Virus record (IMG/VR): IMGVR_UViG_3300034102_002082
Location: 62,001-126,000 of that record
DNA: 64,000 nt
DNA from: a virus
Reading direction: 5' to 3' (one strand)
Shown: positions 1 to 64,000 of the stretch, piece after piece
How the letters are laid out: each line of letters opens with the position of its first letter
Position numbering within the stretch: position 1 is the stretch's first letter
The notes under the pieces: model-generated
Databases searched by the model: none
What the model was told of the DNA's origin: nothing
Seen by the model: the letters and a program-made list of their open reading frames with translations, nothing else
Program-made: the position numbers and the translations under genes

Positions 1-189
1 GATCTGAAGATCGCTCGTGACCGTATAGACAATTTGGAGAAGGATTTGGATATAGCAAAAAAGACCATAGTTAAAATGGATGCTGAACTGGAAGAAGCGA
101 AGGCTACTATTGTTAAACTTGAGTTTGAATTGACCGAAAAGAATATTCTGATTCACGCACTTACGAGAAACACATCGAAAAATATTTAA
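1..189 (+). CDS. C-terminal end of a coiled-coil protein (5' end outside window)
   Basis: An open frame enters from the left edge and stops at TAA 187-189, giving 62 residues. They are almost entirely charged heptad-like sequence (DRIDNLEKDLDIAKK, then ELEEAKATIVKLEFELTEK), so this is the C-terminal coiled coil of a longer protein. It sits just upstream of the scaffold and capsid genes, where T4-type phages keep prohead core and protease genes. A head-assembly role is plausible from position only. Confidence 0.6.
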   Translation, partial: DLKIARDRIDNLEKDLDIAKKTIVKMDAELEEAKATIVKLEFELTEKNILIHALTRNTSKNI

Positions 190-215
190 AAATATTTTAT
201 CTTTTTGTTAATTGT

Positions 216-230
216 ATATATACTTATATA
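216..230 (+). promoter_or_regulatory. AT-rich 15-nt motif, candidate late promoter of the capsid block
   Basis: The 15-mer ATATATACTTATATA occurs here, 85 nt upstream of the scaffold gene, and again exactly at 4160-4174, just before the first baseplate gene. A repeated 15-mer at the heads of two structural units suggests a late promoter element related to the T4 TATAAATA type. The high AT content makes chance similarity possible. Confidence 0.35.
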
Positions 231-315
231 GAAATGCGACAACCTTTATTTGTGGCAATAAAAAATAATTTTTATTACTGATATTAATATCGGTACCACG
301 TAATAAAGGAAACAC

Positions 316-1575
316 ATGTCAAAAATACTAAAAGATGCAATGATTGATGCGAAGGCTGTTAGAGCCACCGCATTAGCAAACGCTCGCGCAGCATTAGAAG
401 AAGCTTTTTCTCCTAAGCTAGAAGCGATGTTTAGCCAAAAACTAAAAGAGATGGATCAAGAGGGTCAACAAGAACCAGAATCGATTGATTCTATTGATGC
501 TCTTCAACCAGAAGACCAAAACATCGGCGGGGAAGAAATTCCAACCGATTTTAACAATGCTCAGGACTCCGCCGGGATTAATCCGGTTGCCGATATTACT
601 TCCGGTAACGAAATTGATCAGGCTACACAAGCACTAGCAGAATCAGACGATTCATTCGCTCTCGACTCATCGAAGTCAGGAGAAAAAACAACCGATTCTG
701 TAGGTGTTAATGGACAAACCAAACAAGCACTAAAGAAGGATGACAAGAACGTAACTGCCAATTTCTCGGGTAGCGCACAAAAAGTTCCAGCAAAGTCTGC
801 GTCCGGAGAAAAAACAACCGATTCTGTAGGTGTTAATGGACAAACCAAACAAGCACTAAAGAAGGATGACAAGAACGTAACTGCTCCACTAAAAGAAAAT
901 GAATGTGAAGATGGGGAGTCAGAAAAAACTGAATTAGAAGAGATCCTGTCCGAATTAGAAGATGGTTCTAAAGAAGATGAAGATGGTAAAGACCTAGACG
1001 AATCCGAGAATCCTTTCGCCAAGAAAGAAGACGGCGATGAAGAGATCGACCTAGATGAAGTACTATCCTCACTAAAAGAAGAATCCGAAGAAGAGGAAAA
1101 GGAAGAAGAGTCCGATGAAGAAAAAGACGAATTGAAGGAACAAAATGCTTCACTCGTTAAAGAAAACACCGACTATAAACGCGCACTTTCATACTTGAAA
1201 ACCAAGTTGAACGAAATCAATTTGCTTAATGCCAAACTACTTTACACAAACAAGTTGTTTAAGGCCGCTGATTTGAGCAACAACCAGAAGGTAAAGATCG
1301 TAGAAAATATGGACCTAGCGAAGACTGTTCGTGAAGTTAAATATGCCTACGCAATAATCGCTGAATCGATTAATTTCGGTGGAAAGCAACCAATAAAAGA
1401 ATCCGCTGCTCCTAAAAAAGTAGTAGTTCAAAATAAAGTGGTTAGCACTATCACTGAAGGTTTAGCATCAAGAACCGTAGCTTCCACTAAGCCATCAAAA
1501 GAATTGCTTACAGAAGGTGCTGTAATGTCCAATAGATTCCAGAAACTAGCTGGTATCAAAACAAGAAAAGCTTAA
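316..1575 (+). CDS. Prohead core scaffold protein, gp22-like (acidic, repeat-containing)
   Basis: A 419-residue, very acidic protein directly upstream of the gp23-type capsid gene, the position of the T4 scaffold gene 22. Residues 1-45 are helical (KAVRATALANARAALEEAF); the middle is disordered and rich in E, D, S and K; a coiled region follows near 270-330; the tail is basic and ends in NRFQKLAGIKTRKA. An 80-bp exact duplication inside the gene repeats about 27 residues. A start at 316 is supported by AAAGGAAACAC just upstream. The scaffold role rests on position, composition and length; primary sequence of such proteins is poorly conserved. Confidence 0.6.
   Translation: MSKILKDAMIDAKAVRATALANARAALEEAFSPKLEAMFSQKLKEMDQEGQQEPESIDSIDALQPEDQNIGGEEIPTDFNNAQDSAGINPVADITSGNEIDQATQALAESDDSFALDSSKSGEKTTDSVGVNGQTKQALKKDDKNVTANFSGSAQKVPAKSASGEKTTDSVGVNGQTKQALKKDDKNVTAPLKENECEDGESEKTELEEILSELEDGSKEDEDGKDLDESENPFAKKEDGDEEIDLDEVLSSLKEESEEEEKEEESDEEKDELKEQNASLVKENTDYKRALSYLKTKLNEINLLNAKLLYTNKLFKAADLSNNQKVKIVENMDLAKTVREVKYAYAIIAESINFGGKQPIKESAAPKKVVVQNKVVSTITEGLASRTVASTKPSKELLTEGAVMSNRFQKLAGIKTRKA
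679..758 (+). repeat. 80-bp exact direct repeat, copy 1, inside the scaffold gene
   Basis: Bases 679-758 are identical to 805-884. The offset is 126 bp (42 codons), so the reading frame is kept and the peptide GEKTTDSVGVNGQTKQALKK and what follows is read twice. Identity at every third codon position indicates a recent duplication or ongoing gene conversion. Confidence 0.95.
805..884 (+). repeat. 80-bp exact direct repeat, copy 2, inside the scaffold gene
   Basis: This is the second copy of the repeat at 679-758, in the same frame, separated from the first by 46 bp encoding a Ser/Ala/Lys-rich spacer. Confidence 0.95.
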
Positions 1576-1627
1576 TATATTGTATATATAAAGTAGAGTA
1601 GATGAGAAAATTCAAAACACAAAAATT

Positions 1628-3229
1628 ATGTCAAATGTAAAATCACTATTAACAGACACATTCAATCCACAAGCTCGTCTTATGGCTGAAACTCGCGGTC
1701 TTCGTCAGAAATGGGAAAAAACTGGTCTTCTAGAAGGAATCACCAGCGAAACCGAACAAGGACACATGTCCATCCTTCTTGAAAATCAGGCTAAACAGCT
1801 GATTGAAGAAGCTACCCGTACCGGAACTTCCGCTAACTCAGAACAATGGGCTGGCGTTGCTCTCCCACTAGTTCGTCGTGTATTCGCCGAAATCGCTGCT
1901 AAGGAATTCGTTTCCGTTCAGCCAATGAATCTACCATCTGGTCTTATTTTCTATTTGGACTTCAAATACGGATCTAATATAGCTGGTAAGCCATCATTCC
2001 AAGACAATTCACTATTCGGTGGAACTAAAGCCAAGAACGGTTCAACCGATTCTGCTGTTAACGGTCTATATGGTCAAGGTCGTTTTGGTTATACCATCAA
2101 TGATCAATCAACAACCGTCGCTCAGACAACCGCAAGCGTAGCCTTCTTCGATGTAAATTTCGTTGATGCTCTATCAGCTTCTGTTTCTGTAGACGGTCTA
2201 CGTAAGGTCACTGTTGACTTATCATCAACCTCATTCGATTCACTAGCTGTTCGTGGCTTCACCGTATCTGGTTCTGGTATTCAAGACTTCTACCCAGCCT
2301 TCACAAAGGCCAATGGTAATCTCGTTACCTTCATCACCTCCGGTTCAACACAAACAGGAAACGTTCTCGTTGGTTACACCGTTCAGCCATCCGATCAAAC
2401 TCGTGGCGACTTCGAAGATCGCGGTACCGCTGTCTCCGACTCAACCACTGGTCTATCTGCTGATATCGGTATCCCAGAAGTTAACTTGGATCTGAAATCA
2501 GAACCAATCGTCGCTAAGACCCGTAAGTTGAAGGCTGTTTGGACACCAGAATTGGCTCAGGACTTGAACGCTTACCACTCAATCGATGCAGAAGCCGAGC
2601 TAACCGCTCTTCTATCTGAATACGTTTCGATGGAAATCGATCTAGAAATCCTAGACATGTTAGTTACCGCTGCACCAACAGTAACCACTGAATATTGGTC
2701 AGCTGCTATCGGAAGAGAATATAACCCAACAACTGGTCAATTCGCCGATACCGCTTCAAATCGTACAGCATATGTAAAGAGCACATGGTTCCAGACTCTT
2801 GGTAACAAGATTCAGAAGGTTTCCAACAAGATTCACCAGTTGACTCTTCGTGGTGGTGCTAACTTCCTAGTATGTTCACCAGATGTCGCTACAATCATCG
2901 AATCAATACCAGGATTCACCACCAACACTGATGGTGACCAGGCTAAATTCGCAATGGGTGTTGCTAAAGTTGGTGCCCTAGCAAATCGTTGGACCGTATA
3001 CAAGAACCCATACATGACCGATAACGTTATGTTGGTAGGTTTCCGTGGAAATAACTTCCTCGAAACCGGCGCAGTTTACGCCCCATATATTCCTCTGATC
3101 CAGACTCCATTGGTCTATGATCCAGTGAACTTTACACCACGCCGTGGCGTAATGACTCGCTATGCCAAGAAGATGGTAAGGCCAGAGTTTTACGGAAAAA
3201 TAATAATTGGAGATTTGAATCAAGTTTAA
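1628..3229 (+). CDS. 23: Major capsid protein, T4 gp23-like
   Basis: A 533-residue protein, close to the 521 of T4 gp23, forming the hexameric capsid lattice. The region around residues 75-115 (LPLVRRVFAEIAAKEFVSVQPMN, then PSGLIFYLDFKYG) follows the conserved start of the mature gp23 family, where T4 has VRRAIPNLIAFDICGVQPMN. The protein ends in a typical region with TPRRGVMTRYAKK near residue 505. The prohead protease of T4 phages cuts after (L/I)xE; LIE at 58-60 lies at the expected place, so residue 61 could be the mature N-terminus (inference). The gene follows the scaffold gene and is closed by a strong terminator. Confidence 0.95.
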   Translation: MSNVKSLLTDTFNPQARLMAETRGLRQKWEKTGLLEGITSETEQGHMSILLENQAKQLIEEATRTGTSANSEQWAGVALPLVRRVFAEIAAKEFVSVQPMNLPSGLIFYLDFKYGSNIAGKPSFQDNSLFGGTKAKNGSTDSAVNGLYGQGRFGYTINDQSTTVAQTTASVAFFDVNFVDALSASVSVDGLRKVTVDLSSTSFDSLAVRGFTVSGSGIQDFYPAFTKANGNLVTFITSGSTQTGNVLVGYTVQPSDQTRGDFEDRGTAVSDSTTGLSADIGIPEVNLDLKSEPIVAKTRKLKAVWTPELAQDLNAYHSIDAEAELTALLSEYVSMEIDLEILDMLVTAAPTVTTEYWSAAIGREYNPTTGQFADTASNRTAYVKSTWFQTLGNKIQKVSNKIHQLTLRGGANFLVCSPDVATIIESIPGFTTNTDGDQAKFAMGVAKVGALANRWTVYKNPYMTDNVMLVGFRGNNFLETGAVYAPYIPLIQTPLVYDPVNFTPRRGVMTRYAKKMVRPEFYGKIIIGDLNQV

Positions 3230-3250
3230 TTGATTTAAACATTAACCTAC

Positions 3251-3284
3251 AACCCCATCTCGTTTTTGAGATGGGGTTTTTTAT
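3251..3284 (+). terminator. Rho-independent terminator after the capsid gene
   Basis: AACCCCATCTC and GAGATGGGGTT form an 11-bp stem around GTTTT, followed by a T run. It lies 22 nt past the capsid stop codon. The leftward endonuclease gene ends inside the T run, so the hairpin separates two convergent units. Confidence 0.92.
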
Positions 3285-4063
3285 TTCCTGAAATGGCTAG
3301 GAGCGTGTCCAGTTAATTTCTTACAATGGTATGAAATCGTTTGTGGTGATACATTAAACTCAATGGCGATGTATAACAAAGATATTGACTTATCTTTTAT
3401 TTTTTCCATGAATAAAATATCATCTTTTATCCGTGTTTTATTTGTTGCCATCTTCCGTTTAGTTTCATCCGAATGTTTTTTCCCCATGAATCGACCACTT
3501 TTAATATTTTTTCCATAAAATGGGTTATTTTCTCCGGAAACTGCTATAGTTCTCTGGTTTCTTCGTTTAGTATATTCTATTTTACCTTTATTCTTTCCAT
3601 ATTTTTCGACAAACCAGCCTAATGTGTATCTCCCGATTGATTTTTCCCTCATAATTTTTATAGCTGTGTCGGTATGATTTTTTTCATACATTCCGTTATT
3701 TTTCCCAACTCTTCTAGACTTACTCACGAACCGTTCTTTGTCCATGTCAGACAAATTTGAGTAGTTGTCTCCACCGGAAGCGGATGTCCCGATATTATAT
3801 CCATTTTCCCTAAATGGTGTTAACGTATCCAAATAAGATTGTTCACGTATTAATAGATCATTTTTATTGCATAATTCGATTATAGAAAAAATAAAATTGT
3901 CTTTCCCGTCTAAATTGTAAGCATTTTGTAAATGTTTGTTGACGTGTATGTTATTAGCAAGATCATTGAAATGTTCATATTTTCGTCTATCCATATCGCT
4001 CGATGATCCAATGTAAATTTTCCCATTCTTAATGTTTGTTATTTTATATATTCCAGTGTTCAT
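3281..4063 (-). CDS. GIY-YIG homing endonuclease, Seg-like
   Basis: A 260-residue free-standing homing endonuclease. The N-terminus GIYKITNIKNGKIYIGSS carries the GIY and YIG strands of the nuclease, with the later Arg (DRRKYEHF) and Glu (IREQSYLD) typical of the family. The middle holds NUMOD3-like DNA-binding repeats (NPFYGKNIKSGRFMGKKHSDET) and the last 40 residues look like a helix-turn-helix (SLLYIAIEFNVSPQTISYH). It converges on the capsid gene, a usual site for Seg-type genes. It probably cuts capsid-region DNA of related phages and spreads itself. Confidence 0.9.
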   Translation of the reverse strand: MNTGIYKITNIKNGKIYIGSSSDMDRRKYEHFNDLANNIHVNKHLQNAYNLDGKDNFIFSIIELCNKNDLLIREQSYLDTLTPFRENGYNIGTSASGGDNYSNLSDMDKERFVSKSRRVGKNNGMYEKNHTDTAIKIMREKSIGRYTLGWFVEKYGKNKGKIEYTKRRNQRTIAVSGENNPFYGKNIKSGRFMGKKHSDETKRKMATNKTRIKDDILFMEKIKDKSISLLYIAIEFNVSPQTISYHCKKLTGHAPSHFRK

Positions 4064-4159
4064 ATACTATAAGTGTTACGATCTTACCGAAGAACTCTAA
4101 ATATTTTGAGATCGATCAAAAATAACTTCCCAATTATAAAAAAGAAAAAACAGAATCTC

Positions 4160-4174
4160 ATATATACTTATATA
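4160..4174 (+). promoter_or_regulatory. AT-rich 15-nt motif, candidate late promoter of the baseplate block
   Basis: Exact second copy of the 15-mer at 216-230, ending 8 nt before the ATG at 4183. The short spacing implies a very short leader if it acts as a -10 or late-type element. Confidence 0.35.
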
Positions 4175-4182
4175 TATAAAAT

Positions 4183-5028
4183 ATGGAAACCATACCAATT
4201 ACAAGACAAGCAGTACAGCAACTAAAAGACCAGTATCCAGAAACAGCAAATGTTCCTGTTACTAAGAAGAACACATTACCAACAATAACGGTAAAGCTTC
4301 CTAGTCGTGGATATTTTTATCCATCATCATCCCCGTTGTCATCCGGCACAATAGAAATACATCAAGCTACAGCAAAACACGAGGATATTCTACAGAATCA
4401 ACAGTTCTTAAAGAAGGGAATTGTATTGGATGAATTTTTGAAAGCCATGATAGTTACTGCTGGTGTATCTCTTGATGACCTATTGATTGGTGACAAGAAT
4501 GCTATCTTTATAGCCACTAGAATATCCGCCTACGGTGAAGACTACTCCGTGAAAGTAAAATGTCCAGAATGTGGCGAGGAGAGCAAAGTAACCGTAGATC
4601 TATCGAAGGTAGCTAATAAGGAATATGATTTTAGTGCGTTGAGTAAGGGAGAAAATAAATTCTCTTTCCAATTACCAGTATCCAAGAAAAATATCACTTG
4701 GAAACTCTTAACTCACAAGGATGAATCATTGATTGAGAGTGAAATAAAGTCACTAGCTAAGTTTAATAATGGTGCATCTGCTCCGGAAATTACAACTAGA
4801 TTAAAGTTCCTAATTGTTTCTATTGACGGTGAAACCGATAAAGGTAAGATTAAGAAATTTATCGATGAGTCACTACCAGCAAGGGATAGTCTTGCTTTAC
4901 GTAAAGAAGTAAAGGACAAGACACCTGACTTGGATATGACCTTTGATTTTGATTGTTCGAAGTGTGGACACGCAGCTAAGATAGCTATTCCTATGAATCC
5001 AGAATTTTTCTGGCCTTCGAATAGTTAA
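4183..5028 (+). CDS. Baseplate hub subunit, gp26/gp51-like (T4 base plate family)
   Basis: A 281-residue protein resembling the T4 base plate protein family that includes gp26. It opens with a proline-rich arm and a conserved LPSRGYFYP segment (near 45-53), followed by a helical region and two CxxC pairs, CPECGE near 127-132 and CSKCGH near 260-265, which could bind zinc. It starts the rightward tail block and has a second family member at 5835. In T4, gp26 and gp51 are needed for hub assembly. Which of the two it corresponds to cannot be decided here. Confidence 0.7.
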   Translation: METIPITRQAVQQLKDQYPETANVPVTKKNTLPTITVKLPSRGYFYPSSSPLSSGTIEIHQATAKHEDILQNQQFLKKGIVLDEFLKAMIVTAGVSLDDLLIGDKNAIFIATRISAYGEDYSVKVKCPECGEESKVTVDLSKVANKEYDFSALSKGENKFSFQLPVSKKNITWKLLTHKDESLIESEIKSLAKFNNGASAPEITTRLKFLIVSIDGETDKGKIKKFIDESLPARDSLALRKEVKDKTPDLDMTFDFDCSKCGHAAKIAIPMNPEFFWPSNS

Positions 5029-5032
5029 TAAT

Positions 5033-5833
5033 ATGTTTCCATATGACGCAATAAAAAATCAACTAATAAGTTTAGTTGAGGTAAATTCCGGTATGCGAGA
5101 TAGTAAGGGATTTAAAAAAACACTAGATCAAATTTATTCCGATTGTGTTGATTTAATTAAGAAATTTCCTAACTTCTCACAACTGGAAGATATTAATAAA
5201 AAATACTTGACTACACAATCTAGTATTTTTTATTATCCAATAGGTTCAGATTCTCATATGGATATCACATCATCTGATATTGTGTTGGAATTTTTTCCTG
5301 CTGAAAATCCTATAGGAGAACCGGAGAAAATAATATTTCCAATAGCTGGCGCAGATATAAATTCTTCTCCGTATAGAATTATAATCGGGTTAAATAAAGA
5401 AGCAACAAAAAGAGAATTACTAGAAAAGTTGGATATATTAAAAATTACATTGTCACATGAATTAGTTCATATATTTAAAACGATGTATGGGGAATATCAA
5501 AGGACCGGAAAAGAATACTTAGATGCAAAAAACAAAATAAATAAAGAGAAATATATAACCAATTCTGGTGAAATTGATGCTTTTATATCACAGTTGATCT
5601 CCGAATTAGAAGCAATACATAAAAAAGACAAAAACATAACTCTGGTTGATGCGCTGAATGGGTCTTTGATTTATAAAAAGTTTTTCGATGAGGTTGACAA
5701 AGTTTACGGGAAACATGTATCAGATGACAAATTCAAAGACGGAACTGATAAAAAATTGAGAAAAATAAAAAAGCATATGTTATCGAAGGTTGTCAATTTT
5801 TGGAAAACAGAAATTGGTGGAAAAATAAAATAA
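5033..5833 (+). CDS. Zinc metallopeptidase-like protein (HELVH) within baseplate cluster
   Basis: A 266-residue protein with the zinc-binding motif LSHELVHIF (HELVH at 142-146). A glutamate in NSGEIDAF (about residue 180) could be the third metal ligand, as in gluzincins. There is no signal peptide or membrane segment. It lies 4 nt after one gp26/gp51-like gene and 1 nt before the next, so it is co-expressed with late tail genes. It may process a tail protein or be carried in the virion; both are inferences. I do not recognise a named phage family. Confidence 0.65.
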   Translation: MFPYDAIKNQLISLVEVNSGMRDSKGFKKTLDQIYSDCVDLIKKFPNFSQLEDINKKYLTTQSSIFYYPIGSDSHMDITSSDIVLEFFPAENPIGEPEKIIFPIAGADINSSPYRIIIGLNKEATKRELLEKLDILKITLSHELVHIFKTMYGEYQRTGKEYLDAKNKINKEKYITNSGEIDAFISQLISELEAIHKKDKNITLVDALNGSLIYKKFFDEVDKVYGKHVSDDKFKDGTDKKLRKIKKHMLSKVVNFWKTEIGGKIK

Positions 5834-5834
5834 T

Positions 5835-6743
5835 ATGGAATATGAGGTAATAAGTCTAGCCTCAGAAGGATGGTTCTATAATAAGGACCATCCTTTTTCG
5901 TCGGGTAAAGCAAAGATAAAGCCATTCTGCTTTAATATTGAGAAGATTCTTTGTAATCAAAATTTAAAGAAAAGAGGGGAAATTGATAAAGAATTTATTA
6001 AGAATATTGTGGTGGAAGACGTTGAATTTGATAGTATCCTTAACTGTGATTATGAGACTATTATACTAAATTCTAGAATCCTAAATTATGGAAAAACGGG
6101 CAAATATAAGATAAGTTGCCCACATTGTGATGTAGAATCTCAACAAGACATTTCATTTCTTTTTCGTGGAAAACCAACACCAAATCCAGTAAAATATGGA
6201 GAAAATGGTGTGAAAGTTGGATTATCTGATGGTGAACACCTCGTTCTAAAATTACCGACAGTTAACGAATATCGCAAATTTTCAGAAATGAACTGGTTGG
6301 ATTATTTACAGAATATTACCGTGTCATATTCTGGTGGGGATCATGTTTCCTTTATTGAAAATGGACTAAGCGTAAAGGATAGTAGACACTTGCGGTCACT
6401 TTACAAGGATGATTTTCCAGGTTTTATAACCTCGGTAGAACTTACTTGTCCTAGTTGTGGGGAGGCATTTAAAACTGGTGTCGAGCCAAATATCGACATT
6501 TTTGGGTTTTCTCCTGAGTATCGAAAGAGTGTTCAAGAGGAAATGTTTGACCTCTGTTATCATTCAGAAGGAACATTTCAGATGGACTTTGTTCAAGATA
6601 TGTCTGTTTCGGACAGATCGTTTTACATAAATAGATTGGTGGAAACCATAAACAAGAAGAATGAAGCAGAACAGAAGGCAGCGAATGCTGCTAAGAGTGG
6701 TGGAGGAAGTAGGACGGTTTCTCCACCACCGAGAGTTAAGTAA
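5835..6743 (+). CDS. Second gp26/gp51-like baseplate hub protein
   Basis: A 302-residue paralogue of the 4183-5028 product: same N-terminal layout (SEGWFYNKDHPFSSGKAKI matching SRGYFYPSSSPLSSGTIEI), and again CxxC pairs, CPHC near residue 96 and CPSC near 201. The C-terminus is low in complexity (Ala/Gly/Ser/Pro). It follows the metallopeptidase gene with a 1-nt gap. In T4 phages gp26, gp51 and related proteins act in hub assembly, so this is probably the partner subunit. Confidence 0.65.
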   Translation: MEYEVISLASEGWFYNKDHPFSSGKAKIKPFCFNIEKILCNQNLKKRGEIDKEFIKNIVVEDVEFDSILNCDYETIILNSRILNYGKTGKYKISCPHCDVESQQDISFLFRGKPTPNPVKYGENGVKVGLSDGEHLVLKLPTVNEYRKFSEMNWLDYLQNITVSYSGGDHVSFIENGLSVKDSRHLRSLYKDDFPGFITSVELTCPSCGEAFKTGVEPNIDIFGFSPEYRKSVQEEMFDLCYHSEGTFQMDFVQDMSVSDRSFYINRLVETINKKNEAEQKAANAAKSGGGSRTVSPPPRVK

Positions 6744-7097
6744 TTACTTGCTTGATTTATCCGTTCCTAGAAATCCACGAAAGAACGATTGCAATGCTCC
6801 AAGTAAGAGTCCAGCGGTGATGATAACGAGTAGGAGTGCAAGAATAGCAACCACGAAGAAAGCGATCATGGAAAAAATCGTAACTATTGGTATGAATACT
6901 TCTGGTATCGTTGTGTTATTTCTGATCATGTCGGCAGCTTTACGATATGAAGGAATAAGAAAAACCGCAAAACAGAATAGGAAGAATGGCGCTAATACAA
7001 TAAATATAATTAACGTGTGTGGTAATTCGGTATTTTCTACGAGGAATCCACCGATAGCAAATAAAACGAACATTATTGGGAATATTAGGAGGTGCAT
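6744..7097 (-). CDS. Small membrane protein with three predicted transmembrane segments
   Basis: A 117-residue leftward protein in an otherwise rightward block. Three long hydrophobic stretches are visible (about residues 2-20, 27-48 and 65-100) with a basic/polar loop SYRKAADMIRNN between the second and third. The stop abuts the stop of the baseplate gene. An exact TTGACA (7134-7129) lies 31 nt before the ATG, a spacing seen at other leftward genes here, which supports a real gene; the -10 is weak. Function unknown; an early membrane or exclusion role is only a guess. Confidence 0.55.
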   Translation of the reverse strand: MHLLIFPIMFVLFAIGGFLVENTELPHTLIIFIVLAPFFLFCFAVFLIPSYRKAADMIRNNTTIPEVFIPIVTIFSMIAFFVVAILALLLVIITAGLLLGALQSFFRGFLGTDKSSK

Positions 7098-7175
7098 GAT
7101 TTTCTTACTTTGATTACTTTTCGATGAATGTCAAGAAGTTTCTCATATTTTCGATTATTTTTATATTTATAGATA

Positions 7176-9881
7176 ATGGCAACAGACGACACAGACCTAT
7201 CGAAAGACCAATTAGACTTGGCTAAACAACTTGTTTTAGAAGCAAATAAGTCAAAAAAGTATAGAGATGATGAATTGGATGGTTTGAAAAAAATAAACGA
7301 TCTCAATAAACGCATATTGGAAAGTAGAAAAAATCAAAATAGGGCAGAAGAGTTAAGGACAGCACTATCAAAAAAGAATCCAGCGGAACTACAAAAAGAA
7401 ATAACAGCGCAGAAGAAGTTGATGGATATTGCGCAACAAGCTGTTGTTTCTAGGCAATCGGAAATACATATAGAAACAGGGAAAATAAAAAGTATAGAGA
7501 ATGAACTTTTAACCAGTAAACATATACAAGACATACGTAAAAAAGATCTAGAATTTCAGCTACGATTGGCTAAAAATAGACTCATAGCGAATAAGGATGA
7601 TTTATCTTACTTAACAAAAACGCAGCGTCAATTATTGATTTCGCAGAAAGAGAAGAAAAAAGATCTTTCTGATATAAGAGAAATCCAGTCGGAATTAAAT
7701 GGATTGCTATTAGAAAATACCAAGGAACTAGAAGAGCAATTAAAGAAGGAAGAAAAAATATATGAGATATCGAAGGGATTTAAGCAAGTAATAGATAATA
7801 TCACATCTCCAATATCTCTATTAATAGGATTCGTAACATTAGGATGGAAAAGATTTGTTGAATTAGATTCGGCAGCAAAAGACTTTAGAAATACAACGAA
7901 ATTAACTAAAGACCAGACGGAGGAGTTAACGAATCAAGTAGAATCAATGAGTCTAGAGTATGGTAAATTTGGTATTGGAGTAAAAGAAGGATATGATGCT
8001 GCTGCTGCATTGACATCTCAATTCGGCATCATGAATAAAGCAGTTATGGAAAACAAGAATTCTGTAGCATTACTTACTGCTAATCTAGGAGTTACAAATG
8101 AAAATGCCGCAGGATTTGTTCGTTATATGGATCAAGTTGGTGGGATGACGAAAGAACAGATTGCGAATACTGCTGGATTTGCTAAGAATTTATCTAAGGC
8201 ATCGGGAGTCCCGTTGGATAGAATTATGGAGGATGTTGCTCATGCATCCGAACAAGCTCGCACCATGACTGGTGGAAGTGTCATAAATCTAATCAAAGCA
8301 TCCGCACAAGCGAGAAAATTTGGTGTTGATTTGAATAAAGTCGCCGCTGCCGCTAGAGGTATGCTGGACTTTAATGAAAGTATAAATTCTGAATTGGAAG
8401 CGTCTGTTTTACTTGGTAAAAACCTTAGCTTCATGGATGCTCGTCGATATGCGTTCGCGGGACAATTAGAAAAAGCACAAGAAGCTACATTAAATCAGGT
8501 AGAAAAAATGGGCGATTTTAATGCTTTAAATGTTCTCCAACAGGAGGCATTAGCAAAAGCATCTGGGTATTCCGTCTCTGATTTACAGAAGATGATAAAG
8601 ATGAAAAAAGATTTCAATTTGTTAACGGGGAAAGAAAAAGATGATTATAACGCATTGATGAAGATGAAGGAAGTGGACATAAAGAATAACAATTCTGCTC
8701 GCGATGAACTTAAAAAGATGCAGATGCAGTCAACGATGGATACATTGAATAATTCATTATCGACACTGAAGAATTCTCTTGCTCAATTATTGATACCAAT
8801 TCTGAAATTATTAACACCAATTGTTGAAGGATTCTCGATAGTTGTTGGTAGTGTGGGAAAGTTGGTCGCAATATTCCCATCATGGGTACAAGGTCTTGCT
8901 GGTGCGGTTACTCTTGCTGCTCTATTAGGAGCAAGTTTCTTCGGTATAAGTGCATCTATATCAAAAATAATATCAATGAGTGGAAAGCTTGCTGGTGCGT
9001 TAAGTAGGGGTGTTGTTGGTGAAAATGGTCCGCAACAAACCGGTATGATGGGAAAACTTAAAGGTTGGGTGAGTGGAAAATTTGGAAAGACGACAGGAGA
9101 CATAAGCAAAGCTGCCGATGGTGCGAAACCAAAATCGGGTGAGGCTTTTAAGGATTTCATGACAAACTTCTCACTTGGTGTGCAACAAATGGACATAACG
9201 AAAACTTTCAAGGGTATCGCTGGTATGATTGCATTGGCTGTTCCGGTATATACTCTTGGACTTGCTCTAAAATCTTGGGAAGGAATATCGTGGAAAACAA
9301 TAGGTGTTGCTGCTGTTTCGCTAGTTGCTTTGGCTGGTGCTGCATTTGCATTGGGGGCATTAGTGTCTGGTCCACAAGCCGCTGTATTTGGTGCTGGTTT
9401 ATTGGCTCTTGTTGGTCTAGGATTGGCTTTGCTTCCGTTGGGTATCGCCGCGAAAAGTGCAGGAGAAGGCATGAACCTTATTGGTGACGGGTTGGGAAAA
9501 ATAGTACCACAATTATCGACGTTGATTGGTATGAGTGTTGGGTTATCGACAGTAACCAAATCAATAATCGAACTGGGTAACGCTTTTAATAGCTTCGGAG
9601 TAGGATCTTCTGATGGTCTTGGTAAATTACTAGATACTAGAGTTTCTCAATTGCAAAAATTAGTCGATGTCGGTCCACAATTACAAGTTACTGCTAACGC
9701 AATAAAAACAATTAGTAATCCATCAGCAGATAATTCATCGACATCAACGAGTTCTGCCACATCAAACGAAGCGGTAGTCAAGAAACTGGACGAATTAATC
9801 GGATTATTAAAATCTGGTGCAATTGCTGTAAACTTGGATGGAAGAAGAGTATCTTCTGGTCTTGCTGCTGCTGTAAGTTAA
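7176..9881 (+). CDS. Tail tape measure protein, gp29-like
   Basis: A 901-residue protein. Residues 1-200 are charged coiled coil; 200-520 are helical with a tape-measure type stretch (DSAAKDFRNTTKLTKDQ, then DAAAALTSQFGIMN); 545-770 contain several hydrophobic segments rich in Gly and Ala (for example AGAVTLAALLGASFFG and LVALAGAAFALGALV), as in tape measure proteins. It sets tail length and is ejected or inserted at infection. It stands between the gp26/51-like genes and the tube-cap-like gene, as gp29 does in T4. T4 gp29 is shorter (590), suggesting a longer tail, if length scales. Confidence 0.85.
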   Translation: MATDDTDLSKDQLDLAKQLVLEANKSKKYRDDELDGLKKINDLNKRILESRKNQNRAEELRTALSKKNPAELQKEITAQKKLMDIAQQAVVSRQSEIHIETGKIKSIENELLTSKHIQDIRKKDLEFQLRLAKNRLIANKDDLSYLTKTQRQLLISQKEKKKDLSDIREIQSELNGLLLENTKELEEQLKKEEKIYEISKGFKQVIDNITSPISLLIGFVTLGWKRFVELDSAAKDFRNTTKLTKDQTEELTNQVESMSLEYGKFGIGVKEGYDAAAALTSQFGIMNKAVMENKNSVALLTANLGVTNENAAGFVRYMDQVGGMTKEQIANTAGFAKNLSKASGVPLDRIMEDVAHASEQARTMTGGSVINLIKASAQARKFGVDLNKVAAAARGMLDFNESINSELEASVLLGKNLSFMDARRYAFAGQLEKAQEATLNQVEKMGDFNALNVLQQEALAKASGYSVSDLQKMIKMKKDFNLLTGKEKDDYNALMKMKEVDIKNNNSARDELKKMQMQSTMDTLNNSLSTLKNSLAQLLIPILKLLTPIVEGFSIVVGSVGKLVAIFPSWVQGLAGAVTLAALLGASFFGISASISKIISMSGKLAGALSRGVVGENGPQQTGMMGKLKGWVSGKFGKTTGDISKAADGAKPKSGEAFKDFMTNFSLGVQQMDITKTFKGIAGMIALAVPVYTLGLALKSWEGISWKTIGVAAVSLVALAGAAFALGALVSGPQAAVFGAGLLALVGLGLALLPLGIAAKSAGEGMNLIGDGLGKIVPQLSTLIGMSVGLSTVTKSIIELGNAFNSFGVGSSDGLGKLLDTRVSQLQKLVDVGPQLQVTANAIKTISNPSADNSSTSTSSATSNEAVVKKLDELIGLLKSGAIAVNLDGRRVSSGLAAAVS

Positions 9882-9930
9882 TTCATATTGATTTCTGCCG
9901 AATTTATAAATAAGTTACATATTTATAGAG

Positions 9931-12171
9931 ATGACATCGTTAAATCCCACACCTGTTGGTAGCTCAAGTAGACTGACATCATTATTGTCTACATCATCGG
10001 ATTATTATGTTTTTAAGAACAAAACCGACAGCACAAAAACCATACAGCAATTATCGAGTGGGCCATTGTTAAGTCACGCATTGAGTGGTGGTAACAACAA
10101 ATCTATAGAGACTAATTTTAATGGAAACGCATCTGCGATTTATAAGAAGATATCACCATATACCCATAACGGTACTGGTTTACTTGGGTTCGGCCCAGAT
10201 CAACCATATGTTTCCGTAAATCCAGATAGCAAGACTAAGAGAATAAAAAGATACGACTCCGTTGGTTTTCCTATCGGAAGTACTATTCAAGATACTATCA
10301 GAATAGCAAAATGGAGCGTATCTGGTAAAGGATTATTATTCTACGGAAAACAATTTTTATTACAAGCACAAGCTGCCCATAACGAAACAGGAATATACAA
10401 CCCATTAAGCGTTCTACAGGCAACTGTTCGTCCAGCTACATTAGGCTTAATTCCTAGACCAAAGAGACACATTGATACTGGTGGAAGTTTTTTGGCTGGA
10501 TTATTGGGTGCAATGGGTATTAAAGATAACTCAGGTGAGCCACCAAAGGGCACCGCTGGTGCCAAGGATAGATCAACATTACCAGAAAGCGGTCAGAATA
10601 ACGGCAAGGGAAATATAAGAGCTAAGACTGGTTTCGATGCTCATCAAAAGTTATTACTGAAGTATGGTGCATCGACACCATCTAAGAAGACTGGTTTCTT
10701 GTCTGGGTTAATAAAGAGTTTGTTACCATCAATAGGAACTCAACCAGACCAATTTAAGAATTTAACAGGCGCACACAAATATAGAGCAGATCAAGATGCT
10801 TACGATTTAATGTTATCTTTCCATAAAAAGCAATCTGAAAGTCATCCAGTTTTATATGGAAACTATTACAGCAAAAATTATTCTGATAGTTCATTGACTA
10901 ATCAAGGAAAAGCCGCAGGTGTTATGCCGGATGGTGATAATATGTACATTTCATCATACATATCATCTTCCGGTAACACTGGTTTGGAACAATTATATTC
11001 TGATTTGGTTGCCGGTAAATTCACCGGAAAGAGTGTTTTCTTCTACAATTCACCGTTAAATGATAATTTCAAATATACCCAAGGAATCGTTGGTGGACTA
11101 CCAGAAAAAATAGAAAATACAGGAGATATCGATGTAGGAACTATTCGTAAATTAAAAGCCAATGGTATACAGTATTTTGCGTCGAAATCAGCAATCCAAT
11201 ATTCTCAATTAATAGGCGGAAAAGATCAAAGAATAGGAAGATATGAGGATATAATAGATACTAACGAATCAAGTAATATGTTGATAAAATCCAAAGGTTT
11301 TTCTACTAGTTACAAATCGGATAAAATAGGAGAGACTTCTGTTGTCGAAGGTTCCTATTTTATAAAAAAGCAGAGTAATGGAAGTATAATAGAAGGGCAG
11401 TCTGATCAAATCCCGTTCTGGTTTCAAGATATAGTTAATGATAAATATATCCAATTTAGAGCAATAATATCAGGAATATCCGACAACGAATCAGTTGATT
11501 GGGAAGAGATACGATATCTAGGAAAACCAGAATCGGTATATAATTATAAGGGATATTCCAGATCGTTATCTTTTAGTTTTACTATCGCTGTTACTTCTGT
11601 TAAGGAATTGCATCCTACATGGAAAAAGATAAATTATTTGAAATCAATGAGTAGACCATCAAATTATTCTATGGGTAAATTTATGGTTCCGCCCTTAGTA
11701 AATTTGCGTATGGGCGATATTTATTATAATGTCCCGATTATAATGCAATCTATAAATATAACTATACCAGATGATGCTATTTGGGAAACATTACCGGATG
11801 GATATAAAACATATGAATACGCTGGTGGTAGGATATCAATAGATAATGTTAGGGTTGGTCAGTTTCCTACTCGTGTAGAAGTGTCAATCACAGCATACGT
11901 ACTTGAGAAGGAAAAATATCCAAGAATTGGGTCAACTGTTTTTGGTATAAATGAAGAAGAAAATAAGGGCAACTTCTTATTGCGTGAGTATGATACAGAT
12001 AGTATATTAGATGATGGTATGCGGAATAAGATATACACAGGACCACCAACAACACCAAAACCAAAAGCAAAGGAATATATCGATACTCCATATAATTTTA
12101 ATTCTACGACTGCTGCTCCGCAACCAACTTCACCTTTCGCGGTGAATACATCATTAATATCGAATAATTGA
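9931..12171 (+). CDS. Baseplate tube-cap/tube-initiator-like protein (gp48/gp54 position)
   Basis: A 746-residue structural protein directly after the tape measure gene, the place of T4 genes 48 and 54. Residues 120-175 include KGLLFYGKQFLLQAQA and IYNPLSVLQATV. The C-terminal 230 residues look like a tail-tube-type beta domain (SRSLSFSFTIAVTSVKELHP, then PPLVNLRMGDIYYNVPIIMQ). It probably joins hub and tail tube. It is about twice the T4 gp48 length because of a long Ser/Gly/Asn-rich middle. The start is preceded by ATATTTATAGAG. Identification is by position and fold-like pattern, not by certain homology. Confidence 0.55.
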   Translation: MTSLNPTPVGSSSRLTSLLSTSSDYYVFKNKTDSTKTIQQLSSGPLLSHALSGGNNKSIETNFNGNASAIYKKISPYTHNGTGLLGFGPDQPYVSVNPDSKTKRIKRYDSVGFPIGSTIQDTIRIAKWSVSGKGLLFYGKQFLLQAQAAHNETGIYNPLSVLQATVRPATLGLIPRPKRHIDTGGSFLAGLLGAMGIKDNSGEPPKGTAGAKDRSTLPESGQNNGKGNIRAKTGFDAHQKLLLKYGASTPSKKTGFLSGLIKSLLPSIGTQPDQFKNLTGAHKYRADQDAYDLMLSFHKKQSESHPVLYGNYYSKNYSDSSLTNQGKAAGVMPDGDNMYISSYISSSGNTGLEQLYSDLVAGKFTGKSVFFYNSPLNDNFKYTQGIVGGLPEKIENTGDIDVGTIRKLKANGIQYFASKSAIQYSQLIGGKDQRIGRYEDIIDTNESSNMLIKSKGFSTSYKSDKIGETSVVEGSYFIKKQSNGSIIEGQSDQIPFWFQDIVNDKYIQFRAIISGISDNESVDWEEIRYLGKPESVYNYKGYSRSLSFSFTIAVTSVKELHPTWKKINYLKSMSRPSNYSMGKFMVPPLVNLRMGDIYYNVPIIMQSINITIPDDAIWETLPDGYKTYEYAGGRISIDNVRVGQFPTRVEVSITAYVLEKEKYPRIGSTVFGINEEENKGNFLLREYDTDSILDDGMRNKIYTGPPTTPKPKAKEYIDTPYNFNSTTAAPQPTSPFAVNTSLISNN

Positions 12172-12172
12172 T

Positions 12173-12469
12173 ATGAACCGTTATAATTACACAAAAATAA
12201 CAAAAAGATTCGATGGTAAGAGAATCTATACTACAACATACTACCCATCAATCCCATTTGATGATTCCGATATGTACGTTACTACGAACATATCATCTAT
12301 GTTGGATACGTTGGCAAATCAATATTATAAAGATCCATCATTATGGTGGGTCATATATCGCGCAAACTCTCTCCGTGGCGGTGGGTTGGGTGTTCCTGCC
12401 GGTATGCAATTGAGAATACCAATTAACGTACAACCGATACTAGATCAATTCGCTAAAATGAATAAATAA
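12173..12469 (+). CDS. 53: Baseplate wedge protein gp53-like / LysM-like tail protein
   Basis: A 98-residue protein with the pattern DTLANQYYKDPSLWWVIYR followed by AN and a PAGMQLRIP turn. This is the LysM-like core shared by tail protein X and T4 gp53, a wedge protein that helps link wedges to the hub. It is translationally close to both neighbours (1-nt gaps). Length is about half of T4 gp53, so it may correspond to the LysM-like part only. Confidence 0.65.
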   Translation: MNRYNYTKITKRFDGKRIYTTTYYPSIPFDDSDMYVTTNISSMLDTLANQYYKDPSLWWVIYRANSLRGGGLGVPAGMQLRIPINVQPILDQFAKMNK

Positions 12470-12470
12470 T

Positions 12471-14798
12471 ATGGCTGATACCATACAAATAAAGCCCGCT
12501 TTTTATTGGGACTTGAATGACTTCTCCCCGACTATCCGAGGAGAATTAAATAGGAGAGGTAAAATATCCGGAGATAACTTTACATATTCACCGGGTATAT
12601 CCGTGGGTTCCCAATATACACATCCATTATCCCCATGGGTGCGTGTGTGTTCAAATTCTGCTGCGAATGATAAGAATGGGTTTATATTAGGTGGAATGAC
12701 TACATCCGGTTTTAAAACTACATATGGATTCTTAAAAGATTCAAATGGTAGAGTAATTGGCTATTCGGCTACGGGAGAACCACACAGTATAAGCAATGAG
12801 AAATATACCCACAGACCAGCACCAGGAATAATGTCGATAGAAACAGAGTTGAGTGGTGGTGATGGCAAATTTAGAATAACAACAATAAAATGGGTGTGTT
12901 GGTCATTGGATCAATTACATTATATGACCCCGTATTTCTTGACTGCTGGTGTATCTATGAGCGTTGAATTTGGATGGAATAATTTTGACGGTGCATCTTT
13001 GTTGCCTTTATCTAATAGTAATGAATTACTGAAATATTTTTACAATGACTCTGATGTTAATATACGATCATTGGTAAATAAATCATTGGGAAATTATGAT
13101 GGTTCTATAGGCATAGTATCAGATTTTGAATATAATTTTAGATCTGATGGTGGATTTGATTGTACTACGGTTGTTAAAAATATCGGAGGATTTTATTCTG
13201 GTGTATATTCTAGCGGAAGATCATCACCACAAACAAGTGATCCAGAATCCACAACTAAGGAATTTAGGACTTTCATGAAGTCGTCCTTTAATGCTATAAG
13301 TAGTCTAGCAAAGAAAAAACATACTGGTGATCCGTATAAGGCAAATGGCGTGTACGTAAATAGAGTAAGTAAAGTTGGCGGAAACGCAATATCAAAACAG
13401 GTTTTTTATGGCAGGGACGGCAATAACTTTGATAGGTTAACTTCTCAGGGAAGACCGAAAGATTATGACTTTGATAATACGAGTGATAATTGGTGGATGT
13501 CATTCGGTTATCTTATAGAAGTACTCAATAAGAAGTGCGCAATAAAAACCGGAAGTAGAGAATTATTTAATATTGATATATCAAATACGGTGATTAATGC
13601 TCATCCAAATTTGACTACCAATAATGGTAATGTATTATTAATTCCTAGTACAATATTACCACAGTTTAGAATTACTTCCAATGAAGATACAATTATATCG
13701 GAACAAATTCGCATGAATGATAGTGGGAATCCAGATTTAGTAAAAGCCAATGAAATACTTAAGAGTAAAATTAAAAACTTCTCAAATTCTGGTGGAGCAC
13801 CAATTTCGATAAGCAGAGTAAACGCAAACAATATAATAAATTGGTGGTCAGATAATGCTGGTCCACTTTCTTTTCCTGCATGTGCTGCCGATGATAGAAT
13901 AAAGAAACCATATACTTCCGGATATCTGAAGAATTTGTATGTGAGTAAGAAAACTATTATTGATGCTGTTGATGCAAATAATACATTCAGAGACACGTTA
14001 ACTGCTATATTGGAACAAATGAGTAAAGCTGCTGGTGATTACTGGCATTTTGAAATTGTTCCATTAGATCCAGACGGTAATGATAATTCCACATTGACTA
14101 TTATCGATAAAAATTGTAGCAATTCGTTTAATCCAATAAACTTATATGACTTCAAAATTAATGAGGTAAGTAGTATAGTTAAAGCCGTTTCATTTAACGT
14201 CAAGAATTCTAATGCTATGTCTGTTCAGACGTTGATGACGAATGGAAAAAAAGATACAAAAAACCCAACGGTGTCGAAAGTAGTTTCTACCGATGGTGGG
14301 ATACGACAGGAGCATACTATCTCATTGACTGGTCTTCTGCGCAATGATAGGTTAATTAAAAACGTAGAGCCTATCGAGGAAAAACTAGAAGCAGAAAGTA
14401 TACAAAAAGTAGATCCTTCCGCCAAATTGAAATTAATCAATAAGAGAATACCAGCAAAGGAATCTGCTGAGTATTTCTTTTATACTAAGAACGATAAATT
14501 GACATACTTATTGGCAGAACCCGAGGATGAATTACAAAAAGGGTTATTACATGAAGAAGGTAAGCCAGATCCATCGATATACTCAAGCGTACAACCGGGT
14601 ATATCATTGGAATTAACTATACAAGGTATATCTGGTATGGTTAACTTAAATTGTTTTACTGTTTCTGAATTACCAAGTCCATATGGGGACAAATGTTATT
14701 TCCAAGTAGAAAATGTGAAACACGTTGTTTCTAATGGAAACTGGGAAACAAAAATAACCGCTGGTGTTAGGTTGATACCGGATAATTCCCCACAATGA
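12471..14798 (+). CDS. Large baseplate hub/structural protein
   Basis: A 775-residue protein in the tail block. Residues 115-165 (PGIMSIETELSGGDGKFRIT and SVEFGWNNF) resemble the hub-type beta domain seen in gp27/gpD-like proteins, and the C-terminal region has a mixed beta pattern (GISLELTIQGISGMVNLNCF). No lysozyme motif is visible, so a fused gp5-type lysozyme is not evident. It follows the gp53-like gene by 1 nt and overlaps the next gene by 4. A hub role is inferred mainly from context. Confidence 0.5.
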   Translation: MADTIQIKPAFYWDLNDFSPTIRGELNRRGKISGDNFTYSPGISVGSQYTHPLSPWVRVCSNSAANDKNGFILGGMTTSGFKTTYGFLKDSNGRVIGYSATGEPHSISNEKYTHRPAPGIMSIETELSGGDGKFRITTIKWVCWSLDQLHYMTPYFLTAGVSMSVEFGWNNFDGASLLPLSNSNELLKYFYNDSDVNIRSLVNKSLGNYDGSIGIVSDFEYNFRSDGGFDCTTVVKNIGGFYSGVYSSGRSSPQTSDPESTTKEFRTFMKSSFNAISSLAKKKHTGDPYKANGVYVNRVSKVGGNAISKQVFYGRDGNNFDRLTSQGRPKDYDFDNTSDNWWMSFGYLIEVLNKKCAIKTGSRELFNIDISNTVINAHPNLTTNNGNVLLIPSTILPQFRITSNEDTIISEQIRMNDSGNPDLVKANEILKSKIKNFSNSGGAPISISRVNANNIINWWSDNAGPLSFPACAADDRIKKPYTSGYLKNLYVSKKTIIDAVDANNTFRDTLTAILEQMSKAAGDYWHFEIVPLDPDGNDNSTLTIIDKNCSNSFNPINLYDFKINEVSSIVKAVSFNVKNSNAMSVQTLMTNGKKDTKNPTVSKVVSTDGGIRQEHTISLTGLLRNDRLIKNVEPIEEKLEAESIQKVDPSAKLKLINKRIPAKESAEYFFYTKNDKLTYLLAEPEDELQKGLLHEEGKPDPSIYSSVQPGISLELTIQGISGMVNLNCFTVSELPSPYGDKCYFQVENVKHVVSNGNWETKITAGVRLIPDNSPQ

Positions 14799-15193
14799 AT
14801 ACTAAGCTAATATTAAATTATAATGCACTAAATGGGAAATCACCGTTGAGTGTGCCTGATGAGATATATTCACCAATCGGAATTATTGTATACCCAACTA
14901 ATGCGGATTACAAAAACGGAACGTTTACTAGATACTTTGTAAAGAAAGTAAACTCACATGTTTGTTTGGAAACATCAAAATCGGAGACTAAAATAGTAGA
15001 TAAGAAATATTACGTTAGTGTGGAAATATCTTGGAAATTGACTGGTCAATTGACTTCTACTACTTCACAATACGGAGAAAAAACAGTAGGGGTAGAAGAA
15101 TATAACAACAAACAAATTGAGATTGGTAGCAGGGTTATACCAGAGATTGTTGATATTTTGAAAAATAAATCTCAATTTTATCGAGGAACTTGA
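14795..15193 (+). CDS. Small probable baseplate/tail protein, unrecognised
   Basis: A 132-residue, mainly beta-patterned protein (RYFVKKVNSHVCLE, KKYYVSVEISWKLTG). Its ATG overlaps the stop of the hub-like gene as ATGA, indicating translational coupling and joint function. No family recognised. Confidence 0.6.
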   Translation: MNTKLILNYNALNGKSPLSVPDEIYSPIGIIVYPTNADYKNGTFTRYFVKKVNSHVCLETSKSETKIVDKKYYVSVEISWKLTGQLTSTTSQYGEKTVGVEEYNNKQIEIGSRVIPEIVDILKNKSQFYRGT

Positions 15194-15208
15194 TATATAT
15201 ACATATAT

Positions 15209-15796
15209 ATGGAACCACAGAAATTTTCACTATCGGTATTACAGGAAGATCCAGATTTTGCTTTACTATTCAAAAAGAAAGTAGAAAATGTTAAAGAGGA
15301 CAAGCGAGTATTATTAAATAACGCAAAGACCTACACCTCACAATTCCAGAGGGAGATCGATGAAGGAACGGAGAAAAGGAAGCTATTGATAGAGAACGGA
15401 AGGAGTAGAGGAATGACTGAGGACGAGGTATTTAAGAGTTCTCAATTATTTATACCAAATAAAGATACACCAATTATGAATTTCTTGTATTTCATAACAA
15501 GAGAATTTGAAAGTGTAGATAAAGAATTAAAACTATTATCAGAACAGAAAGTTCAGCAAGATAAAGAATTTGGTGGATTTACCCATAATAAAGATGAGAA
15601 TTATGGCGCGGAGAATACGCAGGATATGGTAACGTACATTTACGCCAACGTCACATTGGATACCTTCAATAAACTAAAGAAATTGAAGGCATTGGCCAAT
15701 AGTGACAATGAAGAAGAGGCTGACTTGGCTATGAAGAAATGCAGAGAATTATGTAAGAAGTACAACTTGGAATATTCCAAGTTGCCCGTTACTTAA
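15209..15796 (+). CDS. Protein with coiled-coil N-terminus and DUF2786-like C-terminus
   Basis: A 195-residue charged protein and the last rightward gene of this block. Residues 155-190 (LKKLKALANSDNEEEADLAM, then KKCRELCKKYNLEY) match the DUF2786 pattern, a short helical domain of unknown function. The rest is coiled-coil-like. An AT-rich motif (ATATATATACATATAT) ends at the start codon. Its stop overlaps the convergent clamp loader gene by 8 nt. Function unknown. Confidence 0.6.
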   Translation: MEPQKFSLSVLQEDPDFALLFKKKVENVKEDKRVLLNNAKTYTSQFQREIDEGTEKRKLLIENGRSRGMTEDEVFKSSQLFIPNKDTPIMNFLYFITREFESVDKELKLLSEQKVQQDKEFGGFTHNKDENYGAENTQDMVTYIYANVTLDTFNKLKKLKALANSDNEEEADLAMKKCRELCKKYNLEYSKLPVT

Positions 15797-16799
15797 TCTT
15801 TTCCAGTAGTTGTATTATAAGGGACATGAAATTTATTTCTTTGTCCGGTACCACTGAACTCTTATATTGCATTTCAGCTAAGATAAGAATACAATCTGCT
15901 GATTTTCCACCCGACCAATCATCGACACTATCAAATAGATATTTGTAGTGACCATCAAAGCTGGTTGTTGAGTTATCCGCTAATAGCTGTCTAATTTGTG
16001 TGAATGAATCCCCACTGTCGTTTTTCAGTAGCTCTGCTATTTTTAGGTGAGTATTTCCATCTAAAAGCTTTTCCTCGTCCAATATTAGCGTCTTGTCGGT
16101 CTTGGAGAATTGCTGCGCCGTTCCGATGATTTTTCTTATGTCTGGATAGTGAGCATTAACTATCGTAACAATGTCTTTTAATTGGAAGGAAACACCCTCT
16201 GTGGTCAATATATTAGTGAGGTGTTTAGCTATGTGTGCTTTATTTGGTGGAATCACCTGTTCTACCTGACATCTCGATATAATTGGATCATATATTTTCT
16301 CTAGGTAATTGCTGGTAAGGATGAATCTAGTATGGTTTGAATATATTTCCATCGTAGCTTTTAATGCTGCTTGAGCATTAGTAGTCATATGACTTGCTTC
16401 GTCTAAAATAATAACTTTCAAGTCATTAAAACCAGCAGAACAAGCAAATAATTTTATTTTTTCTCTGATCACATCAACGCTATTTTCATCGGACGCATTG
16501 ATATATAACAAATCACAATTTACTGAATTTGCTATCATCTTAGATATTGTAGTCTTTCCCGTTCCTGCTGGACCATACAATAAAATATGTGGAATATCAC
16601 CAGAATCAATATGTTGTTTCATGCGAGACTTAAATTTCTCGTCACCTACATACTCAGAGATTCTACGAGGTCTATATCTTTCGACCCATAATGTATTCCG
16701 TAGATTCGACTCATACGCAGAATCGATCTGATCTTCGTTGCGCTTTGATGCAACTATATGTTCTTGGTCAACTTCCTGTTCTTCTTCAAAAAATGACAT
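15789..16799 (-). CDS. 44: Clamp loader ATPase subunit, gp44-like
   Basis: A 336-residue AAA+ ATPase of the RFC small-subunit/gp44 family that loads the sliding clamp. Visible are the N-terminal WVERYRPRRISEYVG, Walker A GPAGTGKTT (76-84), Walker B LDEASHM (132-138), sensor 1 LTSNY (161-165) and the SRC motif (175-177). I chose the ATG at 16799 rather than an upstream in-frame one because it lies just after the clamp gene stop and avoids a 70-nt overlap. The second T4 loader subunit, gp62, is not apparent in the window. Confidence 0.93.
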   Translation of the reverse strand: MSFFEEEQEVDQEHIVASKRNEDQIDSAYESNLRNTLWVERYRPRRISEYVGDEKFKSRMKQHIDSGDIPHILLYGPAGTGKTTISKMIANSVNCDLLYINASDENSVDVIREKIKLFACSAGFNDLKVIILDEASHMTTNAQAALKATMEIYSNHTRFILTSNYLEKIYDPIISRCQVEQVIPPNKAHIAKHLTNILTTEGVSFQLKDIVTIVNAHYPDIRKIIGTAQQFSKTDKTLILDEEKLLDGNTHLKIAELLKNDSGDSFTQIRQLLADNSTTSFDGHYKYLFDSVDDWSGGKSADCILILAEMQYKSSVVPDKEINFMSLIIQLLEKIK

Positions 16800-16803
16800 A
16801 TAT

Positions 16804-17565
16804 TTATCGATTTGATACAGGCACAAAGTAATAAACACACTTAAAGTCGTCAGTGACGAATGAAATAGCAGCACCCTTTTCTGTTATTCTAAAATAGTTT
16901 ACTGTTTTTTCGTCAACGAAATATGCTTTATTTACCGATAATACATCATTTAAGAATTCCGCCGAGAACGTTACTTCTTTATCTAGTGTTTCTTTCCCTG
17001 CTTCTAGTATAGTATCTAATTTAATTTTATTTGAATTTGCGCTTGGTGAATATCCAATGATAAATTTAACGCTATCATCTATCGAAACTAACGTAAAATA
17101 CTTTTCATCGTTTAATGCGGTTTTCGCTTTATTCAGTGCCTTGCAGAACTCTTGGTTTATACTCATACCGAACTTAAAAGAAGTTATTTCCTTTACTACT
17201 GGTACTTTCGGGATAGCAGACAATTCTGCTGCCATACAATTTACTTCTACTTTACTGTCGGCCAGTCTTATCGCTATTACTTTACCGCTGACCTCATTCT
17301 TAACCAATGTCATATCTATTTCATCGTCGGTGAGTACTTTTAGTAAGTTATTAAGCTTACTTGTATCGTATACACCAACGTCAATTGTTTCTTCTGCCTG
17401 TATTCCGTTCATTTGTACTTCCGCCAATACTAACTTATCTCCGGATATTGCTTTGGTGGATATTGTCCCTAATTCTTTATTAAAAGAAAACTTAACGGAT
17501 TCGTTTTCTTTTTTTAGGCTGTATCTACTGATAAATGCTTCTAATTTTGATTTTTTAATCTTCAT
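16804..17565 (-). CDS. 45: DNA polymerase sliding clamp, gp45-like
   Basis: A 253-residue protein of the gp45 clamp family (T4: 228), the trimeric ring that tethers the polymerase and, in T4, also activates late transcription. The N-terminal half holds LGTISTKAISGDKLVLAEV, and the C-terminal half SFVTDDFKCVYYFVPVS. It lies directly upstream of the clamp loader gene in the same operon and has its own promoter (TTGACT-16 nt-TAACAT) ending 6 nt before the ATG. Confidence 0.88.
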   Translation of the reverse strand: MKIKKSKLEAFISRYSLKKENESVKFSFNKELGTISTKAISGDKLVLAEVQMNGIQAEETIDVGVYDTSKLNNLLKVLTDDEIDMTLVKNEVSGKVIAIRLADSKVEVNCMAAELSAIPKVPVVKEITSFKFGMSINQEFCKALNKAKTALNDEKYFTLVSIDDSVKFIIGYSPSANSNKIKLDTILEAGKETLDKEVTFSAEFLNDVLSVNKAYFVDEKTVNYFRITEKGAAISFVTDDFKCVYYFVPVSNR

Positions 17566-17571
17566 TTGTGT

Positions 17572-17599
17572 ATGTTATTGATATCGTTGGTTTAGTCAA
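17572..17599 (-). promoter_or_regulatory. Promoter of the sliding clamp gene
   Basis: Leftward TTGACT (17599-17594), 16 nt, TAACAT (17577-17572), 6 nt, ATG. The same spacing occurs at 21196, 29202 and 46576. The transcript start would fall on or next to the start codon. Confidence 0.55.
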
Positions 17600-17606
17600 G
17601 TTATAA

Positions 17607-18008
17607 TTAAAGGTTTTGAATAGTTCCGGTCAAATGTATTGGTTGTTCTTTTATCCAATCTGTTATCGAATTTGAGTCTTTTGGTTTCCCTCCTCCATTT
17701 ACATTAACGGCTATGGTTACATGCGGAAACGCATTATTTGTTGGTCCTTTATAACCACTAACCTTTACAGCGAATGCCTTATCTGATTTTCCATAATGTG
17801 TTACCAATAAATTTACTGGAGTTCCGACCAAATCTTCTCTGACTAAACCAAATGGATCAATTGTTTGGTGATGTGCGTATATCTTCCAATCAGAAGGAAA
17901 TTTATCTTTGTAATTTTCGATCAATAAATTTTTACTTTTATCGTCGAGCAATACCGCAGAATATCTTGGTGATTGTCCAATTTCTTGTAATATTTTTTTA
18001 AGTTTCAT
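17607..18008 (-). CDS. 2H phosphoesterase-like protein (two HxT motifs)
   Basis: A 133-residue protein with two histidine motifs, HQT at 47-49 (in AHHQTID) and HVT at 96-98 (in FPHVTIAVN), spaced as in the 2H phosphoesterase/LigT superfamily. Such enzymes open 2',3'-cyclic phosphates or ADP-ribose cyclic phosphate in RNA repair. The ATG at 18008 is 1 nt past the polymerase stop and is preferred over one further upstream. Its place between polymerase and clamp ties it to early expression. Substrate unknown. Confidence 0.65.
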   Translation of the reverse strand: MKLKKILQEIGQSPRYSAVLLDDKSKNLLIENYKDKFPSDWKIYAHHQTIDPFGLVREDLVGTPVNLLVTHYGKSDKAFAVKVSGYKGPTNNAFPHVTIAVNVNGGGKPKDSNSITDWIKEQPIHLTGTIQNL

Positions 18009-18009
18009 T

Positions 18010-20628
18010 TTATTCTTCGAAAGTAAAAAATTCCTCGGCATTTGCTAGGTTCTCATTAAAAATTTCCCAATTAAGCGCAGAGTATAAGTTCTCTAATTTC
18101 TTAAACAACTCTTTATCGAATATCTGGTCTTTGTCAACATAATTAGCGATAAAATCTATCACCTCTACCGGATCAGTTCCATCAGACTTGAAACCTATTT
18201 GATCTAGACCATATGGATTGTCCTTTAGATATACCCATTTCATTTTTGCGCCCTCATAAATTGGCTCAACAATATCTCCTAGACCTATGGATTTCAACAT
18301 ATCATTATATGCTAATGTAGCTTTCCCGTTCGCAATTGTTCCTTTTATAAATTTAAATGGTTCTCTACCTTCTACGTCATATATAAATAATGGATTTTTC
18401 TTTGATCTGTATGTCGCTGGTGCGTTCTTTGCTATTTCTACTACCTGTAGTTTACTCATATTCTTCTTGAAATCTATGATAGTGTTATCGATATCTTTCT
18501 TTGGTTTATATGTTAACATCCCAACTATTATATTTTCCATCAACTCTTTAAATTTAATAGGGAAGGATGTTCTGACTATATCTATTCCCTTCGCATCTAA
18601 TTTGTAATCTAGGTCTTTCTGCTTTTCCATATCATATACCTTATGCATTACGTACTTTTTCTTAGCTAACCATATCGCACAACTAGCTATGACATCCTCC
18701 GCAATTTTTATTCTATGTGATTTGGTATTGAAGAACTTTGGCATCATTACATTGTAAAATGAGTTTATCGATGATGCGAACATTGCGCAGGTTTTTATCG
18801 TATGTGCTTTTGCTGCTACGTGATCTTTTGGGTCGATACCTTCATGCACCATTAATGCATAAGCACTTATATAATTACTATCCGTGTCAACATATGTAAC
18901 ATAATCAACGCCAGTCGTATTTACTTTCTTGTTATAAATCGTGTTTACGAAGTTAGCAGTTGTTTTAATTATGTTCTGACCAGAAATAGTTACAGCCTCT
19001 GCGTTTATAAGATTGGAAAATCTCCAAGAATTCAAACCCAAAACTCCGTACAAGCTATTGAGTAGAATTTTTTGTACCATCTGTCTAAGATTGTAAAATT
19101 GTTCGACTTCTTTATTTTTCTCATCCGATGCTTTTTTCCCTAGTTTTTTGAATTCTACACGTTCAGCATACCATTTAACCAATATAGTTTTTAGTAGTCC
19201 ATCTACATTCAATGTATATAATGCGCCATTAGAAGCAATCGCTAAGTTATTATCTTCTACGTAGGAATTAAATTCATCAATTTTCATATCGATAGATTCT
19301 TGATTATTGAATATATCTACATGTACATTTTGTATATTTCCTTTTGCGTATGCATCTGTGCTCCACTTACCAACTTGACCAATCAATGTCTCTGGTGAAA
19401 TATTGAGACTCATAATTGTTGATGGGTATAGAGAATTAATATCGCAACTAAATATCCAATCATATCTTCCAGGTATTGGTTGTTTTACGTAAGCACCCTC
19501 GAAGCCCTTCTCATCATCTTCAGCGTCATCTTCCTCTGGTTCTTCACCCTCGTCATACTCCTTGATATAGGTCGATAATATACTATGTTCTTCCTTCGGT
19601 TTATTCGGTGCGACTAAATTATTTTTTCTTAGATACGTTAACAACGCACCTTCCAATAATCTAGATGATACCTCGAAATCTTCGTACGCAACATGACCGA
19701 CATGAGCAAGAGCCATTGCTAATTCGATGAATCTGTTTACTCTATCAATACCTACTACAAGGAATACGTCATTGATATTATACTCCACGAATTTTTTAAT
19801 ATCTTTTCGTAGCAAATCACCTAAACTCCCCTCATACTTTAACTTTCTAAGTTTTAGTTCTTCGTATGCGACGGTATCTAATCGATAATTCGGCAGTCTT
19901 TTTATACCAACTGTAAATTTCTTGTATAATACTAAATAATCCAATAGGCTGATACCAGCGACTGTTATTTTGCCCGTCTTGTCGTCTCTCCTTACGATAC
20001 CGATTGGTGATAGTTTGTATGCATATGAATCACCTAGAACCTTCTTGATTCTATTGAACATATACGGTATATCGAATCCGTTGGTATTCCACCCACTGAT
20101 AATAGTCGGATTTAGTATCTTGTATCTATTTAGGAAGTCGATGAGCAATTCATTCTCCGTTTTAAACGTAAGAACAATATTATCATCCTCTTCATAACCA
20201 GAAACTTCTCCTGATATATCCAGCACCATACATATATACTTCTTGATCGTATAATCATATAATGCTATAGCCGTTATCGGTTGTTGAGCGATATCAATCT
20301 TTGGGAATCCACCAGCTGTCTCCGTTTCTATATCTAGATATAGAACTCTATGGTTTTTTGATATTTCGTCAGAATCACCATAACAATCGATCAATACTCT
20401 GGTTGCTATTGGTACGTCAGTCTCAAAGTAACCATCGGAACCATAACCAAATCCACTAGTTACCCTATCTAGTTTGTCACCAAACATAGATGTATACTTA
20501 CCATTAGGATTCTTTTTGTATGCGTAAGGTTTGTAATCTGACACAATTAACCCAGCAACGTCATCCCACAAATAAACTTTACTCTGTCTGGTTATCTTGT
20601 TAGTATTTACGTAGATATTTTGATACAT
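18010..20628 (-). CDS. 43: Family B DNA polymerase, gp43-like
   Basis: An 872-residue replicative polymerase with proofreading exonuclease (T4: 898). Exonuclease motifs are LDIETE (98-103), GWNTNGFDIP (181-190) and EYNINDV (284-290). Polymerase motifs are CDINSLYPS (397-405), the KILLNSLYG helix (522-530) and YVDTDS (581-586). An acidic insert (DEGEEPEEDDAEDDE) lies at about 361-375. It is followed by the 2H phosphoesterase, clamp and clamp loader genes and preceded by a 53-codon gene 3 nt away. Confidence 0.97.
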   Translation of the reverse strand: MYQNIYVNTNKITRQSKVYLWDDVAGLIVSDYKPYAYKKNPNGKYTSMFGDKLDRVTSGFGYGSDGYFETDVPIATRVLIDCYGDSDEISKNHRVLYLDIETETAGGFPKIDIAQQPITAIALYDYTIKKYICMVLDISGEVSGYEEDDNIVLTFKTENELLIDFLNRYKILNPTIISGWNTNGFDIPYMFNRIKKVLGDSYAYKLSPIGIVRRDDKTGKITVAGISLLDYLVLYKKFTVGIKRLPNYRLDTVAYEELKLRKLKYEGSLGDLLRKDIKKFVEYNINDVFLVVGIDRVNRFIELAMALAHVGHVAYEDFEVSSRLLEGALLTYLRKNNLVAPNKPKEEHSILSTYIKEYDEGEEPEEDDAEDDEKGFEGAYVKQPIPGRYDWIFSCDINSLYPSTIMSLNISPETLIGQVGKWSTDAYAKGNIQNVHVDIFNNQESIDMKIDEFNSYVEDNNLAIASNGALYTLNVDGLLKTILVKWYAERVEFKKLGKKASDEKNKEVEQFYNLRQMVQKILLNSLYGVLGLNSWRFSNLINAEAVTISGQNIIKTTANFVNTIYNKKVNTTGVDYVTYVDTDSNYISAYALMVHEGIDPKDHVAAKAHTIKTCAMFASSINSFYNVMMPKFFNTKSHRIKIAEDVIASCAIWLAKKKYVMHKVYDMEKQKDLDYKLDAKGIDIVRTSFPIKFKELMENIIVGMLTYKPKKDIDNTIIDFKKNMSKLQVVEIAKNAPATYRSKKNPLFIYDVEGREPFKFIKGTIANGKATLAYNDMLKSIGLGDIVEPIYEGAKMKWVYLKDNPYGLDQIGFKSDGTDPVEVIDFIANYVDKDQIFDKELFKKLENLYSALNWEIFNENLANAEEFFTFEE

Positions 20629-20631
20629 GTT

Positions 20632-20793
20632 TTATAGAGACGAACTGATTACTTCTTCGTATGTGTAAATAGGAAATATTCCAAAAAAATACAAAGTTGT
20701 TATTTTTAACGTTAAAGTGTACGAATTTCCAGTAGTTCTACTTTTAGATAGATACCCAAATTTTCGCGCATATATTATTTTTTTGTAGAGCAT
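20632..20793 (-). CDS. 53-residue basic protein between polymerase and upstream gene
   Basis: A short open frame fills the gap exactly: its ATG follows the upstream stop with one base between (TAA T ATG) and its TAA ends 3 nt before the polymerase ATG. The product starts MLYKKIIYARKFGYLSKS and ends in TYEEVISSSL, with a hydrophobic middle (LKITTLYFFGIFPIY). The tight fit and the junction pattern used by other genes here argue that it is real. Function unknown. Confidence 0.6.
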   Translation of the reverse strand: MLYKKIIYARKFGYLSKSRTTGNSYTLTLKITTLYFFGIFPIYTYEEVISSSL

Positions 20794-20794
20794 A

Positions 20795-21196
20795 TTAATC
20801 CGAGAAGGTGAATTCTATCTGTCTATCTTCTTGCGTATATCCGTTTCTATTTATCGGCGATAAACGATTTATTGAAAATATCTTAGACATGATGATATCG
20901 GCTAACATGTTTGAATCTACGTGTGATATCTTTTGCTTGGAACCATCGGATATAGCCATAGCTATATTTGCTTGGAATACATCAGCGTAACTATCATCGC
21001 CTTTTAATCTATTTACCAATTCGTCGTATGGATTATATCCATTAGAATCTATCACTCCAACTTCACCATCAAAAATGTATCCACATCCACGTAAAAATTC
21101 ACCAAAATTACTAATTACATCATCCAACACTTCTGCCGAAAATGTTTTCGTTGTTTCTGTTCCATAACCATCACATGTAAATTTATATTTTGTCAT
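20795..21196 (-). CDS. Conserved-looking hypothetical protein upstream of polymerase
   Basis: A 133-residue protein beginning MTKYKFTCDGYGTETTKTF and containing EFLRGCGYIFDGEVGVID. It has mixed alpha/beta composition and no recognised motif. An in-frame ATG at 21214 lies between the -35 and -10 boxes of a good promoter, so I chose the ATG at 21196, 6 nt past the -10. It heads the operon leading to polymerase and clamp, so a replication-related or regulatory role is possible. Confidence 0.65.
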   Translation of the reverse strand: MTKYKFTCDGYGTETTKTFSAEVLDDVISNFGEFLRGCGYIFDGEVGVIDSNGYNPYDELVNRLKGDDSYADVFQANIAMAISDGSKQKISHVDSNMLADIIMSKIFSINRLSPINRNGYTQEDRQIEFTFSD

Positions 21197-21202
21197 ATTA
21201 TC

Positions 21203-21230
21203 AATATAGTTCATTAATCACTTTAGTCAA
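21203..21230 (-). promoter_or_regulatory. Promoter heading the polymerase operon
   Basis: TTGACT (21230-21225), 16 nt, TATATT (21208-21203), then 6 nt to the ATG at 21196. The -35 overlaps the downstream edge of the terminator of the preceding gene. Confidence 0.65.
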
Positions 21231-21266
21231 TAAAAAAGACGGATACTTATCTCGTATCCGTCTTTT
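21231..21266 (-). terminator. Rho-independent terminator, leftward
   Basis: Read leftward, AAAAGACGGATAC and GTATCCGTCTTTT form a 13-bp stem with a 7-nt loop, followed by TTATTG. It closes the gene ending at 21274 and precedes the promoter of the polymerase operon. Confidence 0.9.
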
Positions 21267-21273
21267 GTGTATA

Positions 21274-21522
21274 TTACTTTTCTAACAATACCGCTCCGCG
21301 CTTCTTGACTTCTTCTTTTGTATTTTGGTCAACTGGACATTTACAAAATATGATCTTTGGTCTACCGAGTTCTTTCTGTGTTTTGCCTACTTGCGTAATA
21401 ACCCCACGAGAAATAGCTTGGTTGATTTTATATCTCAGTGTAATATTAACCACATCTGGGTTCAATTGCTGTAGCTCATCGATTGTGAATAATGTTGGAA
21501 ATTTTACTGATATGTTTTTCAT
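21274..21522 (-). CDS. Small hypothetical protein, possibly winged-helix-like
   Basis: An 82-residue protein with helical segments (DELQQLNPDVVNITLRYKIN) and a hairpin-like stretch (GVITQVGKTQKELGRPKIIF) reminiscent of winged-helix DNA-binding folds. This is only a pattern impression. It lies directly after rIIB and before a strong terminator. The sequence CTATAAAT directly precedes the ATG. Confidence 0.55.
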   Translation of the reverse strand: MKNISVKFPTLFTIDELQQLNPDVVNITLRYKINQAISRGVITQVGKTQKELGRPKIIFCKCPVDQNTKEEVKKRGAVLLEK

Positions 21523-21524
21523 AT

Positions 21525-22598
21525 TTATAGCTTGTTGTTTTCGTATCCGTTTCTGTATCCGCGCATGTATCGTTTAGAGTCCGAGAATCGGGGAGAGTAA
21601 CCATCGCCTAACTTCTTGTCATGTTGACCATCATCTCTACCGATAAAATAGTCGTCATCGGTAAATGTTAGGTCTTCTGGTGTATAGTCTGCTTGGTTTG
21701 ATTCCTCACAACTGCACCCACAAGAACTATCGCAGCACTCATACTCATCCTCACAGTCTAGATTATCGGAGTCATTCTCATAATCGAAATCTGTCTCTAG
21801 ATCCGGTTTCATCTCCGTTGCATTAGCTGTATACACAACACCATCGAGAATCTTCTGTAGATCCTTGATTTCTCCTATAACTTCATACTTACAAACTCGC
21901 AGCTTAGTACAACCGTGGTCTTCTGGGACACATACAGCATCCGCTGGGTTTACCTTTACAATCATTAATCGATTGTGACCCTCTCGGATTTCTCCTTCAC
22001 CGAAATGTCCATATTGCTTGACGTAAGAAATTGCTCCTACATGAAGACCAGAAGAACAGTGGCGAGCTTTATCTTCGTCAACAGAATTTCTTGGTACTTC
22101 TGGCTTACTTCCAATTGAATTATCGAAAGTTCCGGAATAAATATCCTTATAGTTGTTTTTAACTGCTTTATATGCCAAGAAACAACCATCTTCTGTGATT
22201 GGCATAGACTTATGTTCCAAGAACTTATAAAGCTCTTGTACTGCTCGATATGAAGGATTATTTTGTATGTGCGCAATAAAGTTTAATAGATGTTTAAATT
22301 CAAATCCTTCCTTCATTAGCGACATGATTCTAACGGTAATAGCATTGTCAAGAACTTTTCCTTTATACATGACTACACCATCAACTAATTCAACATCGGA
22401 ATAAGCCGATAGGTATTTCTTAACATTTGCGGTGATATCTAGCAACTTTGGAACAATTTCCCAGTTCCCATTCTTGATAGCTTCCTTAATCTTTGTGAAA
22501 TTTTGGTGGCTTGAATTGATTGGTGGATATAAAGTTCCGTTGTAATAAACGGAAATGCTATTTTCTGTGATTGACGCTGTTGGTTTATTTTGGATCAT
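21525..22598 (-). CDS. rIIB: rIIB-like protein
   Basis: A 357-residue protein resembling T4 rIIB (312). The conserved core is near residues 130-200: EDGCFLAYKAVKNNYKDIYS, GTFDNSIGSKPEVPRNSVDE and CSSGLHVGAISYVKQYG. The C-terminal 90 residues are acidic and Cys-rich (CEDEYECCDSSCGCSC), which T4 rIIB lacks, and could bind metal. It follows rIIA on the same strand with its own promoter. rIIA/rIIB counter host or prophage exclusion in T4; the exact biochemical role is unsettled. Confidence 0.88.
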   Translation of the reverse strand: MIQNKPTASITENSISVYYNGTLYPPINSSHQNFTKIKEAIKNGNWEIVPKLLDITANVKKYLSAYSDVELVDGVVMYKGKVLDNAITVRIMSLMKEGFEFKHLLNFIAHIQNNPSYRAVQELYKFLEHKSMPITEDGCFLAYKAVKNNYKDIYSGTFDNSIGSKPEVPRNSVDEDKARHCSSGLHVGAISYVKQYGHFGEGEIREGHNRLMIVKVNPADAVCVPEDHGCTKLRVCKYEVIGEIKDLQKILDGVVYTANATEMKPDLETDFDYENDSDNLDCEDEYECCDSSCGCSCEESNQADYTPEDLTFTDDDYFIGRDDGQHDKKLGDGYSPRFSDSKRYMRGYRNGYENNKL

Positions 22599-22614
22599 AA
22601 TTTGATTTAGTTAT

Positions 22615-22642
22615 AATATATACTGTTTATGTTGATTGTCAA
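22615..22642 (-). promoter_or_regulatory. Promoter of rIIB
   Basis: TTGACA (22642-22637), 16 nt, TATATT (22620-22615), 16 nt before the ATG. This is one of the best -35/-10 pairs in the leftward block. Confidence 0.65.
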
Positions 22643-22648
22643 GTTAAT

Positions 22649-24817
22649 TTACGCTACGCTCTTGACGAAAGATTTTATTATTTTCTTGTATCTTGGTTCC
22701 GTAACTGTGTCTCTGATATGCCAATATGCATTATCTGGTGTCATCAATATTTCAAATATTGGATACTCTTGGATAATTTTCTGAGCAGCATCCGATACGC
22801 ATTCGTAGGTAGACTTCTTCTCGTCTAATTTTATCATGTGTCTAAACCGTGACGGAATTTTTGTTAGTTTATTTGTATTTTTTTCTCTAATGTCTAATGA
22901 GTTTTTGTAATTAATAAAAAACGATTTTAGTTTACCCTCATTAAAATCAGAAGCATCAACAACCTTCATGGTAGCAACGAGAATAGGATTAATCTTTTCG
23001 TGGTCTTCTTCTATTTTTGTGTGATCTACAAACTTCAAATCGTTTATTTTCTTCTGCATCAATTTGTAAAAAGAATCAAAGAAGTCGTGCCAATTGGCTG
23101 GTATCTTTTTCATATTTTTAGATGGAGTCAATGCATATAGCTTTAGATCGTCACCAGTGATTGATTTGTACTCAGTGAAATAGTCAGATAAATTATGGAT
23201 TCCCATCGACTCATTCTTATGTACAATCTCATTAAATGTCATGTTTACATAAAAATACTCTCCGTTATTTATATCTACATCTTCCGTAGAAGTAAAAATA
23301 CGATTGCTACTATTTATATTCAGTTTCTTCAAGTTCCTGATGTTTTTAGGTCTTGATACTCTAGGAGCAATATTTTTTACCTTTACTACTTTTGGTGGGA
23401 GAGATAAACTAGAAACCAACGTGAACATGGATATATCCAATCCTAGCTGTGAGAATAGGAATTTCCTATAATCATCATCTACGTTACGGAAAACGAATAC
23501 GTTCTTTTGTATCTGTGCGGCAGCTAGATGGTGTTTTAATTTTTTATTCGCTATTTCTGCGCACGGTTCATCGTTTATGAATAGTTCTGTATTTTTCGAA
23601 TAAAAGAATATTTGCGCAAACCCAGAATGGATCTTTTTAATTAGTCTTCCTCTTACCGATACTTCTTCCATATAATTCAGATATTTATCGGCGTGTTCGT
23701 ATCTATTGTATGTCTGATTATTTTTAATGAAAAATCTTTTTATGATTGGTTCAATCTCTTCGTTACACGAAGTAATCTTTTTTCCATCATATTCAAAACC
23801 TACAGCTTTTAGGATAGATTGTAGCTGCCAGTTATAAACACCATCCTTGAATATTTCGGTATACTGCAATCTTGCAGCGTAATAACTAGTCGCAGTTTCT
23901 ATCTGTGCCTTTGCTATTACCGATAGCTCCTTTTTTACCAATTGTAGCTTTTCTTTGATCTTTTTATTTGTTTCTTGATCGTATTGGATTTCTTCTCTGG
24001 AAACGGTTGGCTGTAATTCACCAATATTAAAAGTGATTTCGATTCCGGTGTTAATTAGATCATGCAATTCAGAATCATAAGACAGACCTGATTTATATGA
24101 GTCTAGTGGATATCCGATATTTCCCATTACCAGAAATGATTTATTTGAATCCTTGCGCATCTTCCAGTCACTACCAGTAAATAGATATTCAAAGTTAGTT
24201 AGTAAAAAGTTATTGCACCCGATTACTTTTGGTTTATTTACGAAACGGGAATATACGTTCTTTGCCGTGTCAACAAATCGACCGATGTCTCCCGATTTTA
24301 CCGGAAAGGATACCTGCACACCGTTCTTTTCGTCTGTTTGATCTTCGGCAAACTTAGCCAAGCGTGGCTCACCATCCTCAAGAAACGCCGTATAAATGTA
24401 TTTAACGCCATCAAAATATGAAATTACGGTGAACGTATCACTATAACAGAATGGTGTCTTAGAACCCAAACCAAACGCACCTGTGAAGCTATTTGAGTTG
24501 GTTCTAGTAGATTCAAAGTAATTGCAATAAACTTTATATACTGACTCTTCGGACATTCCGGTACCAAAATCCCGAATATAGAAGAATGGTTCAAGTTCAT
24601 TTGGTAGGTGAACGATGAATGGTTCGGTAGTCCCAGCTTCTGTGTGGGAGTCTGCTGCGTTTGTCGCCAATTCACGAATCGGCGCGGCGATTGGGTCTGG
24701 ATAGATAGTGCTGGATAGCAACTTAAAAGCCTTTGCTGATGCTTTAATTCCGAATTTCCGCTCTTCGGCGATTGCGATTCTGTCTATCGGTTTGCTGGTA
24801 GGTTCTGCGATAATCAT
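22649..24817 (-). CDS. rIIA: rIIA-like protein, GHKL ATPase fold
   Basis: A 722-residue protein matching T4 rIIA (725) in length and N-terminal design. The GHKL ATP-binding motifs are visible: N box PIRELATNAADSHTEAG (46-62), G1 IRDFGTGMS (81-89) and G2 GAFGLGSKTPF (113-123). The remainder is long and poorly conserved. In T4 it works with rIIB, membrane-associated, against Rex exclusion. A TTGACA lies 58 nt upstream of the ATG but with a weak -10. Confidence 0.9.
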   Translation of the reverse strand: MIIAEPTSKPIDRIAIAEERKFGIKASAKAFKLLSSTIYPDPIAAPIRELATNAADSHTEAGTTEPFIVHLPNELEPFFYIRDFGTGMSEESVYKVYCNYFESTRTNSNSFTGAFGLGSKTPFCYSDTFTVISYFDGVKYIYTAFLEDGEPRLAKFAEDQTDEKNGVQVSFPVKSGDIGRFVDTAKNVYSRFVNKPKVIGCNNFLLTNFEYLFTGSDWKMRKDSNKSFLVMGNIGYPLDSYKSGLSYDSELHDLINTGIEITFNIGELQPTVSREEIQYDQETNKKIKEKLQLVKKELSVIAKAQIETATSYYAARLQYTEIFKDGVYNWQLQSILKAVGFEYDGKKITSCNEEIEPIIKRFFIKNNQTYNRYEHADKYLNYMEEVSVRGRLIKKIHSGFAQIFFYSKNTELFINDEPCAEIANKKLKHHLAAAQIQKNVFVFRNVDDDYRKFLFSQLGLDISMFTLVSSLSLPPKVVKVKNIAPRVSRPKNIRNLKKLNINSSNRIFTSTEDVDINNGEYFYVNMTFNEIVHKNESMGIHNLSDYFTEYKSITGDDLKLYALTPSKNMKKIPANWHDFFDSFYKLMQKKINDLKFVDHTKIEEDHEKINPILVATMKVVDASDFNEGKLKSFFINYKNSLDIREKNTNKLTKIPSRFRHMIKLDEKKSTYECVSDAAQKIIQEYPIFEILMTPDNAYWHIRDTVTEPRYKKIIKSFVKSVA

Positions 24818-24888
24818 GTGTTATGTTTGGTTTGAGTTGTTAAACTTCCACTAACCATGCACGAACTATAATATATGTCAAGCGTTTT

Positions 24889-25308
24889 TTACCACGCACC
24901 AATTTCTCTTAGCGTTTCTTCAAATAAAAACCAATCGGTAGAACCATCCCAGCCAGCCTTGTCATCCAAAACTAAATTGAAATAAAATTTACCATTAAAG
25001 TCACACAATTCGGTATTTGGACACTCTGGATTCTCGTTAATGTAATTAAACTTTACATCTTGTGCTTCCATAATAGTTAGTATATCGCGTATTGGTCCAA
25101 TGTGAGATGATGTCCATAAAATTAGACATATATCAGACCTATTTGACAAATCCCTGAGAACTTCAATCGAATTAGGAAAGAAATTTGCCCCATCATTATT
25201 TAAATTGTACTTTCCTTCAATGATGGTGTCGTGTAAATCTATAGCGATATAGATTTTACTCCACCCCCTCTTAATTTTATCCGCAAAAACTTTTTTAACG
25301 TGTTTCAT
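24889..25308 (-). CDS. HAD-superfamily hydrolase
   Basis: A 139-residue protein with HAD motif I AIDLHDT (22-28, Asp24 and a His-Asp in place of the usual DxD layout), motif II LWTSS (65-69) and motif IV LVLDDKAGW (111-119). It has the size of a minimal HAD phosphatase without a large cap. Its start overlaps the end of the CinA-NMNAT gene by 14 nt, suggesting coupled expression. A nucleotide or NMN-type phosphate could be the substrate by context, but this is inference. Confidence 0.7.
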   Translation of the reverse strand: MKHVKKVFADKIKRGWSKIYIAIDLHDTIIEGKYNLNNDGANFFPNSIEVLRDLSNRSDICLILWTSSHIGPIRDILTIMEAQDVKFNYINENPECPNTELCDFNGKFYFNLVLDDKAGWDGSTDWFLFEETLREIGAW

Positions 25309-26320
25309 TTCTTATTTGGCTAGAGGAAATTTTATTGTCGTAATCAATTAAACTAGAATGGAAAATCAGAATCTTTTCGTGCTTTTTATGTTCTTCATCA
25401 GATACCCATTTACAATGTCTACCAAATACCAAGAATTTCACGCTCCCATTAGAACCAAAGTATTTTTTATCTTCGTCTGATATTCTGTCCCACGTATCTA
25501 CCCCACAAACAAAATTTACATTCGTTAGATTTGGATAGTTTTTTGCTAACCATTCATATTTAGAAACAAATGTTCTGTTATATGATAATATAACGTCTTC
25601 TCCAATCTTATCTATCCTAGAATTTACATCATCGAGATTTATCGCTTTCTTATCGAAATTTTTTATGCTTATTTCGAGATAAGTTTTATTTCCCGTGATT
25701 TCTTCCGACAATTTCTTTATTTCTCTATGGGCATCATGTATGGGGTTAAAGCTACCGGGATATACATTTATAGAACTTTCTACAATAAATCTAGCGGGAA
25801 TATACTTAATCTCATATTCAGTAGGAACCAGAACACAACCACTTACTATAATTAGATATGCTAATTTTATCATTTCCTCCGTGTGTCGCAGTATGTCGTG
25901 TTCTTGTGCATGTCTACGATCACCAGTAAATCCACCAACGTAATTGAATTTTATGGATTTGGATATTTCAAAATTGTAACCAGTAATTACGATATTGGCT
26001 AAATTTACTCGCCCCTCTCGTTCATTATTAGCCGCCAAGGAGCAAGCAATACCAATACCGAAATGTCTATTGCCATTTTTACCAAATTCTTGAGATACTA
26101 CGGATAGCTCTTTAGCCGATTCGTAACTGGCGTATTTACTCCAACTATCGACATGGATATATTTATTAAACATATCCATGTCGTTTATGAAGTTTGCGCC
26201 CAAAATGATCGAACTTCTTCCGGAAACGGAGCAAATATTTGATATCGTAATAGTGCCTCCACCAGCAGTAGATATGTGGAAAGTTGCGCCTATTTCTTTT
26301 AGTTGTTCAATCGTGTGCAT
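25295..26320 (-). CDS. Fusion of a CinA/PncC-like domain with an NMN adenylyltransferase-like domain
   Basis: A 341-residue two-domain protein. Residues 1-160 follow the CinA C-terminal/PncC (NMN deamidase) layout: ISTAGGG (16-22) in place of ESCTGG, SVSGRSSIILG (31-41), then FTGDRRHAQ (131-139) in place of FPGDR. Residues 185-341 are a nucleotidyltransferase with NVYPGSFNPIHDAHRE (185-200, the GSFxPxHxxH motif) and ISSSQIR near the end, as in NMNAT/NadD enzymes. NMNAT joins NMN and ATP to give NAD. The next gene upstream is NAMPT, which makes NMN, so the pair forms a salvage route. The Lys of the PncC YSNxxK motif is not clearly present; deamidase activity is uncertain. Confidence 0.75.
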   Translation of the reverse strand: MHTIEQLKEIGATFHISTAGGGTITISNICSVSGRSSIILGANFINDMDMFNKYIHVDSWSKYASYESAKELSVVSQEFGKNGNRHFGIGIACSLAANNEREGRVNLANIVITGYNFEISKSIKFNYVGGFTGDRRHAQEHDILRHTEEMIKLAYLIIVSGCVLVPTEYEIKYIPARFIVESSINVYPGSFNPIHDAHREIKKLSEEITGNKTYLEISIKNFDKKAINLDDVNSRIDKIGEDVILSYNRTFVSKYEWLAKNYPNLTNVNFVCGVDTWDRISDEDKKYFGSNGSVKFLVFGRHCKWVSDEEHKKHEKILIFHSSLIDYDNKISSSQIRNETR

Positions 26321-26327
26321 TGGGTAA

Positions 26328-27731
26328 TTAACCTTCCTGTATATTTTTCTTGATATCAGCTAACGTGTATTCTTTCATGATCTCGCCATTTTCAAATACA
26401 GTTACTAATTCATCACCAATTTCTGGATATTCATGTAGCTGGACAGTTTTGTATTCTCCGTTGATTTTGATCAATTTTATTTTGCCTTTCTTCGAACGCT
26501 TACCGCTATCTGTTATTGGATCTTTAAAGATATCGATCCATTTTCCGTCTACCTTTGCGGCACATGCCTTGAACGCAAATTTACACGTATCGCGATCTAC
26601 ATTTTTAACAAGTAAGCCACCACCAGAACCAACGGTTAAATTATCTGCACTCCAGCCCAATTTAACTATATGTTCATACAGGGAATTAATCGTTGTGGGT
26701 TCCATTCCATCTCCCTGTATTACGCCGACATGTGGATCTAATACCTTATAACCACCAGTGTTGACTGTTCCTCCAAATTTATTCCATAAGATTTCGAGAA
26801 CCTTCGGGATGACATCAAAGAAATCACCCGAATCTGGTCGAATTACTAGCTTACCATTGCGGTTAATAACTTCATCTCGCAATACACCGCCCCAGATGTT
26901 TTCACAGCAGTTATAGATATTATATGTATCACTAACACATGCTATCGGTCCTTCTGGATACTGTTTTAGGAAATTTCTACACGCATCGACCTCATGCTCT
27001 CGACCAAAAGAACATAGAACCGAGTGTTCTGTTGCTGGTATAGAGAATCCACACATACCGGAACTGTAATTCTTTTGTAGCATTCGCACGCCGGATACGG
27101 TATCTGTTCCCATAAATGACAATAAATGAGCAGCAGCACCGATTGCAGAATGTTCTTCGCAGGTTGTTCCACGATAGGAAAAATCGTGACAACGGAAATC
27201 AATAGATTCCGGTGTTCCAGATTGTTTCAAATGATTGACGATATCTTGCTTGATGTTATTAGACTGTGTTGCGATTGTTATGGAATACCAAATCTTCAGT
27301 AACAATGTCTCGATGAAATTAGTTAACCAGTAACATTTTTCGTCTGTATTTTCTACTGTTACCAATACATTTCCGGTCGCGATAATCGCACCTTCCTTTA
27401 CTGCTTTTATACGTAATGGTAGTTTTCCTCCACAATTATCTCGGATATACTCCCATGCTGCTCGGTTGAATACATCCTTTCTTCCAAAGTGTTCTTCCCA
27501 GAATGCCTGCGCCTCATCAATTTTCTCCGTAGTAACTTGTACACCAGAAATTATCTTCAGGTAATACTGAAGCCCAAAGAAGACCGTTTTATTAAATCTT
27601 CCTCCACGGGACTCTAGGTAACTTAGCATTATCTCAAGTTTTGGACAATAAGCATTAATGTGGGATATTTTATAGCTATCCGTACAAAGCAAGAGGTTAA
27701 TATTTTCTTTATTTTTATATGTAGTTGTCAT
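26328..27731 (-). CDS. nadV: Nicotinamide phosphoribosyltransferase (NAMPT/NadV)
   Basis: A 467-residue enzyme that makes NMN from nicotinamide and PRPP. Family marks: LLLCTDSYKISH (13-24), ESRGG (40-44), FFGLQYYL (51-58), FRCHDFSYRGTT (179-190), SIPATEHSVL (230-239, including the catalytic-site His) and VIRPDSGDFFDV (296-307). I use the ATG at 27731 rather than an in-frame GTG at 27743 because the GTG lies in the -10 region of the promoter. It is 7 nt upstream of the CinA-NMNAT gene. Phage NAMPT plus NMNAT has been described as a way to restore NAD after host defences deplete it. Confidence 0.95.
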   Translation of the reverse strand: MTTTYKNKENINLLLCTDSYKISHINAYCPKLEIMLSYLESRGGRFNKTVFFGLQYYLKIISGVQVTTEKIDEAQAFWEEHFGRKDVFNRAAWEYIRDNCGGKLPLRIKAVKEGAIIATGNVLVTVENTDEKCYWLTNFIETLLLKIWYSITIATQSNNIKQDIVNHLKQSGTPESIDFRCHDFSYRGTTCEEHSAIGAAAHLLSFMGTDTVSGVRMLQKNYSSGMCGFSIPATEHSVLCSFGREHEVDACRNFLKQYPEGPIACVSDTYNIYNCCENIWGGVLRDEVINRNGKLVIRPDSGDFFDVIPKVLEILWNKFGGTVNTGGYKVLDPHVGVIQGDGMEPTTINSLYEHIVKLGWSADNLTVGSGGGLLVKNVDRDTCKFAFKACAAKVDGKWIDIFKDPITDSGKRSKKGKIKLIKINGEYKTVQLHEYPEIGDELVTVFENGEIMKEYTLADIKKNIQEG

Positions 27732-27739
27732 GATTTCTA

Positions 27740-27768
27740 TCACTACACCAACTATCGTGATATGTCAA
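27740..27768 (-). promoter_or_regulatory. Promoter of the NAD salvage genes
   Basis: TTGACA (27768-27763), 17 nt, TAGTGA (27745-27740), 8 nt before the ATG. The -35 is perfect and the -10 weak. Confidence 0.45.
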
Positions 27769-28723
27769 GTGTATTTTTGATTTCTGTTGCGTACCATCCC
27801 TTTGATGGTCCACGCAAAACTCTTCTTCCTACTTTTCCGGCATTTGTCAATAATGTTGGGTGCTTTATTCCTCTCGATTTACAAAATTCAACTAAATTAC
27901 CATCAACAAAATACACATTGTCGTTGTTATCTACTATTTTCCATTTTTTTGCTTTTGGGTTTTTGCTTCCCTTAAATCTACCCAATTCCTTTAATTTATT
28001 TGATATATGAATTTTTTCTTCGGTTGTACATTTTCTTCCAAGAGTCGGGTGACCATTTTTAGCAAATGCTTCTCGTAACTTTCTTTTATGTTCCTCCGAA
28101 GAATTTCGTTTTATGATTTTATTTGTGTGTTCCGCTCTCTCTGCTTCCGATAATGTTGCATACCAGTTCTTTACTTTCTCAGAATGTAACTTTTTTTGTT
28201 CATCTGTCCACTTTTTTCCAAACATTGCATTTTTATCTCCGATATGGGATAGTCTTTGTAATTCTAGATGTTCCGGTGTTCGTTTATAATAATGTGCTGG
28301 ATGTAGTTCCCCTTTTAGTCCGTACATACTATTTTTTTCTCCTGATGTGTCTGGTCTAAAGTCCCCACCATCTGTTAGATTAGTTAACGGACCCATATTT
28401 AAATCTCGTCTTCCTATTTTCGATATAAGCTCAATCTCTATACGTTTTGACTCATCTACTGTCAAATTCTCGTGGATTTTTATTATTATCGGATCGACGC
28501 CATATGAAAGGATGCTTTTTATTCTATAGAACTTATGAAAGTTTCCTGTTCTTATTGATTTTTTTCTCTGTGCTTCTACTAGATGGTCTTTATATCTATT
28601 TCTTTTTCCTATACCAACATAAAATGGCTCATATTGGTATTTTAAATCTTGATATTCGAAATTTCCTGTTTTTGTCGGATCGAAATAAATATAAACGTAA
28701 TTGATATTGTCATTAATTGTCAT
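27752..28723 (-). CDS. GIY-YIG homing endonuclease between NAMPT and Nudix genes
   Basis: A 323-residue protein. The nuclease core is a variant: YVYIYFDP, then PFYVGIGKRNRYKDHL and a downstream RIEIELISKIG. NUMOD3-like DNA-binding motifs follow (GEKNSMYGLKGE, NAMFGKKWTDEQKKLHSEK, PTLGRKCTTEEKIH), and a C-terminal DNA-binding helix (NLVEFCKSRGIKHPTLL). It interrupts what is otherwise a compact NAD-related gene run on the same strand. The start is preceded by ATATTTATCATAT. Confidence 0.85.
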   Translation of the reverse strand: MTINDNINYVYIYFDPTKTGNFEYQDLKYQYEPFYVGIGKRNRYKDHLVEAQRKKSIRTGNFHKFYRIKSILSYGVDPIIIKIHENLTVDESKRIEIELISKIGRRDLNMGPLTNLTDGGDFRPDTSGEKNSMYGLKGELHPAHYYKRTPEHLELQRLSHIGDKNAMFGKKWTDEQKKLHSEKVKNWYATLSEAERAEHTNKIIKRNSSEEHKRKLREAFAKNGHPTLGRKCTTEEKIHISNKLKELGRFKGSKNPKAKKWKIVDNNDNVYFVDGNLVEFCKSRGIKHPTLLTNAGKVGRRVLRGPSKGWYATEIKNTLDISR

Positions 28724-28755
28724 ATATGATAAATATATGACAATCGTAGATTATA

Positions 28756-29202
28756 TCAATAATTTTTTAAAAATGGTATTAACATATCCATTAAATGTTT
28801 ATGTTCATGTACAACCATATCGGTTGATAGGTCATAAGTACTTTCCCATTTTACGGATTCGATATCGTCATTTGCTACTGGCTCTCCTCCTTTATATTTG
28901 CATAGATAAAATATTGTCTTTATGCAATCTTGTGTATTTCGATATCTTTCATCGTCGATTTTAGCAGTACCCAAATAAATCAAATCTGAAGTAGTTACGA
29001 TTAATCCTGTCTCTTCTTCTAACTCTCGTACTGCGTCGGCTTCGAACGAGTCATTTTTTGGATCAGAAAATCCACCAACGAACCTATATAAATTTTGTTT
29101 TGGTTTTTTTGCTAGAAGTACTCTATTAAGGACATGATCATAGACGGCGATATCTACGGTAGTAAAACAAGTTGGGTATTTAAAAATTTTAGTATTTTCC
29201 AT
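28756..29202 (-). CDS. Nudix hydrolase
   Basis: A 148-residue enzyme with the Nudix signature FVGGFSDPKNDSFEADAVRE followed by LEEETGL (41-67). The core REL-EEETGL is intact; the loop before it is one residue longer than the standard GX5E spacing. GGF plus DP is reminiscent of the Nudix domains attached to some NMNATs, which act on ADP-ribose or NAD-like substrates. Together with the neighbouring NAMPT and NMNAT genes this favours ADP-ribose or NAD-related hydrolysis, but substrate cannot be read from sequence. It has its own promoter 6 nt upstream of the ATG. Confidence 0.85.
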   Translation of the reverse strand: MENTKIFKYPTCFTTVDIAVYDHVLNRVLLAKKPKQNLYRFVGGFSDPKNDSFEADAVRELEEETGLIVTTSDLIYLGTAKIDDERYRNTQDCIKTIFYLCKYKGGEPVANDDIESVKWESTYDLSTDMVVHEHKHLMDMLIPFLKNY

Positions 29203-29208
29203 ACACCA

Positions 29209-29236
29209 ACGTTACCAGTAAAAGTAAAATTGTCAA
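29209..29236 (-). promoter_or_regulatory. Promoter of the Nudix gene
   Basis: TTGACA (29236-29231), 16 nt, TAACGT (29214-29209), 6 nt, ATG. It lies at the very end of the upstream VWA gene's 3' side, only 30 nt being available. Confidence 0.5.
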
Positions 29237-31011
29237 GAAACTTTTTTATTCCGCAATATTTTGTTGGTGATTGTTTTCGAAACTGTTATAATTTCTTTAA
29301 CGTCTATGAAATTAGAATCCTTCCCATACATCATAGAAAAAGCTAGTCTTTCTGCATTATCTTCCCCTATATAATAACACAACGAGAGTAAATTCTTATC
29401 TCGTTGCATTCTGGTAAAATATTGTTTCGTCTTTGCTATTGCTTGTGCTCCACAAAAATTAATTCCAGTTTTTTGGAAATATGGCATACCATCAGAAAAA
29501 TTTATAAAAATAGAATCTAATTCGTGATTTGATTCCGGTATTACCGATGATATTAATGGGAATAATAATCCTTCGGGTGTACCCCCACCTGGATGTAATA
29601 GAGGGAATAAAGAGTAAACTTTATTGAACTTGTCTTTTCTACTATCGTATGCGATAACTAAACACGGATAATTATCATCCCTCTTTATCGTGGTTCTAAA
29701 ACTAATTACGACTTCTACATTTTCCGTTACCGATGTTGCTTTCGCTATCGCTACCGCACATATGATTGAATTTTTCCATTTCCCATAATCATTTTCACTC
29801 ATAGATCCACTGGCGTCTATTGATATATGGATATGACATTTTTTGTAAGATTCTGTTTTTGATCTGGTGAATATCCTATCATTCCCAGTTCCGACAGAAA
29901 ATAACAACCTCTTATCTATTTTTCCGGATACCTGTCTATTGGTCAATGTTTTATTGATTTCCCCTCGTATTTTCCATTTGCTTGCCAATATTTTTCCCAA
30001 AACTATTCCGCTATTAACGGATTCTATTCCTATGTTTCCTTTCGAGAAACTAGAATATTTTGCGATAGGCAAATCCAATGATGATAAATTTCCAGCATTT
30101 ATATTTTTTATTAGTATGCATTTTATGTCATTTTCTAATTTAAATTCATCTGAATATTTCGATTCCTTTTGTTGTGGTTCTTTATCTGTTGGTTGTTTAT
30201 CTTCTCCATCTTCTAGTTTTTCGTAATTACCCTCGACCCATTCTTCACACTTATTTAGTATATCGCCACTATCTCCACCATTACTTTTAGATTCAGATTC
30301 TATTTTTTCTATATTTCGTAATAGTATCAATAATATATTTTTGGCTACGTCCAAACGATCTATCGGTTTTATTAGTCTATTTATATTATCCAAATCCAAT
30401 TCATTGTAAATTTCTTCTAGCCCATTCAACGCGGATAAGTCGGTAGATTTGTTGGTTAGATTTATTATTCTGAACATGTATGAATCTATCGATTCATCAC
30501 GGAATTCGTTTGAACTTAGTGTCATTCCTATTTTTTTATTATTCCAGAATCTGTTATATAAATCTACGTAATATCCTCGATATCCTATAAACTTATCATA
30601 CGCCCAATTATCTATAAACCTATCTTCAACATAATTCAGTAATTTTTTATATATCTTAGAAATTTCCCCAATATCTATTTTCTTCTCTTTTGCTATTTGT
30701 GATGCTTCTTTTGGTATTTTCATCCATAAGGTCTTGAATATATCAAAATTCGTATGGAGAATATGACAAGATTCATGTAAGATTATACCTACTGTAGAAT
30801 CCAAACTATCAACACTAAAATCCTCGTCTATCCATATACTTTTACCATCAGTATAATTTTTCTCTCCCTTGAATTGGACGGGTATTTCTTTTTCCGTTAT
30901 TATCTTTACGAAGTTTTTTATCGCTGATCGATATAGTTCTCTACGATTTTCAATGGGTATATCTTCATTAAATATCTCATCACTTATCCAGAAATTTGTT
31001 TCCGAATTCAT
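29233..31011 (-). CDS. Putative metallopeptidase plus VWA-like protein (DUF2201-type)
   Basis: A 592-residue protein. The N-terminal part has a zinc-type motif ILHESCHILH (HESCH at 79-83), as in the DUF2201 N-terminal metallopeptidase-like domain. A charged, Gln/Lys-rich linker runs from about 240 to 295. The C-terminal part is VWA-like with the MIDAS motif SIDASGSMS (397-405), then PGGGTPEG and FINFSDGMP. It starts 1 nt after the AAA ATPase C-fragment stop, so the two are coupled. MoxR-type AAA and VWA proteins commonly work in pairs as chaperones or metal-insertion machines. The phage role is unknown. Confidence 0.8.
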   Translation of the reverse strand: MNSETNFWISDEIFNEDIPIENRRELYRSAIKNFVKIITEKEIPVQFKGEKNYTDGKSIWIDEDFSVDSLDSTVGIILHESCHILHTNFDIFKTLWMKIPKEASQIAKEKKIDIGEISKIYKKLLNYVEDRFIDNWAYDKFIGYRGYYVDLYNRFWNNKKIGMTLSSNEFRDESIDSYMFRIINLTNKSTDLSALNGLEEIYNELDLDNINRLIKPIDRLDVAKNILLILLRNIEKIESESKSNGGDSGDILNKCEEWVEGNYEKLEDGEDKQPTDKEPQQKESKYSDEFKLENDIKCILIKNINAGNLSSLDLPIAKYSSFSKGNIGIESVNSGIVLGKILASKWKIRGEINKTLTNRQVSGKIDKRLLFSVGTGNDRIFTRSKTESYKKCHIHISIDASGSMSENDYGKWKNSIICAVAIAKATSVTENVEVVISFRTTIKRDDNYPCLVIAYDSRKDKFNKVYSLFPLLHPGGGTPEGLLFPLISSVIPESNHELDSIFINFSDGMPYFQKTGINFCGAQAIAKTKQYFTRMQRDKNLLSLCYYIGEDNAERLAFSMMYGKDSNFIDVKEIITVSKTITNKILRNKKVS

Positions 31012-31012
31012 T

Positions 31013-31750
31013 TTAAAATAACTTTTTAGGTAACTTTTTTCCGCTTACATATTTCTGACAAAGTTGTTTTATAAAAGTTCTTTCGCTAGTATCACCACCA
31101 TCACCCGAGAAAGTTGAATAAACTACGTTTTCCAATACTTCACTCACAGAGAATCCATCGTCTAACATCTCACCCATTTCTACGGATGTTCTCGTTGATA
31201 TGTAGCTAGTTATTCTAGAGTCTGGTTTTTTAAATTCTGCGCGTATTTCATAGCTAATTTGTGATATGCATTTTATATCTTCTTTATCTAAATCGGGATA
31301 TTTAGAGAATAGTAAATCATACTCTTCTTCAGCATCCAAGGTTTCAATCTCAATCTTTACTGGAAATCTATCCATTAATGCTCTATCCATTATTCTGGTA
31401 GATGTGTATTCAGTTCCTATATTCGCCGTACTGATAAATGATACACCTTCAGCTACTTTTACCAATTCGGAATCTTCCTTTTCATCCAATCGAACGCATC
31501 TTTGGATTGGATCTAGTATAGGAAGAATTATATTCCAACCATCTGGATGGCATCTGCTCAATTCATCAAGCAATATTACTGCTCCTTCTGTTCGTATAGC
31601 CCGTATGAATGCAGACTCGTTAAATAGGGTTCCTTGGTCTTTAACAAGGTGAGTGTTACCAATCAGTACCGATCTAGGGTCTTGAGTACTTCCTAAGTTT
31701 ACACACATTAGATTTTTTTTTATTTTATATCGTATTTTAAATTTTTTCAT
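31013..31750 (-). CDS. MoxR/CobS-like AAA ATPase, C-terminal fragment (Walker B, sensor 1, Arg finger)
   Basis: A 245-residue fragment that begins just before the second conserved strand of a MoxR-type ATPase: MCVNLGSTQDPRSVLIG (15-31). Walker B is VILLDELSRCHP (58-69), sensor 1 FISTAN (105-110) and the arginine-finger segment DRALMDRFP (122-130). It has no Walker A. That motif is encoded at 32529-32777, on the other side of an antisense GIY-YIG gene. The ATG at 31750 follows a palindromic TATATTTATATAAATATA immediately, suggesting independent expression. It is coupled to the VWA gene. It may assemble with the N-fragment into one working ATPase, or be a decaying gene. Confidence 0.8.
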   Translation of the reverse strand: MKKFKIRYKIKKNLMCVNLGSTQDPRSVLIGNTHLVKDQGTLFNESAFIRAIRTEGAVILLDELSRCHPDGWNIILPILDPIQRCVRLDEKEDSELVKVAEGVSFISTANIGTEYTSTRIMDRALMDRFPVKIEIETLDAEEEYDLLFSKYPDLDKEDIKCISQISYEIRAEFKKPDSRITSYISTRTSVEMGEMLDDGFSVSEVLENVVYSTFSGDGGDTSERTFIKQLCQKYVSGKKLPKKLF

Positions 31751-31768
31751 TATATTTATATAAATATA
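31751..31768. promoter_or_regulatory. 18-nt perfect palindrome between divergent genes, candidate bidirectional promoter
   Basis: TATATTTATATAAATATA is identical to its reverse complement and contains the T4 late-promoter sequence TATAAATA in both directions. The leftward ATG of the ATPase fragment follows directly, and the rightward endonuclease ATG lies 14 nt away with an AGGA ribosome site. Confidence 0.5.
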
Positions 31769-31782
31769 GACTAGGAACGAAA

Positions 31783-32532
31783 ATGACACAATATATTATT
31801 TACGCTTTATTAGATACCTCTAGACCTATTAATTTGACGTTAGGTGAATTCATATTTGATTATGTTCCTATCTACATAGGAAGAGGAATTAGATTATCTA
31901 GACCATACACACATATTAGACGAGCATTAAATGGTGATACGAGAACAAAAATTAGAGCAAAGGTAAAGCAATTGGTAGACAGTGGTGTGGAAGTAAGACC
32001 CGTGTGTTTAAAAACCCAATTAAATAAAAAAGCCGCAGATGATATTGAAGTTGACTTAATATTTAAACTTAAAAGAGTAAATGAAGGTGGTACTTTATAT
32101 AACGTATGTGACGGTGGGGATGGTGGTGACACATTTACAAATAATATAAATAAAGAAGAGATTAGAAAGAAACTTATGGGGAGAATGCCATGGAACAAGG
32201 GACTGACAAAAAATACAGACGACGTTGTTCGTTCCGTATCAATAAAGAATAAGAATAATTTAATAAATGGGAATCTGGTTGCGCCATCGTTTAAGGGAAG
32301 AAAACATTCACAAGAAACAATAGATAAGTTGAGTAATATGCGAATTGGTGTAAAATTAGGAAAATATAAACCACGAGTAAGTCTTAAGAAATATATTTTA
32401 ACATCTCCCACTGGAGAGACTATAATATCAAATGGACAAAAAGAATTTTATAATTTACTTACTAATATGAATTTAAGTATATATAAATTAAAACTTGGTA
32501 AGCATGTCGGTTGGACATTAACTACCAACTAA
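31783..32532 (+). CDS. GIY-YIG homing endonuclease inserted antisense within a AAA ATPase gene
   Basis: A 249-residue protein with a GIY-YIG-type core (YIIYALLDT and VPIYIGRGIRLSRPYTHIRR), an ELI-like acidic region (DDIEVDLIFKL), a NUMOD3 motif (SFKGRKHSQETIDKLSNM) and a C-terminal DNA-binding part (ILTSPTGETIISNGQKEF). It is rightward while everything around it is leftward, and it sits between the Walker A and Walker B halves of one ATPase. Its stop overlaps the stop of the N-fragment by 4 nt. It is preceded by a good AGGA site. Confidence 0.85.
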   Translation: MTQYIIYALLDTSRPINLTLGEFIFDYVPIYIGRGIRLSRPYTHIRRALNGDTRTKIRAKVKQLVDSGVEVRPVCLKTQLNKKAADDIEVDLIFKLKRVNEGGTLYNVCDGGDGGDTFTNNINKEEIRKKLMGRMPWNKGLTKNTDDVVRSVSIKNKNNLINGNLVAPSFKGRKHSQETIDKLSNMRIGVKLGKYKPRVSLKKYILTSPTGETIISNGQKEFYNLLTNMNLSIYKLKLGKHVGWTLTTN

Positions 32533-32777
32533 ATTTCTGTTTCTTCTATTATTTCTATCGATTTATCTAATTTCATTTTCATAAGTTCATCTTCAGTAAC
32601 TATCTTCTCGTGAATTATATTACTGATAGCTTCCGCCGCTTTTATCGCTGCTAATGTTTTTCCAGATCCACTCATCCCATATAATAATACATTTTTTCCT
32701 TTATTGATTGCCCAAATAAGGTATTTCCAGTGTGCCTCATTTATTTTTAGATCTTTTGGTATCGGTGGAATTTTCAT
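32529..32777 (-). CDS. MoxR/CobS-like AAA ATPase, N-terminal fragment (Walker A)
   Basis: An 82-residue fragment carrying KGKNVLLYGMSGSGKTLAA (26-44), a standard Walker A for a MoxR/CobS-type ATPase, followed by a helix (IKAAEAISNII) and a charged tail (DELMKMKLDKSIEIIEETEI) that may be new sequence created by the insertion. The remaining motifs are in the 31013-31750 fragment. The ATG is preceded by ATATTTATACACTATAT and a terminator closes the upstream unit, so it seems to be transcribed separately. Confidence 0.75.
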   Translation of the reverse strand: MKIPPIPKDLKINEAHWKYLIWAINKGKNVLLYGMSGSGKTLAAIKAAEAISNIIHEKIVTEDELMKMKLDKSIEIIEETEI

Positions 32778-32795
32778 ATATAGTGTATAAATATA

Positions 32796-32827
32796 AAACC
32801 CGCTCCTTTTGAGAGCGGGTTTCTTTT
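32796..32827 (-). terminator. Terminator between the small frameshifted gene and the AAA N-fragment
   Basis: AAACCCGCTC and GAGCGGGTTT form a 10-bp GC-rich stem with a 7-nt loop. T-rich runs flank both sides (TTTTATATTTAT leftward, CTTTTTG rightward), so it could act in either direction. The genes before it run leftward. Confidence 0.88.
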
Positions 32828-32842
32828 TGTTTGGTTTATATG

Positions 32843-33087
32843 TTATTTAAATATTGAATCTAACGTGTTTATAAAATCTAAAATATCATTCTTAAATTGA
32901 TTTTCTCTGGTCTTGTCAACTTCTAATTCGTCTAGATAATTCTTTAGCATTGGCGATACTGTTTCCTTATTAAACTTTAACATGTATGGAACATATTGTT
33001 TATACTTTTGGTGTGATTTATATGATATGATCTTTTTATTTAGATAATCTAGTAATTGATTAACTGATTTTCATCTTCTAGTAACAT
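32843..33087 (-). CDS. Small gene apparently broken by a frameshift
   Basis: Leftward, ATG at 33087 follows the upstream stop by 1 nt and reads MLLEDENQLINY before a TAG. One frame away, an open stretch runs to TAA at 32843 without an early ATG and looks coding (QLLDYLNKKIISYKSHQKYK, then KQYVPYMLKFNKETVSPMLK). Re-reading one base in the AAAA run at 33068-33071 joins them into an 81-residue, helical, Lys-rich protein. It could be a true mutation, a sequencing error or programmed -1 frameshifting. No family recognised. Confidence 0.5.
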
Positions 33088-33088
33088 A

Positions 33089-34927
33089 TTAAATGTGTCC
33101 CTTACTTTTCGCATATTCTTTCATTTCTTTTGTTATATCTCTACCTCTCTGCATTATTTTATCCATTTCATTGCCTCTACTATCCTCATTTATTCTCGAA
33201 TTGAAACGACGCATCGGTTTATTTTTTGTCTCATTTTCTAGAGTATCATCAATTTTTCTTAATTGTTTTTCTGTGAGTTCAATTATCGGATTTACTGTTT
33301 CAATATCATCCTTTATTATTGGGTACCACTTATCCTGTATTTTTACGTTTATATTATGTACTTCGAAACCAAATTCTTTTTGTGTACCAAATGCATGGTC
33401 AAAAGAATCATTCGTTATTTCTCCGTCTCCATTATATTCGATTTCATATTCATCGAACGTTGGAAATACTAATTTTAATTTGTCTACTTGTTCGTCTGTT
33501 AATTCTATGTATTTTTGATTATTTGCTTCGTTGATCTCTTTTTTAGTATCAACACCACCGTCTGTAGAATTACCGGATGATGGATTTCCATATTTTTCTT
33601 CTAGATCTTCATACATCATTTTAGCGAAGTCATCATCTTCTGTTTCTATTCCGCGAGATAGTCTGGATGGTTTATATGGAGAACTACTTAAAACTGAATA
33701 TAAGTTACTTGCTTGGCCGTTATAATAATGAGTAGCAAACCAGTATATAGCGACCTCTGCGGAATCTTGTTCGTATCCGAGTCCAGCATATCTCGCCTTT
33801 AAGAATTTCACCATTTCTTCTTTTGTCGGATCATCTATTCTCCATGATGATTCTTTGATGTTTTTATTCTCACCAAATCCAGCAAACGGAGAATTTTTAA
33901 GTTCCAATGCAGATTTTATTGCTGAATTTATATCCGAGAAGTAAAGTGTTTTTGCTCGTTCGTCGTTAATTCGTTCATTATCAAAAAACTGCTCTACTGC
34001 TATTTTATTTTTCTGTTTGTCTTTGCGTACTTGTATGGTCATCGATCCATCATAATATTCTGCATACCCGTACTCTATCTTAAATCCTTTGCTCTCTAAT
34101 GGTTTTAAGCTGTTTACGAACGTGTCGTTTATGTTCGGTTCTTGTCGTTGGCTAAACGATTCTTTAATTTTTTTACTGGCAGTTTCTTTTAACATCTCAC
34201 GGATGCTTTTCTTGATTTCTTCCTTCAATGCTTTCATTTTAGAAGTACCATCCATTTTCTGTGTTAATTTTTCTTCCGAATTATTTTTCTTATCGGATTT
34301 TAATTTAACCTTATCTTTGGATTTGATATCTACTTGCTTCTCAAATTTTGTAGAATCCTTCATACCAGCAGTTCCTTTTACTACTTCTTCTATATCACGA
34401 TCTTTAACATCAACTGGCTTATGATCAATTTGCTTTTTTAGTTTCTTTCCGTCAGCTTCCTTTGATTGATCCGCATCTTTTTCGCTCTTCTCTTCTACTT
34501 TCTTTTCCTCTTTTTCTGGAATTGCACTCTTCTTATATGCCTTTTCTGTATAAGATGAACCTTCTTTTCTTCCCTTTAATGTCTCTTTTATCAATTTCTC
34601 AATATTTTCGAATTTTGTAGCAGTTAACGAAAGTCTCTCTGATCCATCTAACATAGCTACTACATTGAATAAATCACCATTACGTGTAACTTCTATAGTA
34701 AATTTCTTTCCAGCATCACTATCAACTATTTTAATTTTGCCATTTTCTTGATTAAAAATAACCTTGGCGTCAGAATCGACGCTCTCTATACATTTTTCTA
34801 ACTTTTTTACCAATTCTACAGGCTCAGGATTAACCTTAGATGCCTTTGCTGCGTCCATTGTTATTTCTTGTAGGACTAATGGGCGAAGTATTTCTTTTAA
34901 CTTTTCTTTGAGAATTGATTTTTTCAT
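33089..34927 (-). CDS. Long Lys/Glu-rich protein of unknown function
   Basis: A 612-residue protein with an N-terminal helical and beta part (residues 1-120), a highly charged low-complexity middle (about 120-250), and C-terminal segments with globular character (SSWRIDDPTKEEMVKFLKAR near 360 and TFDEYEIEYNGDGEI near 495). The basic helix KLKEILRPLV at the start is echoed by IKKSIREMLKE near 240. No enzymatic motif is seen. The architecture could suit an internal virion or DNA-associated protein, but I do not recognise it. The start is preceded by ATATTTATACTAATAT. Confidence 0.6.
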   Translation of the reverse strand: MKKSILKEKLKEILRPLVLQEITMDAAKASKVNPEPVELVKKLEKCIESVDSDAKVIFNQENGKIKIVDSDAGKKFTIEVTRNGDLFNVVAMLDGSERLSLTATKFENIEKLIKETLKGRKEGSSYTEKAYKKSAIPEKEEKKVEEKSEKDADQSKEADGKKLKKQIDHKPVDVKDRDIEEVVKGTAGMKDSTKFEKQVDIKSKDKVKLKSDKKNNSEEKLTQKMDGTSKMKALKEEIKKSIREMLKETASKKIKESFSQRQEPNINDTFVNSLKPLESKGFKIEYGYAEYYDGSMTIQVRKDKQKNKIAVEQFFDNERINDERAKTLYFSDINSAIKSALELKNSPFAGFGENKNIKESSWRIDDPTKEEMVKFLKARYAGLGYEQDSAEVAIYWFATHYYNGQASNLYSVLSSSPYKPSRLSRGIETEDDDFAKMMYEDLEEKYGNPSSGNSTDGGVDTKKEINEANNQKYIELTDEQVDKLKLVFPTFDEYEIEYNGDGEITNDSFDHAFGTQKEFGFEVHNINVKIQDKWYPIIKDDIETVNPIIELTEKQLRKIDDTLENETKNKPMRRFNSRINEDSRGNEMDKIMQRGRDITKEMKEYAKSKGHI

Positions 34928-34965
34928 ATAATATATTAGTATAAATATGCGGAATTATAGATTAA

Positions 34966-35118
34966 TTACTTTTTTCTGGTCAAAATTTGTTCTATGTACG
35001 GAACGCATAATTTACATTTCGTCGCACATATCTTTAATTTCTGTAACTCCTCAACGGAGGCAGCTTGTTTTACTGCCTCCGTTAGAGAAATGTTATGACA
35101 TATACACTTGATGTCCAT
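34966..35118 (-). CDS. Bfd-like [2Fe-2S] mini-protein, 50 residues
   Basis: A 50-residue protein with the bacterioferritin-associated ferredoxin layout: CICHNIS (Cys5 and Cys7), a helix AVKQAASVEELQKL, then CKLC (Cys35 and Cys38). E. coli Bfd starts CLCNGIS and ends the site with CGKC, the same order. Such domains carry a [2Fe-2S] cluster and pass electrons. Its ATG overlaps the HNH gene stop (TGATG), and the ribonucleotide reductase lies just beyond, so an electron-transfer role for nucleotide reduction is conceivable, without direct evidence. Confidence 0.75.
   Translation of the reverse strand: MDIKCICHNISLTEAVKQAASVEELQKLKICATKCKLCVPYIEQILTRKK
35053..35083. other. 11-bp perfect hairpin inside the Bfd-like gene
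   Basis: AACGGAGGCAG and CTGCCTCCGTT pair perfectly around a 9-nt loop. It is GC-rich for this AT-rich region and lies in the coding sequence for residues about 12-22. No T run follows, so it is not a normal terminator. Confidence 0.6.
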
Positions 35119-35873
35119 CACTTAAAGTTTTCCGCTATCGATTTACAAAAGTCAATAAATTCAAGTTGGGTGAATTTATTTTTCATTATATTTACTTTAC
35201 TATGAACCCATTGCACATTTCCTTCTATATAACCAATAGATGAATCTATACGATCAAGTGAAGCAGTTGATGGTGATGTATTTGACTCTGGGAAATATAT
35301 GTCTCTTCCACTAAGGGCACATTTTTTATTTTGTAATATATATAAATCCCACACGTATTCAATCGTTATGGAAAATTCCATCTTTCTTTTTCTTGCTCCA
35401 TTCTTTATATTATTCCAGAAATCTCCAGAAATTTTTCCAACTCCTGTCCATTGTATATGTTTATCACCTTTGCTTCTATTGGTGAATGACTTAGTATTTC
35501 CTCTCAACAAATGGGTAGACGCTACAATTTTTTCAATACCTGTGTCTTTTTCTTTACAAAACCACATGGTATGTCCACTATTAGTTGTTGGTGCCCTACG
35601 TAAAACCAATAGATGACCAAATTCTGAACCAGATAGATCTTTGAATCTATCTGATTCTATTTTTAGCCCATCGAAATTAATATTTAGCTCAACCATTCTA
35701 GCAAATAATAATCTTCTCTTGTTATTTTCGTTTTTGATATTTAATTTTACCAGAATATTTCCTATATACTCACATTCTGGTAAAATTTTTTCTATATCAT
35801 TTTTAGATAAACTCCTTATTTTGTCACAAGGAGTTACATCTACCAAGTTTCTTTTATATCCTCTGTACTTCAT
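35118..35873 (-). CDS. HNH homing endonuclease next to ribonucleotide reductase
   Basis: A 251-residue protein with an HNH core: CALSGRDIYF followed by STASLDRIDSSIGYIEGN and VQWVHSKVNIMKN near residues 185-230. It lacks the first-position double His and uses the ASLDRID-type layout common in phage HNH enzymes. I use the ATG at 35873, which keeps the overlap out of most of the reductase tail. Phage endonucleases often target nrd genes, so the adjacent reductase gene is the likely site. Confidence 0.85.
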   Translation of the reverse strand: MKYRGYKRNLVDVTPCDKIRSLSKNDIEKILPECEYIGNILVKLNIKNENNKRRLLFARMVELNINFDGLKIESDRFKDLSGSEFGHLLVLRRAPTTNSGHTMWFCKEKDTGIEKIVASTHLLRGNTKSFTNRSKGDKHIQWTGVGKISGDFWNNIKNGARKRKMEFSITIEYVWDLYILQNKKCALSGRDIYFPESNTSPSTASLDRIDSSIGYIEGNVQWVHSKVNIMKNKFTQLEFIDFCKSIAENFK

Positions 35874-35881
35874 GTTGGTTA

Positions 35882-38215
35882 TCAAGCAAGAGTACATGCC
35901 CCACCAGCGCACGCTTGGCCCGCCAAGCTATCTGCATTGACAAATGTTTCGGTGTCCTCAATTGCCTGTGTCCAGTCAATCTCTTTATATTCTCGTTTTA
36001 GATCTAACCATAATTTGAACGAATATACGTGCTTTAAACAATGACACATCTTTCTCTTGTCACCATTGAAATATCTATCAGCGAACTGTATTGCTCGGCG
36101 AACCCAATCCTTTTTCCTGTAACTTGTGTTAAATATATCTTTATCTTGGTAAAAAATACTCAACTCAATACCATAATTTACGAGAGCAGAAGAAAATTCT
36201 TTCTCCGTCTTATAGTCTTTTCTGCGTGGTTTATTTGGTTGTGTTGGTTCATTGATATCACCATCAAGAACTTCACCGATACCATTTAAAGTATCACATG
36301 CTGCCCATAAGTTATTATTAAATATATAAAGACCATCAACGATTAATCCACTAGCAAGTAAGGCACCTTGACCATATTCTTCTACTAATTCCTTTTCATT
36401 AAGTACCGAAGTAAAAGGAGCTTGTGGATAATCTAAATCACCGGAAGCGGATAGAAGAGAAATACCAGCGAACCATTGTCTATTTGCATAGATATAATCA
36501 CGAACTTCGTCCCATTCATTATCCTTAACAGTGATAGTGTTAGATACGTTATGTCGAGTATTTGGTAGCAGACAGAGTTCTTTATTGGTACCAAATTCAA
36601 CCCAATTTTGTTGTGTTAGTCTAACTTTATTTAGTAGATCAACAGCACCAAGATTATTCTTAACTATCGCGCTCTTAGGAACTTCACATAGGAAAGAAAT
36701 GACATCATCTGTACCATTAGTTGACCATACCGATTTTTCCACTGCTAATGGATTTATCTTCTTGAAGTGTTGAACAGGAAATTCATTCTTATTTGCTTGT
36801 ACTCGACGAATATACCGCTTGGCGTGATGTGGGTGAATTCCGCTAGACGATGATAGGACGCAACTAGTTGACCCTGCTGGTTTAACGCAAGTAGTTCTTG
36901 CTGCTTGATTAATACCTATTAGGGCAGCTATTTTCTTATTTGTTTCGCGAATTAGTGTTGCTCCTTCTTTTTGTACTTCTGGATCGAGCAGGATATCTGG
37001 ATTATCCATTATACCGGTTATTGAACAGCCAAGTAACGCTTCTTTTTCTGTTATTTCTTGTGTTTCTTTGGCTAGATATTTAAACTTAGTATATCCAGCT
37101 TGCATTGTCCCGATAATGGCGGATGCTCTGCATGTTTCTAAGAATTTTTCTTTCGTATCGCAATATTTTCCGTTGATTTCTGTGAGATTACAAAATTGCC
37201 AACCGCTTCTTCCGTCAACAGTTTGTGGGTAAAGTCCGATCTCAACACATGGATTATATCCTATGTCTTCGCTATCACTAAATACAAAACCAGGTTCACC
37301 GAAAGCACGAGTAGATTCCATAATCTTATCGAATTCTGGTTTAGTTACTTTATCTTTTATTAGTAATACCGAATTATTTGACCGTCCACGTTGCGGATTT
37401 TTAATATACCAATCTCCAGTCTTAGCTGTCATCATTTCTTGGTCTTCCTTAGAAAATAAGCAAATGGTAGCTGATCTACGCACACCACCAGAAAGAACCG
37501 CATCTGATAGATGCATTATAATATCATAAACATCAATCGGTCTTAATGTTGTATGTCCACTACCGATTCTGTCTTCTATTAATTCTTCGATCTTTTTTAG
37601 TGAATTATTTAATCCAACAGAACCAGGTGCTTTAAATTGATCGGCGATCAATGAGCCTTCTGGTCTAATTTTTGAGAGATCAAATTCAACAGAATGTCCT
37701 TCATATTCGGGAAATACTCCCCCACCAACAAGATATGATGACATAATCGCAGCAATACAATCAGACCATCCTTCTATGCTGTCATCAGCAACAAAGGTTT
37801 TTACTCCTTTTACTCTTTTTTGTATATTCGGAAGTTTGGCTACATGTTTTGTTTGTACGGAGAATCCTACTCCGCAACCACAAAGAAGTAGATACATGGC
37901 TTCATTAAATGCAGCAGCACGATCAATATATCCATATGAACAATTAAAAACTTTGGCATTGTGCTTAAATATCGGTGCTCCACCGAATTGAAGGATTCTC
38001 TGCGCACCCAACACCCTCTTCTTTTTTACCATATCTTTGGCGAAATTAAATTCCTTTTCAAATTCTGGATTTTTTAGTGCCTCGGAATATTGCTCGGAAT
38101 GCATTTCGAATACTCGATCTGCCATTTCTGACCATACTTCTCTGCGTTTTTTTTCTTTATCGTATCTTCCGTAACGACTGAAAATAGTGTAATCTGATAG
38201 TGCTTGTAGTGACAT
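35882..38215 (-). CDS. nrdJ: Class II (adenosylcobalamin-dependent) ribonucleotide reductase
   Basis: A 777-residue monomeric-type reductase that makes deoxynucleotides with a coenzyme B12 radical. Features: FSRYGRYDKEKKRREVW (12-28), FNCSYG (90-95), GCGVGFSVQ (113-121), NPCVEIGLYP (321-330, the radical Cys and Glu) and the C-terminal redox pair CAGGAC (769-774), with the four-residue gap of the Lactobacillus type. No iron-dependent NrdB partner is present in the window. The HNH gene overlaps its 3' end on its downstream side. Confidence 0.93.
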   Translation of the reverse strand: MSLQALSDYTIFSRYGRYDKEKKRREVWSEMADRVFEMHSEQYSEALKNPEFEKEFNFAKDMVKKKRVLGAQRILQFGGAPIFKHNAKVFNCSYGYIDRAAAFNEAMYLLLCGCGVGFSVQTKHVAKLPNIQKRVKGVKTFVADDSIEGWSDCIAAIMSSYLVGGGVFPEYEGHSVEFDLSKIRPEGSLIADQFKAPGSVGLNNSLKKIEELIEDRIGSGHTTLRPIDVYDIIMHLSDAVLSGGVRRSATICLFSKEDQEMMTAKTGDWYIKNPQRGRSNNSVLLIKDKVTKPEFDKIMESTRAFGEPGFVFSDSEDIGYNPCVEIGLYPQTVDGRSGWQFCNLTEINGKYCDTKEKFLETCRASAIIGTMQAGYTKFKYLAKETQEITEKEALLGCSITGIMDNPDILLDPEVQKEGATLIRETNKKIAALIGINQAARTTCVKPAGSTSCVLSSSSGIHPHHAKRYIRRVQANKNEFPVQHFKKINPLAVEKSVWSTNGTDDVISFLCEVPKSAIVKNNLGAVDLLNKVRLTQQNWVEFGTNKELCLLPNTRHNVSNTITVKDNEWDEVRDYIYANRQWFAGISLLSASGDLDYPQAPFTSVLNEKELVEEYGQGALLASGLIVDGLYIFNNNLWAACDTLNGIGEVLDGDINEPTQPNKPRRKDYKTEKEFSSALVNYGIELSIFYQDKDIFNTSYRKKDWVRRAIQFADRYFNGDKRKMCHCLKHVYSFKLWLDLKREYKEIDWTQAIEDTETFVNADSLAGQACAGGACTLA

Positions 38216-38342
38216 TTTTTATTTCTCTTAGTTTAAATTTTTAGGGAATGATAAATACTTTTCAAACAAATATTTCATCCGAAATTTATTTTAGTTTATT
38301 TTTTCGTTGCTGAATTATTATAATTGTTGCTCAATAGTAATA

Positions 38343-39725
38343 TTATTGTTTACCCGCTTGCATTTCTCTGAACTTAGAGTGTAATTTCTTCTTTACTTCT
38401 AGTTCATCATTTTCTTCGGTTGCGTCCATTAGATTTTGCAACGCTATTCCTTCCGAGGAGTCTGCGTCAAATAGCTCTAGTTGACCATTAGAAGCATTTA
38501 GTTTAGCGGGGAATACCAATCCATCGGCACCGAATCTATTCTTGACCAAATGGAATCTAGCGGTGCCAGCTATTTTATCTTCTCGTTGACGAGATATAGA
38601 TATCAATACATCCGCAATCATCAACTTTTGAAATGAGTCTGCTAAGTCGTGACCTTCTGCGATTTTACTCTGTGAGCCAGATCTATTTAGTTGCGATGCA
38701 CCAGCACATGGAATCTTATATTCACCAGCCAATCCGCGTAATTCTGTATATATATCACCAGCATCAGAATATGATGAGCCATTTCCGGTAGCGGTAGATA
38801 ATTTCAATAAATCTGGGTAATCGACAATGAGTAAATCAACTTTATGTCCAAGCGCATCTAGACGATCTATTAAATTCTTTATCGTTGTAGTTGATGCTGA
38901 CTTTGGTGGATAATACTTTACTATCAACTTACCACCTATCTCGGAAATCGCTTCTCGTATTTTATCCTCGTTCTTTCTAATATCAATAAACGGTATTTTT
39001 GTATTTATTGAATCGTAACGTAGGCCAGTATAATCTTCACTTAATTCTAGAGTGACATGTAATACTGTCTTGTTCTGTTTAAGTGCTGCGGCACCTAGTA
39101 TTTGCAACAACCAACTCTTACAGGAACCAGGCCCACCAGCGAATATAAGTAATTCACCAGACCCTATACCACCATCAAGTAATGCATCTAATTGAGGTAT
39201 TAATGTTTTAACGCAATTTCTTGCTGCCATTGTCATTCTATTTGAAATATTCTCGTCATATATGTGACCGATATTTCTCTCCATGCCAGCTTTCATCGCG
39301 TGGTCAACTACTTGCTTAATTCTATCATATTCTCCAGAATTAAGATGTTCTACGCTATCCAAGATAGCCTTCTTCAGAATTTGATTTTTACAAAATAGTA
39401 AAAATTCTTCTTTTACGAAATTTAGATCGTCTGCTGTAACTTTAGAATATACTTGTTTCAATGCGTCAACGTATGACATTTTAAGCGTCTCGTTGGTTAT
39501 AGCATCAATTTTTACCTTAAAAACTGTCAATGTTGGTACAGACTTGTATTCACTAAAGTAGTTTATTGTTTCTTTACATATCCATTGGTAAGCGTCGGTT
39601 TCGAAGAAATGGCACTCAATAATATCAGATATTCTTTCTATGAAAGCTTTGTCGGATACCAATGCGGAAAGGCATTTATGTTGAAAGTCTGCCCCGAACT
39701 TTTTTAAGTTTTCTATTTTTTCCAT
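38343..39725 (-). CDS. 41: Replicative DNA helicase, DnaB/gp41-like
   Basis: A 460-residue helicase. The N-terminal 100 residues resemble the DnaB N-domain (SALVSDKAFIERISDIIE). The RecA-like core has GIGSGELLIFAGGPGSCKSW (187-205), then VLHVTLELSED and LLIVDYPDLL as Walker B. The Walker A reads GGPGSCKS (197-204), with Cys in place of the Gly before the catalytic Lys, which is unusual. QLNRSGS and an Arg-finger-like HLVKNRFG follow. The order with FEN nuclease and RecA matches a replication unit. It has its own promoter. Confidence 0.88.
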   Translation of the reverse strand: MEKIENLKKFGADFQHKCLSALVSDKAFIERISDIIECHFFETDAYQWICKETINYFSEYKSVPTLTVFKVKIDAITNETLKMSYVDALKQVYSKVTADDLNFVKEEFLLFCKNQILKKAILDSVEHLNSGEYDRIKQVVDHAMKAGMERNIGHIYDENISNRMTMAARNCVKTLIPQLDALLDGGIGSGELLIFAGGPGSCKSWLLQILGAAALKQNKTVLHVTLELSEDYTGLRYDSINTKIPFIDIRKNEDKIREAISEIGGKLIVKYYPPKSASTTTIKNLIDRLDALGHKVDLLIVDYPDLLKLSTATGNGSSYSDAGDIYTELRGLAGEYKIPCAGASQLNRSGSQSKIAEGHDLADSFQKLMIADVLISISRQREDKIAGTARFHLVKNRFGADGLVFPAKLNASNGQLELFDADSSEGIALQNLMDATEENDELEVKKKLHSKFREMQAGKQ

Positions 39726-39744
39726 ATTATATGTTTACATCGTA

Positions 39745-39772
39745 ACCATACACTATGGACTGTTCAAGTCAA
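39745..39772 (-). promoter_or_regulatory. Promoter of the helicase gene
   Basis: TTGACT (39772-39767), 16 nt, TATGGT (39750-39745), 19 nt before the ATG. Confidence 0.5.
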
Positions 39773-39792
39773 CTTATAAAAAGTCCGTTCAT

Positions 39793-40860
39793 TTATTTTG
39801 AATAATAATCCAAAATACCAAAACTTTCTCTGAGCCAATTACTTAACAATGGGAACTGATCATGTATTCCATCATAGGTAAACCTCTGTGTTATTTCTAT
39901 AATATTACATTTTCTAATTTCCATTTCTACTCTAGCAGATATTCCATGTTGGTGACATACGGCAAAATCTGGTTCTCTTAGCTGCATTAATTTGTAATTT
40001 CTTTCAACTATTTCCCATTCTGACAGAACATTCTCATATAGTTTGTATTTTCCGGAGGTGGCCTCCGCATGATCTTTCAAATATTCAACATTTAAAGTTT
40101 TCTCTTCCGATATTTGCGGAAAGCATTTTATGACAGTTTTTGCTCCTGCTCCTTTTATACCGTCGATATTGTCCGATGTATCACCATCAAGACACCGGAA
40201 TAGAACGAAGTTATGTGGGTGAATACCGTATTCGGAAACTACTTCGGATACACCATACAACTTCTTTTTTGTTGGACTCCACACACGTACCTGCTTATTT
40301 ACTAATTGTAGAAAATCTTTATCCGCGCTCATTATCGTTACATTATTTTCTGGTTTATTGAAAACTGTAGTAGCCAGATAAGCAATAGTATCGTCCGCTT
40401 CAATGTTATCTACTGAGATTAGTGTTATTGGTAAACAATGCAAGTAAGCAATAAATTTTGCTAATTGTTCCTTCATGCTCTTCTCTTCCATATCGGGGGT
40501 GTTAACCTCGGCATACATCCTATTTACACGAATACGGTTCTTTCTTCCGGATTTATAATCTGGATAGATTTGTTTTCTTCTCTTTGATCCACCAGCACCA
40601 TCAGCGACAACTATACATCTAGTTGGTTTTAATTCTCGTATAGCATATGCCAACGACTTTAAGCTACCAACTAGACCACCCGATAGGTTTCCGTTTTCGT
40701 TTGTGTTTGGAAATACTGAATAACATCTAATAAAAAGATTGAATAAATCGACTATCAAAACATCGGAGTTCAATGTTTTTTGTGGTCTATTCATTATTTC
40801 ATTTTTATCTAAGTTCTCGAACAATGAAAATAATCTTTTTTTGTTAATTGGTTCGTTCAT
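39793..40860 (-). CDS. rnh: FEN/RNase H-type 5' nuclease
   Basis: A 355-residue 5'-3' exonuclease of the T4 RNase H/FEN family, which removes RNA primers and flaps. Acidic metal sites are visible: LIVDLFNLFIRC (near 35-46), VADGAGGSKRRKQIYPDYK (84-102), SVDNIEADDTIAYLA (149-163), MSADKDFLQLV (176-186) and the helix-hairpin-helix GDTSDNIDGIKGAGAKT (near 212-228). The ATG at 40860 overlaps the stop of the terminase-like gene (ATGA), so a longer upstream start is unlikely. Confidence 0.88.
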   Translation of the reverse strand: MNEPINKKRLFSLFENLDKNEIMNRPQKTLNSDVLIVDLFNLFIRCYSVFPNTNENGNLSGGLVGSLKSLAYAIRELKPTRCIVVADGAGGSKRRKQIYPDYKSGRKNRIRVNRMYAEVNTPDMEEKSMKEQLAKFIAYLHCLPITLISVDNIEADDTIAYLATTVFNKPENNVTIMSADKDFLQLVNKQVRVWSPTKKKLYGVSEVVSEYGIHPHNFVLFRCLDGDTSDNIDGIKGAGAKTVIKCFPQISEEKTLNVEYLKDHAEATSGKYKLYENVLSEWEIVERNYKLMQLREPDFAVCHQHGISARVEMEIRKCNIIEITQRFTYDGIHDQFPLLSNWLRESFGILDYYSK

Positions 40861-41693
40861 ATTAATTCTCTCTCGACTGCATCTACTCCGATTTCTTTCA
40901 CTTTGTTTATTAACCATTTTATATCTCTACCAGGTACAGAATCCCACTTCACCTTCAATATATACCAATTCAATATATTTGACCAACTATAAATTCCAGA
41001 AGTACTACCCACAATAAATTGTGATCCTTTAGTATATAGACAAGGATATATGCATTCGATGATACTACTATTGATAAATTCACATTCGTCTATGAAAATA
41101 GTAGAAAAGCTTTTTCCACGGACACTAGAACCTTTAGACGAAACCGATATAAAATCTATAGAGTTTCCACTGTTAGTGGATATAAACGATCTATTTATCG
41201 TTCTAAATATATTTTTATCTACCAATGAACAATTGTCCAACATTTCATATATAATTTTTCTTATGTTTTCATTGGAATTAAGATTATGAGACATCACGAC
41301 AATTGATTGCTTTTCTGTGAATAGAAACTTCCAAACCAAGTATGCACATTGGATCGTAGTAAATCCTACCTGTCTAGGTTTTTTTACGAAAATTCTGCTT
41401 TCTTTTTGTGTGTTGTTGATGAAATCCTTTTGCCAATCATATAAAATAAAAGGAATACGACCACTTGATGGAGTGTTTATCGTTATATATTTTTCGATAA
41501 AATATATAGGATCTTCTTTACACATATCAATTTCGATTTCTTCCGGTGATGGCTTAACTAATGTTAAACCATATTGCGCCATTGATCTTATGCATCCAAT
41601 TTTTTCTATTAATGATTGATCGAATCTTTTAAGATCGAAGCTATTATCATATATTGACTGTAATACTTCTCGTATTTTTTCTTTATTTTCCAT
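40857..41693 (-). CDS. Terminase-like ATPase, short, with altered Walker A
   Basis: A 278-residue protein resembling the ATPase half of T4 gp17. It has the adenine-binding-type segment PFILYDWQKDFI (81-92), IFVKKPRQVGFTTIQ (101-115) where gp17 has a Walker A of the type RQxGKTT, a hydrophobic strand IVVMSHN, and Walker B STIFIDECEFI (197-207). The Lys of Walker A is Phe here (codon 41363-41361, TTT on the coding strand). The nuclease half is absent. It could be a degenerate paralogue with a new role in recombination or packaging control, since it lies between recA and the FEN nuclease. I chose the ATG at 41693, just past the recA stop. Confidence 0.65.
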   Translation of the reverse strand: MENKEKIREVLQSIYDNSFDLKRFDQSLIEKIGCIRSMAQYGLTLVKPSPEEIEIDMCKEDPIYFIEKYITINTPSSGRIPFILYDWQKDFINNTQKESRIFVKKPRQVGFTTIQCAYLVWKFLFTEKQSIVVMSHNLNSNENIRKIIYEMLDNCSLVDKNIFRTINRSFISTNSGNSIDFISVSSKGSSVRGKSFSTIFIDECEFINSSIIECIYPCLYTKGSQFIVGSTSGIYSWSNILNWYILKVKWDSVPGRDIKWLINKVKEIGVDAVERELI

Positions 41694-41697
41694 GGTA

Positions 41698-42948
41698 TTA
41701 ATCTTCGAAAGTTTCTGAAAATTCTGCATCGTCATTGCCATCTTGACTATCATATACAAATATTTTCTTTTTGCATATTTTCATATATAGGAAATCTTTT
41801 ATTTCTGGTCGATCTTGAAGAAGAGTTAAGAAGTTTTTTCTTTCAAATTGCACAACTTCCTTTACTGTTACTAGATCACCTTCTTTTGTGTCGAAAGTCT
41901 CATCAGTATAATCGAACTGGAAATTTTTCTCCTTCTTCAATGCTGCTCTTTCCAATTCTAATTGGACTTTTGTTTTCTTCTTTCCCGTGCTATCAGTTGT
42001 TTCAACTTTTGCGGTTTTGAAAACTTTATATTCTTGTAATCTTTCCAGCCAATTTCCATAATTGTCGATACCACTTCTGAAATATATATCAAATTCTGCT
42101 TTTCTGAATGGTGGCCCCATTCTATTTTTGACTACCTTAGCAATTGTTTTCATACCTATTGCTTCATTGTCTTTGTTTGTTATTTGTCCACTCTTTTGCA
42201 ATCTAATTCTTACTGATGCGTGAAATGGTAATGCCTTCCCACCAGGAGTTATCCACTTATCACCAAGACCAACGAAACCGATCTTTTCTCTCAACTGATT
42301 GGTACAAATAAATAGAATTCTTTGTGTTCCTATCAATCCTGTTATTTTTCTGAATGCCTTGGATAGCAAGTAAGCTTTTGCTGTACCGAATCCCTCTTTC
42401 GCGTATGACTGTTCTTGCTCATCCTTTGTAGTCATTGCGGCAATCGAATCTATTACTACTGTTACCAATTGATTCCCATTTCCTTCACGTAGCTTTGCTA
42501 TTAATTTTTCAATAGAATTAAAAATGTCTTCGACTGTATTAAGAGAAACAACTAACAATTCACTTACGTCAACTCCTATAGCAGTTAGGTATTCTTTAGA
42601 TAATGCGGTTTCTGTATCAAATAATATTGCAGTTCCTCCCTTTCTTTGTGTATCAGCTAAAGCGTGAGCAACTAGCAATGATTTTCCGCTGGCTTCTTCT
42701 CCGGAAATTTCTATAATTCTTCCTACGGGGAGACCACCATTTGGTCTATTGCTTATAGCTAAATCTAATTCGGAGTTACCTGTGCTAATCCAGTCAGTTA
42801 CATTGGATGGATCATCTTCCTTATCTAAGAAAAATGCCACCTTCCCTTGGTCAGTGACTGCCTTATTTATAACATCTACCAGTCCTGCTAGTAGATCAGA
42901 TTTTGACGTTCCGGTTTCTGCCTTAGTTGATTTTGTTGATTTTGCCAT
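41698..42948 (-). CDS. uvsX: RecA/UvsX-type recombinase
   Basis: A 416-residue strand-exchange protein. GRIIEISGEEASGKSLLVAH includes Walker A GEEASGKS (83-90); VVIDSIAAM is Walker B; LFICTNQLREKIG (near 211-223) and GGKALPFHASVRIRL follow the bacterial RecA pattern closely. The C-terminal 100 residues are charged and extended. It pairs with the gp32-like gene upstream, as in T4-type recombination-dependent replication. I chose the ATG at 42948 (MAKSTKSTK). Confidence 0.93.
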   Translation of the reverse strand: MAKSTKSTKAETGTSKSDLLAGLVDVINKAVTDQGKVAFFLDKEDDPSNVTDWISTGNSELDLAISNRPNGGLPVGRIIEISGEEASGKSLLVAHALADTQRKGGTAILFDTETALSKEYLTAIGVDVSELLVVSLNTVEDIFNSIEKLIAKLREGNGNQLVTVVIDSIAAMTTKDEQEQSYAKEGFGTAKAYLLSKAFRKITGLIGTQRILFICTNQLREKIGFVGLGDKWITPGGKALPFHASVRIRLQKSGQITNKDNEAIGMKTIAKVVKNRMGPPFRKAEFDIYFRSGIDNYGNWLERLQEYKVFKTAKVETTDSTGKKKTKVQLELERAALKKEKNFQFDYTDETFDTKEGDLVTVKEVVQFERKNFLTLLQDRPEIKDFLYMKICKKKIFVYDSQDGNDDAEFSETFED

Positions 42949-42979
42949 ATAATTTGTTTGTATTAACGTAAATGAGTAC

Positions 42980-43005
42980 ATTATGGGAGTATTTCATCCC
43001 ATAAT
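42980..43005. other. 9-bp hairpin between gp32-like and recA-like genes
   Basis: ATTATGGGA and TCCCATAAT pair perfectly around an 8-nt loop, 22 nt after the gp32-like stop. No T run follows leftward, so it could stabilise the gp32 message end or modulate readthrough to recA rather than terminate. Confidence 0.5.
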
Positions 43006-43026
43006 ATAATTCTAAAAAGAAGTATA

Positions 43027-43860
43027 TTACTTCTTCTTGAACATTTCATCGAAAGCATTTTCTACATCTTGTGTAGATGCGGCTTTCTTTACTTCAGACT
43101 TTGGTTCATCCTTTTTCGTGGATGATCTTACTGGTGGTTCTTCATCAACTACCTCAGTATTGACTGGTGCTGATGTTGTCTCTTCTGATTGTTCATCCGA
43201 AGAACCTGAACTTAGCCATTTTTCCAAGTTTTCTGATAGTTCATCATATGTTGGTTCTTTGTAGATTTCCAATATATTCTTCTGATTCTTCAGTTTTTCC
43301 ATTACAGCTTTATTGCTTGGATCGATAACCATCGAAGAATTTGGTTTAACTCTTATTGATGTTTCTGGATACTGTTTTTTTACTGTCTCTTCCTTTGGTA
43401 TGAATTCGATTGTGATATCTCGACCACTCTTTGGATCGGCGATATCTCCATAATCTGGATCTGCGATAATAGAAATAAGTTCAGCATAAGTTTGTTTACC
43501 AAATCCCCAAAACTTAACACCGGCATCTTCTTCTCCCCTTACGAGAATAGGAACATATACGCGCATTTTTGGTTCTAGAATCTTTGCTTGTTTATAGTCT
43601 TCCTTATCGCCAGTTTTCTTTAGTTTATTTACCAATTCTACAATTGGATCTGGGCGATCAAATGTTGATGGTGATAGGAATGTCTTGCCGTTTAGACCGT
43701 AATGGAACTTTAGTTCGATAAACGGGTTATCCATACAATGGACATATGGAACAATTCGGATAATGTGCTTTCCGGATGGCTTCCAAATGAAGTCCTTAGT
43801 TGAACTCTTATTATTAAGAGTGCCTAGTCGTGCTTTTAGTTTATTAATATCTATTGCCAT
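43027..43860 (-). CDS. 32: Single-stranded DNA-binding protein, gp32-like
   Basis: A 277-residue protein in the gp32 family (T4: 301). The core starts with KLKARLGTLNNKSSTKDFIW, then GKHIIRIVPYVHCMDNPF and KFHYGLNGKTFLSPSTF. The C-terminal 75 residues are acidic and Ser-rich with a short basic/helical end (ENAFDEMFKKK), matching the protein-interaction tail of gp32. The Cys/His zinc site of T4 is not evident (only one Cys in the core). It stands upstream of recA. Confidence 0.88.
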   Translation of the reverse strand: MAIDINKLKARLGTLNNKSSTKDFIWKPSGKHIIRIVPYVHCMDNPFIELKFHYGLNGKTFLSPSTFDRPDPIVELVNKLKKTGDKEDYKQAKILEPKMRVYVPILVRGEEDAGVKFWGFGKQTYAELISIIADPDYGDIADPKSGRDITIEFIPKEETVKKQYPETSIRVKPNSSMVIDPSNKAVMEKLKNQKNILEIYKEPTYDELSENLEKWLSSGSSDEQSEETTSAPVNTEVVDEEPPVRSSTKKDEPKSEVKKAASTQDVENAFDEMFKKK

Positions 43861-43892
43861 AATCTTTATTTAGTTGTTTAATGTTTAATGCT

Positions 43893-43914
43893 TGAGGACA
43901 TTAATTCATCCTCA
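43893..43914. promoter_or_regulatory. Small hairpin in the gp32-like leader
   Basis: TGAGGA and TCCTCA (read leftward) pair across 10 nt, about 33 nt before the gp32-like ATG. T4 gp32 represses its own translation through a structured leader, so this is a place to look; the stem is only 6 bp. Confidence 0.3.
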
Positions 43915-43950
43915 TACCATAAATATACGATAACGTCATAAAAGCAATCT

Positions 43951-43986
43951 ATAAAAAAGCCCGACTACTTTTTATAGTCGGGCTTT
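43951..43986 (-). terminator. Rho-independent terminator, leftward
   Basis: AAAGCCCGACTA and TAGTCGGGCTTT form a 12-bp stem with a 7-nt loop and a T run (TTTTTTAT) on the leftward side, 24 nt after the stop of the 44011-44928 gene. Confidence 0.93.
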
Positions 43987-44010
43987 CGATATTAAATTTA
44001 ATATTAATAA

Positions 44011-44928
44011 TTACAATTTTTGGCCAGGTAATCTTTCTTGTCTCTTCTTATCCAACCATTGTCTAATACTTACTCTATCTTGTTCAGTTGCTGGGACAGC
44101 TGATCCATCTATTCCTATTACGGCACGTAGTGTTCCGTTACTATCGTAGTAGTTACCATTATCTCGCTTTTCCCATTTTTGATTATGTGCCCATTCAAGT
44201 GAAGGATCTTTATATGCTGAGAAATCTGTAAGATCTAATGGCGTTCCTTCTGGTTCACCAGTACCATACGAAACCGGATCTTTCTCCTTTTTTGATAATT
44301 GCGAAATTGGTTCAGATTTACTTTGTGGATTTTGTTGAACTGGTAATTTATTGACTTCCGGTTTTACTGGTGCTTCTGCTCCATTACTCGCTGGTTCCGG
44401 TAATGTTGGTTTTGGTGCCGCCTGTTGACCCGATGTATCTGGTGAAGTTTTTATTGCTTGTTCTGGTTTTTGTGCATTAACGTCTTCTGGCTTCTGTATT
44501 GTCTGTGGTTTCTGTGGTTCAGAAACTGTTGGTTGTTCAGGCTTAACTACTTGTGATGGGTCTTGTACGGCACCAGTAGGCTCCATTGCAGACGGTTTGG
44601 CTTTTCTTACCAAATGCATTCCACCCTTTCCGCTGGTAGGATCATAATTAAAATATTCTCCCGATGATAATGCTTGAGCTTTATAGTCTGGAGTAGGAAA
44701 TGTAACTAAAAATCCTTCTTTATTGTACGCTTGTCTTTCTGGAAATTTACCCTCTACTATTTTATTAGTAAATTCTTTTATATCTTCATGTATAACATTC
44801 ATTTCCGATAATTTTTCGATAAGAATATTCATATGTTCCTGTATTAGTGGATTGAACATTCCATCGGCAATTCTATTATCTAATGAGCACTCTGTAATTA
44901 AATGGTCTATTATTTCAAATTTTATCAT
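44011..44928 (-). CDS. Pro/Gln-rich protein of unknown function
   Basis: A 305-residue protein: helical N-terminus (residues 1-65), a compact segment GFLVTFPTPDYKAQALSSGEY (near 72-92), a long Pro/Gln/Lys/Glu linker (about 112-220, with KPE and QKPE repeats), and a C-terminal folded part (LEWAHNQKWEKRDNGNYYDS) ending in a basic tail. The build resembles structural or DNA-associated adaptor proteins. It closes with a strong terminator, and ATATTTATTCGTATAT precedes its ATG. Not recognised. Confidence 0.6.
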   Translation of the reverse strand: MIKFEIIDHLITECSLDNRIADGMFNPLIQEHMNILIEKLSEMNVIHEDIKEFTNKIVEGKFPERQAYNKEGFLVTFPTPDYKAQALSSGEYFNYDPTSGKGGMHLVRKAKPSAMEPTGAVQDPSQVVKPEQPTVSEPQKPQTIQKPEDVNAQKPEQAIKTSPDTSGQQAAPKPTLPEPASNGAEAPVKPEVNKLPVQQNPQSKSEPISQLSKKEKDPVSYGTGEPEGTPLDLTDFSAYKDPSLEWAHNQKWEKRDNGNYYDSNGTLRAVIGIDGSAVPATEQDRVSIRQWLDKKRQERLPGQKL

Positions 44929-44943
44929 ATATACGAATAAATA

Positions 44944-46326
44944 TCAACTATTATCAGATATCGCACCAATTAATTCTATTTTTGTCATTTCATCGAAGTT
45001 GTGCCCTACCTTGATAGATACCTTGAATCCACCATCGGTCATTAAGTTATTTATCCCAATTAGACATTCTTTACCATCATTTTTATTGAAATCAAATAAT
45101 ATACTATCATATCCATATAAGATAGGAATCGTTATTTTGTCCGATAAGAATGTATATAAGTTTTCCATCACCAGACAATTTCTTTCTGTTTCGTATGCTT
45201 GTAGAATATAATTAGTTACTTTATTTGGATTTGGGTTATCTAAATGCTTATCAGATATAGATCTAGAAAAAATTGGTGTGTCTACATATCCGTTATTTTT
45301 AAAGTATACCCACCTATTTTTAATAAAATCGTCTACTGTTTTGTAGAATGGAATCGGTAAATATTTTTTATCGATATGACCATATAACTGAGTAAATACT
45401 TCCCCTTTTAGACTCTCTTGTTTATCTGTAGAAATTTTTGCCATTTCTCCGGTCAACCAAACGTATAAATCCGTAAATTCCGGAAATGTAAAGTTAGTTA
45501 ACTTACCGAGTAAATGTGGATGGTACGCTTTAAAATCAAACAAAACTAACATACCATCATTACCAAACCTTGATGTGATTATTTTTCTCTGCCCATCATT
45601 TTTATGTAATGCTGCAAAATTTATACCATGAATAGAATTACTTGGTCTACCAGTTGCACTGAATATATTGTAATTATTGTAAAATAGTCCGTTCTTAGTA
45701 TATTTCAACTTTTCGTATCCAAAGTGCGTTTTGAATTCTTCTTGGTCAATATTTAATCCATGCCGTTCTATCTTGAATAGGAATGGTATAATTCTACGCA
45801 CCAATGATAAGTAACCAGGTTCATATAACCCGATGTATTCCTGTGACAAGTGATCTATTGATATATCTCGAAATTTCTCTACGTGTTTGGTTATAGGAAT
45901 TATTATATTTAATCCGGAAGAATTCCTATCTCGGTAGAAAAAAGTATTTTCGTGGTTATTATCTTCTGGGATTATACCGTTATGTGAATAGTTATAAACT
46001 TCTCTATCATGGAAATTTATATTTATGAAATCGGGAAAGTAATGTAATGACTTTTTTAATTCCACGATAAAATTAAATTTATTCTCCCTTATCTTTTCCG
46101 ATAGCTTATAAAAGAAATCGTCCGATTTTATCTTGTAATATTCGTCATGTAAATGATTAACTACATAGATATTATTTCTACCTATAGAAAATATAGAAAT
46201 AACTGGTCCGGTTATTTGGGGGTGAAACAAATCGTTTCCACCAATAATTTTCAATAAAAACATTTCATTTTTCGGAAATGTTAATTTATCTAAATCATCC
46301 AGACTCTTTAGGTAATTGATAACCAT
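44944..46326 (-). CDS. Divergent family A (Pol I-like) DNA polymerase domain protein
   Basis: A 460-residue protein whose second half follows the family A polymerase palm and fingers. Signals: SATGRPSN (223-230, the TGR motif), motif A VLFDFKAYHPHLLGKL (261-276, catalytic Asp in DF), motif B K307-F311-Y315-G316 in LKGEVFTQLYG (the K-x3-F-x3-YG O-helix), GYVDTPIFSR (346-355), and motif C ILYGYDSILF (402-411, Asp in place of HD). The Arg usually four residues before the motif B Lys is Gln. The N-terminal half is not recognisable as an exonuclease. The phage already has a family B polymerase, so this is a second, shorter enzyme, possibly for repair or priming. Confidence 0.7.
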   Translation of the reverse strand: MVINYLKSLDDLDKLTFPKNEMFLLKIIGGNDLFHPQITGPVISIFSIGRNNIYVVNHLHDEYYKIKSDDFFYKLSEKIRENKFNFIVELKKSLHYFPDFININFHDREVYNYSHNGIIPEDNNHENTFFYRDRNSSGLNIIIPITKHVEKFRDISIDHLSQEYIGLYEPGYLSLVRRIIPFLFKIERHGLNIDQEEFKTHFGYEKLKYTKNGLFYNNYNIFSATGRPSNSIHGINFAALHKNDGQRKIITSRFGNDGMLVLFDFKAYHPHLLGKLTNFTFPEFTDLYVWLTGEMAKISTDKQESLKGEVFTQLYGHIDKKYLPIPFYKTVDDFIKNRWVYFKNNGYVDTPIFSRSISDKHLDNPNPNKVTNYILQAYETERNCLVMENLYTFLSDKITIPILYGYDSILFDFNKNDGKECLIGINNLMTDGGFKVSIKVGHNFDEMTKIELIGAISDNS

Positions 46327-46327
46327 T

Positions 46328-46576
46328 TCAAACTTCTTCTATTGTGTATTCGAATTTAACAGTTCCGTCGCTATTCAATAATTGATACCCAAATTCGGTT
46401 GAGTATATTTCCAATTTAAGCATATCAGAATCATTTTTTACATATCCGTATAAAAATTCAAATGCAGACAATATACCAGTTGGGTTTTCAAATGTGATCA
46501 ACTCTTCCTTCTTTGTTTTTGTTTTTAATTTTGTAATTTTATTAATTACAAGTTTTGTCGATATTTTTTGATTCAT
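46328..46576 (-). CDS. Small hypothetical protein upstream of the Pol I-like gene
   Basis: An 82-residue protein with a basic N-terminus (KLVINKITKLKTKTKKEE) and a beta-patterned rest (LKLEIYSTEFGYQLLNSDG). It ends 1 nt before the ATG of the Pol I-like gene and is the first gene of the leftward block, with a promoter 6 nt before its ATG. It may be a partner of that polymerase. Confidence 0.6.
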   Translation of the reverse strand: MNQKISTKLVINKITKLKTKTKKEELITFENPTGILSAFEFLYGYVKNDSDMLKLEIYSTEFGYQLLNSDGTVKFEYTIEEV

Positions 46577-46582
46577 TTCAGA

Positions 46583-46610
46583 TTTATAGCTGATGTTTCG
46601 TTGATGTCAA
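46583..46610 (-). promoter_or_regulatory. Promoter of the Pol I-like unit
   Basis: TTGACA (46610-46605), 16 nt, TATAAA (46588-46583), 6 nt, ATG. It shows the shared geometry with perfect -35 and near-perfect -10. Confidence 0.7.
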
Positions 46611-46617
46611 CAAAAAA

Positions 46618-46646
46618 TTGAACGGAAATCGATTATGGTTCATATT
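46618..46646 (+). promoter_or_regulatory. Candidate rightward promoter, divergent from the Pol I-like unit
   Basis: TTGAAC (46618-46623), 17 nt, CATATT (46641-46646), placing the start about 55 nt before the ATG at 46707, which has a strong ribosome site. Confidence 0.4.
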
Positions 46647-46706
46647 TATGTATCGAAGTCGAGCATTTGGCTCGCTAGATTAGAAAAATCCAACAAAGGA
46701 AAAACT

Positions 46707-47558
46707 ATGATTAAAAATACACAAGAAATTAACGTGCTCGTGAACGGGAACGCAGTAAAAGAATATGTTCATCAAGAACATACATACATCGAAGCTAAAG
46801 ACGGTTCAAATTTTAGCATTAGATTGAAAAATAACGGAGGAAGCAGGGTAATGGCTATTATCTCTGTGGATGGTATCGATGTAATAACCGGAGAAAAAGC
46901 ATCAGATACCCAATCTGGATATGTCTTAACTCCATATTCATCAACAGAAATAAAAGGATTCAGAATTGATTCTGAATCAGTCGCGTCTTTTAAATTTACC
47001 GAAAAAGGTAAATGTAATGGATACGCCGAAATCAAAGGAGATGCATCTAATGCTGGAGTAATTGGTGTAAGAATTTATTCGGAGAAAGAAAAACTATTAA
47101 CATCAAGTGAAGTTTTTAGACTTACAAAATCATTTAAAGATAAAACTTATGGTAGTTTAGGTGATCAAATTACCTGTGGTGGCTTTGTTAATACCAACTA
47201 TTCTGGAGAAGTAAACTCTATGGATTTATCAACATTAAATTCATCTTTATCTTCAATGTCTATGAACTGTAGTTATTCTACAGGTGCCAATGTATTGAGA
47301 TCCGTAAATCTTTCGGAAAATACTGAAGTAAAAGGATTTGATACAGTAACAGAATTCGGAGCAAAGGCTGAGAGTAAAGTAGTTACAACGGTATTTAAAA
47401 TTGGTAAATTAATATCAGAATTTTCGTTTTTATATGCGAGCAAAGAAAGTTTAAAACAAATGGGAATTCAATTTCAAAGAATAACTGAAATTAGATTACC
47501 AGATGCATTTGATAAAAATATGAAATTTTGTACACCACCAGCTAACTGGAAGGGATAA
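46707..47558 (+). CDS. Conserved-type beta protein of unknown function
   Basis: A 283-residue protein. NGNAVKEYVHQEHTYIEAKD, then SRVMAIISVDGIDVITGE, GYVLTPYSST and EIKGFRIDSESVASFKF are features of a family found in many bacteria and large phages, known only as hypothetical (SVDGxxVxxG and a Gly-Tyr after about 12 residues). The ATG at 46707 is preceded by AAAGGAAAAACT, a much better site than the in-frame ATG at 46635. It is a single gene with its own promoter and terminator, hinting at separate control. Confidence 0.75.
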   Translation: MIKNTQEINVLVNGNAVKEYVHQEHTYIEAKDGSNFSIRLKNNGGSRVMAIISVDGIDVITGEKASDTQSGYVLTPYSSTEIKGFRIDSESVASFKFTEKGKCNGYAEIKGDASNAGVIGVRIYSEKEKLLTSSEVFRLTKSFKDKTYGSLGDQITCGGFVNTNYSGEVNSMDLSTLNSSLSSMSMNCSYSTGANVLRSVNLSENTEVKGFDTVTEFGAKAESKVVTTVFKIGKLISEFSFLYASKESLKQMGIQFQRITEIRLPDAFDKNMKFCTPPANWKG

Positions 47559-47584
47559 AAATTCAAATTATTAAATACACAAAC

Positions 47585-47625
47585 AAGTCCATTCTGAGAA
47601 ATTAGAATGGACTTTTTTATTTTTC
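47585..47625 (+). terminator. Rho-independent terminator, rightward
   Basis: AAGTCCATTCT and AGAATGGACTT form an 11-bp stem with an 8-nt loop followed by TTTTATTTTT. It lies 26 nt past the stop at 47558. Confidence 0.93.
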
Positions 47626-47627
47626 GC

Positions 47628-47656
47628 TTGACAACTTTACCGTCGATTCATATAAT
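47628..47656 (+). promoter_or_regulatory. Perfect consensus promoter (TTGACA-17-TATAAT)
   Basis: TTGACA at 47628-47633, 17 nt, TATAAT at 47651-47656. It sits immediately after a terminator and reads into a 210-nt AT-rich leader before the RNA ligase gene. Confidence 0.85.
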
Positions 47657-47868
47657 GAATAAAATGTATTATAAATAATAAAAAGAAAAAATAAATATTA
47701 TATTATTGACATAATATACCCGGGTTTATATTATTATTTAATAACCGGGTTATTATATATTCTTTATTAATATCTTTTTATTTATATATTATTAGTAATT
47801 AATACATTATATTAATATAATAATTAAGTATTGACATATGGTTATTTTTATGATTTGGTTGAAGAACT
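47657..47868 (+). other. Very AT-rich untranslated leader or origin-like region
   Basis: About 210 nt, nearly all A and T, between a consensus promoter and the RNA ligase ATG. The only GC is an imperfect inverted repeat around ACCCGGG (47718-47724) and ACCGGG (47743-47748). Two more TTGACA-like boxes (47706 and 47833) occur. No open frame of interest. It could be a leader, a stacked promoter region, or an easily melted origin. Confidence 0.45.
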
Positions 47869-48921
47869 ATGAGAAAATTAGCATCAATTCAAAAAGTTTT
47901 AGAAATTAATCCAATAAAAGGAGCGGATAAAATCGAAGTCGCGAAAATATTGGGCTGGGAAGTTGTCATAAAAAAAGGTGAATTCACTGTCGGTGATTAT
48001 GTGATCTACCTAGAAATCGATTCCTTGCTACCTAGAATGCCTTGGAATCAATTTTTATTTAAGGATGACACGAAAGATACCTACCGACTAAAAACTGTTA
48101 AATTACGTGCGCAGATAAGCCAAGGATTGCTATTGCCTATTTCTGTTTTAAGTCAATATGAAAATCCACCGAGTATCGAAGAAGGCTTGGAAGTAACTGA
48201 ATTGTTAAAAATAACTAAATATGAACCATCTATTCCCGCTGAGTTACATGGGTTGATTAAAGGTCAGTTTCCGTCCAGAATTCCGAAAACTGACGAACCG
48301 AGAATCCAAAATTTTCCTAATATCGTAACTGAGTGTTATGGTGTCGAGATGGTTGGAACATCTAAACTCGATGGAACTTCTGTAACTTTCTACTTGATTG
48401 ATGGTGTTTTTGGTGTTTGTTCTAGAAACTTGGACTTAAAACCAACGGAAGGAAATACATACTGGAAAATGGCATTGAAGTATGATGTCGAAAATAAAAT
48501 GAGACAAGTTCAAGAAACGATTGTGTCGAGTACCAGTGAATTTGCTAATTTCTCTTGTGCTGGTGAAATATTCGGAGAAGGAATCCAAGGAAACCCAATG
48601 GGTATAAAAGGCCAAGAATTAAATCTTTTCAGTTTGTATGATATCGATAACGCAAAATACAAGTCACATGAAGTATTAAAACATTTCAGTGCATTAACCG
48701 GAATACCAATGGTTCCAGTTGTAATTGAAACTATTTTTGGTGATACTTTTACTGCGAAATATTTACTAGAATTTGCCGATAAATTAAACTATCCAAATGG
48801 TAGTCCAATGGAAGGAATTGTTTGGCGACCAAAGAACAAGGAAATGTATTCTGAAATACTTAAAGGAAGATTGAGCTTCAAAACAATATCAAATTCTTTC
48901 TTATTGAAAAATGGAAATTAA
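47869..48921 (+). CDS. RNA ligase, DraRnl/Rnl5-type
   Basis: A 350-residue ligase. Residues 1-110 form an OB-like N-terminal domain (RKLASIQKVLEINPIKGADK), the nucleotidyltransferase starts near 140, and the catalytic motif I is GTSKLDGTS (163-171, Lys166). Later motifs are AGEIFGEGIQGN (near 226-237) and MEGIVWRP (near 321-328), with RLSFKTIS as motif V. This matches the DRB0094-type RNA ligases. It likely reseals broken RNA during infection. Its stop abuts that of a leftward homing endonuclease. Confidence 0.88.
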   Translation: MRKLASIQKVLEINPIKGADKIEVAKILGWEVVIKKGEFTVGDYVIYLEIDSLLPRMPWNQFLFKDDTKDTYRLKTVKLRAQISQGLLLPISVLSQYENPPSIEEGLEVTELLKITKYEPSIPAELHGLIKGQFPSRIPKTDEPRIQNFPNIVTECYGVEMVGTSKLDGTSVTFYLIDGVFGVCSRNLDLKPTEGNTYWKMALKYDVENKMRQVQETIVSSTSEFANFSCAGEIFGEGIQGNPMGIKGQELNLFSLYDIDNAKYKSHEVLKHFSALTGIPMVPVVIETIFGDTFTAKYLLEFADKLNYPNGSPMEGIVWRPKNKEMYSEILKGRLSFKTISNSFLLKNGN

Positions 48922-49751
48922 ATAAAACAAAATCCGATACCGGCTTTTGTTAATGTTTTTGTATCTTCATAATTTATGAATAATCGAGAACATTGATTTC
49001 TCGTAAATCCTCTATTCAGATTATGTAAAAATTCATTAGTAAGACCATATTTCTTTATAAATACAGAATGAATAGGATATAGATTTCCCAAATGATCTCT
49101 TAAAATTTTTTTATTTCTTTGTCTACTCAAAGAAAACGCGGCTTTATGTGCGTCACTTTTAGGTTTATTTTTTAATGCTGCTGATACATTTTTACCATGT
49201 GATGCTACTTTCTTTATACCTTTTAAGTTTACTGTACACTTCCTCCCCCGCATTTTGTCAGAATGACTCTTCTTTCTTTCCGGAGTCCAATATTCAGATT
49301 TCAATCTAATAGATTGTTCTAATTTCCTCGCGTCGGTCCATTGAGCCTTATGAATGGACTTCATTTTATCTCGAAATCCTTCCTTGTTCCACAGTAATAT
49401 GCTAGATTTAGAGGCGTGTTTCTTTTGTTCTTCAGTGTATACATATCCCTTACCTCCTTTTGGTTTTCCATCTAATCCATTTTCCACTATTAAATTTGCC
49501 CAATCATCTGATTTTTCAATGTTGTTTTCTTTGGAGAAATTGATAGCAAATTTTTCACATTCTGTTTTATCATAAAAAGTTCCTTCTATTTTCGTATCAA
49601 CAAAATTTCCATGTTTCTTTAGATGTCTTTTCCAGAATAAACCAGAACCTTTATATTTAAATGGATCTCTACAAGTTTTTCCGAAGTATTTTAATCCAGT
49701 AATCTTATGAGTTTTTACATATAAATAAATAGGTTCTTGTTCGTATTCCAT
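48918..49751 (-). CDS. GIY-YIG-type homing endonuclease after the RNA ligase gene
   Basis: A 277-residue protein beginning IYLYVKTHKITGLKYFGKT, a phage GIY-YIG variant with YFG, then YKGSGLFWKRHLKKHG. The middle has NUMOD-like basic repeats (ERKKSHSDKMRGRKC) and the C-terminus a DNA-binding helix (FIKKYGLTNEFLHNLNRG). It converges on the RNA ligase gene with 4 nt of overlap, and probably moved the original terminator of that gene to beyond its own start. Confidence 0.82.
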   Translation of the reverse strand: MEYEQEPIYLYVKTHKITGLKYFGKTCRDPFKYKGSGLFWKRHLKKHGNFVDTKIEGTFYDKTECEKFAINFSKENNIEKSDDWANLIVENGLDGKPKGGKGYVYTEEQKKHASKSSILLWNKEGFRDKMKSIHKAQWTDARKLEQSIRLKSEYWTPERKKSHSDKMRGRKCTVNLKGIKKVASHGKNVSAALKNKPKSDAHKAAFSLSRQRNKKILRDHLGNLYPIHSVFIKKYGLTNEFLHNLNRGFTRNQCSRLFINYEDTKTLTKAGIGFCFI

Positions 49752-49867
49752 GTAATATACATATGATATCGAATAGATTTCTATTAAAATATTTTTTTAA
49801 TGATGTCTGTTTTCGGAATTTTTATCACAAATTGAATACATTAAATTACTTTTCGTTCAATAATTCA

Positions 49868-49900
49868 GAGATAATTTCCTTTATTATCTCTTTTAATTTT
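49868..49900 (+). terminator. Terminator-like hairpin downstream of the endonuclease
   Basis: GAGATAAT and ATTATCTC form an 8-bp stem with a 7-nt loop followed by TTTTAATTTT. There is no rightward gene directly in front; the nearest is the RNA ligase, 950 nt away, across the endonuclease gene. Confidence 0.65.
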
Positions 49901-49920
49901 CTATTGGCATAATATGCCCT

Positions 49921-49982
49921 AACACTGGCAAGTGCTTTCTCTTTCGAGTTATGATGAGAAACCACTTTACCAGTGTTTTTTG
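49921..49982 (+). other. Long interrupted hairpin with T run, terminator or small structured RNA
   Basis: Three stem segments stack: AACACTGG with CCAGTGTT, AAGTG with CACTT and TTTCTC with GAGAAA, giving 19 pairs with small bulges and a 14-nt loop (49942-49955). A TTTTT run follows. It is longer than normal terminators in this window. It lies in a gene-free stretch (49752-50042). Confidence 0.65.
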
Positions 49983-50033
49983 TTTACTTTTACCCACTTT
50001 TTTCCTTGCTTTTTTATAGAATATGGCATAACG

Positions 50034-50041
50034 TATAAATA
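50034..50041 (+). promoter_or_regulatory. TATAAATA late-promoter-like element next to a start codon
   Basis: TATAAATA, the T4 late promoter sequence, ends 1 nt before the ATG at 50043. Such close placement would give an almost leaderless message if used. Confidence 0.35.
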
Positions 50042-50042
50042 T

Positions 50043-50621
50043 ATGAAATTTAAAGATTTTTACGTAGATGATAGGCTCGAAGAGATAAAATTGATGGTAG
50101 AGTCTCCTATGATAATGAATAGATATGACGTTGACCAATTACAGAGTATGGGGGAGAATTTTAGATTCACACAAGCAGTGACAGAGAAAATAAAATCCCC
50201 TACCGATGAATTTAACGGATACAATATTTACAGTTATATTGCAAAAGAACAAACACATGACCTATTCGTAAAAGATAAAATAACTTATGCATTTTTTTCA
50301 TACGTCATTAAAGATGATTCAATAATAGGAAAAAAAGTCTGGCAGGAGCATTTACATCACGGTTTTTGTAGAAAAATATTAAAAGAATTTTACTTACCAA
50401 AATATAACATAATTTCAGATGAAATATTTTCAAAAATGGGATATGGATATTACAAAAAACTTGTGTCCGAACTATTGCGAGCCGGACATAAGATAACCTG
50501 TTTTGATTACAAAACAAATGAATTATTGGAGGATATTACCGAAGTTGAACAAATAGATAAGTATTTTGGAGATTCATCAAATAAGTTTTTCGATTACAGA
50601 TTTAAGATATTTAAAAAATGA
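50043..50621 (+). CDS. Hypothetical protein, possibly acetyltransferase-like
   Basis: A 192-residue protein. The stretch EFYLPKYNIISDEIFSKMGY followed by GYYKKLVSELLRAGHKI recalls phage GNAT-like proteins (helix after a conserved Ser-Asp, then G-x-x-x-W/Y-K-x-L), but acetyl-CoA binding marks are not clear. I use the ATG at 50043 rather than one at 49932, because the upstream part is inside a hairpin and looks non-coding. Overlaps the next gene by ATGA. Confidence 0.55.
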   Translation: MKFKDFYVDDRLEEIKLMVESPMIMNRYDVDQLQSMGENFRFTQAVTEKIKSPTDEFNGYNIYSYIAKEQTHDLFVKDKITYAFFSYVIKDDSIIGKKVWQEHLHHGFCRKILKEFYLPKYNIISDEIFSKMGYGYYKKLVSELLRAGHKITCFDYKTNELLEDITEVEQIDKYFGDSSNKFFDYRFKIFKK

Positions 50622-50788
50622 AAAAATTGTGGTCAATATGGGCAAAAACAATGGGATCTAAAATCTCGGATAATGATAAGGAAGCTGATATATCAGCGAT
50701 AATTAGAACTTTATTTTTCTTGCTTAATGTAGTAACTTGTGTTCTAATCATTATGAATAACACAAAACAATTAGGATACTGGAAGTGA
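50618..50788 (+). CDS. 56-residue single-span membrane protein
   Basis: The ATG overlaps the previous stop (ATGA) and the frame ends at TGA 50786-50788, 4 nt before the phosphoesterase gene. The product has a polar N-terminal half (MKKLWSIWAKTMGSKISDND) and one membrane segment (TLFFLLNVVTCVLIIM) with a short tail. Similar tiny proteins with this layout exist in many T4-type phages. Function unknown. Confidence 0.65.
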   Translation: MKKLWSIWAKTMGSKISDNDKEADISAIIRTLFFLLNVVTCVLIIMNNTKQLGYWK

Positions 50789-50792
50789 ATTT

Positions 50793-51446
50793 ATGCAAAT
50801 AAGATACAATTTTAAACAAAAACCAACAAGCAAGGTATGGTTCGTTTCCGACTTACACGCTGGACACGAGAAGGATTTTATTTTAAATCCTCGTGGGTAT
50901 AAGACCGCTAAAGAAGCATATGAGGATATCTTTAACCAATGGAATGCCGTTGTAGCTCCAGAAGACATCGTTTTCAATTTAGGTGACTTAGTTGTTGGTG
51001 CCGGAACTAATAGCGAACAGGTTGCAAATGAAATGATACATGGTTTAAATGGTAACTGGTTCTTCATTTTCGGAAATCATAATGCCGGTATAAAACAAAT
51101 ATATCGCAAGGAATTAAAAGAACAGTTTAATTTAGATTCCGATTATCGAGAATTATTCCCTCTTTGGACAAAAGATGAGAAAATAACTTTCATTGGTGAT
51201 TACGCTGAAATTATAGTTGACGGTCAGTTTATTATATTGGGCCATTATCCAATTGAAAGCTGGAACGAGATGGGTAAAAAATCGATCCATATTCATGGTC
51301 ACTGTCACCGAAATCTACCTATTAATAAAAATCTACGTAGAATTGACGTAGGTTGGGATTATAAGAAAAGACCAGTTTCGTTCGATGAAATAAAAATCGA
51401 AATGGATAAGGTTGAATTTAAACCAATAGATCATCACGGTAAATAA
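50793..51446 (+). CDS. Calcineurin-like metallophosphoesterase
   Basis: A 217-residue enzyme with the usual metal motifs in order: VSDLHAGH (18-25), LGDLVVG (63-69), FGNHNAG (92-98), GHYPIE (near 149) and HGHCHRN (near 168). It hydrolyses a phosphate ester, often in nucleic acids or nucleotides. It precedes a histidine phosphatase, an ATP-grasp protein and CoaD-CoaE in one rightward run. Confidence 0.88.
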   Translation: MQIRYNFKQKPTSKVWFVSDLHAGHEKDFILNPRGYKTAKEAYEDIFNQWNAVVAPEDIVFNLGDLVVGAGTNSEQVANEMIHGLNGNWFFIFGNHNAGIKQIYRKELKEQFNLDSDYRELFPLWTKDEKITFIGDYAEIIVDGQFIILGHYPIESWNEMGKKSIHIHGHCHRNLPINKNLRRIDVGWDYKKRPVSFDEIKIEMDKVEFKPIDHHGK

Positions 51447-51450
51447 TATT

Positions 51451-52116
51451 ATGAGTAAGCCCAAAAATATATTTTTAGTCAGACATGGATTGTCAATTGG
51501 GAATGTGGACAGAAACGCATACAAGATCAAACCAGATTGGAAAATAGAATTAGCTGAGAAGGGACACGTACAAGCAAAAGAAGCTGGAATAAAATTAGCA
51601 ACATTGATAAATACCAATGTTGCATTTTATGTATCTCCTTATAGGAGAACAAAGCAAACATTGAAGGAGATACTTGAGAGCTTCGATTCAACCTTGATAT
51701 ACTCTATAAAAGAAGACCCTAGATTGCGTGAGCAAGAATATGGTACCGGTAGATCAACAAAGAGTGAACTTGATTTTGATGTGGTAGAAAAAGAAAGGAT
51801 AGATTGTGGACCTTTTTTCTATCGATTGGCTGGAGGAGAGAGTCCATGTGACGTTTACGATAGAATGACAACGTTCCTAGATACATTACATAGAGATTTC
51901 CAGAAACCAGATTTCCCAGAAAATGTTGTTATAGTTACACACGGAATGGCTATGAGAGTATTTCTTATGCGTTGGTTTCATTGGGACGTTGATTATTTTC
52001 ATAGAATACGAAATCCAGAAAATTGTGGAATTGCACATATGCAGTTACAGGGAAATGGTAAATTTTTACTAAAAACCGAAATGCAACTGAGAGAAGTTAA
52101 TGAAACGGAAATGTAA
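51451..52116 (+). CDS. Histidine phosphatase (phosphoglycerate mutase-like)
   Basis: A 221-residue protein with the catalytic FLVRHGLSIGN (8-18), SPYRRTKQT (62-70), a Glu in RLREQEYG (near 91-98) and the second His in VIVTHGMAMR (near 158-167). It belongs to the histidine phosphatase superfamily; substrate not known. It follows the metallophosphoesterase by 4 nt. Confidence 0.88.
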   Translation: MSKPKNIFLVRHGLSIGNVDRNAYKIKPDWKIELAEKGHVQAKEAGIKLATLINTNVAFYVSPYRRTKQTLKEILESFDSTLIYSIKEDPRLREQEYGTGRSTKSELDFDVVEKERIDCGPFFYRLAGGESPCDVYDRMTTFLDTLHRDFQKPDFPENVVIVTHGMAMRVFLMRWFHWDVDYFHRIRNPENCGIAHMQLQGNGKFLLKTEMQLREVNETEM

Positions 52117-52987
52117 TAAGTTATTAATTCTACACAATAGGTTAACTGAATATTGTTTAGACATAGAAAAAGTAGCCAAATCCCATGGATGGGATACTTG
52201 GCGTGGAGTTGCTTCTGATGATTATATTAAAGTTTGTGAAGGATACGAAACCGTAAGATATTACGGTAACTATATCCACGCAGAATGGTTGATAAATGAT
52301 TGTTCGTTTAAATTTGATTACCGACCAATCACATTATTACATTACAATACAAATGAAAATATTACTGGTAGAAAAGTTCATCTATGTGATTCTGACCAAA
52401 TAGAACATACATTCACGGTAGATATTTTTGTTAAGTGCGCATTCCAAAAAAAGTTCGATCCGAGAATATTTAAAGATGGTGAAAGTCTACCACAATTCGA
52501 CGAAGTAACCTCTTTATATTTACAAGAACCTATATATGATATCGATGAAGAGATTAGATGTTTCGTTGATAATTGCGAAGTAAAGACCGCTAGTTACTAC
52601 GTAATATCACATGGACATTGGAATAAAGTACAATATAAAAACATAGATGATAATATTCCACAATCCATAATAGATAAAACTAAGGAAGTTTGTATTTCTC
52701 TTGGTATTAATAATGGAATATGTTTAGATTTTTATAGAAGAAAAGGACAAGATACTTGGTTTTTACTAGAAGCTAACATACCTGCATTTTGTGGATTATA
52801 TGATTGCAATGTGGAAAAAGTATTTGATGTAATAATTAATAGTCAGATAGATACGGTAGCAAACATACCATATTCTCAATTTATTAACCAACCAACATCG
52901 GAATCTGTTAGTTGGTTGAGTAAGAGAACAGGAATAACAGATATTGACACTTTAAAAAAATTAGGTAGAATACTTAACAAAAAATGA
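52100..52987 (+). CDS. ATP-grasp protein, R2K-type
   Basis: A 295-residue protein. ATP-grasp marks of the R2K class are seen in the second half: DEEIRCFVDNCEVKTASYYV (near 157-176) and GICLDFYRRKGQDTWFLLEA followed by N (near 214-235), where Asp, Glu and Asn would bind Mg-ATP. R2K ATP-grasp enzymes are found in phages and may ligate peptide or amino groups. The start overlaps the previous gene by 17 nt. Substrate unknown. Confidence 0.7.
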   Translation: MKRKCNKLLILHNRLTEYCLDIEKVAKSHGWDTWRGVASDDYIKVCEGYETVRYYGNYIHAEWLINDCSFKFDYRPITLLHYNTNENITGRKVHLCDSDQIEHTFTVDIFVKCAFQKKFDPRIFKDGESLPQFDEVTSLYLQEPIYDIDEEIRCFVDNCEVKTASYYVISHGHWNKVQYKNIDDNIPQSIIDKTKEVCISLGINNGICLDFYRRKGQDTWFLLEANIPAFCGLYDCNVEKVFDVIINSQIDTVANIPYSQFINQPTSESVSWLSKRTGITDIDTLKKLGRILNKK

Positions 52988-53232
52988 AAGTTATTAAACA
53001 ATTAAAATGCCCATGGTCAACGGGATTGTGGCACGCTTTTGCTGGTGTCCTTGGCTACGATGATGAATTTAAACCAATTCGAGAAGAATTGTTGAAGCAG
53101 GGTATGACTGAACATGATATATATCATATACATTTTAAGAATTGGATAGATGAAGAATTTCCAAAACGCACAGCTAAGATAGAAGCCGAAACCGGATTAC
53201 CAAACGGATATTATTGGTCAGATACACCATAA
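52984..53232 (+). CDS. Small hypothetical protein
   Basis: An 82-residue protein overlapping the ATP-grasp stop by ATGA. It has two helices (FKPIREELLKQGMTEHD and FKNWIDEEFPKRTAKIEAET) and two clustered Trp (CPWSTGLWHAF). Not recognised. Confidence 0.6.
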   Translation: MKVIKQLKCPWSTGLWHAFAGVLGYDDEFKPIREELLKQGMTEHDIYHIHFKNWIDEEFPKRTAKIEAETGLPNGYYWSDTP

Positions 53233-53262
53233 AACAAATATCGCGTCATTACTGATTTTCTG

Positions 53263-53290
53263 TTGACAAACGGAAAATATCCATTACATT
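53263..53290 (+). promoter_or_regulatory. Promoter of the CoaD-CoaE fusion gene
   Basis: TTGACA (53263-53268), 16 nt, TACATT (53285-53290), 9 nt before the ATG. Confidence 0.6.
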
Positions 53291-53299
53291 TCGGTTGAA

Positions 53300-54415
53300 A
53301 TGAAAACCGCTTTATTCACAGGATCTTTTGATCCGGTAACCAAAGGACATCTGGATCTAATAAAAAGATCATCCGAAATCTTCCATAAAGTAATTGTTGG
53401 TGTCGGAATAAACCCAACGAAGAAATATACATTTTCAATAGAACAGAGAGTAAATTTCATAAAACACAACACGCTTATGTTGAAGAACGTAGAAGTGTTA
53501 GCAATGGAAGACGGAAAGCTTTCTGCTGATATGGCGTATGAACACCAAGCCGTTATAATAAAAGGAGTAAGGATAAACGCAGATTTTGATTATGAACGAT
53601 TAATGGATGATATCAATAAGCTACATTGTCGCGGAGTCGATACTATGATATTCCCTTGCAGACCAGAACTAAGCCATGTTAGTTCAAGCGCAACCAAAGA
53701 GGTATGTAAGCTAAATGGGAACACGGAAGATTTTGTTACGTTGGGTGTAAAGGACGCACTAGAACAGTCAAATGGACAATTTAGAATCGGGTTGACTGGA
53801 TCTATAGCTTCTGGAAAATCTACGTTAATGCGTGAGATCGAGAAAAAATTAGGAGATAAAGTATTTAATGTTGATTTGGATATAATAGCACATGATATAT
53901 TATTTCTAAGAATAGAACCGATTTATTTAAAAATAAGGAGCGATCTACAGACAAAATTTGGGATATCCGAATGGAATAAGAGAAGTCTTGCGGAGGTAAT
54001 ATTCACAGACCCAACCAAAAGAGAATATCTAAACTCGTCAATCAGACAGTCTATATTTACGAGAATACGGTCTGAATTACATAATAAGAAGGGACTAATA
54101 GTATTCAATAGCGCACTTTTAGTTGAGGCTGATATGTTGGATTTTGTTAATAATAATGTGGTTTTCACAAGAACTCCATACGAAGTTCAGCTAGAGAGAC
54201 TATTAAAACGAGGCCACGATAGAAATCAATGTGTACAAAGATTAAATTCGCAGTTGTCATACGATTCTAAAATGGAAAGAGCATTGGATAAAATAGATAA
54301 CGATAGATATGGAAAAGTTATAACAATAGACACATATGAAACACCAGAATCCGAATTGTGTGTTGTTGTAGATTTAATATTAAAGTTTTTTAATTACGAT
54401 ATAAAACATGAGTAA
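53300..54415 (+). CDS. Fused phosphopantetheine adenylyltransferase and dephospho-CoA kinase (CoaD-CoaE)
   Basis: A 371-residue bifunctional enzyme for the last two steps of coenzyme A synthesis. Residues 1-157 match CoaD: LFTGSFDPVTKGHLDLIKRS (5-24), INPTKKYTFSIEQR (37-50) and HVSSSATKEVCKLNGN (126-141). Residues 161-371 match CoaE: GLTGSIASGKST (164-175), a VDLDIIAHDI acidic motif, RLLKRGHDRNQCVQRLNSQL and DNDRYG. The order CoaD then CoaE is that of the eukaryotic CoA synthase, while bacteria usually keep them separate. It has its own promoter and overlaps the next gene by ATGA. Confidence 0.85.
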   Translation: MKTALFTGSFDPVTKGHLDLIKRSSEIFHKVIVGVGINPTKKYTFSIEQRVNFIKHNTLMLKNVEVLAMEDGKLSADMAYEHQAVIIKGVRINADFDYERLMDDINKLHCRGVDTMIFPCRPELSHVSSSATKEVCKLNGNTEDFVTLGVKDALEQSNGQFRIGLTGSIASGKSTLMREIEKKLGDKVFNVDLDIIAHDILFLRIEPIYLKIRSDLQTKFGISEWNKRSLAEVIFTDPTKREYLNSSIRQSIFTRIRSELHNKKGLIVFNSALLVEADMLDFVNNNVVFTRTPYEVQLERLLKRGHDRNQCVQRLNSQLSYDSKMERALDKIDNDRYGKVITIDTYETPESELCVVVDLILKFFNYDIKHE

Positions 54416-54590
54416 AACGATTAACGAGAAATCAAACTACCGAAATGAACCTCAATTAACTCCATTAGAGTATACCTTTCAGCTTTCTCCAGAACGTAAA
54501 TGTAAAGTATTTTTGAATGCAAATTGGATTGTTAGGCTTAGTGAAGATCATAAACTTATTGAAGAGAACAAATTAAGGAATAAATTATGA
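54408..54590 (+). CDS. Small hypothetical protein
   Basis: A 60-residue protein starting inside the end of the CoaD-CoaE gene and overlapping the next gene by 4 nt. Predominantly polar (YTFQLSPERKCKVFLNANW). Function unknown. Confidence 0.5.
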   Translation: MSKTINEKSNYRNEPQLTPLEYTFQLSPERKCKVFLNANWIVRLSEDHKLIEENKLRNKL

Positions 54591-54880
54591 TACCTTACTT
54601 AAAATTTTATGAAATTATTCACATCATGTCAGTAGAAGATTTTGAAATACCCGTATCACGAGAAGAATTCGATCTATTTCGTAGCACGTTCGGTGTACGT
54701 GGAAAAAGTCACACGGACGAAGATTATTATGACTATACCCAATGCATTAAACAAATTAACTTTGGTATAGAAAAAGATATAGGAAAAGAAAAAATTCTAT
54801 GTAAAAAAGTAATGGTTGGAGAGAATACAGATTTAACAATAATAGAAAAAGAAAAGGGATTCGTAAAATGGATAACTTAA
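54587..54880 (+). CDS. Hypothetical acidic protein
   Basis: A 97-residue protein (DEDYYDYTQCIKQINFGIEK). It overlaps the preceding gene by ATGA. An alternative start is the ATG at residue 14 (MSVEDFEIP), with no strong ribosome site for either. Not recognised. Confidence 0.55.
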   Translation: MIPYLKFYEIIHIMSVEDFEIPVSREEFDLFRSTFGVRGKSHTDEDYYDYTQCIKQINFGIEKDIGKEKILCKKVMVGENTDLTIIEKEKGFVKWIT

Positions 54881-54917
54881 AAAGTAAATATAGAAATACA
54901 ATAGAATTTTAAAGAAA

Positions 54918-55142
54918 ATGAATAACGAAATTAAATTAACAAGTTCCGATTGGAATTCAAAATTATGTAAAAAACTTGGAGTTCTCCATGTTATTAATAA
55001 CCCAGATGGGTGGGATAGAGCAAACTTCTCAAGATCATATTACGAAGAAAAAGTCACAAAATCAGAATTTATTGCTAGACTTTCGGTATCAACTCTGATA
55101 GGTTCTCCTTTAGAACTAACAAAAGCACTAGACGAAATCTAA
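54918..55142 (+). CDS. Hypothetical protein upstream of DNA ligase
   Basis: A 74-residue protein with KLTSSDWNSKLCKKLGVLH and a helical end (SEFIARLSVSTLIG). It ends 3 nt before the DNA ligase ATG. This pattern of a small acidic gene before ligase is common, but no function is known. Confidence 0.6.
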   Translation: MNNEIKLTSSDWNSKLCKKLGVLHVINNPDGWDRANFSRSYYEEKVTKSEFIARLSVSTLIGSPLELTKALDEI

Positions 55143-55145
55143 AAA

Positions 55146-56294
55146 ATGAATAAATTATCTACGTTATTTTCCAGAACAGCTACCGGAGCTATCCAACAAT
55201 GGGATATCGAAGTCACAGATAACAGATTTAGAGTTATTTGTGGGCAAGTAGGTGGTCAATTAGTTACTAGCGAATGGAGCCAATGTGAAGGAAAGAACAT
55301 CGGAAAGAAGAATGAGACTTCACCGGAAGGACAGGCATTCCTAGAAGCAGAATCAAAATGGACAAAGAAGGCTCGGATGGGATATACCGAGGATATAAGT
55401 AAAGTAGATAACTGCATGGCTTATATCGAGCCAATGACAGCGAAAAAACTTGTAGATCGACTCAAGAAAATCGACTTCAAGAAAGGTGTTCTTGTTCAGA
55501 ACAAATATAATGGCCACAGGTGTGTTGCAAGAATGGAGGGAGGAAAAATCATCCTTAGAACCAGAACAGGAAAATTATATTATTGTGTTCCGCACATTGC
55601 TAAAGACTTGGAAGAGTTCTTTACCAAATATCCAGAATCTATACTTGATGGAGAGCTATTCAATAATGACCTGAGAACAAAATTGAATGAGATTAGTAGC
55701 TTACTCCGTAAAGGTGAGGATGTTACTGCGGAAGATCTTGAAAAGAGTGAACGATTGATAAAATTCTACGTTTATGATGGATATAATTTTGACGAAACTC
55801 TGGATCAAGACTCTGATTATATTCTTAGAAAAACATTTATTGATACAAATATTTCGGAGTTATGTGATTTCTGCGAAATTGTAAAAACTGATATTGCTTA
55901 TTCTATGGTAGAAGTCGATAAAATTTATAATGAATATTTAGCTGATGATCAAGAAGGTGCTATTATTCGACTCCCAAATTCACCATACGAAAATTCCCGT
56001 TCTGCTAATCTCCTGAAATACAAGCCTGTTGATGATAGTGAATGTGAAATATTGAGCTTACATGAAGGTACTGGAAATTGGGCAGGAACAGCAAAAACTG
56101 CAACGGTGAAATGGAACGATAAAATTTTCGACGCGACATTTAAGGGATCTTTGGAACTAGGAAGAGAGCGATTAAAGAATCCAACACCATGGATAGGAGC
56201 CACTGTAACTTTTCTGTATAATGGATTGACAGGACTTTCCGTACCAAATTACGCAAGAATCGATCCAGAGAATTGCTTCACTGGAGACAAGTGA
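55146..56294 (+). CDS. ATP-dependent DNA ligase with WGR-like N-terminus
   Basis: A 382-residue ligase. The N-terminal 85 residues include WDIEVTDNRFRVICGQVGG and EWSQCEGKNIGKKN, a WGR-like module. Motif I is QNKYNGHR (118-125, Lys120), where Asp of KxDG is Asn. Motif III is SILDGELF (near 160-167), IV EGAIIR and V NLLKYKP. A C-terminal OB-type domain follows (TATVKWNDKIFDATFKG). This seals nicks in replication. It lies in the accessory block rather than near the polymerase genes. Confidence 0.9.
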   Translation: MNKLSTLFSRTATGAIQQWDIEVTDNRFRVICGQVGGQLVTSEWSQCEGKNIGKKNETSPEGQAFLEAESKWTKKARMGYTEDISKVDNCMAYIEPMTAKKLVDRLKKIDFKKGVLVQNKYNGHRCVARMEGGKIILRTRTGKLYYCVPHIAKDLEEFFTKYPESILDGELFNNDLRTKLNEISSLLRKGEDVTAEDLEKSERLIKFYVYDGYNFDETLDQDSDYILRKTFIDTNISELCDFCEIVKTDIAYSMVEVDKIYNEYLADDQEGAIIRLPNSPYENSRSANLLKYKPVDDSECEILSLHEGTGNWAGTAKTATVKWNDKIFDATFKGSLELGRERLKNPTPWIGATVTFLYNGLTGLSVPNYARIDPENCFTGDK

Positions 56295-56315
56295 TAAATT
56301 ATATTAATACGGAAT

Positions 56316-56564
56316 ATGAAAATTAATTACGGGTTGATTGCATATCTACCATATCAAGATAAAGATGGTAATATAGACATATTGCATTTTTGTGGATATG
56401 AACAAAAACCATCAACATATGATATTGAGTCTCTACGTGAGGAATTTAAGAATGATAAAGAATTTGGACTCACTGAAATTTCCGATGATATCATCATACA
56501 ATTAGCAACAGAATCTATTTTAGAATATTATAAAAGACAAATAAATACACATGAACAAGTATAA
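56316..56564 (+). CDS. Small hypothetical protein
   Basis: An 82-residue acidic protein (IDILHFCGYEQKPSTYDI, then a helix). It follows DNA ligase by 21 nt. Not recognised. Confidence 0.55.
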   Translation: MKINYGLIAYLPYQDKDGNIDILHFCGYEQKPSTYDIESLREEFKNDKEFGLTEISDDIIIQLATESILEYYKRQINTHEQV

Positions 56565-56781
56565 ATTAATTGAACGAGAACTAATATCAACAGAAACCGA
56601 ACTTGGTGATATCAATATAAAGGTTTTTATCGCAATAGAAAAAGACGGTAAACAAATCAAAGGGAATATAGACAGTGATACATTGAAAACTCTCGCTCAA
56701 CACCACGGTAGAATGGTTGCTGGCGATACGCTACTAACAATGGTCGAGATGCTAATACAGGGAAAATTACAGGGAAAATAA
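56551..56781 (+). CDS. Small hypothetical protein
   Basis: A 76-residue protein overlapping the preceding gene by 14 nt, with a beta N-terminal half (GDINIKVFIAIEKDGKQI) and a helical end. Not recognised. Confidence 0.55.
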   Translation: MNKYKLIERELISTETELGDINIKVFIAIEKDGKQIKGNIDSDTLKTLAQHHGRMVAGDTLLTMVEMLIQGKLQGK

Positions 56782-56787
56782 ATACAC

Positions 56788-57234
56788 ATGAATATACACG
56801 AAACAATAAAAAATATTATTGAATACACATTGAAAGATTGTGTTTTTCTTACTAAGGTAGGAGCAGACAATAAAGTTATAGACATACTCAGTATTTTAAT
56901 TGATAATGGGAAGTTTAGGTTGGAATCTTCGATGGAGGGAACAACATACAGCGGAACGGTTTATTATCAACTACCAAGACAATATGAATTTAAATGTATT
57001 AGTTTCGTATTGCGTGGGGAAAGCTGCTCATTTTCTGATACCGATAAAGTTAAACCTTTTAATTTTGATATCGTCAATAGACCATTAAAACAATTAGGTG
57101 TGATGGTTGATGGGTTATTGATATATAATCAAGTGGGTGGATATATATCATTAGAAAAATTACATGAAGATTTGGCCGATTTAAATTATTTCATGAAGAA
57201 AGTAAACGCAGCAGCAAAATATGAACCAAAGTAA
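56788..57234 (+). CDS. Hypothetical protein
   Basis: A 148-residue mixed alpha/beta protein (GTVYYQLPRQYEFKCISFVL near residue 55). It overlaps the next gene by 14 nt. No motif recognised. Confidence 0.55.
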   Translation: MNIHETIKNIIEYTLKDCVFLTKVGADNKVIDILSILIDNGKFRLESSMEGTTYSGTVYYQLPRQYEFKCISFVLRGESCSFSDTDKVKPFNFDIVNRPLKQLGVMVDGLLIYNQVGGYISLEKLHEDLADLNYFMKKVNAAAKYEPK

Positions 57235-57478
57235 ATCTAAATTTTACAAGTGCTCCTGTAGCACCCATCTACTAGAAATAGATACATCATTTAGAGATGA
57301 AGCGGAGGATACTTATTTTTCTATATGGGAACTCGGGAGATCGTCTGGTAAAATGAGATGGACAGAACGCATTCGTTGGTGTTTCCGTATACTAAAAACT
57401 GGCAATCCATGGTCAGATAGTGTGTGTTTAAGCAAAGAACAAGTTAATGAAATAATCGAACAATTAAAGCATGATTGA
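57221..57478 (+). CDS. Small Cys/Trp-containing phage-type protein
   Basis: An 85-residue protein with CSCSTHLLEI (9-18) and WTERIRWCFRILKTGNPWSD (near 46-65). This CxCxxH plus helix plus GNPWxD pattern is widespread in small hypothetical phage proteins; the Cys and His could bind metal. Overlaps the next gene by 8 nt. Confidence 0.65.
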   Translation: MNQSKSKFYKCSCSTHLLEIDTSFRDEAEDTYFSIWELGRSSGKMRWTERIRWCFRILKTGNPWSDSVCLSKEQVNEIIEQLKHD

Positions 57479-57725
57479 AGCACTCATAACAGTAAAAGTT
57501 AAATCAAACCACATGTCGAAAGATGATTTTGACATGGTGCGTGGATACAGTGGAAAATGTATGTGGAGAGATTATGAAGAATATTTTTGGTCAATAAAAG
57601 ATCCAATATTCAGTGGGCATACCACCGGACCAATAAGATTTGATACAGATGATATCGAAGTAGCCAAATTCTTACTCACAAAAGTAGAAGGATTGGTCAC
57701 TGTTCACAGTATCACATTTATATAA
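57471..57725 (+). CDS. Small hypothetical protein
   Basis: An 84-residue protein (MVRGYSGKCMWRDYEEYFW near residues 22-40). Compact beta pattern at the end (VTVHSITFI). Not recognised. Confidence 0.55.
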   Translation: MIEALITVKVKSNHMSKDDFDMVRGYSGKCMWRDYEEYFWSIKDPIFSGHTTGPIRFDTDDIEVAKFLLTKVEGLVTVHSITFI

Positions 57726-57731
57726 CACATC

Positions 57732-58007
57732 ATGAATTGGAATCAAGAAACCCCTAACCATTACTATTACATCGCCGCGCTATTCAATGCTAAGTTTTAT
57801 GGATATTGCTCATGGTCAGTAACAGGAGATAAATTATCATTTTTGATATCACTCAATGATGTATTTGTTCCAGCAGCAGATGCACAAGAAGTAGAACCAG
57901 AAGAAATGGACGAATATTATGATTTATTATGTGTTGACGACAGTGAAAAGGCTGGTTATGATCGCGTCATTCAACTAATAAAAAATAAAAGAGGATATAC
58001 GGAATGA
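57732..58007 (+). CDS. Small acidic hypothetical protein
   Basis: A 91-residue protein rich in Glu and Asp near the C-terminus (EVEPEEMDEYYDLLCVDDSE). It overlaps the PP-loop gene by ATGA, which suggests coupled function. Confidence 0.55.
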   Translation: MNWNQETPNHYYYIAALFNAKFYGYCSWSVTGDKLSFLISLNDVFVPAADAQEVEPEEMDEYYDLLCVDDSEKAGYDRVIQLIKNKRGYTE

Positions 58008-58717
58008 GCGTAAATAATATAATGTTTTCTGGTGGGTTCGATAGTACTGCACTACTGCTTTCCAAATACGGAGAATGTAAAAATTTTCCACAAAATTATA
58101 ACGTGATATCTGTCTATCATGAACTTATAACAAATAAAGACGAAGACAAGAAAGCCAGAGATAGAATTAAAGAAATATTAAAAGATCACCCACATAATAA
58201 ATATTTCAATTTCGTCGAAATAAATGTCTCTGGTGGATTAGGTGCTTCTGGTCAAGCTTCTATTTGGCCTCAATATGCACTTGAAGGAGCAGTGAGTACA
58301 TACGAAAGATCTGAATGTAATATATTTTTTGGTTACATAAAAGGGGATGATTTCTTCCACTTTAAAGGTGAATACATGGATTTATATAAATCATATGAAA
58401 AAGTAATACGAGGATATGAAAATATAACAGATTTCAAGATAAATCCAATTTTTCCATTTGAGTGGTTCACAAAGAGAGAATTGGTTTACATGTACTCAAC
58501 AATACCCGAAGTATTTTATGCTATATCATGGGCTGGAGACACTGTTACGTGTAAAGCAAAGGAAAAAGAAGAAATTGAGAACATATTCGAACAAATAAAG
58601 TTAGGGCTAAGAGCAAATGAGCGCGGAGAGAAAAAGGTAGCGTGTGATGATTATCGCGTCGATAAAGAAGAAAGAAAAGAAGTAATTGATTTAGATCAAT
58701 ATGTTTATGAAATTTAG
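58004..58717 (+). CDS. QueC-like PP-loop ATPase
   Basis: A 237-residue N-type ATP pyrophosphatase. The PP-loop FSGGFDSTALLL (8-19) has the SGGxDS core. The middle (GQASIWPQYALEGAVSTYER, near 83-102) and INPIFPFEWFTKRELVYMY recall the QueC family, which makes the 7-cyano-7-deazaguanine precursor, but the Cys-rich zinc motif of QueC is not clear. It could be a divergent QueC or another adenylating enzyme. No other deazaguanine gene is seen in this window. Confidence 0.65.
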   Translation: MSVNNIMFSGGFDSTALLLSKYGECKNFPQNYNVISVYHELITNKDEDKKARDRIKEILKDHPHNKYFNFVEINVSGGLGASGQASIWPQYALEGAVSTYERSECNIFFGYIKGDDFFHFKGEYMDLYKSYEKVIRGYENITDFKINPIFPFEWFTKRELVYMYSTIPEVFYAISWAGDTVTCKAKEKEEIENIFEQIKLGLRANERGEKKVACDDYRVDKEERKEVIDLDQYVYEI

Positions 58718-58729
58718 AAAAATCGGTTA

Positions 58730-58758
58730 TTGACAATTTTGGTGATAAGACGTAATAT
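58730..58758 (+). promoter_or_regulatory. Promoter of the gene at 58767
   Basis: TTGACA (58730-58735), 17 nt, TAATAT (58753-58758), 8 nt before the ATG. Confidence 0.6.
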
Positions 58759-58766
58759 ATCGGGCA

Positions 58767-59174
58767 ATGAAATTTCAGATAAAAACTACTTACGGAAGTC
58801 ACTATGATTATGACAACGTAAGCCCATACACGGTTTTCGATGGTAAATGGGGAGGATTCGGAATGCAGTCATGGTTTCGTGGAATTGATAAAGAAAATCC
58901 GAATAATGTATTCGAAACAGCATCAAAATGTAGCGAGGAAGAGTTAATTATTCGTAGTTGGTATTTTAGAGTCTTCGATATTAAACTCGATAAGTGGAGA
59001 GATTTAACAAAAAAAGAAAGCAATAAATACAGGATACCAGATAGAAAATATGTAAAACCAGACTTCTCGAAAACTGTAGTGACAATGACAATAATGAAAC
59101 GACCATTTGCCGACATTGATCTTAAATCTATTATGCTGGTTCAACCAATGAATGATGGTGCTAATATAGAATAA
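58767..59174 (+). CDS. Hypothetical protein starting a transcription unit
   Basis: A 135-residue protein (GGFGMQSWFRGIDKENPNN, then EELIIRSWYFRVF). It has its own promoter. No motif recognised. Confidence 0.6.
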   Translation: MKFQIKTTYGSHYDYDNVSPYTVFDGKWGGFGMQSWFRGIDKENPNNVFETASKCSEEELIIRSWYFRVFDIKLDKWRDLTKKESNKYRIPDRKYVKPDFSKTVVTMTIMKRPFADIDLKSIMLVQPMNDGANIE

Positions 59175-59182
59175 TAAATTAT

Positions 59183-59644
59183 ATGGACAACGATAAAACA
59201 ATAGTTGGTAAACTCGAAACAATAAAACACATTCACAAAGTTCGTGAGAATCTTTCCAAGGTAATTGAACTTCTTGATGAACGGGCTAGATTACATGATC
59301 TATCCAAGTTAGAAAGCCCAGAAGCTGAGATTTTTGGTGAGCATACACCTGAACTAGCTAAAGTTGAATATGGGTCAGATGATTACAAGAAGTTACTCGA
59401 AAAAGTAAAACCTGCTATAGATCACCATTATTCAAAAAACAGACATCATCCAGAATTCCATGTCAATGGTATAAATGATATGGACTTAATAGATATAATC
59501 GAGCTTTTATGCGACTGGAAGGCTGCAACCGAAAGAAATAAAAATGGTAATATTAGAAAGTCTATAGAACATAATACTGGACGATATGGAATGTCTGAGC
59601 AAATGGCAAAGATAATGCAGAATACAATCGATAGACATTTTTAA
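59183..59644 (+). CDS. DUF5662-like protein, HD-like
   Basis: A 153-residue protein with RARLHDLSKLESPEAEIF (near 32-49) and HHYSKNRHHPEFHV (near 80-93), then INDMDLIDIIELLCDWKAAT (near 96-115). This matches the DUF5662 pattern of phage proteins, with an HD-like arrangement of His and Asp that could bind a metal. Function unknown. The next ATG overlaps by 1 nt. Confidence 0.75.
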   Translation: MDNDKTIVGKLETIKHIHKVRENLSKVIELLDERARLHDLSKLESPEAEIFGEHTPELAKVEYGSDDYKKLLEKVKPAIDHHYSKNRHHPEFHVNGINDMDLIDIIELLCDWKAATERNKNGNIRKSIEHNTGRYGMSEQMAKIMQNTIDRHF

Positions 59645-59856
59645 TGAGTAATAGGGACGGAAAACATACGAAACTTAGGCACAAAATATTTTCCGATTTC
59701 CCTAAGTGGTTTCGGGAAATTAGACCATTTAAATGTTGGTTTCCAAAAGGTAACTCTGTTCATCCATATGATTGGGATTTTCGCGATTCGAAAAATATGA
59801 AAACCAAATATCAAAATAAGAAAATAAAGGAAATTATTAAAAATGAAAGTGATTAA
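59644..59856 (+). CDS. Small basic hypothetical protein
   Basis: A 70-residue protein rich in Lys, Arg and Trp (FPKWFREIRPFKCWFPKGN). It overlaps the kinase-like gene by 14 nt. Could bind nucleic acid by charge; not recognised. Confidence 0.55.
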   Translation: MSNRDGKHTKLRHKIFSDFPKWFREIRPFKCWFPKGNSVHPYDWDFRDSKNMKTKYQNKKIKEIIKNESD

Positions 59857-60367
59857 TTTATTCGCTGGTCCATCGTCGGGTAAATCAACAACCGCAACTG
59901 GTATATTCTATACTTTAAAAAGTAAATATAACATAAATTGTGAGTATGTTTCCGAGTATGCTAAAGTATTAGCATGGGAGAACAATACAACAATAATTGG
60001 TGATCAATTATATGTTACAGCAAAACAGAATCGCGGTCTAGAAAGGTTGCGCGGTAAGGTTGATTATGCGATAACAGATTCACCATTATTGCTTGGGATA
60101 CATTACTCTACCAATTACTTCTTGAAGAGCTATGAAGCTATGGTAGTTGATTTATTCAATAGCTACGATAACATCAATTTTTTCATTAATAGAAAAAAGG
60201 AATATAATCCACATGGAAGATTCCAAAATAAAGAACAAGCAATACAAGCAGACGTTGCTATAAAAAATTTGCTGATCACTAAGAGTATCATGTTTACGGA
60301 AGTGGACGGTGATATTTTTGCTGTTGACAATATCATAAAAATGTTAGATGATGTGAGACTGAAATAA
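59843..60367 (+). CDS. P-loop kinase-like ATPase, AAA_28/NadR-like
   Basis: A 174-residue protein with a P-loop LFAGPSSGKSTTATG (6-20), VSEYAKVLAWEN (36-47), AITDSPLLLG (75-84) and INRKKEYNPHGRFQNKEQA (near 116-134). This layout follows the AAA_28/NadR nicotinamide-riboside kinase type, where VSEYAR-like and SPLL motifs are typical. It is 4 nt upstream of a macro-domain gene. A nucleoside or NR kinase role is plausible and would fit the NAD genes, but is not proven. Confidence 0.65.
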   Translation: MKVINLFAGPSSGKSTTATGIFYTLKSKYNINCEYVSEYAKVLAWENNTTIIGDQLYVTAKQNRGLERLRGKVDYAITDSPLLLGIHYSTNYFLKSYEAMVVDLFNSYDNINFFINRKKEYNPHGRFQNKEQAIQADVAIKNLLITKSIMFTEVDGDIFAVDNIIKMLDDVRLK

Positions 60368-60371
60368 AAAT

Positions 60372-60866
60372 ATGAAAACTTTGACATACAAAACTGGAAA
60401 TGTCCTCACCGACGAAAATATACAAGTCGTTATTCACCAGACAAATACTATGGGTGTGATGGGTAGCGGAATCGCCCTATCCGTGAAGAATATGTACCCA
60501 CAAGCGTATGAAGCTTATAAATTAACCGAGAAAGAGAATAAGCTAAAACTCGGTGAAATTAGCTATGCTGGTATGCAACGAAATGGAAAACCATTCGTAA
60601 TTATAAATGTAAATGGACAAGGAAATTTTGGTGTTGGTGTTAGACAGACTAACTACGAAGCACTTTTTGTTGGGTTAGAACGCGCAAGAAAGATTTGCGA
60701 TTTGGCACAAATGGAGCCAAAACCAACGGTAGGTTTACCATTTAACATAGGGTGTGCTCGTGGTGGCGGACAATGGGAAATAGTTGAACGTTTGATAGAA
60801 GTAGCCTTTGATGGATACTCTGGCGATGTAGTTATTGTAGACTATGACGGTGTAGAAAATAAGTAA
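60372..60866 (+). CDS. Macro-domain protein
   Basis: A 164-residue single macro domain. Features: VVIHQTNTMGVMGSGIAL (19-36), the Asn and glycine-rich loop binding ADP-ribose, ANGQGNFGVGVRQTNY-like loop (near 76-90, here VNGQGNFGVG), and GLPFNIGCARGGGQW (near 122-136). Macro domains bind or hydrolyse ADP-ribose and ADP-ribose 1''-phosphate. Some phage macro proteins act on ADP-ribosylated targets. It follows the NadR-like gene by 4 nt. Confidence 0.88.
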   Translation: MKTLTYKTGNVLTDENIQVVIHQTNTMGVMGSGIALSVKNMYPQAYEAYKLTEKENKLKLGEISYAGMQRNGKPFVIINVNGQGNFGVGVRQTNYEALFVGLERARKICDLAQMEPKPTVGLPFNIGCARGGGQWEIVERLIEVAFDGYSGDVVIVDYDGVENK

Positions 60867-60867
60867 C

Positions 60868-61167
60868 ATGAATACGAGAAAACATATATTTGGTAATTGG
60901 GAACAGACACAGATATATAATTTCTATACGGAGGAGGAAATTAAATCTCTATATGGTGGCGTATTGAAATATATTATAATATATGAATACCCAGCTGAAA
61001 TAGTTGATAATAAATCAATCTTCGCAGTTTCTCGTAGATTCGACTCTGAACAAGAAATGTTTGAATGGGTGAGTAAAAATGTTATTGGTATTCTTAACCT
61101 CATTAAACCGAGTGAACTACATCCATATTATATTGCCAGAATATTCCCCGAGGATAAGGCTACGTGA
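60868..61167 (+). CDS. Hypothetical protein
   Basis: A 99-residue protein (YIIIYEYPAEIVDNKSIFAV near residues 36-55). It starts 1 nt after the macro-domain stop and overlaps the next gene by 4 nt. Not recognised. Confidence 0.55.
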   Translation: MNTRKHIFGNWEQTQIYNFYTEEEIKSLYGGVLKYIIIYEYPAEIVDNKSIFAVSRRFDSEQEMFEWVSKNVIGILNLIKPSELHPYYIARIFPEDKAT

Positions 61168-61529
61168 TTAAAAATACGCCACAAGAATTAACTGATAAGT
61201 GGGAACCAACAACAAAACTAGTTGTTGGTATTTCTGTAGATGATAAATATATATTATCGGTTCAACTAGAAGAACTGAAATCGGAATGTGAATCATCTGG
61301 AAAAAATTCCGATAATATATTCTGTATATTGCTGGTAGTATTGTTGCATTCTTACAGAGAAAAGTTCAATAACAAAATACCAAGTATGCTGTGGTTATAT
61401 ACCGATTTTTGTTCCAGCTTTAATTATGACTTTATGATGAAGGAGATAAATTCATTTTATGCGATGGATTCTCAATGTGAACTAGGAAATATGTATATCG
61501 ATATATTGAAGGAAAGATTTTCAAAATGA
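61164..61529 (+). CDS. Hypothetical protein with GTG start
   Basis: A 121-residue protein beginning with GTG overlapping the previous stop (GTGA). Helical middle (NIFCILLVVLLHSYREKF) and a Cys-containing end. Not recognised. Confidence 0.5.
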   Translation: MIKNTPQELTDKWEPTTKLVVGISVDDKYILSVQLEELKSECESSGKNSDNIFCILLVVLLHSYREKFNNKIPSMLWLYTDFCSSFNYDFMMKEINSFYAMDSQCELGNMYIDILKERFSK

Positions 61530-62059
61530 AATATAAAGACGAGTACGTAAAAGCTAAGGTTGGACTCATGTCTCTTATAGGTGTGGGTGAAAAACTCCCC
61601 ACCTCGTGGGGTAATTATTTTTGTATTTACGATGGTCCGCGCATCCTGAATATGTGGGCCGAGAACTTAGAGGATGCTGTAGAAAAGTTCCTACTCGATG
61701 GTCTCGTTAAAATTCGTAATTATGGTGAAGTTGCTATCATTATTGACGACAGAATTCCCCATGACTATTTCTATAACAAATGTTGCTTCACAAGTACTAG
61801 ATGTGTAAGTTTAGAAATTGCGCAGGATATTTATAAAACTCTCGGTGATCCCACTAACGAGTTATTACGATTTATAAACCCAAAAGAATATCATGAACTG
61901 CGAGGAGAAACTTACAAGGTATGCGACAATGGAATGATTCTCATAGGAACACCAATAAAAGCAGGAAACAGAAAATTATCGAGTAAATGGAAATGTGAAC
62001 TAAAAGAAGACGTTGTGATGTTATTTTCCCCATCTATACGTATAACCAAAAAACAATAA
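61526..62059 (+). CDS. Hypothetical protein
   Basis: A 177-residue mixed alpha/beta protein (GPRILNMWAENLEDAVEKFL near 40-59; VAIIIDDRIPHDYF near 68-81). Overlaps the preceding gene by ATGA and directly touches the next one. Not recognised. Confidence 0.55.
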   Translation: MKYKDEYVKAKVGLMSLIGVGEKLPTSWGNYFCIYDGPRILNMWAENLEDAVEKFLLDGLVKIRNYGEVAIIIDDRIPHDYFYNKCCFTSTRCVSLEIAQDIYKTLGDPTNELLRFINPKEYHELRGETYKVCDNGMILIGTPIKAGNRKLSSKWKCELKEDVVMLFSPSIRITKKQ

Positions 62060-62551
62060 ATGAACTTAACTGATACAAAATATAAATTATATCTTGATGA
62101 TATAAGAGACCCAACACAAACATATCCCGATACATTATTTTCGCAATGGGTAATTGTCCGCAGTTATGATGAATTTTGTAATTTCATAACGATGTATGGT
62201 ATACCAAACTTTATATCGTATGACCACGACCTTGGTGAATCTCATTATAACCCAAACATAGACCCAAAAGACTACAAAGAGAAGACTGGATATGATTGTT
62301 GCAAGTGGTTAGTAAATTATTGTATTGATAATAATAACCCACACCCAATGTGGAAAGTTCATTCGATGAATCCAGTTGGTAGAAAAAACATAGAGTCTTA
62401 CATCAGAAATTTTGAAGATTCGTTGGTGATATATGGAACAAATTATAATACATATACACAAACAATAAGTGACATTCAACCACCAGCCGGATTGGAAAAA
62501 TGTGTGGAGATAATAGATAAACTGATTGACAATTTGAAGAAATCTATATAA
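62060..62551 (+). CDS. Cyclic-phosphate-processing receiver-like protein
   Basis: A 163-residue protein with YLDDIRDP (11-18), ISYDHDLGE (52-60), TGYDCCKWLVNYC (75-87) and HSMNPVGRKNI (near 101-111). This fits the receiver-like cREC family, predicted to process 2',3'-cyclic phosphates or related RNA ends. The conserved acidic residues DD and DHD would bind metal. It lies near the macro and ADP-ribosyltransferase-like genes. Confidence 0.75.
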   Translation: MNLTDTKYKLYLDDIRDPTQTYPDTLFSQWVIVRSYDEFCNFITMYGIPNFISYDHDLGESHYNPNIDPKDYKEKTGYDCCKWLVNYCIDNNNPHPMWKVHSMNPVGRKNIESYIRNFEDSLVIYGTNYNTYTQTISDIQPPAGLEKCVEIIDKLIDNLKKSI

Positions 62552-62561
62552 TAAGGTATAT

Positions 62562-63152
62562 ATGGAAACAGACAACAATACTTTTAAGATGTACCATGGT
62601 GGAAAGCGGTGGTCATTCATACCAACAGAAATTCAACCATCCGCAAAGAATAGATATGAAGCTGGTGTTGGGATTTATTTTACAAATTATTACGATACTG
62701 CTAGTCGGTATTCTAAAGGTGGCAGAGTTATCCATCTCGTAGATATAGATAAAAATTTCACAAAAATAGACGATGTTAGTGTAGAAGTAAGCGAATTTGT
62801 GAAGGATATAAAAAATATCTCCGGTCTAAAACTTAGAGAGAAGATAACACAAGATATTATAAATTACGCAACTAAGACAAACAAAACATCGGTTCCTCTT
62901 AGTGTGTTGAATAATTTAGTAGTAAACTACGAAGTTGGTTCTGGACAAGTTGGTGTAAAAATAGCAAATTACTTCGCATCAAAAGGTGCGGACGCAAACA
63001 TAGAACAACAAGGGGCAGGAGAATATTGGTTAGTAGTATTTAACCCAAAAATAATCAAGAAGGTTAAGATAGTAGATCAGAGTAAAGTATCTGAACCAGA
63101 TTACTTAATTTCGCTAGATTTCTTAAAGAACAAGTACCGTGGAAATAAATAA
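62562..63152 (+). CDS. ADP-ribosyltransferase-like protein
   Basis: A 196-residue protein with FKMYHGGKRW (8-17) and GVGIYFTNYYDTASRYSKGG (35-54), the H-Y signature of the PARP/ART fold (His of YHG, Tyr of IYFT), and GEYWLVVFNPKII (near 153-165), which could carry the third catalytic position. ARTs use NAD to modify proteins or nucleic acids. There is no signal peptide. Alternative readings as a general ART-like fold without activity are possible. It overlaps the methyltransferase start by 14 nt. Confidence 0.6.
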   Translation: METDNNTFKMYHGGKRWSFIPTEIQPSAKNRYEAGVGIYFTNYYDTASRYSKGGRVIHLVDIDKNFTKIDDVSVEVSEFVKDIKNISGLKLREKITQDIINYATKTNKTSVPLSVLNNLVVNYEVGSGQVGVKIANYFASKGADANIEQQGAGEYWLVVFNPKIIKKVKIVDQSKVSEPDYLISLDFLKNKYRGNK

Positions 63153-63882
63153 AATTTACAACGAGTCTTGTCAAGAAACACTAAAAAAGTTTCAAGACTC
63201 ATCAATAGACCATTGTATTACTAGTCCTCCATATAACATGAATCTTCGTGTTACGGGGAATAAGTATCATTCTAGACAAATAGTAAAAGAGTTCTCCACT
63301 AAGTATAATGGATTCAACGATAATTTACCACAGGAGGAATATTTCCAATTACATAAGGAAATTCTAAAAGAAATGCTTCGGGTAACCAAAGGGTATATCT
63401 TTTATAATATACAAGTAGTAACTGGAAATAAGCCTTCTGTTTTTAGGTTAATGGGTGAATTCCACAATCAGATAAAAGAATTGATTATATGGGATAAGGA
63501 CGTAGCACAACCAGCCATGCAGAGTATGGTAATGAATAGTCAATTCGAATTGATAATAGTATTATCAAATAATTCACCAATAACAAGACAATTCAAGGAT
63601 GCTAATTTTTCTCGCGGAACACTATCGAACTTATGGAGAATAAAACGAGGGAAGAAAATATCTAAAGACCACGGAGCAATATTTCCAGAAGAACTAATCG
63701 AAAAGATAGTAACAAACTTTACGAAAGAGAACGATCTTATTTATGATCCATTTTTCGGAACAGGTACTGTCGGATTCGTTGCTAAGAAATTTAACAGAAA
63801 TTATCTAGGAAGTGAATTATCAACAAATTACTGCAATATAGCAGAAACAAGAATTGGTGCGTCAAAATTTTTCGAGGAATAA
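63139..63882 (+). CDS. DNA methyltransferase (N4/N6 type)
   Basis: A 247-residue SAM-dependent DNA amino-methyltransferase. CITSPPYNMNL (27-37) is the catalytic motif; IYDPFFGTGTVGFVAKKFNR (near 207-226) is the SAM-binding motif. SPPY coming before FxGxG is the beta-type order. It may protect phage DNA from restriction. No restriction endonuclease partner is seen. Confidence 0.88.
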   Translation: MEINKIYNESCQETLKKFQDSSIDHCITSPPYNMNLRVTGNKYHSRQIVKEFSTKYNGFNDNLPQEEYFQLHKEILKEMLRVTKGYIFYNIQVVTGNKPSVFRLMGEFHNQIKELIIWDKDVAQPAMQSMVMNSQFELIIVLSNNSPITRQFKDANFSRGTLSNLWRIKRGKKISKDHGAIFPEELIEKIVTNFTKENDLIYDPFFGTGTVGFVAKKFNRNYLGSELSTNYCNIAETRIGASKFFEE

Positions 63883-63883
63883 T

Positions 63884-64000
63884 ATGCAAATAATACAAAG
63901 AAGTTTAAGAACAAGATTAAAAGATCTATCGAAGGAACTACAGAGAAGTTCACATGATTCAGCAAAATCATATGAGAAATTGATTGATTTTAGAAACAAA
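63884..64000 (+). CDS. Partial CDS at right edge
   Basis: ATG at 63884, 1 nt after the methyltransferase stop, opens a frame of at least 39 codons running off the window. The visible part is polar and helical (RTRLKDLSKELQRSSHDS). Cannot be identified. Confidence 0.45.
   Translation, partial: MQIIQRSLRTRLKDLSKELQRSSHDSAKSYEKLIDFRNK

Follow-up and report, generated by a model that had tools for sequence, protein, structure and literature searches.

An antisense GIY-YIG endonuclease gene separates Walker A from Walker B in a predicted MoxR-type AAA+ ATPase gene of a T4-like phage

The stretch of DNA analysed here (the window) comprises 64,000 nucleotides of the IMG/VR virus record IMGVR_UViG_3300034102_002082 and is contained in a contig of 129,856 bp. 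This contig harbors markers of a T4-like myovirus, namely a gp23-type capsid protein, a family B DNA polymerase, RIIA/RIIB, UvsX and a DnaB-type helicase. Within the window, an AAA+ ATPase gene is distributed over two open reading frames (ORFs), designated N-piece and C-piece, and a homing endonuclease gene is located exactly between them (Table 1). The coordinates of these three ORFs, known from an earlier reading of the DNA alone (the sequence-only reading), were all borne out when the sequence was read again. The N-piece and endonuclease ORFs overlap tail-to-tail by 4 nt at their stop codons, and the flanks of the endonuclease gene measure about 50 and 86 nt.

Table 1. Features of the split ATPase locus, in window coordinates.
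Feature	Position	Strand	Remarks
N-piece of predicted MoxR-type AAA+ ATPase, 82 aa	32529..32777	-	N-terminal helix, beta1, Walker A GMSGSGKT, helix alpha1, new tail
N-piece conserved part, codons 1-53	32619..32777	-	profile positions 33-79
N-piece acidic C-terminal tail, 29 aa, IIHEKIVTEDELMKMKLDKSIEIIEETEI	32532..32618	-	no relative has the tail; coding-like codon usage
GIY-YIG homing endonuclease gene, free-standing, 249 aa	31783..32532	+	antisense to ATPase
14-bp perfect palindrome TATTTATATAAATA	31753..31766	.	between divergent starts of endonuclease and C-piece
C-piece of ATPase, 245 aa	31013..31750	-	beta2 onward: Walker B, sensor 1, Arg finger, lid
C-piece basic N-terminal extension, 12 aa, MKKFKIRYKIKK	31715..31750	-	
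Partner gene, 592 aa	29233..31011	-	HESCH metallopeptidase motif (aa 79), VWA MIDAS motif DASGS (aa 399)
Terminator-like hairpin, bidirectional	32795..32823	.	directly upstream of N-piece

The catalytic motifs of the ATPase are divided between the two pieces. Walker A (GMSGSGKT) is found in the N-piece, and Walker B (ILLDE), sensor 1 (TAN) and the Arg-finger segment (DRF) are found in the C-piece. Three queries, namely the C-piece by itself, a profile and a profile of the N-piece, were used to gather relatives from IMG/VR. This yielded 177 related loci with 126 distinct proteins, in all of which the ATPase is a single ORF (0 split). Against a family profile built from 69 of these intact relatives, the C-piece scored 359 bits (E 1.7e-111, positions 74-309) and the N-piece 46.5 bits (E 2.4e-16, positions 33-79), so that the homology of both pieces to the intact family is far beyond chance. 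Both halves also match phrog_249 consecutively, the N-piece at 123-151 and the C-piece at 151-336, and the C-piece matches AAA_5. L021, an intact relative, was modelled with AlphaFold (mean pLDDT 88), and a fold search with this model gave NorQ (TM 0.70/0.86), which has the VWA partner NorD, and CbbQ as the closest solved folds. All four motifs, the nearest folds and the adjacent VWA partner place the split gene, as a prediction, in the MoxR clade of AAA+ ATPases. Motifs and profiles thus agree with the sequence-only reading, in which a GIY-YIG gene on the opposite strand was proposed to divide an AAA+ gene of the MoxR/CobS type, leaving Walker A on one side and Walker B on the other. A redundant intact paralogue was ruled out, since the 129,856-bp contig contains no second MoxR gene.

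The sequence-only reading had also considered the C-terminal half to be still coupled to its VWA partner, which is what we find: the ATG of the VWA gene abuts the stop codon of the C-piece, and both the HESCH and the DASGS motif are present. The partner is homologous to the VWA ORF adjoining the ATPase in LR756508.1, and the neighbours of the ATPase in two further loci (L003 and L015) are similar to it. An ORF with HESCH and DASGS was detected in 58 of 98 loci by a crude two-motif search, many of these loci being truncated. A MoxR-clade AAA+ protein next to a VWA protein with an N-terminal metallopeptidase is also the arrangement of the MoxR-vWA chaperone pair of group 2.2 jumbo phages, for which a role in virion assembly has been proposed (PMC7824862). 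Similarly, NorQ-NorD, CbbQ and CobS are MoxR-clade ATPases with an adjacent VWA protein. In all of these systems the ATPase is a single polypeptide, whereas it is in two pieces here, and a literature search found no split MoxR. The best relative is only about 60% identical to the C-piece, and therefore the phage has no close relative in the IMG/VR collection. Single-sequence searches of IMG/VR gave no close relative of the N-piece, the endonuclease or the VWA protein, and thus no sister phage was found.

The position of the break was defined by comparison with the intact family. The spacing between the Walker A GKT and the following (F/V)NLG motif is about 16-19 residues in all relatives. The two pieces cover profile positions 33-79 and 74-309 and so leave no family position uncovered at the junction. 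The conserved parts of both pieces were joined in a script solely to display the empty site. Read together, they score 413.6 bits with no gap at conserved positions, and they align across the junction with two extra residues, the same as in relatives with an 18-residue spacing. In the model of the intact relative L021, the break corresponds to residues 64-68, a loop between a helix (52-63) and a strand (69-73). The split site is thus the alpha1-beta2 loop, which links the Walker A helix to the strand that follows. Absence of conserved residues at the junction had been named in the sequence-only reading as a sign of decay, and by profile coverage and in the joined alignment none is missing. The endonuclease insertion has split the ATPase gene without loss of conserved positions at the junction.

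The intruding ORF matches a PHROG homing endonuclease family (E 8.8e-8), and its match to Pfam PF22945 is sub-threshold (18.4 vs 27 bits). Its frame is open over the full length. The catalytic positions Y7, YIG at 31-33, R37/R40, E89 and N107 are common to this protein and the second GIY-YIG endonuclease of the phage, the two being 26% identical. Its nearest phage relatives are about 30% identical, and a profile search found only three relatives, with 25-30% identity. The second endonuclease, of the same type, is encoded at 27752-28723 (-), between a nicotinamide phosphoribosyltransferase gene and a NUDIX gene. In addition, an HNH/endonuclease VII-like gene is located at 35118-35912 (-). Its start overlaps the 3′ end of a ribonucleotide reductase gene, the ORF of which looks complete.

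Both pieces carry terminal residues outside the family alignment. The N-piece extends 29 residues beyond it, with a net charge of -5. The codon usage of this tail (12.9 bits) exceeds that of more than 99.9% of open wrong-frame windows and lies at the 90th percentile of the real genes of the phage; because it resembles coding sequence in this respect, the tail looks translated. An origin as an ancestral loop insertion was ruled out, the loops of the relatives having at most about 19 residues, and the same applies to the end of another known gene, with no match in the contig or in 50,697 phage records. When the N-piece was modelled alone with AlphaFold, its conserved part adopted the expected fold (block pLDDT 73-85) and the tail was mostly unstructured (<50), so that this model is uninformative on the function of the tail. 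The 12-residue extension of the C-piece has a net charge of +7 and a perfect alternation of hydrophobic and charged residues across nine positions. A charge of +7 within 12 residues is rare among real 12-mers (9e-5) but is reached by 3% of composition-preserving shuffles, the DNA being rich in A. The charge is therefore partly a by-product of A-rich DNA. The alternation has a frequency of 0.2% in either control. The argument from charge was framed after the data had been seen.

Several phage enzymes provide a basis for comparison. In Aeromonas phage Aeh1, the arrangement nrdA-A / mobE / nrdA-B gives a split enzyme that is fully active, and split enzymes with such insertions are active in both Aeh1 and phage 25 (PMC2988022). 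The parallel with Aeh1 drawn in the sequence-only reading holds: in both cases a homing endonuclease gene cuts a conserved enzyme gene into two ORFs, without an intron in Aeh1 and with none recognised here, and each piece carries extra terminal residues of opposite charge. The Aeh1 tails are basic on NrdA-A (+4 in 29 aa) and acidic on NrdA-B (-9 in 26 aa), compared with -5/+7 here, and are reportedly essential for activity according to a 2011 study. There are also differences. The Aeh1 enzyme is a ribonucleotide reductase (RNR) and mobE is an HNH gene in the same orientation, whereas the enzyme here is an AAA+ ATPase and the GIY-YIG gene is antisense. Of these two enzymes, activity has been shown for that of Aeh1 only. 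In T4 39/60 (mobA) and Aeromonas phage 25 43A/43B (seg-like), too, a large enzyme is encoded in two pieces that flank an endonuclease gene or its remnant; these are other enzymes, and their endonuclease genes are co-oriented, unlike the antisense one here. In phage 25, it is uncertain that the endonuclease caused the split (PMC2988022). Opposite net charges at the C-terminal end of the first and the N-terminal end of the second fragment are found in Aeh1 NrdA (+4/-9), phage 25 gp43A/B (+4/-7), T4 gp39/gp60 (-2/+5) and the present ATPase, which in a small sample of four split enzymes chosen post hoc amounts to a hint.

Taken on its sequence features, the split enzyme is most likely a case of genes in pieces. 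The reading we prefer, with a probability of roughly 0.6, is that a MoxR-type AAA+ ATPase was split by a GIY-YIG insertion, and that its pieces reassemble and work with the metallopeptidase-VWA partner. The endonuclease gene was inserted in antisense direction into the codons of the alpha1-beta2 loop, leaving two ORFs which are presumably translated separately. The products could then assemble non-covalently into one AAA+ subunit, in which the sheet of the C-piece takes up beta1, Walker A and alpha1 from the N-piece, and the acidic tail of the N-piece and the basic strand-like extension of the C-piece may act as a complementary clamp. By the literature on such pairs, the reassembled ATPase and its partner would represent a MoxR-VWA chaperone pair, probably acting in virion assembly. 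Function is favoured by the open frames of both pieces, the presence of all catalytic motifs, the clean junction and the coding-like tail. On the other side, a short beta1-P-loop-alpha1 unit would have to fit itself into the interior of a sheet, a demanding step that counts against reassembly.

The main rival, which we regard as unlikely while giving it considerable weight, is recent inactivation: the phage could do without its MoxR gene, the insertion destroyed it, and the two ORFs are remnants on which decay has yet to act. The insertion may indeed be young, as the endonuclease ORF is intact, and the 177 loci offer no close relative with the split for a test of selection. Furthermore, an Arg that is invariant in 69 of 69 relatives is replaced by Trp in the N-piece, and this part is somewhat more diverged than the C-part predicts (rank 6 of 127). 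However, the deficit of the N-part is equal or larger in several intact deep lineages (L030, L015, L069, L128, L152), so that it does not separate function from decay. In the C-piece, 14 of 98 conserved positions differ, and comparable numbers are seen in deep lineages with an intact gene, L015 among them. Open frames with a complete set of motifs and a junction that keeps every conserved position also speak against inactivation, and a coding-like tail would be unexpected in freshly imported non-coding DNA. Alternatively, the C-piece alone might persist and partner the VWA protein independently of nucleotide, the N-piece being a by-product. The C-piece still adjoins the VWA gene and, by homology to NorQ, has the lid and the ring-contact surfaces; yet the N-piece has retained a perfect Walker A with flanking family residues in addition to its coding-like tail, and we consider this alternative highly improbable.

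A different kind of explanation is that the interruption is removed, either as a group I/II intron carrying an antisense endonuclease ORF or through a split intein, and a single protein is restored. In-frame stops are usual in introns, some of which also contain antisense ORFs; group I introns with antisense endonuclease ORFs exist in nuclear rDNA. For this reason, the argument of the sequence-only reading that an intron is unlikely because the endonuclease is antisense and both halves have stops is invalid. There are other grounds for doubting an intron. At the locus, neither strand matched an Rfam intron family at E<=10, so that no ribozyme core was recognised on the ATPase strand, and only about 136 nt (86 + 50) lie outside the endonuclease ORF, which is below the size of a group I core unless the core overlaps the ORF. 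Both points disfavour a group I intron. An informative control is provided by Pseudomonas phages ZC03/ZC08, in which an ATPase-domain gene has been described as disrupted by an endonuclease (PMC5418858). As in the present case, the AAA+ gene of an AAA-VWA pair is interrupted between Walker A and Walker B. In ZC03 (L103, 1498-3441), the intruder is an HNH (I-HmuI-like) gene which is co-oriented, whereas the GIY-YIG gene here is antisense, and the ATPase belongs to a different AAA+ subfamily (3 bits to the family profile used here). The same Rfam scan returned a sub-threshold group I match in ZC03 (25 bits, E 7e-4). Because of this match and an exact empty site in another locus (L105), the ZC03 gene is probably spliced, not split. 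It lends the removal of the interruption some plausibility here, and at the same time demonstrates that the tool responds to a probable intron of this kind. A split intein is rejected, since the added ends of 29 and about 12 aa are too short; in addition, no intein profile matched and neither piece has intein-like ends. The tail on the N side, moreover, looks protein-coding. Altogether, we judge removal of the interruption to be quite improbable.

Returning to non-covalent reassembly, its more specific form would be that a separate small protein contributes the P-loop (beta1-Walker A-alpha1) in trans, and that strand-like tails of opposite charge, acquired with the insertion, keep it in the core, as an instance of recurrent tail-mediated repair of gene fission. 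We put this forward tentatively, at less than even odds. If true, such repair would be no one-off but would recur in Aeh1, possibly in phage 25 and T4, and in this MoxR chaperone. To our knowledge, only a handful of phage enzymes have withstood division by a mobile endonuclease, and non-covalent reassembly would be put to a severe test by a break within the nucleotide-binding core of an AAA+ protein. If the tails work as in Aeh1, the case would support a general route for neutralising selfish insertions and for creating multi-subunit enzymes. The locus is a ready-made split AAA+ system for testing.

With regard to expression, the suggestion in the sequence-only reading that each half has its own promoter-like motif did not withstand a comparison with background. 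Sigma-70-like sites occur at background frequency (13 found vs 12.3 expected), and TATAAATA is only weakly enriched in the window (22 vs 13.5 +/- 4.1). The palindrome TATTTATATAAATA could be read as a T4-late-like TATAAATA box on both strands, serving the endonuclease and the C-piece. As a T4-type late promoter, it would start transcription toward the C-piece near or after the ATG of the C-piece. Since the sole terminator-like hairpin is located upstream of the N-piece, one minus-strand message could span the N-piece, the antisense endonuclease, the C-piece and the VWA gene. A clear Shine-Dalgarno sequence is missing before the C-piece, as it is before most genes here.

Two further observations go beyond the split locus. 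A 298-aa ORF for a terminase-like ATPase is located at 40857-41753 (-), between uvsX and a 5′-3′ exonuclease gene, and a longer terminase-like gene exists elsewhere in the contig (G000:C1:53961-55088). Instead of a Shine-Dalgarno-like motif, A/T-rich sequence precedes the starts of most genes of the window, which may give a hint to the host group, e.g. Bacteroidota.

Follow-up and report, generated by a model that had tools for sequence, protein, structure and literature searches.

Bacterial phosphopantetheine adenylyltransferase (PPAT, CoaD; TIGR01510) and dephospho-CoA kinase (DPCK, CoaE; TIGR00152) are separate enzymes, whereas eukaryotic CoA synthase (COASY) carries PPAT and then DPCK in one chain. 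COASY also has a long N-terminal region. A parallel among phages is NAD+ reconstitution (NARP1), in which nicotinamide phosphoribosyltransferase (NAMPT) and NMN adenylyltransferase provide phage-borne salvage of a central cofactor. We are not aware of a defence that CoA synthesis would counter. Phage coaD and coaE are already in print. In the available sections of a study of snow viruses, coaD and coaE are among the abundant viral genes, NAMPT is abundant in the same samples and the purpose is given as not entirely known (PMC11097641); those of a report on phage X1 name coaE, NAMPT and nadM (PMC13384950). Here the enzymes appear on phage contigs alongside NAD+ genes but are named as separate genes, with no fusion, reverse order or link to an HD hydrolase described. 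Within the open-licence literature, including the accessible part of PMC7824862, we found no printed report of a CoaD-CoaE fusion in phages or in Patescibacteria, or of the HD link.

The locus described here joins the two bacterial-type enzymes in one chain and has a NAMPT gene in the same record. Like NARP1, the fusion would represent phage-borne salvage of a central cofactor, in this case CoA rather than NAD+.

A CoaD-CoaE fusion in a tailed-phage record

The window, the whole 64,000-nucleotide stretch analyzed, comprises bases 62001-126000 of a 129,856-base IMG/VR virus record. The source record is a phage. Hallmark genes are found both in the window, which encodes a T4-type major head protein that marks the record as a tailed phage and also a DNA polymerase (PHROGs profile search), and in the remainder of the record, which encodes the terminase large subunit and portal protein. 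The features of the window referred to in the text are as follows.

1628..3229, + strand: T4-type major head protein (phrog_138, E 1e-73)
25295..26320, - strand: NMN/NaMN adenylyltransferase-like ORF adjoining NAMPT (TIGR00482, 32 bits, below cut-off; PF01467, 24 bits, cut-off 21)
26328..27743, - strand: NAMPT, NAD+ salvage, 25 kb from the fusion (phrog_448, E 9e-156; NF006629, 564 bits)
50793..51446, + strand: metallophosphoesterase, upstream of the fusion in the same gene run (PF00149, E 2e-8; phrog_547, E 5e-41)
51451..52116, + strand: histidine phosphatase (PF00300, E 5e-31)
52100..52987, + strand: R2K-type ATP-grasp ligase (PF18299, E 3e-11)
53300..54415, + strand: CoaD-CoaE fusion, predicted bifunctional PPAT-DPCK, 371 aa, uninterrupted from an ATG start
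53300..53767, + strand: CoaD half of the fusion, residues 1-156 (TIGR01510, 142 bits)
53786..54304, + strand: CoaE half of the fusion, residues 163-335 (TIGR00152, 82.5 bits; PF01121, E 3e-23)
55146..56294, + strand: ATP-dependent DNA ligase, downstream of the fusion (PF01068, E 2.5e-20; phrog_114)

The fusion lies in a + strand run that starts with the metallophosphoesterase, histidine phosphatase and R2K ATP-grasp genes, continues through a small ORF to the fusion and then through further small ORFs to the DNA ligase. Neither CoaBC (PF04127) nor acyl carrier (PF00550) domains were matched anywhere in the phage record.

A preliminary description of this DNA had proposed that the ORF at 53300-54415 is a phage-encoded PPAT-DPCK fusion resembling eukaryotic CoA synthase. 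The ORF was confirmed, the family, fold and residues of both enzymes are recognized in it, and the motifs quoted in that description (GSFDPVTKGH, HVSSSATKEV, GLTGSIASGKST and VDLDIIAHD) are all present in the translation. Pfam assigns residues 5-133 to CTP_transf_like (E 1.9e-14) and residues 163-335 to CoaE (E 3e-23). Both halves pass the cut-offs of the curated NCBIfam equivalogs, with 142.4 bits against 103.3 for pantetheine-phosphate adenylyltransferase (TIGR01510) and 82.5 bits against 65.55 for dephospho-CoA kinase (TIGR00152), which puts the assignment far beyond chance. The CoaE half is thus only modestly above its cut-off and is divergent. Nicotinate/nicotinamide adenylyltransferase models score at most 34 bits on the fusion, and the concern that the first domain might be another nucleotidyltransferase is thereby answered.

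Residues of both active sites are conserved. Across 47 aligned rows (17 phage fusions with CoaD first, hereafter D-E; 6 Patescibacteria fusions; 5 phage fusions of the reverse order, E-D; 10 gene pairs; 9 bacteria), S9, H17, K41, R91, S128 and S129 of CoaD, which cover the GH motif, Lys41, Arg91 and the SS motif, are invariant in all 47. The same is true of G167, G172, K173 and D194 of CoaE (P-loop and catalytic Asp). His198 of the CoaE half occupies a position where Arg stands in many bacterial rows. An AlphaFold2 model of the fusion, made with a 12-row fusion alignment, has two domains and is confident (pLDDT 89.3, pTM 0.85). The top Foldseek matches of the CoaD half in the PDB are CoaD structures, and VIA-align superposes this half on 3nba_A with Z 22.4 and rmsd 1.4 over 154 aligned residues. 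The DPCK portion of the mouse CoA synthase structure 2f6r superposes on residues 151-369 (Z 19.1, rmsd 3.1 over 197 residues), and the Rickettsia DPCK 8dv0 on residues 159-368 (Z 18.8, rmsd 2.9 over 187 residues). By cut-off, residues and fold, the phage domains therefore belong to the same families as the separate bacterial enzymes.

The other PPAT model, PRK00777, which we take to represent the archaeal/eukaryotic type, scores 18 bits (cut-off 104), compared with 142 bits for TIGR01510. Thus, the first half is a bacterial CoaD. The resemblance to eukaryotic CoA synthase pointed out in the preliminary description lies in the domain order only, and kinship beyond that arrangement is not supported. 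The phage protein shares with COASY the sequence of PPAT and DPCK in one chain and a DPCK fold that matches the mouse structure, but differs in its bacterial-type PPAT half and in having no long N-terminal region. In our reading, eukaryotic CoA synthase and the phage fusion arose separately.

Some further observations concern the record as a whole. Many proteins across it share an N-terminal tag like MKYKDFYxxLLxE (for example at 2849-3928, 3941-4849, 4851-5660 and 7800-8525 of locus L006, 637-1179 of L005 and 49932-50621 of the window), which we take to recall the T4 capsid-targeting sequence; the CoaE of phage LR756501 begins MIITFESFINKP, which has a similar shape. At 60372-60866 and 62562-63152 of the window there are a DarG-like macro domain (68.7 bits) and a low-scoring ART-PolyVal match (23 bits, under its cut-off), and handling of ADP-ribosylation near the cofactor genes is possible on this basis. 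A 300-aa ORF at 40857-41759 (- strand) has a partial match to terminase large subunit (E 6e-19, at 103001-103675 of the record) and is distinct from the complete terminase gene, which lies elsewhere. The window ORFs at 3281-4063, 27752-28723, 31783-32532 and 48918-49751, scattered among core genes, have starts that by eye resemble GIY-YIG domains and look like homing endonucleases.

Relatives in viruses and bacteria, and descent of the fusions

The CoaD half matched 64 of 50,697 named phage records and the CoaE half matched 16; several of these look bacterial. Clear phage carriers include Caulobacter, Brevundimonas and Lak phages and Myxococcus phage Mx1, in which coaD adjoins a cytidylyltransferase gene and NAMPT is close. 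The 735-kb LR756501 has coaD and coaE as separate genes with a 4-base overlap, and in the 462-kb LR756500 CoaD is joined to a further domain, with CoaE encoded elsewhere. We rejected four records as phage loci. In MW495066 (Microcystis phage MaAM05, L009, 274-kb), rplA, rplK, nusG, secE and a tRNA adjoin coaD, as in a bacterial chromosome, and in MT835471, MT835486 and MT837764 we read uvrC-, rsmD-, fadB- and polA-like ORFs beside the match. MT837764 (L021) was retained as an outgroup in search alignment A2.

Three scans of IMG/VR yielded at least 193 CoaD/CoaE loci, or at least 117 distinct loci once shared sequences were merged. The latter comprise 16 D-E fusions (the window excluded), 5 E-D fusions, 4 adjacent gene pairs in the order D>E and 6 in the order E>D, 7 loci with both genes nearby, 54 with CoaD alone and 25 with CoaE alone, the CoaD-alone contigs being taken as viral from IMG/VR and possibly including bacterial ones. 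The scans favoured fusions, one having been made with a fusion alignment (best 80 of 96 matches) and another retaining the best 80 of 261, so the 21 fusions among 117 loci do not represent a natural frequency. Terminase phrog_2 was found in only 16 of the 31 fusion and pair records, and the phage status of some contigs is therefore unproven. Our CoaD model also matched 2 of 80 random viral loci (L442 and L454), and CoaD may therefore be commoner in viral contigs than the named records suggest. Profile searches for phage homologues, proposed in the preliminary description, thus returned at least 16 further distinct viral D-E fusions, and the two-domain ORF is not a one-off. The rarity of these genes on phages, also claimed there, holds for the CoaD half in deposited phage records, some of which are bacterial contigs, but understates their presence in large uncultivated phages.

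The two genes are generally apart in bacteria. CoaE is absent near all 78 bacterial CoaD loci examined (flanks up to 6 kb), and CoaD is absent near all 21 bacterial CoaE loci that exceed the Pfam cut-off (flanks of ~1.5 kb). The earlier statement that bacteria keep these enzymes apart is correct for these loci but fails for some Patescibacteria. Among the matches listed from a profile search of genome contigs, at least two Patescibacteria assemblies contain a full-length D-E fusion, and of 379 Patescibacteria genomes 6 have a D-E fusion (accessions include LCLP01000001 and JAAYYE010000010), 1 more has a truncated piece and 4 have adjacent genes. With the D-E profile at 1e-58 there were no matches in 395 Bacteroidota or 398 Pseudomonadota genomes, a search that reverse-order and split arrangements would escape. 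The Patescibacteria fusions have the same domain order as those of the phages but differ in being chromosomal where the context was read, as at L215, whose neighbours look chromosomal. At 3 of 7 loci (L216, L301 and L302) the fusion follows a gene for ADP-forming acetyl-CoA synthetase. At L216 (919-7131), genes for pyruvate formate-lyase, its activase and this synthetase are directly upstream, as read by eye from the translations. Since the synthetase belongs to a CoA-using pathway, we count it in favour of a role in CoA synthesis.

We concatenated the CoaD and CoaE domains and built a maximum-likelihood tree (61 rows, 333 columns, no eukaryotic rows), from which the truncated L303 and one of the five D>E pairs, L181, were excluded. 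In it, 16 phage D-E fusions, including that of the window, and the 6 Patescibacteria fusions form a single clade of 22 rows with support 100/100, which among the rows tested contains only phages and Patescibacteria. The window fusion is outermost, the other 21 rows being grouped at 97/82. The six Patescibacteria fusions are a clade (100/99) that groups with four phages (97/89) and is nested among phages. Their origin from Patescibacteria gene pairs, as one clade, is rejected by the AU test (p 4e-8). Monophyly of the phage D-E fusions alone is not rejected (p 0.229), and for this reason we claim no direction of transfer between phages and Patescibacteria. For the D-E fusion at locus L184, which may have a separate origin, placement inside the D-E clade is likewise not rejected (p 0.184).

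The AU test does reject a single clade of D-E and E-D fusions (p 0.0004) and a single clade of all five E-D fusions (p 0.001). The E-D fusions are intermixed with adjacent E>D gene pairs in the tree, so that a coupled gene pair followed by fusion would be a simple route. Given that both orders occur, that linkage is repeated and that one origin is rejected, selection appears to favour the pair, rather than a single accident having been inherited.

NAD+ salvage genes and an HD hydrolase as companions

Besides NAMPT, the window encodes an adjoining ORF (25295..26320) that is recognizable as adenylyltransferase-like in its C-terminal half only. NAMPT-family genes (PF04095) are present in 14 of 23 fusion records, namely all 12 records of 100 kb or more and 2 of the 11 smaller ones. 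They also occur in 8 of 9 pair records and 16 of 22 CoaD-alone records. DNA-polymerase relatives provided too few control contigs over 100 kb (2), so controls were drawn with a 14-base pattern, which gave at least 7 over 100 kb. Two of the nine control contigs have a NAMPT-family match, one of just 22 bits, and the locus of one control contig (L442) itself matched our CoaD model. The difference between fusion records and controls (Fisher p 0.0003) rests on few control contigs (n = 9), and their median length is 124 kb as opposed to 243 kb for the fusion records. Within the range 100-235 kb, NAMPT is found in 9 of 10 fusion and pair records and in 2 of 9 controls (p 0.005). A CoaBC match is present in 2 of the 23 fusion records and absent from the other 21.

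The second companion is an HD hydrolase (phrog_19425, 'phosphohydrolase'). It adjoins 8 of the 16 distinct viral D-E fusions, among the matches listed, and occurs in 18 of the at least 117 distinct CoaD/CoaE loci. It is fused to CoaD in LR756500 (L013, 4001-5161), L101/L102 and L199-L201, one group of which has a shortened CoaD. The gene was found in none of 80 random viral loci (697 kb) and none of 78 bacterial CoaD loci, and it is absent from the phage of the window.

The model of the HD protein (pLDDT 92) resembles class I cyclic-nucleotide phosphodiesterases in Foldseek (E 0.008, TM ~0.6) and aligns with a class I phosphodiesterase in VIA-align with Z 14.7 and rmsd 3.8 over 187 of 191 residues. 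For a helical protein, a Z of ~14 is no more than suggestive of a class I phosphodiesterase-like fold. Pfam gave one insignificant match, with no HD or ACP_PD match up to E 0.1, and NCBIfam and PDB sequence searches returned no family. Identity with AcpH was rejected (hhalign probability 0.5% to the single E. coli AcpH sequence). Relatives of the HD protein are present in 31 of 299 Pseudomonadota genomes. At 25 such loci neither coaD nor coaE is nearby and no common neighbour was seen; thus, the bacterial context yields no function.

Function of the fusion in infection

We consider it probable that the gene encodes a bifunctional CoA synthase of bacterial-type parts, which would make CoA from host 4'-phosphopantetheine and keep it available in infection. 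The N-terminal CoaD half would form dephospho-CoA by adenylylating 4'-phosphopantetheine, and CoaE, at the C terminus, would phosphorylate dephospho-CoA to CoA. As the phage supplies the last two steps only, the substrate would have to come from the host, where it would be either synthesized or released from CoA or carrier proteins. The fusion would then be a maintenance or salvage step that holds CoA during infection, in phages that also have NAD+ salvage genes. The restriction to the last two steps, the repeated linkage and the retention of NAD+ salvage fit a need to hold or rebuild cofactors in infection. A demand for CoA, acyl carrier or acetyl-CoA, suggested in the preliminary description, is an inference. 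Against this reading, host CoaD and CoaE may already be ample in infected cells.

A narrower version of the CoA-maintenance reading is that CoA is destroyed by a host defence, or by breakdown that the phage induces, and is rebuilt by CoaD-CoaE, with the HD hydrolase in many phages, in parallel to NAD+ reconstitution. The strong co-occurrence with NAMPT-family genes and the carriage of the last two CoA steps alone speak for this version, as does phage NAD+ reconstitution itself, an established counter-defence according to the part of the source available (PMC12774641). We nevertheless think it rather unlikely: PADLOC has no CoaD/CoaE model beyond weak P-loop matches, our literature search found no anti-phage defence that depletes CoA, and the NAMPT co-occurrence could mirror large metabolic gene sets. 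An extended form is offered as a doubtful conjecture. In it, CoaD and CoaE, adjacent or joined in either order and often accompanied by an HD phosphodiesterase of their own, would make up a reconstitution module of large phages that restores CoA after an undescribed defence has broken it down, as for NAD+, and the phage fusion would later have been acquired by Patescibacteria for use in fermentation. It is improbable, in our judgement, that one or both halves are inactive or use another substrate in a different nucleotidyl transfer and kinase reaction. The divergence of the CoaE half and its weak matches to other P-loop kinases would allow it, but the curated equivalog cut-offs are passed, the catalytic residues are intact in every aligned fusion and the two activities are consecutive steps linked repeatedly in both orders.

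Two readings give the HD hydrolase the leading part, and its absence from the window's phage weighs on each. In one, it frees 4'-phosphopantetheine from host holo-ACP and CoaD-CoaE converts this to CoA, so that lipid synthesis stops and CoA rises. Its position beside half of the viral D-E fusions among the matches listed, its fusion to CoaD in some phages, its absence from the bacterial CoaD and random viral loci and its class I phosphodiesterase-like model agree with such a role, and two classes of phosphopantetheinyl hydrolase are described, the HD enzyme AcpH and the metallophosphoesterase PptH. However, the protein has no sequence kinship to E. coli AcpH, and the available part of the same source has the released phosphopantetheine excreted and PptH apparently without a role in CoA salvage (PMC8557913). 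We regard this reading as quite improbable. In the other, the hydrolase strips CoA of its 3' phosphate and CoaE puts this back, setting the balance of CoA and dephospho-CoA, for example for RNA started with dephospho-CoA. MESH1 is an HD enzyme. This SpoT homologue is a CoA 3'-phosphatase in the part of the source consulted (PMC13221220), and the HD gene is linked to CoaD/CoaE, but the proposal is speculative, half of the D-E fusions have no adjoining HD gene, and we regard it as very improbable. A horizontal gift of CoA synthase from a eukaryote, or a bacterial contig taken for a phage, is scarcely credible. The domain order and the fold of the DPCK half, close to that of the mouse enzyme, would suit the former, but the PPAT half is bacterial-type and the fusion clade has only phages and Patescibacteria among the rows tested, in a tree with no eukaryotic row; the phage hallmark genes in the same record argue against the latter.

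With respect to CoA synthesis by the fusion, its relatives in large phages and in a handful of bacteria with tiny genomes point to repeated linkage of the two enzymes by phages, perhaps to keep or rebuild the CoA of the infected cell. If so, CoA would be the second central cofactor, after NAD+, with phage-borne salvage enzymes, and CoA or phosphopantetheine would be lost or contested during infection. A single small CoA synthase of bacterial type would allow both steps to be assayed at once, and there would be a linked family of HD hydrolases with a substrate that may be guessed from its partners. The same two enzymes would have been fused more than once in prokaryotic genomes, as happened in eukaryotes.
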